From an uncultured Nitrosomonadales bacterium (lineage in GTDB: Bacteria > Pseudomonadota > Gammaproteobacteria > Burkholderiales > Gallionellaceae), in the NCBI GenBank assembly GCA_903861075.1, contig CAIOSY010000105.1:1-36689 (forward strand): DNA of 36,689 nucleotides, in the 5' to 3' direction. Below the pieces are notes generated by a model. The model ran no database searches. It saw only the letters and a list, made by a program, of their open reading frames with translations, and had not been told where the DNA came from. This document shows positions 1-36,689 of this stretch, piece by piece; the stretch's first letter is position 1; every line of letters starts with the position of its first letter. The position numbers were made by a program, and so were the translations under genes.

Positions 1-1053
1 GTGGAAAGTAACAAGCAACTCTACGATACTTTTGTCGGTCGCGCCAAGGAAACCGAAGTTTCCTCGAATTTGCAATCGACAGCGGGGCGATTGGTTGATC
101 CTGCCGTGGTAATGAATGCACCGCAAAAGCCGAAAAAGCTCATGGTTGTTTCAATCGCAGCGTTGCTAGGTTTGCTGGCAGGCATTGCCCTGGTGTTTAT
201 ACTCGATTTTCTGGATAGTACCTTGCATTCCATACCTGATGCGGAGCGACGTCTGGGCGTCAATGTACTGGGTGCAGTGCAAATTATGGAGCAAAAAGAG
301 GGGGAGAATCTGGTGCCGGCGCGTGCTTTTCTCACGGAACCTAATTCGGTATTTTCTGAATCCATACGTTCGATTCGAACCGCAGTGCTGCTGTCCGCAG
401 TAGATGAACCGCACCGGGTTGTCATTGTCACTTCTACTTTGCCTAGCGAAGGTAAAACAACGTTATCACTGAATCTGGCTTTTGCGCTGGGACAGATGAA
501 AAAAGTATTGATCGTCGATGGCGATATCCGCAGACCTTCGGTTGGAAAAGCGTATGGTGAAGGTTTTGATAAAGGCGCTGGTTTGGTTGATTTTCTGGCG
601 GGTGAGGCCAAAATTGAAGAGTGTATACGCGCAACTTCCAGTCCTAATGTGTTTATTCTGCCCGCCGGTAAGCGCTTTAATTCACCGCTTGAGTTACTCT
701 CATCGCAAAAATTTGGTGACACGATTGCTCACTTGAAGGAAATGTTTGATGTGGTCGTTATTGACTGTCCGCCATTGAAACCGGTCAGCGATTCACTGGT
801 GATTTCACGCTACGCCAACGCCATCGTTTATGTTGTAAAAGCGGACACAACACCACATCCGCTGGTCAGTGCCGCATTAAAACGTCTGCATACTATCAAT
901 GCACCGTTATTGGGTGTCGTGCTCAATCAACTGGATTACAAGAAGGCGGATCGTTACGGCTATTATGGTTATGGCTATAAGTATCAGTACCAATATGCTT
1001 ATGGTCAGGAACCCGTAGTCAAATCACGTAGTTTTATGGGCATAAAAATCTAA
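1..1053 (+). CDS. Polysaccharide co-polymerase / BY-type tyrosine autokinase (Wzc/CpsD-like), 5' end cut by window
   Basis: Inner-membrane tyrosine kinase that regulates chain length and export of an exopolysaccharide or capsule. Residues 1-45 resemble the end of the periplasmic GNVR segment of Wzz-type co-polymerases. A membrane helix follows at about 47-69, then a cytoplasmic kinase domain with a Walker A (TLPSEGKTT, about 146-154), a Walker A' around D173 (VLIVDGDIRRP) and a Walker B (VVVIDCPP, about 251-258). The C-terminus carries ten tyrosines between residues 313 and 334, the usual autophosphorylation cluster. The reading frame is open from base 1 and the periplasmic Wzz half is missing, so the GTG at base 1 is almost certainly internal and the real start lies outside the window. 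Three downstream genes follow on the same strand with little or no spacing, including the matching phosphatase at 3155. The family is clear; the polymer is unknown. Confidence 0.93.
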   Translation: MESNKQLYDTFVGRAKETEVSSNLQSTAGRLVDPAVVMNAPQKPKKLMVVSIAALLGLLAGIALVFILDFLDSTLHSIPDAERRLGVNVLGAVQIMEQKEGENLVPARAFLTEPNSVFSESIRSIRTAVLLSAVDEPHRVVIVTSTLPSEGKTTLSLNLAFALGQMKKVLIVDGDIRRPSVGKAYGEGFDKGAGLVDFLAGEAKIEECIRATSSPNVFILPAGKRFNSPLELLSSQKFGDTIAHLKEMFDVVVIDCPPLKPVSDSLVISRYANAIVYVVKADTTPHPLVSAALKRLHTINAPLLGVVLNQLDYKKADRYGYYGYGYKYQYQYAYGQEPVVKSRSFMGIKI

Positions 1054-1056
1054 TTT

Positions 1057-1668
1057 ATGCTGCATAGCAAGGCAGTACTGTGGTTGTCGGGCGTTATACT
1101 CGGCTTTCTTATCTTGTCGGCACTGCGTATCGGTGTGGCCGATCTGCTCTCTAATGTGATCAAGGACGAATTGTCGGACTTGATCGTACCTGTGGATGAG
1201 ATAGCGGGTGAGCTTAAGCTTTTAAAGCTCATTTCACCGGCTAATCCTGATTTATATGAGAGTCTGGCGCGCGTTGCACTGATAAAATCAGCGCAACCGG
1301 CTTTGCGCGATCAACAACTCACTCTGGCGTTAGATGCTATCTGTCAGTCCATACGTTTACGACCTGTTTCACCTTACAGTTGGGCAACCTTGTTATTGAT
1401 CAAGCGTGAACGTCATGAATATGATGAACAATTTCGACAGGCTCTGGAACGCGCGACGACTTTGGGGCCCTGGGAGCCGGCTGTTCAACTTGTGGTGAAC
1501 GATGCCGGATTGAGTGCCTGGCCGCTTTTGCCTTTGCCGGATCAAAAGCGTGTTGAGGAAAATATGGTTCGTGGCATGAAACGTCAGGCGGCACAAATAC
1601 TGGCACAGGTACAGTCACACATGAAAGATTGCCGGCCCGCGAGTGAAAGTAGCTTATGTCCGAAATAA
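1057..1668 (+). CDS. Membrane-anchored protein of unknown function in polysaccharide cluster
   Basis: I do not recognise the family. The 203-residue product has one N-terminal hydrophobic segment (about 6-28) with little before it, consistent with a signal anchor. A soluble, helix-rich region follows, containing repeated Ala/Leu stretches between about 60 and 130 that could be TPR-like (inference only). It starts three bases after the kinase stop and has no clear Shine-Dalgarno sequence, so translation is probably coupled. Its 3' end overlaps the next gene, an O-antigen ligase-type protein, by 13 bp. The position between a Wzc-type kinase and a ligase/polymerase suggests an accessory role in polysaccharide assembly at the inner membrane, but nothing in the sequence names an activity. 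That it is coding is well supported by the tight packing and the open frame. Confidence 0.8.
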   Translation: MLHSKAVLWLSGVILGFLILSALRIGVADLLSNVIKDELSDLIVPVDEIAGELKLLKLISPANPDLYESLARVALIKSAQPALRDQQLTLALDAICQSIRLRPVSPYSWATLLLIKRERHEYDEQFRQALERATTLGPWEPAVQLVVNDAGLSAWPLLPLPDQKRVEENMVRGMKRQAAQILAQVQSHMKDCRPASESSLCPK

Positions 1669-3158
1669 AAGTGACTGATAATAAGCTGTTTATTGCCTTA
1701 CTCTGCGTTTTGGTTTGGCTGCCATTGCCGTTTGGCAGCAATCGACCCTGGGCTGAGGCTATTTTTGAACTGGCTATGTTTGTGATCGTCTGGGTCTGGC
1801 TGGTCAGTTTTTATAGTGGAAAATTAACAATCAGCGCTCCCTTTATCGCCGCCCGTTGGGTGCTCACGATACTGCTGGTCTGGTGCGGCTATTGTTTATT
1901 GCAACTTTGTCCTTTGCCTCTTTCCCTGCGATTGCTTATATCCCCTAACAATACGCAAATCTATCTTCAGGCGGGGGTGACGAGCTGGGCACCCTTATCG
2001 CTTTATCCTTATGCGACTTTCTTGTTTTTCCTGCGTAGTACGGCTTATCTGATTTTGTTCGGGCTGCTGCTGCTCTTGGTCAATACCCGCCATCGTCTGG
2101 TGTTGTTGGGTTATACCCTGGTTTTTAGTGGTGTATTTCAGGCTTGTTACGGCAGTATTATGACTTTATCCGGCCTGGAATATGGGTTTTTTATCCCAAA
2201 ACTATCTTATACAGGTTTTGCAACGGGTACCTTTGTAAACCGCAATCATCTGGGTGGTTATCTTGAAATGGTATCTGCCGTCGGTATAGGCTTGTTGCTG
2301 GCGACCACATCAACCTCAGTGCACGCGCGCAACTGGCGGCAACGATTACGTAATTTTATACATTTGTTATTGAGTCAAAAATTGATTTTGCGTCTCATGC
2401 TGGCGACCATGGTGATTGCGCTGGTTTTAACTCGCTCTCGTATGGGCAATACCGGTTTCTTTTCCAGTATGCTGGTGGCAGGATTTTTCACATTGCTGGC
2501 ATTTCGCACCCAGGCTAGCTCATTCAAGGATATGTTTTCCCGTAACGATACACGATCTGCCGTTTTGTTACTGTCCAGCCTGATGATTATTGATATTTTT
2601 ATCGTCGGGGCATGGTTTGGCGTTGAAAAGGTAGCGGATCGTATTTCCGAGTCATCGCTAGCTCACGATGCAGATAGAGTGGATATCTCGGTTAATTCTT
2701 TGAATGTCTTAAAGGATTACCCTTTGACAGGTTCGGGTGGTGGAACTTTTCATGCCGTTTTCCCCCGTTATCGCGTCGCTGATATTGGTGCTTATTTTGA
2801 TCATACCCACGAGGATTATCTTGAAATCACCGCAGATACAGGCGCAATCGGTCTGGTTTTATTAGCTACGGTTGTGATTTTGAGCCTGTTTGGCGCTTTA
2901 TTCGCCTTGTTTCGCAGGCGGGATCGTTTGATGCGCGGCATGGCATTTGCATCTATTATGGGTGTCACGGCGATACTGATACATAGTACAGTTGACTTTA
3001 ACTTGCAAATTCCGGCCAACGCGGCTACTTTTATGGTTTTATTGGCATTAGCCTGGATCGCCTTGAGTATGGATAGAGCCTCGGAAATTTCGCATGCTTC
3101 CAGATCCGCTCATAATAAGCACCACAAACTTCATCCTACGGCTAGCGTCACCCAATGA
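1656..3158 (+). CDS. O-antigen ligase / polymerase-type membrane protein (Wzy/WaaL family)
   Basis: Polytopic inner-membrane protein of 500 residues with roughly ten to twelve hydrophobic segments. Two signatures place it in the O-antigen ligase/polymerase superfamily. One is the FVNRNHLGGYLEM segment near residue 190. The other is the periplasmic-loop pattern GSGGGTF followed by HTHEDYLEI and a Gly-rich turn (about 353-400). Such proteins polymerise or transfer undecaprenyl-linked glycans on the periplasmic face. The start overlaps the preceding gene by 13 bp and the stop overlaps the phosphatase gene as ATGA, so this is one operon with the kinase. Ligase and Wzy-type polymerase cannot be told apart from sequence alone. 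Neighbouring Wzc-like and Wzb-like genes, and no lipid A genes in view, favour exopolysaccharide polymerase over LPS ligase (inference). Confidence 0.87.
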   Translation: MSEIKVTDNKLFIALLCVLVWLPLPFGSNRPWAEAIFELAMFVIVWVWLVSFYSGKLTISAPFIAARWVLTILLVWCGYCLLQLCPLPLSLRLLISPNNTQIYLQAGVTSWAPLSLYPYATFLFFLRSTAYLILFGLLLLLVNTRHRLVLLGYTLVFSGVFQACYGSIMTLSGLEYGFFIPKLSYTGFATGTFVNRNHLGGYLEMVSAVGIGLLLATTSTSVHARNWRQRLRNFIHLLLSQKLILRLMLATMVIALVLTRSRMGNTGFFSSMLVAGFFTLLAFRTQASSFKDMFSRNDTRSAVLLLSSLMIIDIFIVGAWFGVEKVADRISESSLAHDADRVDISVNSLNVLKDYPLTGSGGGTFHAVFPRYRVADIGAYFDHTHEDYLEITADTGAIGLVLLATVVILSLFGALFALFRRRDRLMRGMAFASIMGVTAILIHSTVDFNLQIPANAATFMVLLALAWIALSMDRASEISHASRSAHNKHHKLHPTASVTQ

Positions 3159-3649
3159 AAAAAATAAATATACTCTTTGTTTGTACCGCAAATATTTGTC
3201 GTTCTCCGACGGCGGAAGCAGTCTTTACCCAAAAGGCAGAGCGTGCGGGTTTGCTGGCCTTGCTCAATATTGATTCTGCCGGCACTCATGATTACTATTT
3301 GGGCGCAGAACCCGATGCCCGTGCTCAGGCGGTAGCGCAGAATCGTGGCTACCTGATGTCGCATCTGCGAGCGCGTCAGCTGTCTCGCACAGATCTGGAA
3401 AATTTTGATTATGTCATCGCGATGGACATGAAGAATATGTCGGTATTGCATCGCTTAGGTGAGCCTGATCTATGGCAAAAGCCGACTTTACTGATGTCTT
3501 ATAGTCGTTTATATAAAGAGCGCGAAATTTTAGATCCGTTTGGCGGTGATGAGGAACGCTTTGAACTCGTGCTGGATATGATAGAAAGTGCGGTAGACGG
3601 TTTAATCGCGCATATTAAATCGTCTCAGCCAATTCCCCAGTCCGTCTGA
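3155..3649 (+). CDS. Low-molecular-weight protein-tyrosine phosphatase (Wzb/Etp-like)
   Basis: Cytoplasmic phosphatase expected to dephosphorylate the Tyr-rich tail of the kinase at 1-1053. The active-site P-loop is intact at the N-terminus: C10-TANIC-R16-S17, with Cys10 the nucleophile and Arg16 the phosphate ligand. The general acid is D127 in an LDPF motif, and two flanking tyrosine-containing segments match the family. Its length of 164 residues is slightly above the typical ~145-155. The ATG overlaps the previous stop (ATGA), so it is translationally coupled as the last gene of the polysaccharide operon. A hairpin lies 13 bp after the stop. A kinase/phosphatase pair of this sort is the standard control device for Wzy-dependent export. 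Confidence 0.93.
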   Translation: MKKINILFVCTANICRSPTAEAVFTQKAERAGLLALLNIDSAGTHDYYLGAEPDARAQAVAQNRGYLMSHLRARQLSRTDLENFDYVIAMDMKNMSVLHRLGEPDLWQKPTLLMSYSRLYKEREILDPFGGDEERFELVLDMIESAVDGLIAHIKSSQPIPQSV

Positions 3650-3661
3650 CCTTAAGTTGAT

Positions 3662-3682
3662 CCCCTGGCATCAAGCCAGGGG
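3662..3682. terminator. Hairpin between convergent genes, possible bidirectional terminator
   Basis: A perfect 8-bp inverted repeat, CCCCTGGC / GCCAGGGG, is separated by a 5-base loop. It sits between the stop of the phosphatase gene and the stop of lysS, which converge. There is no clear T-run on either side, so it may act as a weak or assisted terminator. The stem is seen directly; the function is inferred from position. Confidence 0.6.
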
Positions 3683-3690
3683 GAACAGGA

Positions 3691-5205
3691 TTAACTCTCA
3701 GGGCGCATTTGCGGGAACAGGATGACATCCCGTATGCTCGCGCTGTCGGTAAGCATCATGATCAACCGGTCTATGCCTATTCCTTCTCCGGCTGTCGGCG
3801 GTAAGCCATATTCCAGCGCGCGTATGTAGTCATTGTCCTTGAACATCGCTTCTTCATCACCGGCTTCTTTTGCGGCAACCTGCGCATCAAAGCGGGCGGC
3901 CTGGTCTTCAGCATCATTCAGCTCTGAAAATCCATTGGCCAATTCACGCCCTAAAATAAATAACTCAAAACGTTCCGTGATGGCCGGATTCGCATCGCTG
4001 CTACGCGCCAGGGGCGAGACTTCGACCGGATAGTCTATGATGAAAGTCGGTTCAAACAACAGCGTTTCGGATAACTCTTCAAACAAGGATAGTTGTAGAC
4101 CGCCCAACGCATCATTAGGGTTAAATTTCGCTTTCAGGTCTTGCAATACCATCAGCACAAAATCCCTGTCATGTAGCTGTTCGGTGGAAAATTGCGGATG
4201 ATATTTCTGAACTGCCTGCACCATCGTTAAACGATGAAAGGGCAGGGCAAGATCCAGCTCACGACCCTGATAGCTGATTTTTGTTTTACCGAGTACCTTG
4301 AGCGTGATTTCGCGCAGCAGTTTTTCGGTAAAGTTCATCAGATATTTGTAATCCCGATAAGCTTCGTAAAATTCCAGCATGGTAAATTCCGGATTGTGGC
4401 GTGTTGATAAGCCTTCATTACGGAAATTACGATTGATTTCAAAGACTTTTTCAAAGCCGCCCACCACCAGTCGTTTCAAATATAATTCAGGTGCGATGCG
4501 CAGAAACATCTGCATATCCAGCGCGTTGTGATGGGTTTCGAAAGGTTTTGCCGATGCGCCGCCGGGGATAGAGTGCATCATCGGCGTTTCGACTTCCAGA
4601 TACCCTTCGTTGATGAAGAATTCGCGTATCGCCTGGATGATTTTGGTGCGCGTCATAAACACATTGCGCGCGGTTTCATTGGTGATGAGATCCAGGTAAC
4701 GCTGACGATATTTTTGTTCCTGATCGGCTAAGCCATGAAACTTTTCAGGTAGCGGGCGTAGCGACTTGGTGAGTAGACGCAGATGGTTGATGCGCACCGA
4801 CAATTCGCCTGTTTTGGTTTTAAACACCACCCCGGCCGCCCCCAGTATATCTCCCAAATCATAGTGTTTGAATGCACTGTGCGCCTCTACACCCAATTCC
4901 GCATTGCTGATGAAGAGTTGTATGCGTCCGCTCATGTCCTGCAAGGTTGCGAAACTGGCTTTACCCATGACGCGTTTGAGCATCATGCGTCCGGCTATCG
5001 ATACCTGTAACTGTAATGCTTCGAGTTCATCGTGGCTATATTGATCAAATTCCTCATGCAAATTTCCGGCTAAATGGGTACGCTCAAAATCATTCGGAAA
5101 GGCAATGCCGGTTTTGCGCAGGGCGGTAAGTTTGTTGCGGCGCTCGGTGATAATCTGGTTTTCGTCGTGCTCGGGTAAAACACTTTCGGCGTGAATAGAA
5201 GTCAT
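3691..5205 (-). CDS. lysS: Lysyl-tRNA synthetase, class II
   Basis: Charges tRNA-Lys with lysine in the cytoplasm. The 504-residue product has the usual length. An N-terminal OB-fold anticodon-binding domain (about 60-160, with the [18 protein letters not shown] segment) precedes the class II catalytic core. Motif 2 is visible as [11 protein letters not shown] followed by HNPEFTMLE (about 258-278). Motif 3 is [13 protein letters not shown] close to the C-terminus. The start ATG is at 5203-5205 with only a weak upstream ribosome site. It is convergent with the polysaccharide operon and lies 83 bp downstream of hpnE on the same strand. Nothing unusual is seen. Confidence 0.97.
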
Positions 5206-5288
5206 AAGGTAAGGTCAATAGATGTGCATTTCAAAAGATACGCGATTGTGTCACGAATGCCCCGAGGTTTCCAGTTTCCGACTAAAGT

Positions 5289-6611
5289 TCACTGTAAATA
5301 ACGCTCAGCAGACGTTACGCCTATCAGTTGAGCGCACATGATTCCACTTTGCACTGCGCCTTCCAGGGTTGCCGGATAATCTCCCCGGGTGTAATCGCCG
5401 GCCAGCAGTACGCGGGGTAGCGGTGTTTGTTGTGATGGTCGTAGTAAGTTGGCAGTGCAGGCAAAGGTGGCCCGTTTTTCAGCGATGACCTTAAACCACC
5501 GTGGTCGCACAATCAGGCCAAATTCTTCGGCGAGTTCATCGATAACGGCATTTGCCAGTGCATCTTGCGATAAATTCTGATGGATACCCGCAGCGCTGAT
5601 GACACAGGCGATGAGTCCGGCCTTGCCTGATATTTGACCTTGATCAAATAGCCACTGACTCATGCGCTGATGCAAACCTAACATGGGCTGGGGTAAGGTG
5701 ACGAAAGGGGGATATTGAAGATAGAGGGTGTATATCGGTTGATGCGTAAGGGCGTCAATTTGCGTCAAGACCCGGGTAAGACCGCTTACCGGGTGCAGCA
5801 GTTTTGCGGCCGAAGTCGCTTGCGTTGCGCAAATGACATGGCTGTAAAACAATTGCCCGCGTTTGGTGGTAATTTTTACCCCATCATTTAGAACGTCCAG
5901 GGCTGATACGCCACATGAGGTGAGTACATGAGCACCCCTTTTTTTAATATAGTGCGCGGCGCGTTCAGGGAATAATGCCGAAAAGTTGATGCGTGGAATT
6001 AACATATCACTATCTGCGCGCGTCTGATTCAGTGCATCACGAAGTACATTTAGCAATACTTGTGCCGAGGCGATACGCACAGGGGTGTTTAGCGCGGCGA
6101 TACAAAGCGGCTCCCATAATTTTTGTATCAGTGCGGGACTTTGACCTTCAAGGTTTAAAAAATTTATCGCTGTCATGTCCTGCGTCAAGCTGAATTTGAT
6201 TTGACGCAAGTGCATCATGAGGCGAACGGCCTGATAGCGTTCAGTCCAATTTATACCCTGAGCGCGAAGTAGGGCGATGAATAAATGCAGGGGCGCAGGA
6301 AGGTGAGCGGATTTTAGTTTGAAATGGCCGTGTAAATCCAGTTGCAGGGGCAGACGCAGAAAATCCTCGGTGAGGTTTCCGCCCACTTGCTCAATTAGTT
6401 TAAGCGTTTGCTGATAGCAACCCAGCAGCAAGTGCTGACCATTATCCAATTGCAGATTTTGATATTCGACACCGCGTGCCCGCCCGCCTAATTGTCGGGC
6501 ACTTTCAAATACGGTAACGGCAATGCCGCGTGCAGCCAGTTTGACCGCCGCCGCCATCCCCGCATAGCCACCTCCAATAATCGCGATGTTCAGGTTTTCA
6601 GGGTCATCCAT
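5289..6611 (-). CDS. hpnE: Squalene-associated FAD-dependent desaturase (hydroxysqualene dehydroxylase)
   Basis: FAD-dependent amine-oxidase-family enzyme. HpnE acts with HpnC and HpnD to make squalene from farnesyl diphosphate for hopanoids, reducing hydroxysqualene. The 440-residue product begins with a dinucleotide-binding fold (IIGGGYAGMA, G13 to G18, acidic residue E36), followed by GGRA (42-45) and DNGQH (56-60), as in the phytoene desaturase-like family. A C-terminal FAD-contact motif, LLAGDYT followed by PATLEGAV, is present near 405-425. HpnC and HpnD, usually adjacent, are not in this window: lysS lies downstream and a 350-bp non-coding stretch upstream. A carotenoid-type desaturase is the main alternative, but the overall N-terminal pattern fits HpnE best. 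Confidence 0.87.
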   Translation of the reverse strand: MDDPENLNIAIIGGGYAGMAAAVKLAARGIAVTVFESARQLGGRARGVEYQNLQLDNGQHLLLGCYQQTLKLIEQVGGNLTEDFLRLPLQLDLHGHFKLKSAHLPAPLHLFIALLRAQGINWTERYQAVRLMMHLRQIKFSLTQDMTAINFLNLEGQSPALIQKLWEPLCIAALNTPVRIASAQVLLNVLRDALNQTRADSDMLIPRINFSALFPERAAHYIKKRGAHVLTSCGVSALDVLNDGVKITTKRGQLFYSHVICATQATSAAKLLHPVSGLTRVLTQIDALTHQPIYTLYLQYPPFVTLPQPMLGLHQRMSQWLFDQGQISGKAGLIACVISAAGIHQNLSQDALANAVIDELAEEFGLIVRPRWFKVIAEKRATFACTANLLRPSQQTPLPRVLLAGDYTRGDYPATLEGAVQSGIMCAQLIGVTSAERYLQ

Positions 6612-6962
6612 AAAATTGCCGTATTATTTATACTGTGTGGGTTAAGGCGGTACGGCGGTATTTTACACGGGAAGAGTGTGCGGGCGGTCAGAACGGGTGA
6701 AATTGCCGGGGGGACGTGGTTATTTTAAAAATTTACCATTGAATTTAGGGTTAATTGCCGTTTTAGGTTAAACTCACACCGCAATTCGCCTAATGTTACC
6801 CCCTAATCATATTAAAAACGTAAAGCGACTCTCGAGGAGACGCGGAAGATTTTTGTATTTAAATTACGAAGTTATTGTAAATTATGCTGGTAAATTGCAC
6901 TAAACCCAATAAAATCAGTGTTTTATGCTCAAGAGAGCGCCTGGTAAGTTCGATTATTGTGA
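6612..6962. other. Divergent intergenic region between hpnE and the response regulator
   Basis: About 350 bp without a supportable gene. It should hold the promoters for hpnE (-) and the receiver gene (+). The half next to the receiver gene is AT-rich. At 6825-6843 there is an imperfect palindrome centred on a CTCGAG core, with outer arms GCG/CGC, followed by a short T-run at about 6850-6854. It could be a small hairpin or a protein-binding site. I could not find a convincing -35/-10 pair for either gene. Confidence 0.5.
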
Positions 6963-7376
6963 ATGAATTTTATGATGTTAATGAAAAATAAGACTTTTTT
7001 GATTATTGATGACTATGAAGTGATGATACAAATCATTATCACCAATCTGGTTACGCTAGGAGCAAATCGGGACAATATTCTCAAGGCCTCCAATGGTGTG
7101 GAAGCGTTGAAAGCCTTGAAGCAACATGATTTTGATCTGGTGATCTCGGACTGGAATATGCCCGTGATGAATGGTTTGGAACTGCTCAAGGCTATACGTG
7201 AAGATGCAACGCTGTGCCGGACCTCTGTAATGATGATTACAGGTGAGGCAGAGTCCAAAATTTTACGCAAGGTGGTGGAGGTTGGCATTGATTCCTTATT
7301 ACTCAAACCCTTTTCCCTGGCGAGTTTCAGTGAAAAAATTGAATTGGGCTTAAATGCACGTCAGCCACGCGGCTAA
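6963..7376 (+). CDS. Single-domain response regulator (CheY-like)
   Basis: Stand-alone phosphoreceiver of 137 residues with no output domain. All five conserved positions are present: acidic pair D16-D17 (LIIDDYEV), phosphoacceptor D63 (VISDWNMPVMNG), T93 (MITGEAE) and K115 (LLLKPFS). It lies 127 bp upstream of two hybrid histidine kinases on the same strand and may exchange phosphate with their Hpt domains; this is an inference from position. The start is uncertain because ATGs occur at residues 1, 4, 5 and 7 and none has a strong Shine-Dalgarno sequence. The receiver fold would tolerate starting at any of them. Confidence 0.9.
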   Translation: MNFMMLMKNKTFLIIDDYEVMIQIIITNLVTLGANRDNILKASNGVEALKALKQHDFDLVISDWNMPVMNGLELLKAIREDATLCRTSVMMITGEAESKILRKVVEVGIDSLLLKPFSLASFSEKIELGLNARQPRG

Positions 7377-7401
7377 GCCGGATGCCATCCCCTTTTATTT
7401 T

Positions 7402-7430
7402 TAGATATGGATTAGTTCGTCGGTTATAAT
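7402..7430 (+). promoter_or_regulatory. Candidate sigma70 promoter of the first CHASE kinase
   Basis: A perfect -10 hexamer TATAAT (7425-7430) is preceded at 17 bp by TAGATA (7402-7407), a four-of-six match to the -35 consensus. Predicted transcription would start near 7437, about 67 bp before the kinase ATG. It suggests that the kinase genes are transcribed separately from the receiver gene upstream. Visual call only. Confidence 0.45.
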
Positions 7431-7503
7431 CCTAAAATTGCTAAGGGAATTCTTGCTGATAGCTTGAACGTAGACATGGCAATATATTATTAAGGTTAAT
7501 TGG

Positions 7504-10500
7504 ATGAGTTTTAAAGATTTCTCTGCGCGTACCTGGGCCGTATTGGCATTCATGATAGGTCTATGTCTGACCTATCAATTGGTACGCATGGCAAAGATTG
7601 ATACCGAGCAAAAAAAACAGGATTATTATAATATTCGGGTCAGTGTCGCGTTAGACCATATTCAACAGCGCTTGCACGCTTACCAGCAGGTTTTACAAGG
7701 TGTATCCGGCTTGTTCGATGCTCAAAATCAGGTCGATCGTCAGGCTTTTAAACGTTATGTGGCCGCACAACATTTAGAGACGCAATTTCCCGGTATTCAA
7801 GGGGTTGGTTTTTCGCTTATCGTGCCTGCAGCCGACAAAGAGCGTCACATCAAATCAGTACAAAGCGAGGGGTTTTCCAACTACACCCTTAAACCTGACG
7901 GTGTGCGTGACAGTTATACCGCCATTATCTATCTTGAGCCTTTTTCAGGTCGAAATTTGCGGGCATTTGGTTTCGATATGTTCTCTGAACCTGTCCGTCA
8001 TGCTGCGATGCAACAAGCCCTGGATGAAGATCGTGCGGTTTTGTCCGGAAAAGTCAGGCTGGTTCAGGAAGACGGCAAGCAACCTTCGTCCGGTTTTTTG
8101 ATGTATTTGCCTGTATATCGTCAGGGGGTTATTCATAAATCATTGTCTGAACGTCGGGTCTCCGCGCTAGGCTGGGTTTATGCGCCGTTTCGTATGAATG
8201 ATTTAATGAATCAAGTGTTGGGTGAAAACTCGGCGGATCTTGATCTGGAAATCTATGATGGCGATAAGGTGAGTCCGGATACCTTGATGTATGACTCTAC
8301 TTACCTGCATGAAAATAAGGCCGTTGTAGCGAATTCAAGTTTTCAAACTCTGCCCTTGAGTATTGTAGGTCATACCTGGACCGTGCGTATGCGCCCCCTG
8401 CCATCCCTTTATTCAAGTCTGGATCTGCGTCGCCCTATATTGCTTGCCGTCATTGGCACAGTGATGAGTGTGTTATTAGCCTGCATAGTCTGGTTGTTGT
8501 TAACGGGGCGTGAACGCGCCATGTCGATGGCAAAACGTATCAGTCAGTCGCTTGTTGAGGAACAGGAGCGCCTGGTGCTTGCGACTCGAACCACTCAGGA
8601 ATTGCTCTATTCAATGGCGGAAGCGGCTTACGGCGTAGACGACAAGGGCTGTTGTACTTTCGTTAATCAAGCGTTGATCACGCTGCTCGGTTACGACAGT
8701 CCTGATGAGTTGCTTGGCAAACCCATCCATCCTCTGATACATCATAGTCGTGCCGATGGTACGCCTTATCCGGCTGCTGAATGCAAAATGTTGCAACGTC
8801 GCGAATTTAATCAGCCTATCGTTGTGGCTGATGAGGTTTTCTGGCGTCGTGACGGGGTAGCCGTCCCGGTTGAATATCGCGCCAATCCTATCATCCGTGA
8901 TGGTATAGCTATGGGTGTGGTCGCCACTTTTGTTGATATTACAGAACGCCTTGCTGTTGAACAGGAGTTGCGTCAACATCGGGATCATCTGGAACAACTG
9001 GTGGAGCAGAAGTCTAGTGATTTGCAGCGCATGCTCAGCGAATTGCAACAGCAAAGAACGGTGATAGATGAACACGCCATTGTCAGTATTAGCGATGTGC
9101 GGGGACGTATCACCTATGCCAATGATAAATTCTGTCAAATCAGCGGTTATACCCGCGAGGAATTGATCGGGCAGGATCATATTATTTTAAATTCGGATGT
9201 ACACCCCAAGGGTTTTTTCAAGGATATGTGGGTGACGGCGGCTCGGGGCGGGGTGTGGCATGGCGATGTGTGCAACCGCGCCAAGAGCGGCAAGCTCTAT
9301 TGGGTCAACAGTACCGTCGCGGCCTTTATGGGACCTGATGATAAGCCGCTAGAATACTTCTCGGTTAGAACGGATATTACCGATCGAAAACGCGCCGAAG
9401 TGGCAGCTCAGGTGGCCGTGGTTGCCAAATCACACTTTTTGGCTAATATGAGCCATGAAATTCGTACCCCGATGAACGGGGTAATCGGTATGCTCGATAT
9501 TTTGCAGCAGACCGTGATGACGAACGATCAACAACGTATCGTATCGACCGTCCATACCTCTGCGCTAGCCTTGTTGAACATACTCAACGACATCCTCGAC
9601 TATTCAAAAATAGAGGCGGGAAAGATGTCGATTGAAAGCATACCGCTGTCTTTGCCCCGGATCGTCGAGGACATCATACAGTTAATGCAAATTGAAGCCG
9701 ATAACAAAGGCGTGCAGTTGTCAGCGGTGATCGCGCCTGATTTACCAGAGTGGATTGCGTCAGATCCGACCCGTTTGCGCCAGATTTTATTGAACCTAGT
9801 CGGTAATGCGATTAAATTTACCGACGGGACGCAGGGGCGGGGGAAGGTCACCTTGACAGTTGAATCCTGTGTGCTAAAAGGGGGCGATACCGGTTTGGTA
9901 CTACGCATCGCGGATAATGGTATAGGCATGAGTGAGGCCGTGATCGATACGCTCTTTACGCCTTTTACTCAGGCGGATTCGAGTACAGCACGCAAGTTCG
10001 GCGGCTCAGGTCTGGGCTTGAGCATCGTTAAGCGTTTGGTGACGCTGATGAAGGGCGAGGTGAGTGTAGATAGTGCGCAAAGAGTGGGATCAGAATTTGT
10101 GGTTCGTCTGCCCTTGCTGGCGTCTGAACCCGCTGAGCCGATGAAAAGGCTGGCGTCTGTTTATCATGATTATGATGACAAAATTATTCCTACTGGATTG
10201 TTTGTTTTGCTTGCCGAAGACAACGAAATCAACCGGCGAGTGATGCAGGAACAATTACGCCTGCTGGGTTATAACGTTGATGTCGCCGAAGATGGCGTGC
10301 AGGCATTGTCAATGTGGAGGGCAGGGCACTACTCTCTGCTGCTTACAGATTGCCATATGCCTAACATGGATGGCTATGAGTTAACGATGGCTATACGCAG
10401 TGAAGAAGCAGCAGGGAGACGTTTACCTATTATTGCAGTGACCGCAAATGCAATGGACGGTGCAGTTGAGTGCTGTCTGAATAGCGGTATGGATGCTTTT

Positions 10501-11034
10501 ATGTCCAAGCCCTTGCGCTTGAGTGAGCTTGATGAAACACTTAAACGCTGGCTACAGCTTGCTGAGCCGGACTATACAAGGACTCAGCACAGCGGCGAAT
10601 CCGGCGAATCTGCCATTGAAAAACGACTCGCATCGGAGTCGGAGAACCTATCTTTAGTGCAAAGCAATGAAGTTCCCCCCGAAGAGGCTGAGGAGGAATT
10701 TGCAGTTTGGGATGCGATGAGTTTGACCCGCATGGTGGGCGATAATCCCGCCTTGCACCGTCGTTTGCTGACTAAATTTTTGCAAGGCGCCGATGTGCAG
10801 GTGTCGGATTTGCTGGCCGCAATTGAGGCGGGTGATCCGGCTGGCGTGACCGGTTTAGCGCATAAATTAAAATCGGGTTCGCGTTCGGTGGGTGCGATGC
10901 AGTTGGGCGAGCTGTGTTTATCGCTGGAAATGGCAGGACGCGCAGAAGATATTGATAAATGTCGTTCTTTTGCAACGGCGCTTTCGGCAGCCTATGCCGC
11001 CTGTAGAGAAATGATCTCCCTGGGGTTGACATAA
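7504..11034 (+). CDS. CHASE-domain hybrid sensor histidine kinase (CHASE-PAS-PAS-HisKA-HATPase-REC-Hpt)
   Basis: Large 1176-residue inner-membrane signal receptor carrying a complete phosphorelay. An N-terminal membrane helix (about 10-30) and a second helix (about 313-337) bracket a periplasmic CHASE sensor domain, with the typical FEPFSGRN-like segment around 140-150 (LEPFSGRNLRAFGFDM). Two PAS domains follow (about 365-480 and 520-640), then a HisKA with phosphoacceptor H651 (SHEIRTPMNG), a HATPase domain with GIGM and GGSGLGLS boxes, a receiver with D949 (LLLTDCHMPNMDG), and a C-terminal Hpt domain with H1120 (LAHKLKSGS). The ATG is preceded by AAGG. The next gene is a paralogue in the same order, so the pair arose by duplication. 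The ligand is unknown; CHASE domains sense diverse small molecules. No DNA-binding output is encoded nearby. Confidence 0.95.
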   Translation: MSFKDFSARTWAVLAFMIGLCLTYQLVRMAKIDTEQKKQDYYNIRVSVALDHIQQRLHAYQQVLQGVSGLFDAQNQVDRQAFKRYVAAQHLETQFPGIQGVGFSLIVPAADKERHIKSVQSEGFSNYTLKPDGVRDSYTAIIYLEPFSGRNLRAFGFDMFSEPVRHAAMQQALDEDRAVLSGKVRLVQEDGKQPSSGFLMYLPVYRQGVIHKSLSERRVSALGWVYAPFRMNDLMNQVLGENSADLDLEIYDGDKVSPDTLMYDSTYLHENKAVVANSSFQTLPLSIVGHTWTVRMRPLPSLYSSLDLRRPILLAVIGTVMSVLLACIVWLLLTGRERAMSMAKRISQSLVEEQERLVLATRTTQELLYSMAEAAYGVDDKGCCTFVNQALITLLGYDSPDELLGKPIHPLIHHSRADGTPYPAAECKMLQRREFNQPIVVADEVFWRRDGVAVPVEYRANPIIRDGIAMGVVATFVDITERLAVEQELRQHRDHLEQLVEQKSSDLQRMLSELQQQRTVIDEHAIVSISDVRGRITYANDKFCQISGYTREELIGQDHIILNSDVHPKGFFKDMWVTAARGGVWHGDVCNRAKSGKLYWVNSTVAAFMGPDDKPLEYFSVRTDITDRKRAEVAAQVAVVAKSHFLANMSHEIRTPMNGVIGMLDILQQTVMTNDQQRIVSTVHTSALALLNILNDILDYSKIEAGKMSIESIPLSLPRIVEDIIQLMQIEADNKGVQLSAVIAPDLPEWIASDPTRLRQILLNLVGNAIKFTDGTQGRGKVTLTVESCVLKGGDTGLVLRIADNGIGMSEAVIDTLFTPFTQADSSTARKFGGSGLGLSIVKRLVTLMKGEVSVDSAQRVGSEFVVRLPLLASEPAEPMKRLASVYHDYDDKIIPTGLFVLLAEDNEINRRVMQEQLRLLGYNVDVAEDGVQALSMWRAGHYSLLLTDCHMPNMDGYELTMAIRSEEAAGRRLPIIAVTANAMDGAVECCLNSGMDAFMSKPLRLSELDETLKRWLQLAEPDYTRTQHSGESGESAIEKRLASESENLSLVQSNEVPPEEAEEEFAVWDAMSLTRMVGDNPALHRRLLTKFLQGADVQVSDLLAAIEAGDPAGVTGLAHKLKSGSRSVGAMQLGELCLSLEMAGRAEDIDKCRSFATALSAAYAACREMISLGLT

Positions 11035-11116
11035 GACAGGGGGCGACGAAGTCCAATAGCTATCGCAGGAATGAGGCACGCTGGACTCAATCCTGTTAAT
11101 CGGGAGCGTTATCGCT

Positions 11117-14100
11117 TTGGCATTAAGAAAATTTCAAAATAACTGGCCCGCCTGGGTGGTGCTTTTTTTCGGTTTGCTGGCCTCATTGTGGGTCAGTCTG
11201 CACCTGCGTAATACTATTGACGAAGAAGCGTTAGTGCAGTTTTCGATTGCATGCGATCAGATTACGATTAAAGTAACCGAAACACTGGATAATGAAGCGC
11301 AAATTTTACGTGGCGGGGTTGCTTTATTTGCCGCATCTAATCAGGTGAGCCGTCAGGAATGGTATACCTTCGTTACGACACTGCGCGCCAGTGATAAACA
11401 AGGCATGGGTTATGCCCAGCGGGTTCCGGATAATCAAATAGCTGCACATCATGAACAGCTGCGCGCTGAGGGGCTATTCGATTACACCGTTTACCCCGCT
11501 TCTAACCGTGAAACGCATGCCCCGGTCATTTATTTTGAGCCGTTAAAAGGCGAGAATCTCAAACTCATCGGCTATGATATGTATACCGATGTCGTTAGGC
11601 GTAACGCGATGGATCAAGCCCGTGACACAGGCAAGCATGCACTGACAGGACGGGTGCGCTTGAGTCAGGATAAAAAAGGACGAATTCAGACGGGTGTTTT
11701 GATGTATGACCCGGTTTACCGTCAGGGTGCGTCGCTGGCTACGGTAGCGTCGCGACAAGCAGCGCTGTTGGGTTGGGTTTTTAAACCGTATCATCTTAAT
11801 GAACTGTTGGCAGATGCCTTGACCGATCAGAGTCTGTATCAAGGTAAAACCTTGAGTTTACATATTTATGATGGTCAAACGCTTTCAGATGTGACGCTGC
11901 TGACGGATACGCATCCAAACAGAGACTTCAGTGTCAGGACGCCTTTTTATCAGCAAAGGACGATTGTTTTTAACGATCATATTTGGACGCTGGCATTTGA
12001 GCGGGATTTGAAGGTGGTGCCCATCAGTCATTTGTCGTCCTTCGCCGCTATGGCAGGCGGCATCATCCTGTTTTCTGCCATTTTCGTCTTGATGCGTGCC
12101 GTTTCCATCGCCGGTGTGACCTCATCGGATTTGTCTGAGGTGCTGGCTCGTGAGGTTGAATTGCGCACAGCGGAATTGGTCTTGATGCGTGATACGGCAC
12201 AAGCGGCCAATCAGGCTAAGTCGACTTTTTTGGCCAATATGAGCCATGAAATTCGAACGCCGATGAATGGTGTGCTGGGGATGGTGGATATCTTGCAGCA
12301 AACCCAAATGACCGACACTCAGCGATATATGGTTGCGACCGTACATGATTCATCCCTTGCTTTGTTGAATATTTTAAATGACATACTCGATTACTCAAAA
12401 ATTGAGGCGGGCATGATGTCAGTTGAAAGGATACCGACTTATCTGCGCGAAGTGGTTGAAGGGGCTGCGCAGTTGATGATTACCATCTCGGAAGCTAAAT
12501 TTATTGATTTTTCGGTATTTGTTTCGCCCGAATTACCGCTTTGGATAGAAACAGATCCGACTCGCTTACGTCAGATATTGTTAAACCTGCTGGGTAATGC
12601 GATTAAATTTACTTCCAATATGTCAGATCGAACGGGTCGTGTCAGTTTGCGCGTTGAACCTTGTGCCCTGAATAACGGTTCGGGGTTGCGTTTTTGCATT
12701 ACGGATAACGGCATAGGCATGAGTCAGAGCACTCAGGATAGCTTGTTTCAACCTTTTACTCAGGCTGATTTAAGCACGGCACGCAAGTATGGCGGCACGG
12801 GTTTAGGCTTGAGTATTACTCAGCATTTGATACAGTTGTTGGGCGGTAAGCTGTCGGTTTCCAGTCAGCCCGATGAGGGTTCCGTGTTTATGGCCGTGGT
12901 GCCTTTGCTTACTGCAGCCCCGAGCAGAGTGTTGCCTTCTGCGCCGGATCTTCAGGGTTTGCCGGTCTTGCTGGTGACGCCCAATACGGTTCAAACGGTG
13001 CCGCTGTATTGTCAGTCCGCCGGTGCTAAGGTGGATGTGGTGGCGGATATGGCTGGCGCACGGCAGTTTTTGCAGCACGCTGATCCGTGTACTGTTGTGG
13101 TGTTATCAAGCTCAATTACGCTACCCAGTGATGCCTTGGATTTGCCTGCGGGTGTGCAGGTAATACGTTTTGTGCGTCGCAGCAGTACCGGCTATTCGGG
13201 GGCTGAAATTAAAGTTCAGAGCCATCCTTTGTTGTATATGGACCTGTTAAATGCCTTAGGTATGGCCAGCGGGCGGATTGCTTCGCAACAAAAACCGCTT
13301 GAATCTCGCCGGGTTGAGCGGCGTAAGTCTCCGCGCGGTCAGCCACCTACAGTCGATGAAGCGCGTCAGGCCGGCCGCCTGATTTTACTGGCTGAAGATA
13401 ATCCCATTAACCGCGCCGTGATGTTGCAACAATTACAGTTGTTGGGTAATGCCGCCGAAACAGCTTGTGACGGTGTGCAGGCGCTGGAAATGTGGCGCAC
13501 CGGTCAGTATGCCCTGTTGCTTACCGATTGCCATATGCCGAATATGGATGGTTTTGAACTCACTAAAAAAATACGCAGTGAAGAGCCGGCAGGCAGCCAT
13601 CTGACGATCATCGCCGTTACGGCCAATGCCATGCAAGGCGAGGTGCAAAACTGTATTGATCAGGGCATGGATGATTATTTATCCAAACCATTACGCTTGG
13701 CAGATTTACGCGCCATGCTTGGAAAATGGCTGCCGAGGAAGGTGGTTTCACAACCCGCTGTCGCGGAAGTCAGTCCTGCATTGCCAGAGGATAATAATGC
13801 AGTTGTGCAAACACCCGTTTGGGATGAGCAAGCGCTCGTCCTGGTGGTCGGTGATGATCCTGCTAATTTATGTCTTTTATTGAATGCGTTTTTGGAATCT
13901 GCACCGGCGCAAATTATCTCGCTATGCGAGGCCGCTCAAGCGGGGGAAATTGCCTCGGTTATCTCTTTAGCTCATGGATTTAAATCTGTGGCACGCACCA
14001 TGGGCGGGATGCAGTTGGGTGATTTGTGTCAAGCACTGGAAATAGCGGGGAGGGCGGGTGAGGCAGAAAATTGCAGCCGGATGGCGACGCAGTTGCATGC

Positions 14101-14155
14101 TCAGTACGCAGCCTGTCGCGATGAAATATTAAAAAACCTGAACGCGCAGTCTTAA
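11117..14155 (+). CDS. CHASE-domain hybrid sensor histidine kinase, paralogue, with a degenerate extra receiver
   Basis: Second 1012-residue hybrid kinase in tandem. It has an N-terminal membrane helix (about 11-30), a periplasmic CHASE domain, a second helix (about 310-330), no PAS domains, HisKA with H377 (SHEIRTPMNG), HATPase (GIGM; GGTGLGLS), a receiver with D804 (LLLTDCHMPNMDG) and Hpt with H953 (LAHGFKS). Between the HATPase and the active receiver lies a receiver-like stretch (about 612-720) that lacks the acidic pair (VLLVTPNT) and the phosphoacceptor Asp (VVVLSSS), so it is probably a dead receiver. The start is TTG at 11117, supported by GGGAG ten bases upstream; no in-frame ATG fits the N-terminal helix. 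It follows its paralogue by 82 bp and is likely cotranscribed. The HisKA, receiver and Hpt modules are closely similar in the two proteins. Confidence 0.94.
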   Translation: MALRKFQNNWPAWVVLFFGLLASLWVSLHLRNTIDEEALVQFSIACDQITIKVTETLDNEAQILRGGVALFAASNQVSRQEWYTFVTTLRASDKQGMGYAQRVPDNQIAAHHEQLRAEGLFDYTVYPASNRETHAPVIYFEPLKGENLKLIGYDMYTDVVRRNAMDQARDTGKHALTGRVRLSQDKKGRIQTGVLMYDPVYRQGASLATVASRQAALLGWVFKPYHLNELLADALTDQSLYQGKTLSLHIYDGQTLSDVTLLTDTHPNRDFSVRTPFYQQRTIVFNDHIWTLAFERDLKVVPISHLSSFAAMAGGIILFSAIFVLMRAVSIAGVTSSDLSEVLAREVELRTAELVLMRDTAQAANQAKSTFLANMSHEIRTPMNGVLGMVDILQQTQMTDTQRYMVATVHDSSLALLNILNDILDYSKIEAGMMSVERIPTYLREVVEGAAQLMITISEAKFIDFSVFVSPELPLWIETDPTRLRQILLNLLGNAIKFTSNMSDRTGRVSLRVEPCALNNGSGLRFCITDNGIGMSQSTQDSLFQPFTQADLSTARKYGGTGLGLSITQHLIQLLGGKLSVSSQPDEGSVFMAVVPLLTAAPSRVLPSAPDLQGLPVLLVTPNTVQTVPLYCQSAGAKVDVVADMAGARQFLQHADPCTVVVLSSSITLPSDALDLPAGVQVIRFVRRSSTGYSGAEIKVQSHPLLYMDLLNALGMASGRIASQQKPLESRRVERRKSPRGQPPTVDEARQAGRLILLAEDNPINRAVMLQQLQLLGNAAETACDGVQALEMWRTGQYALLLTDCHMPNMDGFELTKKIRSEEPAGSHLTIIAVTANAMQGEVQNCIDQGMDDYLSKPLRLADLRAMLGKWLPRKVVSQPAVAEVSPALPEDNNAVVQTPVWDEQALVLVVGDDPANLCLLLNAFLESAPAQIISLCEAAQAGEIASVISLAHGFKSVARTMGGMQLGDLCQALEIAGRAGEAENCSRMATQLHAQYAACRDEILKNLNAQS

Positions 14156-14156
14156 G

Positions 14157-14182
14157 CCGGCTTTAACTCCCGGTTAAAGCGG
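14157..14182. terminator. Hairpin between convergent genes
   Basis: Inverted repeat with arms CTTTAAC (14161-14167) and GTTAAAG (14173-14179), extended by CCG/CGG with one bulged G and a 5-base loop. It lies directly between the stop codons of the second kinase and the DUF1854 gene, so it could terminate transcription in both directions. No long T-run follows. Confidence 0.6.
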
Positions 14183-14187
14183 ATTCG

Positions 14188-14652
14188 TTATAGGAATCTA
14201 TCCAGAAGTTTGCGGCTTTGGGCGTCGAGTTGGCCTAGGTCGCGTATTAAAAAGGATACGCCATGCCCGTCGGTGATGAGCAGTGCCGTGTCTGAGAGCC
14301 GGCGTATATGATCTTCGGCTTTGAGTAAAAGTTCGGTCACCCCTCTATCCGTCACTACTTGCCAGGTACTGGGCGTGGCAAAGCTGGATACCTTATTGAT
14401 AGCACGAACTTCCGGGGTGAATTCCCGACTGGCTAACTCCTCAAAAATTAAGGCGCGACTCGCTGTGTCTATCGTGTTGAGTGTTTCAAGCCAGACCAGT
14501 TCGTGTCCGGCAGAGTCCGTGAGTGAAATACACTCATTCGGTGCGGCAATCGGGAAGCTGCGTACCGGTAAAATGCCTGTGTGTATTTCTCCCGTTTCGG
14601 TGGTTAATACCAGTTTTCCGGCTAAATTTCGTGTCAGGGTGCAAGATGTCAT
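14188..14652 (-). CDS. DUF1854 family protein associated with cyanophycin metabolism
   Basis: Soluble 154-residue protein with no signal peptide. The C-terminal two thirds match what I know of DUF1854: an EVRAINKVSSF segment, a TDRG motif after a Trp-Val strand (about 97-105), an IRRL segment and a final LDAQSRKLLDRFL. Members of this family recur beside cyanophycin synthetase genes together with an ABC transporter, which is exactly the arrangement here. The start ATG overlaps the stop of the ABC gene upstream (ATGA), so the two are translationally coupled and probably interact. The biochemical role is unknown; a partner or regulatory subunit of the transporter is the simplest inference. Confidence 0.85.
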   Translation of the reverse strand: MTSCTLTRNLAGKLVLTTETGEIHTGILPVRSFPIAAPNECISLTDSAGHELVWLETLNTIDTASRALIFEELASREFTPEVRAINKVSSFATPSTWQVVTDRGVTELLLKAEDHIRRLSDTALLITDGHGVSFLIRDLGQLDAQSRKLLDRFL

Positions 14653-16931
14653 GCGCCAGCCTTTTGATCAATTTGAGTCACGGGGGCATCATCTAAATCG
14701 GTATCCACGTTGCGCGCTTGTGCCTGATAGAGGCGGTAATAAGCGCCCTGGGCTTGCATCAATTCATCATGGCTGCCAATTTCAACAATTTCGCCTTTAT
14801 CCAGAACCACCAAACGATGGGCTTTATGCAAGGTCGATAAACGATGGGCGATGGCAATGGTAGTGCGTCCTTGTACCAGATTGTCGAGTGCCTTTTGAAT
14901 TTCCTTTTCTGTTTCGGTATCCACTGAGGCGGTGGCTTCATCCAGTATCAGGATACGCGGATCTATCAACAGGGCGCGGGCAATGGAAATGCGTTGGCGT
15001 TCACCTCCCGAGAGGCCGTGACCGCGTTCGCCTACCAGTGAATCATAGCCGTGTGGCAGGCGCAATATAAATTCATGTGCATGGGCTGCACGGGCTGCCG
15101 CAACAATTTGCGCGTGCGTTGCATCGGGTTTTCCATACGCAATATTTTCAGCAATGCTGCCGAAAAACAGGAAAGGATCTTGTAACACGAGGCCGATATG
15201 GCGTCGATATTCCGAGACCGGTAAGGCGCGGATATTCACCCCGTCTATATTGATTGAGCCTTCAGAGACATCATAAAAGCGACACATGAGATTGACCAGC
15301 GTACTTTTCCCCGAGCCGCTATGGCCGACCAGTCCTATCATCTCGCCGGGTTTAATGACGAGATTAAGTCCCTTGATGACGGCGCGATTGCCATAGCGAA
15401 AGCCCGCATTTTTGAGTTCAATTTGACCTTCTATTCTAGCCAGATGTACAGGGTGAGTGGGTTCGGGTACGCTGGAAACATGGTCCAGAATATCGAAAAT
15501 ACGTTTAGCACCGGCGGCGGCTTTTTGGGTAACGGAGACGATACGACTCATGGAATCCAGTCGTGCATAAAAGCGGCTGATATAAGCGAGAAAAGCGGTG
15601 AGCACCCCAACGGTAATTTCATTATTTGAAACTTGCCAAATGCCAAAAGCCCAAACGACCAGTAAGCCGATTTCGGTTAGCAAGGAGACGCTAGGTGTGA
15701 ATAAGGACCAGATTTTGTTGATGCGGTCGTTGACTTGCAGATTGTGGGCATTCGCAACACGAAAGCGTTCCGCTTCCCGTCCTTCCTGAGCGAAAGCCTT
15801 GACGACCCGTATGCCGGGTATCGTATCAGCCAGTACATTACTTACCTGCGACCAGACGCGATCGATTTTTTCAAAGCCGGTTCTTAAGCGGTCACGCACG
15901 TTATGTATCATCCAGGCAATGAAGGGTAACGGTACTAAGGTAACGAGTGCCAGCCAGGGATTGATAGAAAATAAGATGGCGGCTGTCATCAGTATCATCA
16001 GTACGTCAGTGGCAAAGTCGAGCAGATGCAAGGATAAAAAAACGCAGATGCGATCAGATTCAGAGCCTATGCGTGACATTAAATCGCCGGTACGTTTTCC
16101 GCCAAAAAATTCCAGCGACAGGCGCAGCAGATGATCGTAGGTGATGGTGCGTAAGTCCGCGCCTATGCGTTCGCTGACCAGAGCAAGGATATAGGTCTTG
16201 GCCCATCCTAAACCCCATGCGGCCAGTGCTGAACCTAGCAGTCCGAGCAGCAACCACATAACGATGACAAAATCGATCGGTGCGCCATTTTGGTAAGGGA
16301 TAAGAACGCGATCCATCAAAGGCATGGTCAAATACGGCGGAACCAGCGTGGCGGCAGTGGATGCCAGCATCAATAAAAATCCCGACAGCAGTTGCCATTG
16401 ATAGGGTTTTGCAAAAATCCACAGACGTAATAAGGTCCAGGTTGAAGGTGGCGCATGCAAAGTGCTGCTGCATTGCGGACATTCGCCCTGCTCGAGCGGC
16501 AGGGGCGACATACATTCAGGACATAATTCCAGCGGCGCTTGTACAACGGCAACGCCCGTGATATGGCTTTGGCAGTGTAGATTAAACTGCTTGATAAAGC
16601 GCGTGGCTTGAATATTGTGCGCCAGGGTGTAAAACCAGCAGGCGAGTCGGACTTCCCCGTTAAACAGTTCAATTTTTCCGACGCCGCCGTGGTCATGACG
16701 CGTAAGGCTAAGCGTGTTCTGATAAGCGTACGCTTCAACGCGCTCAACACTGTAACTGAGCAGGCGCTGTCCTGTCAGGACGAGCAACTGATCCGAAAAA
16801 TTGAGTTGATTATCCAGATTGATATTAAGCCAGCACTGAACTTCTTCAGTGTCGAGCAGGCATGAGGGGACGATGGCGCGCCAGACGTCAGGAATAAGTG
16901 TTTTGATGGGAGAGTCGGTTCGAGTATTCAC
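14649..16931 (-). CDS. ABC transporter (fused permease/ATPase) with N-terminal zinc-ribbon, cyanophycin-associated
   Basis: A 760-residue half-transporter of the exporter type. Residues about 20-125 form a soluble domain with an LLVLTGQRLL strand that resembles PH/GRAM-like folds (weak inference). Four cysteines follow as CPEC (C137, C140) and CPQC (C151, C154), a probable zinc ribbon. A six-helix transmembrane domain spans about 170-470. The nucleotide-binding domain has Walker A (GHSGSGKST), the LSGGERQR signature, Walker B (ILILDEATAS) and an H-loop (IAHRLS). The start codon is GTG at 16929-16931. It is coupled to the DUF1854 gene and divergent from the two cyanophycin synthetase genes across 232 bp. 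Ordinary MsbA-like exporters lack the N-terminal extension. The substrate is unknown; transport or membrane-linked handling of Asp/Arg, dipeptides or polymer are all possible. Confidence 0.9.
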   Translation of the reverse strand: MNTRTDSPIKTLIPDVWRAIVPSCLLDTEEVQCWLNINLDNQLNFSDQLLVLTGQRLLSYSVERVEAYAYQNTLSLTRHDHGGVGKIELFNGEVRLACWFYTLAHNIQATRFIKQFNLHCQSHITGVAVVQAPLELCPECMSPLPLEQGECPQCSSTLHAPPSTWTLLRLWIFAKPYQWQLLSGFLLMLASTAATLVPPYLTMPLMDRVLIPYQNGAPIDFVIVMWLLLGLLGSALAAWGLGWAKTYILALVSERIGADLRTITYDHLLRLSLEFFGGKRTGDLMSRIGSESDRICVFLSLHLLDFATDVLMILMTAAILFSINPWLALVTLVPLPFIAWMIHNVRDRLRTGFEKIDRVWSQVSNVLADTIPGIRVVKAFAQEGREAERFRVANAHNLQVNDRINKIWSLFTPSVSLLTEIGLLVVWAFGIWQVSNNEITVGVLTAFLAYISRFYARLDSMSRIVSVTQKAAAGAKRIFDILDHVSSVPEPTHPVHLARIEGQIELKNAGFRYGNRAVIKGLNLVIKPGEMIGLVGHSGSGKSTLVNLMCRFYDVSEGSINIDGVNIRALPVSEYRRHIGLVLQDPFLFFGSIAENIAYGKPDATHAQIVAAARAAHAHEFILRLPHGYDSLVGERGHGLSGGERQRISIARALLIDPRILILDEATASVDTETEKEIQKALDNLVQGRTTIAIAHRLSTLHKAHRLVVLDKGEIVEIGSHDELMQAQGAYYRLYQAQARNVDTDLDDAPVTQIDQKAGA

Positions 16932-17052
16932 TGGGGGTGATATTACTACTGCTGCTCAGGTGTTGTCTATGCAAAGCCGCAACTATCCCGCTGTAAAAGA
17001 GGGGGTTTTTAGCAAAACGATGAACGATCAGGAAGGTCGGGTCGTTATTGCG

Positions 17053-17083
17053 TTGACAATTAAGGCGTGCCCTCTGGTAAACT
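17053..17083 (+). promoter_or_regulatory. Candidate promoter of the cyanophycin synthetase genes
   Basis: A perfect -35 TTGACA (17053-17058) and an extended -10 TGG-TAAACT (hexamer 17078-17083) lie 19 bp apart. The spacing is slightly long, which the extended TGn element could compensate. Transcription would begin near 17090, about 75 bp before the first cph gene. An AGGGT/ACCCT inverted repeat at about 17112-17133 falls in the predicted leader. Confidence 0.45.
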
Positions 17084-17163
17084 TCACGTCTCGCGCGGGT
17101 AAACCGTTATAGGGTCTACTGCGTTACACCCTACTCGACTTTTAAATTCACCAGGTACATCTG

Positions 17164-19332
17164 ATGGAGTTTCTCAAAATATTGCCTTTGCGTGGTCCGA
17201 ATATTTGGACCTATCGTCCCGTGCTTGAGGTTTGGTTAGATATCGGCGTGTTAGAAGATTCCCCGTCCAATACCATCCCCGGTTTTTACGAACGCCTGAC
17301 TGACTGGTTGCCTACGCTGATCGAACATCGTTGTGGTATTGGTGAACGAGGTGGTTTCTTGCAACGGCTGCGTGAGGGAACCTGGCCCGGTCATATCCTC
17401 GAGCATGTCACCTTAGAATTGCAAAATCTGGCGGGTATGCAAAGCGGCTTTGGCAAAGCGCGCAGTACCTCTGTGCGTGGCGTGTACAAAGTGGTCGTGC
17501 GTTCGCGCAATGAACAAGTTACCCGGGTCGCCTTACAGGAGGCGCGGGGTTTGATACTGGCTGCGATGAATAATCAGCCCTTTGATGTTGCCGCAACCCT
17601 GGCGAAGTTGAATGATATGGTAGACAGATTGTGTCTGGGGCCGAGTACCGCATGTATTGTTGATGCGGCAACCGACAGAGCTATTCCTTCGATACGTTTA
17701 ACCGAAGGGAATCTGGTGCAGCTGGGCTATGGCGCGCGGCAACACCGTATCTGGACGGCTGAGACGGATCAAACCAGTGCCATTGCGGAAACGATATCCA
17801 GAGACAAGGATTTAACCAAGACCTTATTGCAGGCGTGCGGCGTGCCCGTTCCTGAAGGACGAATTGTTGATAGCCCCGAGGATGCCTGGCAGGCTGCTGA
17901 AGATATTGGTTTGCCTGTTGTGGTAAAACCTTCCGACGGTAATCATGGTCGCGGGGTTTCAACGGAATTGATGACCCGTGAAGAAGTCTTGACCGCTTAT
18001 GCCCTTGCCGATGAGCAGGGCAGCGAAGTGATCGTTGAGCGCTTTATACGTGGAAATGAACATCGCCTGCTGGTTGTGGGTGGCCGTTTGGCGGCAGCGG
18101 CGCGAGGTGAACTGGTTTATCTGGTGGCTGATGGTTTATCTACCGTCAGCACATTGATCGCAGAACAAATCAATACTGATCCGCGTCGCGGGGCGGGGGA
18201 AGATTTTCCGCTTAGTCTGGTTGAGCTGGATCAGAATGCGGCGGCTCAGTTTGAAATTGCACGTCAAGGTTATACTGCGGATTCAATTCCACCGGCGGGT
18301 GTGCAAATTTTAATTCAGCGTACCGGTAATGTGGTGGATGATGTGACCGATCTGGTACATCCGGAAGTGGCCTCCCTCGTGGCACTCGCGGCCCGTATTA
18401 TCGGTCTGGATATTGCCGGTGTTGATCTGGTCGCGGAAGATATTTCACGCCCGTTAGCCGGCCAGGGCGGAGCGATCGTTGAAATCAATGCAGGTCCGGG
18501 TCTGCTGATGCATTTGAAACCGGCTTCAGGGCATGCGCGCCCGGTAGGTCTGGCTATTGTAGACAGCCTGTTTTCTGAAAATGAAAATGGCCGCATTCCC
18601 GTCATTGGTATTTGCGGCACGCACGGTAAAGCACAGGTTGCGCGCATCGTCGCCAGATTGTTGAAACTGGCCGGTTTTTATGTCGGGCTGGCATCGCGGG
18701 ATGGCTTGTCGTTTGACAAACGTATTGTAGACAAGAAGGATTGCGCAAACTGGGCTTCCGCGCAAAAAATACTGCTCAATCGCTCAGTTGAAGCGGCTGT
18801 GATTGAAAATAGTATAGAGATGATTTTGTCTGAAGGACTCGGCTATGACCGCTGTCAGGTGGGTATTGTTACCAATTTAGAACCTGCCCGTCATGTCGGT
18901 GCCTATTATATTGAAACCCCGGAGCAGGTTTGCAATGTGGCACGCACGCAAGTCGATGTCGTGTTGTCCGAAGGCGTTGCGGTACTCAATGGCACGGATA
19001 GTCTGGTTGTGGCATTGGCACAGTATTCGGATGGCGAAGTGATTTATTTTGCCGCTAGCGATCCGCTGCCGGCCGTTTCGGCTCATCTTGCATCGGGCGG
19101 TCGTGCCGTTTTGGTTCAAGATGGCAGTATCGTATTAAAACAGGGGGAGACAGCGTGTATTTTGCTCAAGTTGGCCGCTGTCCCTATGTCCAGCAAGGAG
19201 TGCAGTTTGTCTCAGCTTGACAATGTACTGGCCGCGATTGCAGCGGTTTGGGCCTTGGGTGTTTCTACGGATTTAATGCGCGCGGGGATTGCGACCTTTG
19301 AGGTGGCGCGTGCGGATGTATCTGATGCTTAA
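17164..19332 (+). CDS. cphA': Shorter cyanophycin synthetase paralogue (CphA'-like), Mur module degenerate
   Basis: A 722-residue homologue of the gene that follows. The N domain (about 1-160) keeps H77-I-L-E80-H81 and E85 within GHILEHVTLELQ. An ATP-grasp domain (about 215-480) looks complete, with VVVKPSDGNHGRGV, VERFIRGNEHR and a metal-site end VEINAGPGLLMH. The Mur-ligase-like region begins at about 480, but its P-loop reads GTHGKAQ (485-491), lacking the Thr/Ser after the Lys. The protein ends about where the Mur C-terminal domain should begin, so Arg-adding activity by the Mur route is unlikely. Two-gene cphA'/cphA sets are known in betaproteobacteria, and cyanobacterial CphA2 also has an inactive Mur module and uses Asp-Arg dipeptides. 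Whether this protein extends polymer, recycles dipeptides or supports its partner is undecided. The Shine-Dalgarno sequence (AGG) is weak. Confidence 0.9.
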   Translation: MEFLKILPLRGPNIWTYRPVLEVWLDIGVLEDSPSNTIPGFYERLTDWLPTLIEHRCGIGERGGFLQRLREGTWPGHILEHVTLELQNLAGMQSGFGKARSTSVRGVYKVVVRSRNEQVTRVALQEARGLILAAMNNQPFDVAATLAKLNDMVDRLCLGPSTACIVDAATDRAIPSIRLTEGNLVQLGYGARQHRIWTAETDQTSAIAETISRDKDLTKTLLQACGVPVPEGRIVDSPEDAWQAAEDIGLPVVVKPSDGNHGRGVSTELMTREEVLTAYALADEQGSEVIVERFIRGNEHRLLVVGGRLAAAARGELVYLVADGLSTVSTLIAEQINTDPRRGAGEDFPLSLVELDQNAAAQFEIARQGYTADSIPPAGVQILIQRTGNVVDDVTDLVHPEVASLVALAARIIGLDIAGVDLVAEDISRPLAGQGGAIVEINAGPGLLMHLKPASGHARPVGLAIVDSLFSENENGRIPVIGICGTHGKAQVARIVARLLKLAGFYVGLASRDGLSFDKRIVDKKDCANWASAQKILLNRSVEAAVIENSIEMILSEGLGYDRCQVGIVTNLEPARHVGAYYIETPEQVCNVARTQVDVVLSEGVAVLNGTDSLVVALAQYSDGEVIYFAASDPLPAVSAHLASGGRAVLVQDGSIVLKQGETACILLKLAAVPMSSKECSLSQLDNVLAAIAAVWALGVSTDLMRAGIATFEVARADVSDA

Positions 19333-19362
19333 TGCCATTAACCACACTGAAGGAAATTTGTA

Positions 19363-21930
19363 ATGGAAGTGTCTCGTATACGCGCGCTGCGCGGACCTAA
19401 TCTGTGGAGTCGACATACCGCTATCGAAGCGGTGGTCTCTTGTACACAGGCGGAATGTGATATTGCTCAAATCCCGCAGTTCGAAGCAAGGCTACGAGCC
19501 CGTTTCCCGGAAATTGGCATGTTGCAACTGCCCGGTCACACGGATGCGGTAACGATGGCACATATTCTGGAAGTGGCCGCACTGGCTTTGCAAGCTCAGG
19601 CAGGCTGTCCGGTATCCTTTAGTCGTACCGGTACCACCCTCGATGAGGGGGTGTTTCAGGTGGTGTTTGAGTACAGCGAGGAAGAAGTGGGGCGCTTAGC
19701 CTTTACGCTGGCGCGAGATTTGTGCAATGCCGCTGTTGCTGATAGCACGTTTGATTTGGCGCTGGCGCTCGATCAATTGCGCGAACTGGATGAGGATGTG
19801 CGTCTGGGGCCGAGTACCGGTTCTATTGTGGATGCCGCTGTGCGCCGTAGCATTCCTTATCGCCGGCTCACCCAGGGTAGTCTGGTTCAGTTTGGCTGGG
19901 GAAGTAAGCAACGCCGAATTCAGGCAGCAGAAACTGATCGCAGTAGCGCGATTGGTGAGGCCATCGCACAAGATAAAGAACTGACCAAGAAATTGCTCGA
20001 AGCGGCCGGCGTTCCTGTGCCGCAAGGTCGTCCGGTTGCCAGTTCAGATGACGCGTGGGCTGCGATGTGCGAGATTGCAGGCCCTGTGGTGGTAAAACCT
20101 CTGGATGGCAATCAGGGTAAAGGCGTGACGGTTAATATTGTGACGCGTGAACAACTGGATGTTGCTTATAGCGTCGCCGCAGAAATGGGTTCAGAAGTGC
20201 TGGTCGAACGTTTTATTCCAGGCAGTGATTTTCGTATGCTGGTCGTTGGCAATCAATTAGTCGCTGCAGCACGGCGCGAACCCCCGCTGGTTATCGGTGA
20301 TGGTGTGCATACCGTGCGTGAATTGGTCAATCAGGTAAATAATGATCCACGGCGCGGCGAAGGGCATGCAACATCGCTGACTAAGATACGTCTGGATGCC
20401 ATTGCTCAGGCCAGACTTGAAGCCCAAGGTTATAGCGATACGTCCATTCCCAAAAAGGGTAGCTGTGTGGTGTTGCGCAACAATGCCAATTTGAGTACGG
20501 GTGGCACGGCGACCGATGTAACCGAAGACGTGCACCCTGATTTAGCCGCCAGTGCCGTTGCTGCGGCGCAAATGGTGGGTCTGGATGTGTGCGGCGTGGA
20601 TGTGGTATGTGACAGTGTACTGCGCCCGATGGACGAGCAGGGGGGGGGTATCGTTGAAGTTAATGCGGCACCGGGTTTGCGTATGCACTTGCAACCGTCC
20701 TTTGGTAAAGGACGCGATGTGGGTGAAGCCATTGTTTCAATGATGTTTGAGCCCGGCGATGACGGACGTATTCCGCTGGTCACCGTTGCGGGTACGAATG
20801 GTAAAACAACGACGGTACGCTTGATAGCTCATATACTCGGCTGCCAGGGCTTGCGTGTGGGAATGACCAATTCAGATGGCGTTTATATTGAAGGGCGTCG
20901 TATTGATACGGGTGATTGCAGCGGTCCTAAGAGTGCACGCAATGTTTTGCTTCATCCTGATGTTGATGCGGCTGTTTTTGAAACGGCCAGGGGCGGCGTA
21001 TTGCGCGAAGGTTTAGCGTTTGATCGTTGTGATGTGGCTGTTGTGACCAATATCGGTATGGGCGATCACCTGGGGCTCAACTACATTAGTACAGTCGAAG
21101 ATTTGAGCGTGGTGAAACGGGTCGTCGTACAGAATGTTACGCACAATGGAACCGCCGTGTTAAATGCGGCTGATCCTATGTCGGCAGCAATGGCTGATGT
21201 GTGTCCGGGCTCGGTGACTTTTTTTGCAAAAGATCGTTATCATCCTGTGATGGCGGCGCATGGCGCACAGGGAAAACGTGTCGTGTATGTTGAAGGTCAT
21301 CAGATAGTCGCGCGTGAGAAAAAAACGGAGTTGCGTATTGATTTTAATCAGATTCCGATCACCCGTAATGGCACGATAGGTTTTCAGATTGAAAACGCCA
21401 TGGCTGCGATTGCGGCCGTCTGGGCATTGAATGTTGACTGGGAGACGATCTGTCGGGGGGTGGCAAGTTTTGTGAATGATGCCAAAACCGCGCCCGGTCG
21501 CTTTAACTTCTTTGATTATCATGGTGCGTCCGTGATTGCGGACTATGGACATAATCCGGATGCCATACTGGCGCTGATTCCAGCTATTGAAAGTATTCCG
21601 GCAAAAAAACGGCTGGTGGTTATCAGTGGTGCAGGCGATAGGCGTGACGAAGATATACGTATGCAGACGGAAATTCTGGGGGATGTCTTTGACGAGGTGA
21701 TTCTGTATCAGGATCAGTGTCAGCGCGGTCGTGCCGATGGCGAGGTGTTGAATTTGCTCAGATTGGGTTTGACTCATGCTCAGCGTGCAACAAAAATGGA
21801 TGAAATTACCGGTGAGTTTTTAGCGATTGATACTGCGCTTGCCCGTCTGGAACCGGGGGATTTATGCCTGATTTTAATTGATCAGGTCGATGAGGCTCTG
21901 GCGCACATCGCCCACGCTTGTTCTAAATGA
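19363..21930 (+). CDS. cphA: Cyanophycin synthetase (CphA), with altered N-domain motif
   Basis: Non-ribosomal polymerase that builds multi-L-arginyl-poly-L-aspartate from Asp, Arg and ATP in the cytoplasm. The 855 residues show an N domain (about 1-160), an ATP-grasp domain that adds Asp (about 210-470: VVVKPLDGNQGKGV, VERFIPGSDFR, VEVNAAPGLRMH) and a complete Mur-ligase-like module that adds Arg, with P-loop GTNGKTTT (477-484) and the C-terminal DYGHNPDA motif from D727. In the N domain the paralogue's HILEHVTLE is replaced by HILEVAALA (H67, E70, V71, A75), so a His and a Glu are lost. It starts 30 bp after cphA' with a good AAGGA site and overlaps the methyltransferase gene as ATGA. A G9 run (20640-20648) lies inside the gene. 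No cyanophycinase or isoaspartyl dipeptidase gene is in the window. Confidence 0.95.
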   Translation: MEVSRIRALRGPNLWSRHTAIEAVVSCTQAECDIAQIPQFEARLRARFPEIGMLQLPGHTDAVTMAHILEVAALALQAQAGCPVSFSRTGTTLDEGVFQVVFEYSEEEVGRLAFTLARDLCNAAVADSTFDLALALDQLRELDEDVRLGPSTGSIVDAAVRRSIPYRRLTQGSLVQFGWGSKQRRIQAAETDRSSAIGEAIAQDKELTKKLLEAAGVPVPQGRPVASSDDAWAAMCEIAGPVVVKPLDGNQGKGVTVNIVTREQLDVAYSVAAEMGSEVLVERFIPGSDFRMLVVGNQLVAAARREPPLVIGDGVHTVRELVNQVNNDPRRGEGHATSLTKIRLDAIAQARLEAQGYSDTSIPKKGSCVVLRNNANLSTGGTATDVTEDVHPDLAASAVAAAQMVGLDVCGVDVVCDSVLRPMDEQGGGIVEVNAAPGLRMHLQPSFGKGRDVGEAIVSMMFEPGDDGRIPLVTVAGTNGKTTTVRLIAHILGCQGLRVGMTNSDGVYIEGRRIDTGDCSGPKSARNVLLHPDVDAAVFETARGGVLREGLAFDRCDVAVVTNIGMGDHLGLNYISTVEDLSVVKRVVVQNVTHNGTAVLNAADPMSAAMADVCPGSVTFFAKDRYHPVMAAHGAQGKRVVYVEGHQIVAREKKTELRIDFNQIPITRNGTIGFQIENAMAAIAAVWALNVDWETICRGVASFVNDAKTAPGRFNFFDYHGASVIADYGHNPDAILALIPAIESIPAKKRLVVISGAGDRRDEDIRMQTEILGDVFDEVILYQDQCQRGRADGEVLNLLRLGLTHAQRATKMDEITGEFLAIDTALARLEPGDLCLILIDQVDEALAHIAHACSK

Positions 21931-22703
21931 AATTGATACAATCCCGCGAGAATGCCCAGTATAAGGCGCTCGTAAAACTGACCGGTTCTGCCCGCGTTCG
22001 AAGCCGTGAACGGCAGACTGTGCTCGATGGCGTGCATTTGCTGACGGCGTATCTGGATGCAGGTTGCAAACCTTGTCAGGTATTTTTTAATGCGCAAGCC
22101 TTAACCGCGCCGGAAGTGAACGCACTGATTGCCCGTTTGCTTGATGTGCCCCTCACGTTGTTGGACGATAAACTTTTCGATGAACTCTCTGAACTTAAAT
22201 CGACAACGGGGGTGCTGGCGTTAATCGATCTCCCGGTGTCGGCGGTTCCCCTCTCGTCCTGTCGGTTTGCTTTGGTATTGGAAGCGATACAAGATCCGGG
22301 GAATTTAGGTTCTATGCTTCGATCTGCTGCAGCGGCAGGCTGTGATGCGGTTTTTTTATCCGCGAGTTGTGCCGATGCCTGGTCACCGAAAGTGTTGCGG
22401 GCGGCTATGGGCGGGCATTTTGTGCTGGCTATACAAGAACAACAGAATTTGCCCGCGTTGATGAGCGATTTTCCCGGTATGAAAATAGCGACTGCTTTAA
22501 ACGCCACACAGCGTTTGTATGATTGCGATTTGAGTGGAACTGTCGTATTTATGATGGGCAACGAAGGCGCAGGTTTGTCAGACGAACTCCTGTCGCTTGC
22601 CACTCACCCGGTCATCATTCCGATGCCCGGTAAAGTCGAGTCGCTCAATGTTGCTGCCGCGACAGCGATTTGTTTGTTTGAGGCTGTTCGACAACGCGGC
22701 TGA
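21927..22703 (+). CDS. TrmH/SpoU-family RNA 2'-O-methyltransferase
   Basis: S-adenosylmethionine-dependent SPOUT methyltransferase of 258 residues, probably acting on 23S rRNA. The N-terminal substrate-binding domain (about 1-100) begins with SRENAQYKALVKL. The SPOUT core carries motif 1 around DPGNLGSMLRSAAA, motif 2 as MGNEGAGLS and motif 3 as PMPGKVESLNVAAATAI, forming the trefoil-knot cofactor site. The ATG overlaps the cphA stop codon (ATGA), so it is translated with the cyanophycin genes. No functional link to cyanophycin is known to me. The exact target nucleotide cannot be assigned from sequence. Confidence 0.92.
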   Translation: MKLIQSRENAQYKALVKLTGSARVRSRERQTVLDGVHLLTAYLDAGCKPCQVFFNAQALTAPEVNALIARLLDVPLTLLDDKLFDELSELKSTTGVLALIDLPVSAVPLSSCRFALVLEAIQDPGNLGSMLRSAAAAGCDAVFLSASCADAWSPKVLRAAMGGHFVLAIQEQQNLPALMSDFPGMKIATALNATQRLYDCDLSGTVVFMMGNEGAGLSDELLSLATHPVIIPMPGKVESLNVAAATAICLFEAVRQRG

Positions 22704-22747
22704 TTTCTGGCAACGCACTCATATCCCTGATGTTTTTAGCATTGACG

Positions 22748-22767
22748 TATAATGGCAGCAGTCTGCC
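22748..22767 (+). promoter_or_regulatory. Candidate -10 element and start-site hairpin before the RNA helicase gene
   Basis: A perfect TATAAT (22748-22753) is followed at once by a GGCAG-CAGT-CTGCC hairpin (22754-22767), which would lie around the predicted start of transcription. The -35 region is poor. If real, the RhlE gene has its own promoter about 40 bp before its start codon. Confidence 0.35.
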
Positions 22768-22790
22768 GCTTACCCTGAAGAGATACTATA

Positions 22791-24155
22791 TTGAATACTT
22801 TTGCTAACTTGAATTTGGCGCCTGAACTTCTCAGAGCGCTCACCGAATCCGGTTACACCCTTCCCACCCCGATACAAACCCAAGCGATCCCACTCGTTTT
22901 AAACGGGCGGGACCTGATGGCGGGTGCGCAAACCGGCACCGGTAAGACAGCGGCTTTTGCCTTGCCCATGCTGCAAAAATTATTACCTCATGCGAGTTCA
23001 AGTCCGTCACCGGCGCGTCATGTGGTACGCGCCCTTATTTTGGTTCCTACACGCGAGTTAGCCATACAGGTTGAGGCTAGCGTCAAGGCTTATGCTAAAT
23101 ACACTCACTTGCGTTCCTTGGTCGTGTTTGGCGGGGTGGATATTAAGACACAAATTCCCAGTCTCAGAGCCGGTGTGGAAATTTTAGTGGCAACACCCGG
23201 TCGACTGCTCGATCATATAGAACAAAAAACGGTGCAATTGAATCAAGTGCAAATGCTGGTGCTGGATGAGGCCGATCGTATGCTGGATATGGGTTTTATG
23301 CCGGATTTGAAGCGTATCCTGGCGCTGTTGCCATCGCTGCGTCAGAATCTTATGTTTTCAGCAACTTTTTCAAATGAGATCAAAAAGTTATCTTCTGAGT
23401 TTCTTGTAAATCCTGAACTGATTGAGGTTGCGCGCAGTAATGCAACCTCTGCCAATGTCACGCAAAAAGTCTACCTGGTTGACCACGCCGATAAACACGC
23501 TTTGCTCGCTACCTTATTGCGTGGCAGCAATGCGGCTCAGGCGCTGGTGTTTACTAAAACAAAATTGACCGCCAGTCGTATTGCCAGACAATTGCAACGG
23601 GAAGGTTTTACAGCCGATGCAATACATGGTGATAAAAGCCAGTTGGAACGTATGCAGGCGCTGGACGCTTTCAAGTCGGGGAAAATAACCGTGTTGATTG
23701 CCACCGATGTTGCTGCGCGGGGGCTGGATATTGATCAGTTGCCCATGGTCATCAACTATGAAATTCCCAGTGCCCCGGAAGATTACGTTCATCGCATCGG
23801 TCGCACCGGACGGGGGGGGGCCTTTGGTAATGCGGTCTCTTTAGTTTCTTCGGATGAAGAGAAATACCTGCTGGAAATTGAAAAACTGATCAAAACACAA
23901 ATTGAACGTGTTTCGTTACCTAAGGTTGAATTGCCCGTAGCAAAACCCGCTGTTCACGCTGAGCGTTCAGTCGAATTGCGGATGCGCCCGGCGCATAACA
24001 CGAAAAAACCCGTACATGATGCCTGGTTTAATAAACCCTATGAGCCGTCAGTAACAACCCGGATTGAGGAGGTTGTCGTTAGCAGTCGCCCCCGTAGTCA
24101 GATTCCCGCCTTATTTATGCCTAAGAAAACCATAGCCACCGATGCTGAAAATTAA
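22791..24155 (+). CDS. rhlE: DEAD-box ATP-dependent RNA helicase, RhlE type
   Basis: Unwinds RNA duplexes in ribosome assembly or mRNA decay. The 454-residue product shows the Q-motif (TPIQTQAIP, about 26-34), motif I AQTGTGKT (46-53), PTRELAIQ, TPGRLLDH, the DEADRMLDMGF box, SATFS, ARGLDI and HRIGRTGRGG. The C-terminal tail (about 375-454) is basic and low in conservation. The start is TTG at 22791. It gives the N-terminus expected for RhlE (F..L.L...LLRAL...GY), has GAAGAGAT upstream, and no suitable ATG competes. Its 3' end overlaps the next gene by 14 bp. A G9 run (23812-23820) lies in the motif VI region. The RhlE assignment over other DEAD-box subfamilies rests on the N-terminus and length. 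Confidence 0.93.
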   Translation: MNTFANLNLAPELLRALTESGYTLPTPIQTQAIPLVLNGRDLMAGAQTGTGKTAAFALPMLQKLLPHASSSPSPARHVVRALILVPTRELAIQVEASVKAYAKYTHLRSLVVFGGVDIKTQIPSLRAGVEILVATPGRLLDHIEQKTVQLNQVQMLVLDEADRMLDMGFMPDLKRILALLPSLRQNLMFSATFSNEIKKLSSEFLVNPELIEVARSNATSANVTQKVYLVDHADKHALLATLLRGSNAAQALVFTKTKLTASRIARQLQREGFTADAIHGDKSQLERMQALDAFKSGKITVLIATDVAARGLDIDQLPMVINYEIPSAPEDYVHRIGRTGRGGAFGNAVSLVSSDEEKYLLEIEKLIKTQIERVSLPKVELPVAKPAVHAERSVELRMRPAHNTKKPVHDAWFNKPYEPSVTTRIEEVVVSSRPRSQIPALFMPKKTIATDAEN

Positions 24156-25056
24156 GTCGAATTTCTTTATCCGGCTGCAAAGGATAGTGTGCTTGCTTGT
24201 TCTTGCAAGTGTAGCAGCATGCAGTACGTCACCCTCTGTGCTAACCGCCGTGACGCCGACTGTGACACGTCCTGCACCGAAAATTGCGTTGGTGTTAGGG
24301 GGCGGAGGAACACGCGGCTTTGCCCATGTGGGCGTAATCAAAGCACTCGAAGCACAAGGTATTTATCCTGACATTATTGTGGGTACCAGTGTCGGTTCGG
24401 CTATTGGCGCATTATATGCGGCAGGCTACAGTGGATTTCAGTTGCAGGAAATCTCCATACCGATGAAAGAAGAGCGTGTATTAGGCGATTGGTCCTGGCC
24501 TAATCGTGGGTTATATACCGGAAGACCGCTGGCAAATTTCATCAATCAGTCGGTGAAGCAAGTCCCGATGGAAAAATTGCGCCGTACTTTTGCTGTCGTG
24601 GCGACCGATTTGGCAAGCGGTGAAAAAGTGTTGTTTCGTAGCGGTAATGTGGGTTCAGCAGTCAGTGCTTCTTGCGCGGTACCCGGTATTTTTCAGCCTG
24701 TGATTATCAATGGTAAAAGCTATGTAGATGGCGGATTGGTTAGACCTGTACCCGCCAGTGATGCGCGGGCGCTGGGTGCTGACTTTGTAATCGCCGTCAA
24801 TATCTCAAATTTGCCCCAGAATAACAAGACTGAAACAACCGTGGATGTGTTGATGCAGACGTTTGATATTATGAGTCAGACCATCAATCGTTATGAATTG
24901 AACTCTGCGGATATTGTGATACGTCCGGTTACTCGTGAAATTAACCAGAGCAATCTGGATGACAGGCATCTGGCAATACTCGAAGGTGAAAAAGCAGCCT
25001 CAGCGGTGATGCCGGAATTAAAAGCCCGTCTGGCAAAATTGCGTCAGTATCATTAA
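24142..25056 (+). CDS. Patatin-like phospholipase lipoprotein (RssA-like)
   Basis: Predicted serine acyl-hydrolase with a Ser-Asp dyad. The 304-residue product begins with a lipoprotein signal peptide ending in VAAC (Cys27); Ser at +2 favours the outer membrane. The patatin domain shows the oxyanion loop GGGGTRG (53-59), nucleophile S83 in GTSVGS and catalytic D196 in VDGGLVRP. Lipid substrates are likely but unproven. It overlaps the helicase gene by 14 bp upstream, and its stop overlaps the stop of mqo on the opposite strand by 3 bp. E. coli RssA itself is not a lipoprotein, so this belongs to the secreted branch of the family. Confidence 0.9.
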   Translation: MLKIKSNFFIRLQRIVCLLVLASVAACSTSPSVLTAVTPTVTRPAPKIALVLGGGGTRGFAHVGVIKALEAQGIYPDIIVGTSVGSAIGALYAAGYSGFQLQEISIPMKEERVLGDWSWPNRGLYTGRPLANFINQSVKQVPMEKLRRTFAVVATDLASGEKVLFRSGNVGSAVSASCAVPGIFQPVIINGKSYVDGGLVRPVPASDARALGADFVIAVNISNLPQNNKTETTVDVLMQTFDIMSQTINRYELNSADIVIRPVTREINQSNLDDRHLAILEGEKAASAVMPELKARLAKLRQYH

Positions 25057-26567
25057 CGTTGCCGCGTGCCGGATTTTCCTGCCCTATGTTCCAAACCCAG
25101 TATATCCAGCGTCCTTTCCCTGACGGCATGGAGCAAGTCTTCGTTCTCGTCCAGTGATATACCATAGGACGGGATCATTTCCTTTAGCTTGTTTTGCCAG
25201 CCGGGACTGGCGACACTGGATGGGAAACAGCGTTCGATAACTTCTATCATCGCTTGAACGGAGGTTGAAGCGCCGGGTGAGGCACCCAATAAGGAGGCCA
25301 GGGTTCCGTCACGGCTGGTTACAATTTCTGTGCCAAATTCTAATTTTCCGCCATTGACATCGCAGCCCTTAATGATTTGTACTCTCTGTCCCGCAGAGGC
25401 TAATTCCCAATCTTCTTCTTTGGCATCGGCATAAAACTCCTGTAAGCTGGCTACGCGCTCCTTATGTGATTTGAATGCCTCCGAAACCAGGTAACGCGTC
25501 AGATCCATATTGTCCCGTGCAACCGAGAGTATCGGTTTTAGGTTGTTGGATTTTAGAGATGAAAATAGATCCAGCACCGAGCCTTCTTTTAAAAATTTAG
25601 TGGTTATACTGGCAAACGGACCGAATAATAAAGCCGGTTTCCCATCAATAATCCGCGTATCCAGATGGGGGACTGACATAGGCGGTGCGCCCAGGGGCGC
25701 TTTGCCGTAAACCTTGGTCGTATGGCGTTTTACCACATCAGGGTTCTTGCAAATCAGCCATTGACCACTGACAGGAAAGCCGCCATACCCCAAACTTTCC
25801 GGTATCCCCGATTTTTGTAACAGCGGCAGTGCGCCACCACCGGCGCCAAGGAAGACAAATCCTGCATCCAGTGTTTTAGTGTGTTCGGTGTGATTATCTT
25901 TGACCCTAACATGCCAGCGACCATCAGGAAACTGCTTCATCCCGGTAATCGTATGTGCCAGCTTTAAATCAAAAGTGGAATGCTTGGACATTTCCTTGAC
26001 GAGTTTTCTGGTCAGAAAGCCAAAATCGACATCCGTGCCGTGTTTGACCCGGGTGGCGGCAACGGCTTGATTAGCAGAACGATTTTCCATGACCAGCGGC
26101 ATCCACTCTCGCAGAACATCGTGATTTTCGCTGTATTCCATTTCCTCGAACAAATGATGGGGATGCAATGCAGTATAACGGGCGCGTAAAAATGCGACAT
26201 TATCTTCGCCCCACACGAAGCTTTGATGAAAAATGGGATTGATGAATTTATCGGGGCTAGGCAGAACGCCTTTTTCAACCAGATAAGTCCAAAATTGCAG
26301 CGACACCTCATAGGCGGCATTGATTTCCAATGCGCGTTTTATACTGACACTGCCATCGGCCTGCTGCGGGGTATAGTTGAGTTCGCAATAGCCCGCGTGC
26401 CCCGTACCGGCATTGTTCAGTCCATGCGAACTTTCATTCGCAACATGACTGAGGCGTTCGACCATGGTGATTTTCAGCGCAGGATCCAATTGTGCCAGTA
26501 ATTTCCCTAAGGTCGCGCTCATAATGCCAGCCCCGACCAGCAGGACATCTACTTTTTTAATGCTCAT
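25053..26567 (-). CDS. mqo: Malate:quinone oxidoreductase
   Basis: Peripheral membrane FAD enzyme oxidising L-malate to oxaloacetate and passing electrons to quinone. The 504-residue product has the usual length. It shows the N-terminal FAD fold (LLVGAGIMSATLG, about 9-21), the ESSHGLNNAGTGHAGYCELNY region (about 45-65, characteristic of Mqo), a DVDFGFLTR segment and a C-terminal LLGASPGASTSV motif. It starts 29 bp after prpE on the same strand, with a weak GGAAC ribosome site and no terminator visible between them. It therefore appears to be the last gene of the prp operon. Mqo would regenerate the oxaloacetate used by 2-methylcitrate synthase from the succinate/fumarate/malate produced by the cycle, a sensible pairing (inference). 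Confidence 0.95.
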   Translation of the reverse strand: MSIKKVDVLLVGAGIMSATLGKLLAQLDPALKITMVERLSHVANESSHGLNNAGTGHAGYCELNYTPQQADGSVSIKRALEINAAYEVSLQFWTYLVEKGVLPSPDKFINPIFHQSFVWGEDNVAFLRARYTALHPHHLFEEMEYSENHDVLREWMPLVMENRSANQAVAATRVKHGTDVDFGFLTRKLVKEMSKHSTFDLKLAHTITGMKQFPDGRWHVRVKDNHTEHTKTLDAGFVFLGAGGGALPLLQKSGIPESLGYGGFPVSGQWLICKNPDVVKRHTTKVYGKAPLGAPPMSVPHLDTRIIDGKPALLFGPFASITTKFLKEGSVLDLFSSLKSNNLKPILSVARDNMDLTRYLVSEAFKSHKERVASLQEFYADAKEEDWELASAGQRVQIIKGCDVNGGKLEFGTEIVTSRDGTLASLLGASPGASTSVQAMIEVIERCFPSSVASPGWQNKLKEMIPSYGISLDENEDLLHAVRERTLDILGLEHRAGKSGTRQR

Positions 26568-26596
26568 TATTTTGTTCCGTATAAACGCAGAAAATG

Positions 26597-28486
26597 TTAA
26601 CTGATAATTTTTTTGCTGCGTAGTACCTCAATGATTTCCGGAATGACACCGGTATCATCTATCGTGGAGGGAACCGTATATTCACGTCCGTTGACGATGT
26701 TACACAATGTTTTACGCAGCGTTTTCCCGGAGCGAGTCTTGGGGAGGCGTGATAATACTACCGTATCTTTGTAACAGGTGATGGCGCCTATGGTTTCCCG
26801 TATATTTTTGAGCAATTGTTGATGCAGCTCGATTTCACTTAAGGTTGCACCGGTTTTTAGCACCACGAGCCCCATGGGCGTTTGCCCCTTGAGTTCATCA
26901 TCACGCGCGATGACTGCACACTCCGCAATTGCAGGGTGGGTGGCGATGACTTCTTCAATTTCACCTGTGGAGAGTCGGTGGCCGGCTACATTGATAACGT
27001 CATCAACGCGTCCCATCACGAAAACATAACCCTCCTCATCAATATAGCCGCCGTCGCCACTGGTGTAATAGCCCGGCAGAAAAGTTAAATAACTCTCCCT
27101 GAACTTGTCTTCATCACCCCATACCTTGTTAAGGCAGGAAGGCGGCAGAGGCAGTTTTATCGCAATATATCCTTGCGTCCCTCTGGCCTGCTCTACCCCT
27201 TGCTCATCGAGTATCTGTACATTGAATCCCGGCACAGGTTTAGTGGAGGAACCCATTTTGATAGGCAAGGGTTCAACGCCACGCAAATTGGCCGTAATCG
27301 CCCAACCGGTCTCGGTTTGCCACCAATGATCGATAACGGGTTTTCCGCTCATGTGATTGAGCCACTCTTCTGTCGGCGCATCGAGTCGTTCACCTGCTGA
27401 AAAAATGGTTTGCAGTTTACTCAGGTCATATTGCTTCATGAGTAAGCCTTCCGGATCTTCTTTTTTGACGGCACGAAAAGCGGTCGGTGCGGTAAATAAG
27501 GCTTTGACGCCATATTCTGCACACACGCGCCAGAGCGCACCGGCATCGGGCGTCATAATGGGTTTTCCTTCATAGACTATGGTGGTGCAGCCTTGCAATA
27601 AGGGAGCGTAGACGATATAGGAATGTCCCACGACCCAGCCCACGTCAGATGATGCCCAAAACACATCGCCAGGCGCGACGTTATAGATTGCATCCATACT
27701 GTATTTGAGTGCGACCGCGTGCCCGGCGTTTTCACGCACCACGCCCTTGGGCTTGCCTGTGGTACCTGAGGTGTAAAGTATATAGAGCGGATCACTGCCT
27801 TTGACGGGGGTGCAATCTACTGTATGTGCACACGATAGCAAGGCATTCCAGTCGTAATCTCGTCCTTCAAGCAGCGGTGCGATGCATTGCGGACGTTGGT
27901 ATATCACGCAGCTTAGTGGTTTGTGGCTGGCAAGTTCAATGGCGCGATTGAGTAACGGTGCGTATTCGACGATGCGCTTGATTTCAATACCGCAAGACGC
28001 ACTTAATATGACTTTGGGCGTTGCGTCATCAATGCGCACTGCCAATTCGGGAGGAGCGAAGCCGCCGAAAACGACTGAGTGTATCGCACCCAGTCTGGCA
28101 ACCGCCAGCATGGCAATGACGGCTTCGGGTATCATCGGCATATAGATGATGACGCGATCACCTTTTACTACGCCTAAATTTGCCAGCATGCCCGCGGTGA
28201 GCGCGACAACCCGGGTTAATTCGGAATAGGTGTAGCTTGTCTTGGTTTGGGTGACGGGGGAGTCAAAAATGAGCGCGAGTTGATCTCCGCGCCCCTCGTT
28301 GACATGATGATCGAGTGCCATATAAGCCGTATTCATCTCACCGTCGCTAAACCAGGAACCCTGGCCATCGTCGGCTGTGGTCAAAATATGCTCAGGAAAT
28401 TTAAACCAATCCAGGGCTTGCGCCTGCTTGCGCCAGAAACTTTCTGGATCTTGCATGGAATGATCATATTCTGTCTGGTAGCTCAT
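26597..28486 (-). CDS. prpE: Propionyl-CoA synthetase (propionate--CoA ligase)
   Basis: Activates propionate with ATP and CoA, the entry step of the 2-methylcitrate cycle. The 629-residue acyl-CoA synthetase has the adenylate-binding P-loop YTSGTTGKPKG (238-248), the WWQTETGW motif and YTSGDGGYIDEEGYVFVMGRVDD in the hinge region. The acylation-controlled lysine lies near the C-terminus in PKTRSGKTLR. The N-terminal pattern (SFWRKQAQALDWF) and the C-terminus after the lysine fit PrpE rather than acetyl-CoA synthetase. The start has a good GGGGAG site. It follows prpD by 59 bp, the longest gap within the operon. Confidence 0.94.
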   Translation of the reverse strand: MSYQTEYDHSMQDPESFWRKQAQALDWFKFPEHILTTADDGQGSWFSDGEMNTAYMALDHHVNEGRGDQLALIFDSPVTQTKTSYTYSELTRVVALTAGMLANLGVVKGDRVIIYMPMIPEAVIAMLAVARLGAIHSVVFGGFAPPELAVRIDDATPKVILSASCGIEIKRIVEYAPLLNRAIELASHKPLSCVIYQRPQCIAPLLEGRDYDWNALLSCAHTVDCTPVKGSDPLYILYTSGTTGKPKGVVRENAGHAVALKYSMDAIYNVAPGDVFWASSDVGWVVGHSYIVYAPLLQGCTTIVYEGKPIMTPDAGALWRVCAEYGVKALFTAPTAFRAVKKEDPEGLLMKQYDLSKLQTIFSAGERLDAPTEEWLNHMSGKPVIDHWWQTETGWAITANLRGVEPLPIKMGSSTKPVPGFNVQILDEQGVEQARGTQGYIAIKLPLPPSCLNKVWGDEDKFRESYLTFLPGYYTSGDGGYIDEEGYVFVMGRVDDVINVAGHRLSTGEIEEVIATHPAIAECAVIARDDELKGQTPMGLVVLKTGATLSEIELHQQLLKNIRETIGAITCYKDTVVLSRLPKTRSGKTLRKTLCNIVNGREYTVPSTIDDTGVIPEIIEVLRSKKIIS

Positions 28487-28545
28487 TTTATTTTCTCCCC
28501 TAACTTAAATTTGAAACACAACGTCCCTGTTTTTATAGAGTGGTA

Positions 28546-30033
28546 TTAGTTGATGGAAAAAAGCGCCATAAACTCATGGACGGGCGTGGCCTCCAGACGG
28601 GCTTTATCCAGGCATAACGCCATGATTTGCTGACAGCGATGTTCCGGGAATCGGGTGCGTAGATTGGATAGGAATTTTTCTTCCAATACAGGGATACCCT
28701 CGGCACGGCGGCGGCGGTGACCAATGGGGTATTCAACCGCGATTTGATCAGTACTGCTGCCATCTTTGAAGAAAATTTGAATTGCATTGGCGATGGAACG
28801 TTTATCGGCTTCCAGATATTCACGGCTGTATCGTGGCTCTTCGACGATTTCCATTTTTTCACGCAGTTGGTCGATGATAGGGTGGGCTGCATGGAAACTA
28901 TCTTCGTAGTGTTCAGCGACCAGATCACCGAATGCCAGGGGTACAGCCACCATGTACTGGATGCAGTGATCGCGATCAGCCGGGTTGGCGAGCGGGCCTA
29001 CTTTTGAAATTATACGAATGGCCGATTCGTGCGTGGTAATGACGATGCGACTAATATCATCCAAACGTCCCTTTACTTGCGAATGCAAACGAACGGCGGC
29101 TTCGCAGGCGGTTTGCGAGTGAAATTCGGCCGGAAAGGAAATCTTGAATAGTACGTTTTCCATCACGTAACTGCCATAAGGCTGGTTCAATGCAAAGCAA
29201 CGCTGTGCTTCGGGTTTTAACAACTGATCCTTATTGGTCTTGGAAAACAGTACATCGTAAAAACCCCATTGGGGTGCAGTCAATACACCAGGGATCCCCA
29301 TTTCTCCTGCCATGGTCATCAAAGCCAGTCGCACGGCGCGGGACGTCGCATCACCTGCCGCCCAGGATTTACGGGAACCCGCATTGGGCGAGTGACGGTA
29401 AGTACGCAACGATTGCCCATCGACAAAAGCTTGAGACAGTGCGTCTATGACTTGTGCTTCTGTACCGCCCAGCAGACGCGTGACGACGGCGGTGGATGCA
29501 ACCTTAACCAGGATCACATGATCGAGGCCTACGCGATTAAAACTGTTTTCCAGTGCCAGCACGCCTTGAATTTCATGTGCCTTAATCATTGCCGTTAACA
29601 CATCGCGTACGGTCAAGGCGACGCTACCTTCACTTATGTTGCAACGAGATAAATAGTCAGCGACGGCCAGTATGCCCCCCAGATTATCTGAAGGATGACC
29701 CCATTCGGCAGCAAGCCAGGTATCGTTGTAATCAAGCCAGCGTATCATCGCGCCGATATCCCAGGCGGCTTTGACCGGATCCAGTTCGTGGGAGGTGCCC
29801 GGTACGCGGGCTCCGTTGCGAACGGTAGTGCCAGGGACGATAGCGCCTAAATGTTTAGTGCATTCAGGGAAACGCAGCGCCAGTAAGCCGCAGCCTAACG
29901 TGTCTATCAGACAATTGCGTGCCGTGTCATAAGCTTCTAAGGAACTTATGTCCATACGGCAAACATAGCGGGCGATATCTACCAGGACTTGATCGGGGGC
30001 AGGGCGGTTGTTCATTTCTACATTTGAACTCAT
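28546..30033 (-). CDS. prpD: 2-methylcitrate dehydratase (MmgE/PrpD family)
   Basis: Dehydrates 2-methylcitrate to 2-methyl-cis-aconitate. The 495-residue product shows the PrpD landmarks: [10 protein letters not shown] near 45-55, [20 protein letters not shown] (about 100-120), and the C-terminal-domain segment [10 protein letters not shown] around 308-317. The genuine PrpD is present rather than the alternative AcnD/PrpF pair, so an aconitase (not in the window) is expected to complete hydration to 2-methylisocitrate. It lies 39 bp after prpC and has an AAGGA site seven bases before the ATG. Confidence 0.94.
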
Positions 30034-30072
30034 GATTTTTCCTTAATGTTGGGTATGTGCGGGTAGGGATGC

Positions 30073-31221
30073 TTAACGATTTTTGATCGCAACCCAGTCC
30101 AGATTTTCAGGGCCGGTATAATTTGCACTCGGGCGAATAATTTTGCCATCGCTGCGCTGTTCCATCACATGAGCACCCCAGCCGGTAACACGCGAGATGA
30201 CGAACAGCGGGGTGAACATCATGGTGGGTACCCCCATCAGGTGATAAGATACGGCGGAAAACCAGTCCAGATTGGGGAACATTTTTTTGCAATCCCACAT
30301 TACATACTCCAGACGATCTGCAATATCATAAAGTCCGGTATTTTCTGCCTCTTCAGCCAGTTTTTTAGCAACGCGTTTAATGACTTCGTTGCGCGGATCG
30401 GCAATGGTATAAACAGGGTGGCCGAAACCAATGACGATCTCTTTTTTTGCCACACGTTCGCGAATGTCGGCTTCAGCCTCATCGGCGTTCCGGTAGCGAC
30501 TCTGTATGCGGTGCGCTTCTTCATTGGCGCCGCCGTGTTTAGAACCGCGCAAGGCGCCAATAGCCCCGCAAATACAGGAATACAAATCTGAATTTGTACC
30601 GGCAATGACGCGTGCGGTAAAGGTCGATGCATTGAATTCATGTTCGGCGTACAAAATCAGCGAGGTGTGCATTGCACGCACCCAGGTGTCTTTTGCAGGT
30701 ACGCCGTGCAATAAATGAAGAAAGTGAGCGCCGATTGATTCGTCATCCGTTTCAAGGTTGATGCGACGACCCGAGGTGGTAAAGTGATGCCAATAAAGCA
30801 GCATAGAGCCAAAACAAGCCAGTAGACGGTCTATTAAATCTTTGGTTGCCGCTTCATTGTGGGCTTCAGATTCCTGTTCTATTGTGCCCAGTACCGAACA
30901 GCCGGTGCGCATTACATCCATCGGATGAGCCTCGGCCGGAATGGCTTCCAGTGCTTGCTTTACCGCTGGCGGCAATTCCCGTAGTTTTTTTAGTTTAGCC
31001 TTGTAAGCTTGTAACTGCGCTTGATCGGGTAAGCTGCCATGTATTAAAAGGTGGGCAATTTCTTCAAACTCAGCCGTTTCTGCGAAATCGAGAATGTCAT
31101 AGCCGCGATAATGCAGATCATTGCCGGTACGTCCCACGGTACAAACGGCGGTATTACCCGCGACCGTACCGGACAGAGCAACCGATTTTTTAGGTTTGAA
31201 GGCGATGTGTTCTTCTGTCAT
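30073..31221 (-). CDS. prpC: 2-methylcitrate synthase
   Basis: Condenses propionyl-CoA with oxaloacetate to 2-methylcitrate. The 382-residue length matches the short PrpC branch of the citrate synthase superfamily. Catalytic-type residues are visible: H229 in [10 protein letters not shown]268 in GFGHPVYT and D275 in the following ADPR. The [10 protein letters not shown] segment (192-201) is typical. The N-terminal [15 protein letters not shown] and RGYDI segments also match PrpC. Ribosome site GGGAG precedes the ATG. It lies 20 bp after prpB. Citrate synthase activity as a side reaction is known for this family. Confidence 0.95.
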
Positions 31222-31241
31222 GAAAATCTCCCTGAAATAAA

Positions 31242-32129
31242 TTATTCTGCGCCTTGCTCAGAAAACAGGCGATCCAGTTTTTGTTCAAAGGCGTGATAGC
31301 CCAGATAATCGTAAAGTTCCATACGGGGCTGCATCTTGTCGATTACCTGTGCCTGAGTGCCGTCAGTTAAAATATGCTGATAGACGTTAAGTGCTGCCTG
31401 ACTCATGGCACGAAAGGCTGACAAGGGATACAGGACTAATTTAACTCCCTTGCTGGCGAGTTGTTCTGTCGTGTAGAGTGGTGTCGCGCCAAATTCGGTG
31501 ATGTTGGCCAGTACGGGGACAGGCACGGCACGGGTAAATTCTGCATATTGATCCAGGGTAATCATTGCTTCAGGAAAGATCATATCTGCACCGGCTTCGA
31601 CACAGGCTTGCGCTCGTTCTATGGCGGAAGACATTCCTTCAACCGCCAGCGCATCGGTACGCGCCATGATGACGAAATCAGGATCAACACGCGCATCAAC
31701 TGCCGCTTTGATGCGATCTATCATTTCGCTCATAGAGACGATCGCTTTATTCGGGCGATGACCGCAACGTTTTTGCATGACCTGATCTTCGATATGAAAA
31801 CCCGCTGCACCTGATTGTGCAATTTCACGCGTGGCACGGGCGATATTAAAAGAGCCACCCCAGCCGGTATCGATATCAACCAGTAAGGGTAGTGTGCTGA
31901 CAGCCGTAATGCGGCGGGCATCTTCACAGACATCATGCAAGGTTGTGATGCCTAAATCAGGAATGCCAAGCGAGGAGGCGGCAACGCCCCCGCCTGATAA
32001 ATATAATGCCTTGTGTCCGGTCTTCTCGGCGAGTATCGCGCAATAGGCTGTTACCGCCCCGACGACTTGTAAGGGGTTATTTTCTTCGACAGCGAGACGA
32101 AATTTTTTTCCGGGTGTGTGCGGGGTCAT
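31242..32129 (-). CDS. prpB: 2-methylisocitrate lyase
   Basis: Cleaves 2-methylisocitrate to pyruvate and succinate, the last step of the cycle. The 295-residue product of the isocitrate lyase/PEP mutase superfamily shows the metal-binding DIDTGWGG (85-92), the flexible active-site loop K120-R-C122-G-H124 with catalytic Cys122, and FHIEDQ (111-116). Its ATG overlaps the stop of the regulator gene (ATGA). A strong AGGAGG site is embedded in the last codons of that regulator, so the two are translationally coupled. Confidence 0.95.
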
Positions 32130-32803
32130 GCTTCCTCCTTGTATTGTGATTCAATAATACTGCGCCAGGCGCCCTGGATATGGCGACGCATCAGCATCTC
32201 TGCCAATTCGCCATCCCTTTGCGCTAATGCCTCTACAATGTGACGGTGTTGTTGTAATGCAGGACTGGTGCGCTGTGCATTTCGACTTGTTTGAAAACGA
32301 CACATACGCAGTAATTGGTATTGTTCACTGCCTAGAATACGCATCAACATTTCATTACGGCTACCCAAAACGATCTGGTAGTGAAAGTCAAGATTTCCTT
32401 CACTTTGGCCATAACATCCGCCATTGCCTTGCTGTTGAATTTGCTTTTCATGGGTGTCAAGCAGTCGGCTTAGCTGTTCTATTTCTTCCGGGGTCATTTG
32501 AGTGGCTGCAAGGCGACACGCCATGCCTTCCAAAGCCTCGCGTATGGCGTAAAGATCCGAGCGGGTTTTATAGTCTAGGACGACTACGCGCGCGCCGGCA
32601 TTGGGGATGCGTTTAACTAAATGTATTCCCTCAAGATGACGCAGCGCTTCACGCAACGGACCGCGTCCCATGCCAAAACGTTCCGCAAGTTCGGCTTCGT
32701 TGAGTTTTTGACCTTGTGCCAATTCGCCCGTTACGATGCTATGCGCCAGGCGGTGCGAGGCGATATCGGCAAGCGTACCTTGTTTAGGGGTGATAATTGA
32801 CAT
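32126..32803 (-). CDS. GntR-family (FadR/FCD subfamily) transcriptional regulator of the prp operon
   Basis: Predicted ligand-responsive repressor of 225 residues. An N-terminal winged helix-turn-helix (about 10-76, with [21 protein letters not shown]) precedes an all-helical FCD effector domain (about 80-218), with the D83 and scattered His residues expected for metal-assisted ligand binding ([29 protein letters not shown]). It is the first gene of the operon and is coupled to prpB, so it is probably autoregulated through the palindromes just upstream. GntR-type regulators are known to control prp genes in some beta- and gammaproteobacteria, in place of the sigma54-dependent PrpR. The ligand is likely a cycle intermediate such as 2-methylcitrate (inference). 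Confidence 0.92.
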
Positions 32804-32813
32804 GGCGTGACTT

Positions 32814-32827
32814 CATTGTTGACAATG
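32814..32827. promoter_or_regulatory. Proximal operator (O1) for the GntR regulator
   Basis: CATTGTTGACAATG is palindromic except at the central two bases and lies 11 bp before the regulator start codon. Its core (ATTGT..ACAAT) is the same as in the second palindrome at 32876. It overlaps the transcription start predicted from the -10 at 32835-32840, a position suited to repression. The palindrome is seen directly; the binding protein is inferred. Confidence 0.65.
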
Positions 32828-32834
32828 TGGCGTA

Positions 32835-32840
32835 ATAATA
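32835..32840 (-). promoter_or_regulatory. Candidate -10 box of the prp operon promoter
   Basis: Read on the - strand the hexamer is TATTAT (five of six matches). Transcription would start near 32827-32829, at the edge of operator O1, leaving a leader of about 25 bases. The -35 region at 17-18 bp spacing is poor (GCCATT/TGCCAT), so the promoter may be weak or need activation. Confidence 0.4.
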
Positions 32841-32875
32841 GCACTTTTAAATTTTAAAATGGCAGAAAATCTTTT

Positions 32876-32889
32876 AATTGTCGACAATT
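32876..32889. promoter_or_regulatory. Distal operator (O2), perfect palindrome
   Basis: AATTGTCGACAATT is a perfect 14-bp palindrome. Beyond one mismatched pair it extends by three more complementary pairs (TTT/AAA). The core matches the ATTGTnnACAAT pattern expected for FCD-type GntR regulators. Its centre is 62 bp from the centre of O1, close to six helical turns, so both sites face the same side of the DNA. Confidence 0.7.
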
Positions 32890-33328
32890 TAAATTGTGTG
32901 TGATGAACTAATCCTTAGTCGCCCAAAGTTTTTCCGGTGTTTGTTTTATCTAAGATGTTGAATTAAAATAAATAATATATTTTTTCTGTATGCCGGGCCG
33001 GCGTATGAGGGATAAGCCAGGATGTGATACCTGAAATTGTCAGGATTGCGAGGAAATTTGGTGCGTATAATTGCAAAGGAATATTTATGCCCATGCTGAA
33101 AGCCGAATGAATCTTTTTAAAAAATAGTGTTGGCCATTGCGTGACGACGATCCTATTACTCAGAACAGATAGTCTCCGGATTTTATTACAGTAACGGTGA
33201 ATTGGGTGCTGACTTTTCGGTGCATCAGCTTGTGTTATTTGATCGGTTGCGCGGTAAACCTCGTCCTTCTTAGGTCGCAATATCCGTTTTGAGCCAGCGG
33301 CTTGTTATTTTTAATCAAGAGAGTTTTG
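32890..33328. other. Region without a convincing gene between prp control sites and cysG
   Basis: About 440 bp. No frame carries a recognisable intact protein and no RNA gene is evident. On the + strand, 33145-33270 is open and reads like coding sequence, ending in ADFSVHQLVLFDRLRGKPRPS and a TAG, but it is preceded by a stop at 33142 and has no start or ribosome site. It may be the tail of a decayed gene. The cysG promoter should also lie here. The - strand frame at 32963-33280 shows no protein-like features. Confidence 0.4.
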
Positions 33329-34696
33329 ATGGATTTTTTGCCAATATTTATGAATTTGAAAGGGCGGACTTGCCTGGTCGTGGGGGCCGGTGAAGTTGCT
33401 TTTCGTAAAGTAAGCCTGTTGCTGGAAGCGGGAGCGAGTGTGAAGGTGGTAGCGCCCGAATTTCATCGTGATTTTACTGCCTTATACGGGATTATCCGTG
33501 TCCATGAATCTTTTCAAGCGCAACATTTGACAGGGGTGGTGCTGGTTATTGCGGCAACGAATGATAGCGCGACGAATGAACGTGTTTCTGAACTTGCAAA
33601 TCAGATGAATATTCCTGTCAATGTCGTAGATAGTCCTGAATTGTGTAGCTTTATCGTTCCTTCAATTCTAGATCGCGCTCCGTTGATGGTGGCTTTTTCC
33701 ACAGGGGGGGCATCGCCTGTCTTAGCGCGTATGTTGCGCGCAAAGTTAGAAACAATGATCCCTCAGGGTTACGCTCGTCTGGTTTCTTTTTGTGCAAAGT
33801 TCCGAGATGACGTGAAAATTCGCATAACAGAATCTGCAGGCCGACGTATTTTTTGGGAGAATGTGCTCGAAGGTGTGGTTGCTGAAAAGGTTTTGGCAGG
33901 CGATGAAGCGGGAGCCAAAAAGCTTTTTTTTACACGACTGGAACAGGATTATACCGCCACGCAAGGTGAAGTTTATCTGGTTGGTTCAGGACCGGGTGAT
34001 CCGGATTTGTTGACATTTCGTGCTTTGCGTTTGATGCAAAAAGCAGAGGTCGTGGTTTACGATAATCTTGTATCCAAAGCGATACTGGATATGACGCGGC
34101 GTGATGCCAGACGTATTTTTGTTGGTAAAGAACGCGATAATCATAGTTTGCCCCAAGAGAAAATCAATGCGCTTTTAGTGAGTTTAGCGCGTGAAGGCCT
34201 GCGCGTAGTGAGGCTAAAAGGCGGAGATCCTTTTATTTTTGGCAGGGGCGGCGAAGAAATCGAAACGTTGAGTGCGCAGGGAATCGCCTTTCAGGTGGTG
34301 CCCGGTGTGACCGCAGCTTCCGGTGTGTCAGCCTATGCGGGGATTCCCCTTACCCATAGGGATTATGCTCAGTCGGTAATTTTTACGACGGGACATCTGA
34401 AAGAAGGAACCCTCAATCTGGATTGGCAAAGTTTATCGCGTCCCGGGCAAACGGTGGTAATTTACATGGGCTTAGCTGCGTTAGCTGAAATATGTCGCCA
34501 GTTAATTTGTCATGGACTTTCTGCCGATATGCCGTGTGCCGTTGTTATGAACGGTACGCAACCTGATCAAAAAGTCGTTACAGGAACATTAGAAAATTTA
34601 GCCGGCAAGGTGAGTCTGGCGGGATTAAAGTCGCCGAGTCTGATTATTGTGGGTGAGGTTGTCACATTGCGTGACAAGTTAGCCTGGTATCGTTAG
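33329..34696 (+). CDS. cysG: Siroheme synthase, trifunctional CysG
   Basis: Converts uroporphyrinogen III to siroheme, the cofactor of sulfite and nitrite reductases. The 455-residue length is nearly that of E. coli CysG (457). The N-terminal dehydrogenase/ferrochelatase half has an NAD-binding fold (VVGAGEVAFRKVSLLLEAGA, about 15-34) and the SIVPSILDRAPLMVAFSTGG region. The C-terminal methyltransferase half (from about 212) shows YLVGSGPGDPDLLTFRAL, GGDPFIFGRGGEE and GVTAASGVSAYAGIPLTHRD. I place the start at ATG 33329 rather than the upstream TTG at 33302. The N-terminus MDFLPIF is the family norm, and AAGAGAG sits six bases upstream. It stands alone, with no sulfite or nitrite reductase gene in view. 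G and T homopolymer runs (G7 near 33705, T8 near 33924) occur within it. Confidence 0.95.
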   Translation: MDFLPIFMNLKGRTCLVVGAGEVAFRKVSLLLEAGASVKVVAPEFHRDFTALYGIIRVHESFQAQHLTGVVLVIAATNDSATNERVSELANQMNIPVNVVDSPELCSFIVPSILDRAPLMVAFSTGGASPVLARMLRAKLETMIPQGYARLVSFCAKFRDDVKIRITESAGRRIFWENVLEGVVAEKVLAGDEAGAKKLFFTRLEQDYTATQGEVYLVGSGPGDPDLLTFRALRLMQKAEVVVYDNLVSKAILDMTRRDARRIFVGKERDNHSLPQEKINALLVSLAREGLRVVRLKGGDPFIFGRGGEEIETLSAQGIAFQVVPGVTAASGVSAYAGIPLTHRDYAQSVIFTTGHLKEGTLNLDWQSLSRPGQTVVIYMGLAALAEICRQLICHGLSADMPCAVVMNGTQPDQKVVTGTLENLAGKVSLAGLKSPSLIIVGEVVTLRDKLAWYR

Positions 34697-34752
34697 TCGC
34701 GAGGGCTAGCGTTAGCTCAAGAGCGGGGATGGTGTAGAGTCCTTGTTTTACT
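34697..34752. other. Short convergent gap between cysG and the transglycosylase gene
   Basis: The 56 bp between two stop codons contain an imperfect GCTAGCGTTAGC inverted repeat (34707-34718) and a T-rich stretch near 34743-34750, which could together form a modest terminator for cysG. Nothing else is seen. Confidence 0.35.
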
Positions 34753-36192
34753 TTAATTTCTTGAGTGTGATATGACGGTTTTTGTGTGAGTTTTGTTCGC
34801 TTTCACCTGTAAGGCGGAGTGTGGGTTATGTTTTTCGGGAACGATCGTCAATGTTTGACCTTTTTTGACTCGTTTTGTGTTTCCATTCCAACTTTTTAAA
34901 CTCGCAACGCTGACGTGGTAGCGGCTGGCTAATTTATCCAGCGTATCACCGTTATGAACGATGTATTTTATGGAAGCGATACTTTGCACCGTCTTTGCAA
35001 CAGGATGAAGATGTAAATTGATATCCTCGAATTTTTCTTCGTTTTCGATAACTTCGCCATTGAGTGGCACGAGTAGCGTATCGCCTTCAGTTAATGTCGT
35101 GCGTGCAGTCAGGCTGTTGACGGATTTTAATTTTTCTAGCGACAGGCCAAAACGGGGAGCCAGATGTTCGAGTTTTTCCCCTTTTTGTGTATGATAAATT
35201 TGCCAGCTGACGAGCGGCATATTGTAATTTCTTAAATTATTCTGGAAAGCCTCGATTTTTTCTATCGGCAGTAAAATAAAATCGCCATTATTTTGTAAAA
35301 TAACAGGGCGATTATGAGCAGGATTAAGGGCAATAAACTCTTCTTTGGTAATGTCAGCTAATTGTGCGGCCAGCTCTACATCAATATGCTTTTCGGTTGT
35401 TACGGCTGCGAAATAGGGTTTGTTGGTAATGTCAGATAGCGTTAAACCATAGCGTTCGGGATTGGCGACGATATTTTTAATCGCTAAGAGTTTAGGTACA
35501 TAATTACGTGTTTCATCAGGCAGATTTAAGCTGGCAAAATCCGTGGGTAAACCTAGCTTTCGATTGTGAGCTTGAGCGCGTTGCAGGGCGCCTTCGCCCC
35601 AGTTGTAAGCCGCTAACGCTAACTCCCAGTTGCCAAACATTTTGTGTAATTTTTCAAGGTAGTCTAGCGCCCCGGTTGTTGCCCCGATGATGTCTCTGCG
35701 CCCGTCATACCAAAAATTTTGTTTCATGCCAAAATAGCGACCGGTCGCAGGCATAAACTGCCAGATACCCGCCGCATTGCTGGTCGAGTTCGCCCCGGGA
35801 TTAAAGGCGCTCTCTATCATCGGCAGCAGTGCGATTTCACTGGGCATGCCACGACGCTCCACTTCATTGGTGATGTAATATAAATAACGGTTGGCACGAA
35901 ACATCATGCGAGCCACATAGTCAGGGCGGGTCGCATACCATTGCTCATGGCGTGCGATTAGCGGGCTCTCCATCTCTTGCAAGGTAAAGCCCTCGCGCAG
36001 ACGCTGCCAAAGGTTGTTCGTATTATCTTCAATGAGAAGATACATCGGCGTGTTGCGTGCATTCGTCAGTGTAACAGGAGATATTGCCAATGCAGGAAGC
36101 TGTGCAGATTGACTTTCAGCGTGTGTAAGGTGGGGTATAAAAAGGGTGATAGTCGTGTATGCTAATAAAAAGAACAGTTTAATCAAATGCAC
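34753..36192 (-). CDS. mltD: Membrane-bound lytic murein transglycosylase D-like protein with two LysM domains
   Basis: Periplasmic peptidoglycan-cleaving enzyme of 479 residues. A Sec signal peptide (about 1-25, ending THA-ES) has no lipobox Cys, unlike E. coli MltD, so the mature protein may be soluble. The SLT domain (about 105-215) carries catalytic E127 in MIESAFNP, then AGIWQFMP and AAYNWGEGAL. Two LysM domains follow, at about 328-376 and 407-451 (YIVHNGDTLDKLASRY), for glycan binding. The C-terminus is basic and His-rich. The start codon is GTG at 36190-36192 with no clear Shine-Dalgarno sequence. The signal peptide makes this start plausible, though the TTG two codons downstream is possible. 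Confidence 0.93.
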   Translation of the reverse strand: MHLIKLFFLLAYTTITLFIPHLTHAESQSAQLPALAISPVTLTNARNTPMYLLIEDNTNNLWQRLREGFTLQEMESPLIARHEQWYATRPDYVARMMFRANRYLYYITNEVERRGMPSEIALLPMIESAFNPGANSTSNAAGIWQFMPATGRYFGMKQNFWYDGRRDIIGATTGALDYLEKLHKMFGNWELALAAYNWGEGALQRAQAHNRKLGLPTDFASLNLPDETRNYVPKLLAIKNIVANPERYGLTLSDITNKPYFAAVTTEKHIDVELAAQLADITKEEFIALNPAHNRPVILQNNGDFILLPIEKIEAFQNNLRNYNMPLVSWQIYHTQKGEKLEHLAPRFGLSLEKLKSVNSLTARTTLTEGDTLLVPLNGEVIENEEKFEDINLHLHPVAKTVQSIASIKYIVHNGDTLDKLASRYHVSVASLKSWNGNTKRVKKGQTLTIVPEKHNPHSALQVKANKTHTKTVISHSRN

Positions 36193-36296
36193 GAGAAAAA
36201 TTCCGGAAGGGGAGGAAAGACTTTCAGATAGTAGCCGACTCGTAAGGTGGGGTCAAATTAAAGCGGAAAATTCTAAATTAAAAATGGCTTTATAAT
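36193..36296. other. Divergent intergenic region between mltD and the Bfd-like gene
   Basis: 104 bp. It contains GTGGGGTCAAATTAAA (about 36247-36262), similar in style to short dispersed repeats known in proteobacteria, but only one copy is present and no inverted partner is seen. A TATAAT abuts the ATG of the Bfd-like gene and is too close to serve as its promoter. A three-codon ATG frame (36284-36295) ends two bases before that gene. Confidence 0.4.
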
Positions 36297-36503
36297 ATGA
36301 ACATTGAAAATCTACCTTCTGATGATGTCGTTATGTGTCATTGCAGCGGTACAAAAAGAGGCTGTATTCAAAAATTATTCCAGCAAGGTCTTGACCTAAA
36401 TGCAATTTCAAGATGGACAGGCGCGCTTTCGGGTTGTGGGGGTTGCGAATGGGATATTGCGCAGTTTTTAAAAGAACTGGCCGAACAAAAAAGCGCAATA
36501 TAA
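36297..36503 (+). CDS. Bfd-like [2Fe-2S] ferredoxin-type protein
   Basis: A 68-residue protein with the BFD-like cluster-binding pattern: C14-x-C16 near the N-terminus and C47-x-x-C50 about 30 residues later, with helical sequence between. Bacterioferritin-associated ferredoxins use this fold to carry electrons for iron release. Related domains occur in nitrite reductase and other redox proteins. An extra Cys at 23 is not part of the pattern. No bacterioferritin gene is visible, so the partner is unknown. The ATG at 36297 lacks a Shine-Dalgarno sequence. A start at Met13 would leave too little before the first cluster Cys. Confidence 0.82.
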   Translation: MNIENLPSDDVVMCHCSGTKRGCIQKLFQQGLDLNAISRWTGALSGCGGCEWDIAQFLKELAEQKSAI

Positions 36504-36665
36504 TTTTTATCGGCCAGGATCTGCTTCCGGTTTTATAGTGGAAGGGGAGGCGGGATGCAGCCCGGCGGCATGCTGCCTTGCATGTCGTGTTTAGAGGGTG
36601 TAAGAAATTTTGTGTAAACGGTCATTTGGCAGGACACTCTGCCTAACGTTGAAAAGGAAGTAAAA
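36504..36665. other. Leader region of the gene at the right edge
   Basis: About 160 bp without a gene. A GGCAG-GACACT-CTGCC inverted repeat (36628-36643) lies about 22 bp before the next ATG, where it could be an operator or leader hairpin. No confident promoter hexamers were found. Confidence 0.4.
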
Positions 36666-36689
36666 ATGACCGCAGCAAGAAAAGTGGCA
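36666..36689 (+). CDS. Start of an unidentified gene, cut by the right edge
   Basis: ATG at 36666 opens a frame of eight codons (MTAARKVA) that runs off the window. It is supported by a well-placed GGAAG ribosome site eight bases upstream. The peptide is too short to name; an N-terminal beta strand leading into a Rossmann-type protein is one possibility among many. Confidence 0.5.

Follow-up and report, generated by a model that had tools for sequence, protein, structure and literature searches.

Neighbouring cyanophycin synthetase genes with reciprocal loss of predicted active sites

In cyanophycin synthetase 1 (CphA1) as known so far, one protein carries three active sites, whereas the locus considered here belongs to a clade of synthetases that lack one site motif and lie beside a neighbour that keeps it. 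What each of the two proteins contributes is the question that this arrangement raises. The window (the whole stretch of DNA that was analysed, 36,689 nucleotides from an uncultured Nitrosomonadales bacterium of the Gallionellaceae) encodes a shorter protein, CphA', followed by a longer one, CphA. A sequence-only reading had proposed a split enzyme, with CphA' supplying an N-domain hydrolase and an ATP-grasp domain and CphA supplying Mur and ATP-grasp domains. The two open reading frames and their motif letters are present in the window as that reading gave them (Table 1). The present analysis makes it fairly probable that the pair is a duplicated CphA1 split by reciprocal loss, in which CphA elongates chains and CphA' cuts them into primers.

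Active-site residues of the two proteins

CphA scores 982.3 bits against the NCBIfam model for CphA1 (TIGR02068, cut-off 850), and CphA' scores 747.1 bits, which leaves it outside CphA1 by this model. Both proteins pass the cut-off of PRK14016, the broader cyanophycin synthetase subfamily. The Pfam model Mur_ligase_C is matched by CphA only, and none of the nine Pfam matches of CphA' is to the S51-type family of the exo-cyanophycinases CphB, CphE and CphI.

Table 1. Features of the gene pair and its neighbours in the window
Feature	Position	Strand	Remarks
CphA', 722 aa	17164..19332	+	N-domain hydrolase motif intact; aspartate pocket of G (ATP-grasp) domain lost; Mur core degenerate; no Mur lid
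CphA, 855 aa	19363..21930	+	Aspartate pocket (G) and Mur domain intact, lid included; N site predicted dead
Cys57 of CphA' (C59 of SuCphA1), predicted third metal ligand	17332..17334	+	Alignment; role from PMC9262961
HILEHVTLE of CphA': H77 and H81 predicted metal ligands, E80 base, E85 supporting Glu	17392..17418	+	Invariant in 39 sequences compared
Shortened G-omega loop of CphA', IQRTGNVVDD (residues 384-393)	18313..18342	+	Alignment; Ser396 and neighbours deleted; CphA has ANLSTGG
Leu448 of CphA' at the position of aspartate-binding Arg458	18505..18507	+	Alignment; Arg458 role from PMC9427784
Degenerate Mur P-loop of CphA', GTHGKAQ (485-491)	18616..18636	+	Sequence
Arg594...Asp598 of CphA' (603 and 607 of SuCphA1), Mur-core polymer-contact positions	18943..18957	+	Alignment; contact role from PMC9262961
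HILEVAALA of CphA (67-75), N-site remnant	19561..19587	+	Alignment; Cys loop before it deleted
Gln251 of CphA at the position of His267 in SuCphA1	20113..20115	+	Alignment; Gln in 168/172 CphA
Intact Mur P-loop of CphA, GTNGKTTT (477-484)	20791..20814	+	Sequence
Cyanophycin metabolism-associated ABC transporter (NF052233), divergent from pair	14649..16931	-	Family match
Cyanophycin metabolism-associated DUF1854 protein (NF052234)	14188..14652	-	Family match

The sample of paired-type genes draws on a search of the order (399 genomes, 146 with a match), on three genomes of a class sample and on 41 named loci. The 136 regions fetched comprise 133 for full-length paired-type CphA in 132 genomes of the order and three of the class; outside them stand three pair genomes, in which CphA lies in two frames (G047), the genes are on separate contigs (G209) or the contig ends (G066). 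Removal of identical proteins left 171 CphA', 173 CphA and 24 others (mainly single-gene CphA1), and these counts measure breadth rather than independent trials, as the genomes are all related to one another and the sources overlap in some of them. Four of the 171 CphA' (not reaching the N domain) and three of the 173 CphA (not covering the N domain, G domain and Mur core) were set aside before residues were counted, divergent or partial CphA-like genes (L118, L275, L278) were kept out of the single-gene class, and alignments A1 and A2 exclude L061, L042 and L063.

In SuCphA1 the N-domain site has the metal ligands C59, H79 and H83 and the base E82, within the motif Cx19HxxEH, and is surrounded by H57, F67, R70 and E87 (PMC9262961). 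CphA' aligns with SuCphA1 over 715 residues and has all eight of these residues (H55, C57, F65, R68, H77, E80, H81, E85). Cys57, which the sequence-only reading had missed, stands exactly 19 residues ahead of His77, so CphA' has the full motif. That reading had compared HxxEH plus a later Glu with a metallopeptidase site; the four residues that it named are indeed present, but the predicted third metal ligand is Cys57, and the later Glu was rejected for this role since E87 of SuCphA1 supports a His (PMC9262961). In the model of CphA' (pLDDT 87.3, pTM 0.81), H77 to E85 lie on one helix (75-89), the equivalent of which spans 77-92 in SuCphA1 (PMC9262961). CphA keeps His67 and Glu70, has Val71 and Ala75 in place of the second His and the later Glu, and lacks the Cys-bearing loop in the alignment.

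This division extends well beyond the window. The alignment could have shown the motif to be unconserved in other CphA' proteins or to lie off the site; instead Cx19HxxEH is found in 167 of 171 CphA' (the remaining four stop short of the N domain) and in none of 173 CphA. Among proteins that cover the N domain, G domain and Mur core, the N site is intact in 167/167 CphA' versus 0/170 CphA, and the base Glu and the three metal-ligand positions are invariant in all 167 CphA'. At least 98% conservation is seen in 34 of the 161 N-domain columns of CphA', and all eight site columns are among them (hypergeometric 2e-6, with columns treated as independent). Because HxxEH coincides residue for residue with the N-domain catalytic site of SuCphA1, is invariant in CphA' and lost from its partner, CphA' is likely the hydrolase half of the pair. 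Paired CphA proteins retain remnants of the site, namely His79 in 148/170 and Glu82 in 124/170, and HxxEH without the Cys is kept in 6/173.

The reverse loss concerns the G domain, in which R323, S396 and R458 of CphA1 bind aspartate (PMC9427784). This pocket is present in 0/167 CphA' versus 170/170 CphA. The ATP and carboxylate residues K220, K261, R309, E450 and N452 (of which we take E450 and N452 to be Mg ligands and K220 and K261 to be the ATP lysines) are all kept in 161/167 CphA' and 170/170 CphA. The proposal that CphA' supplies ATP-grasp function thus fails for the known aspartate-adding step, although the ATP residues are mostly there; with the pocket absent from 167/167 CphA', both known synthetic steps would have to come from CphA. 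Since the N site divides the two groups 167/167 to 0/170 and the pocket 0/167 to 170/170, the universal complement between the partners, as judged from the alignments, is N site against aspartate pocket.

The sequence-only reading had placed this complement in the Mur domain, which holds in part. The window CphA' has no lid, and the full Mur set (K499, T/S500, E558, D585, H586, R731, H748) is found in 168/170 CphA and 7/167 CphA'; those seven rule out Mur loss as a universal complement. The Mur P-loop consensus is kept in 62/171 CphA' (GTHGKAQ in the window). Full-length CphA' proteins are scattered at several places within the CphA' clade of the tree, which suggests that the Mur lid has been lost repeatedly. 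Positions 603 and 607 of the SuCphA1 Mur core contact the polymer bound at the N site (PMC9262961). These are Arg and Asp in 166/166 CphA', though most Mur catalytic residues vary.

Gene order, distribution and a possible unsplit gene

CphA' lies upstream of CphA on the same strand at all 175 loci that show both genes (a few loci share a genome), with a median gap of 37 nt including the stop codon (range -7 to 603). Both genes are visible in 132 of the 136 fetched regions; three of the others are at contig ends (L202, L226, L250), and the fourth (L153, in G390) has an ORF upstream in place of CphA' that we read from its sequence as transposase-like. By our own sorting of the 146 order genomes with a match into pair and single-gene classes, the pair occurs in 135 of the 145 with a CphA1-type gene (G171, with only a divergent match, being set aside from the single-gene genomes). 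Within the genus of the window both genes are present in 15/37 genomes, and the best match in the remaining 22 is no better than 5e-16. The ABC transporter and DUF1854 genes adjoin 35/41 related loci.

A tree of 133 proteins (a quick method with a midpoint root and some long branches) separates CphA', CphA and the remaining CphA1 into three clades, all supported with SH-aLRT 100. Matches were found in 29 of 398 genomes of a phylum search; 20 have two, all within the order, and nine have one. In eight of these nine the match is a conventional CphA1: its N, G and Mur residues are all in place, with Thr500 replaced by Ser in two cases, and the fetched stretch also contains an ORF resembling a cyanophycinase. 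The ninth (G960) has a gene that is sister to CphA' inside the pair lineage (SH-aLRT 95); of the residues tested in the N, G and Mur sites it departs only at H267, which is Gln. The gene adjoins ABC and DUF1854 genes like those of the pair, with no CphA' between, although the contig stops inside the gene and the genome is in 410 contigs with 8% contamination. As a single gene with all three sites and these neighbours, it looks like the unsplit ancestor of the pair.

Single-gene enzymes served as controls. C-x18-22-HxxEH is found in 28 of 32 other CphA1 and in all eight further ones of the phylum sample. The four exceptions (L297-L300) are from one genus in which the pair is also present. In that genus a cyanophycinase adjoins a second cluster, made up of two CphA-like genes, and the motif is absent from all eight such genes in the four genomes. 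Loss of the N motif is thus not confined to the pair, though it is seen in genomes that hold a CphA'.

Possible roles of CphA'

The division of sites, its breadth, the gene order and the separate clades are features of the sequences themselves, and the mechanism that we favour would build on them as follows. CphA1 would have been duplicated, and the copies would then have lost sites reciprocally. CphA would build the chain, the G site adding Asp and the Mur site adding Arg, with its N cutting site dead. CphA', having lost the aspartate pocket and most of the Mur site, would keep the zinc endo-cyanophycinase site of the N domain (Cys57, His77 and His81 as ligands, Glu80 as base). By binding a metal there and cutting nascent chains into short pieces, it would hand primers to CphA, in trans or in physical association within a mixed tetramer, and the polymer would presumably be cyanophycin. 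Precedent exists for both arrangements: supplied in trans as a separate domain carrying two solubilising changes, the N domain of SuCphA1 frees the primer-dependent enzyme of Tatumella morbirosei (TmCphA1) from its need for primer, and a dimer whose live N domain sits on the opposite protomer works, though in the absence of primer its activity is somewhat below that of the all-in-one enzyme (PMC9262961).

According to two reviews (PMC8560796, PMC11362209), Ralstonia eutropha H16 has two cyanophycin synthetase homologs and no detectable cyanophycin, and overexpression of its genes (Adames 2013) gave none either, co-expression in one cell not being evident in the passages concerned. A split enzyme offers a simple reason why tests of single genes could fail. 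The R. eutropha H16 result nevertheless counts against the split, as do the conserved G domain of CphA', the remnant His79, Glu82 and HxxEH in CphA, the loss of the N motif outside the pair and the lower primer-free activity of the other-protomer dimer.

A rival reading, which is possible but the less probable of the two, is that CphA' is mainly degradative, an unrecognised cyanophycinase where CphB, CphE and CphI are absent, with priming secondary. Its appeal lies in the distribution of known cyanophycinases, called by matches to TIGR02069 over its cut-off. Such matches occur in 27/399 genomes of the order: 10/10 single-gene genomes, 10/135 pair genomes and 7/254 others (253 without a CphA-type match plus G171). 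The class sample gives 11/12 single-gene genomes, the twelfth (G658) being told apart as having a divergent relative only, versus 0/3 pair genomes. Of the ten pair genomes with a match in the order, five (G386, G302, G092, G330, G412) have the cyanophycinase gene beside an extra CphA-like gene and not beside the pair, and in the other five (G247, G138, G340, G104, G057) the matches score 136-172 bits. As pair genomes usually lack a cyanophycinase, CphA' is a candidate for the enzyme 'missing' from betaproteobacteria, where passages of a survey report a cyanophycinase in 2.8% of 903 CphA1 genomes, term this unanticipated and suggest unknown isozymes (PMC10206079).

Searches of the genome of the window (G000, 96.3% complete) for S51 peptidase, IaaA, IadA and the AstE/AspA model PF04952 gave no match to any of them; PF04952 is a short model that matched 1/14 control genomes and is a weak test for newer dipeptide hydrolases. 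Missing S51 peptidases favour a degradative CphA', but with IaaA and IadA absent as well such a role would need further steps. Other points also speak against it. The N-domain activity of SuCphA1 is slow and gives mostly 4-mers (PMC9262961), which is poor for mobilising a store; the gene sits in a tight operon-like pair with a synthetase; and the genomes counted are related.

A wider and rather speculative reading would make CphA' both the missing betaproteobacterial cyanophycinase and the primer maker, so that a make-and-break pair replaces CphA1 plus CphB, with a repurposed ATP-grasp site, its ATP residues retained and newly fixed residues standing where the aspartate pocket was, that would sense or handle the ends of chains and set the choice between cutting for priming and cutting for use.

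The G domain of CphA' gives room for another, unlikely alternative, in which CphA' works as a ligase on a new acceptor, much as CphA2 joins beta-Asp-Arg dipeptides, and the N site is secondary. Mean identity among CphA' proteins (4000 random pairings, 161 loci) is 0.645 in the N domain, 0.669 in the G domain and 0.471 in the Mur core; the values for CphA are 0.617, 0.712 and 0.686, with 0.729 in the lid. Judged by the contrast between G domain and Mur core, the G domain of CphA' is under constraint and not decaying, a point that the split-CphA1 reading leaves unexplained, and at least 98% conservation is seen in 22% of its columns (30% in CphA). With its ATP residues kept as well, CphA' probably does more than carry an N domain. 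At 15 positions the CphA' and CphA clades are fixed differently. Departures from other CphA1 are confined to CphA at five of these (57, 59, 65 and 74 around the N site, and H267Q) and to CphA' at eight, all in the G domain (188, 203, 307, 396-399, 458); two of the 15 are in the Mur core (549, 571). This partition speaks for the split-CphA1 reading. Fixed residues at 188, 203, 307 and 458, the deleted G-omega loop and the lack of a Mur P-loop and lid in CphA2 (PMC9427784) would suit a ligase of this kind. However, the nearest folds to the CphA' model are CphA1 structures (TM 0.75-0.82; 0.78-0.82 with 38-39% identity to SuCphA1 and TeCphA1), and CphA2 structures are far (TM 0.47-0.55, 20-23% identity). 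The N motif, invariant in CphA', is absent from CphA2 (PMC9262961), and the identification of CphA' as a CphA2 was rejected on these grounds. The model of CphA is weaker (pLDDT 80, pTM 0.61), and no conclusion rests on it.

CphA' could also be a structural or regulatory pseudo-subunit whose N site binds without cutting; the degenerate Mur core is confidently folded in the model (pLDDT mostly >90), as in scaffold paralogues, and the ATP residues are kept, but an invariant base Glu and three invariant metal ligands are more than polymer binding demands, and we consider this improbable. Equally improbable is a related polymer other than cyanophycin, for which the R. eutropha H16 genes and the replacement of His267 by Gln in 168/172 paired CphA might speak. 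CphA keeps every residue tested for the aspartate, for the C-terminal carboxylate and in the Mur site, and H267Q is also found in the G960 enzyme and in the CphA-like genes beside cyanophycinase, whose remaining G and Mur residues are intact. The same co-occurrence led us to reject, by inference, H267Q as the mark of a dead G site.

The pair may rank among the commonest CphA1 layouts, given its presence in 135/145 order genomes and the 903 betaproteobacteria among the 1,614 CphA1 genomes of the survey (passages of PMC10206079). Enzymes without the N motif have been explained as primer-dependent (PMC9262961); because the neighbour has kept exactly the missing site, the label 'simply primer-dependent' may mislead for these CphA proteins. 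Two points become testable: the priming of synthesis, and cyanophycin breakdown without a known cyanophycinase.

Comparison with known systems

Neighbouring cphA copies are already in print. Passages of PMC10687191 report them in Accumulibacter and in 'Group 1' activated-sludge bacteria (those of Group 1 accompanied by an ABC transporter but not by cphB), as well as two cphA copies beside cphB in Tetrasphaera, and adjoining CphA1 and CphA2 genes are described for Sideroxydans in a passage of PMC5178258. The passages drawn on contain no site-by-site comparison and propose no division of labour. Nor was a site comparison or split proposal for paired cphA copies found among openly licensed papers, although an account elsewhere is possible, and the PDB matches listed, by sequence and by fold, include neither a paired CphA nor a CphA'. 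The reciprocal loss of sites appears to be new in this literature.

CphA2 (Gloeothece and Stanieria; 7ta5, 8fxh) resembles the CphA' of the window in having neither Mur P-loop nor lid (PMC9427784) and differs from it in lacking the N motif (PMC9262961). The primer-dependent TmCphA1 is like the paired CphA without the N motif, having none of the four residues (PMC9262961), but it keeps His at 267 (GNHGRG, chain 7lgn) where paired CphA has Gln. A close parallel to both partners is SuCphA1 (Synechocystis sp. UTEX2470; 7lg5, 7txv). The metal ligands and catalytic residues of its N site recur at equal spacing in CphA', and R309, R323, N394, S396, R458 and the tested Mur residues are all present in CphA, which departs from it also at H267 and E215. 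In SuCphA1 one protein holds three sites, whereas here two proteins each lack what the partner keeps.

Position 267 of the G domain

In the CphA1 of Synechocystis sp. UTEX2470 (SuCphA1), replacement of His267 by Ala is the change used to kill the ATP-grasp (G) domain (PMC9262961). Alignment with the paired genes of related genomes shows that Gln replaces this His in 168 of 172 paired CphA proteins; the residue is His in 160 of 166 aligned CphA' proteins. Gln is also found at this position in all eight extra CphA-like genes of one genus (L327-L330, described below) and in the single, unsplit CphA gene of G960, and the remaining G residues tested are intact in all nine of these genes. In another genome with the pair (G047, contig C67, 34266-36831), CphA is present as two overlapping open frames, the result of a frameshift or else of misassembly.

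Features of the window and of the G960 locus
Feature	Location	Strand	Remarks
Hybrid sensor histidine kinases of 1176 and 1012 aa, in tandem	window 7504-14155		upstream of the cyanophycin locus
ABC exporter-like protein and DUF1854 protein	window 14188-16931		divergent from the pair
Codon for SuCphA1 position 267 in paired CphA	window 20113-20115	+	alignment with SuCphA1
Methylcitrate-cycle cluster	window 26597-32803		
Single CphA gene carrying the N, G and Mur sites	L353 3947-6283 (G960)		at the pair's locus

Additional CphA-like clusters

Four genomes (G302, G092, G412 and G330; loci L327, L328, L329 and L330) carry the pair and a second cluster in which two convergent CphA-like genes adjoin a cyanophycinase gene. 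Both genes of this cluster lack the N motif (Cx19HxxEH) and keep the G and Mur sites. G247 has the usual pair and, elsewhere in the genome (L332), two neighbouring, distant CphA-like genes (31-33% identity) in which G and Mur residues are altered. Some CphA1-cyanophycinase clusters contain an additional Mur-ligase-like gene of roughly 580-620 aa directly downstream of cphA; these include L295 and L296, on Roseateles and Ruegeria plasmids, as well as L356, L358, L360 and L361.

Neighboring genes and the unsplit gene of G960

The methylcitrate-cycle cluster encodes a propionate-CoA ligase-like protein, PrpD, methylcitrate synthase, PrpB and a GntR-type regulator. The ABC exporter-like and DUF1854 proteins are both labelled cyanophycin metabolism-associated by NCBI, and their genes also adjoin the unsplit gene of G960, a genome from another class of the same phylum. 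The G960 gene is a candidate for a living relative of the unsplit ancestor.
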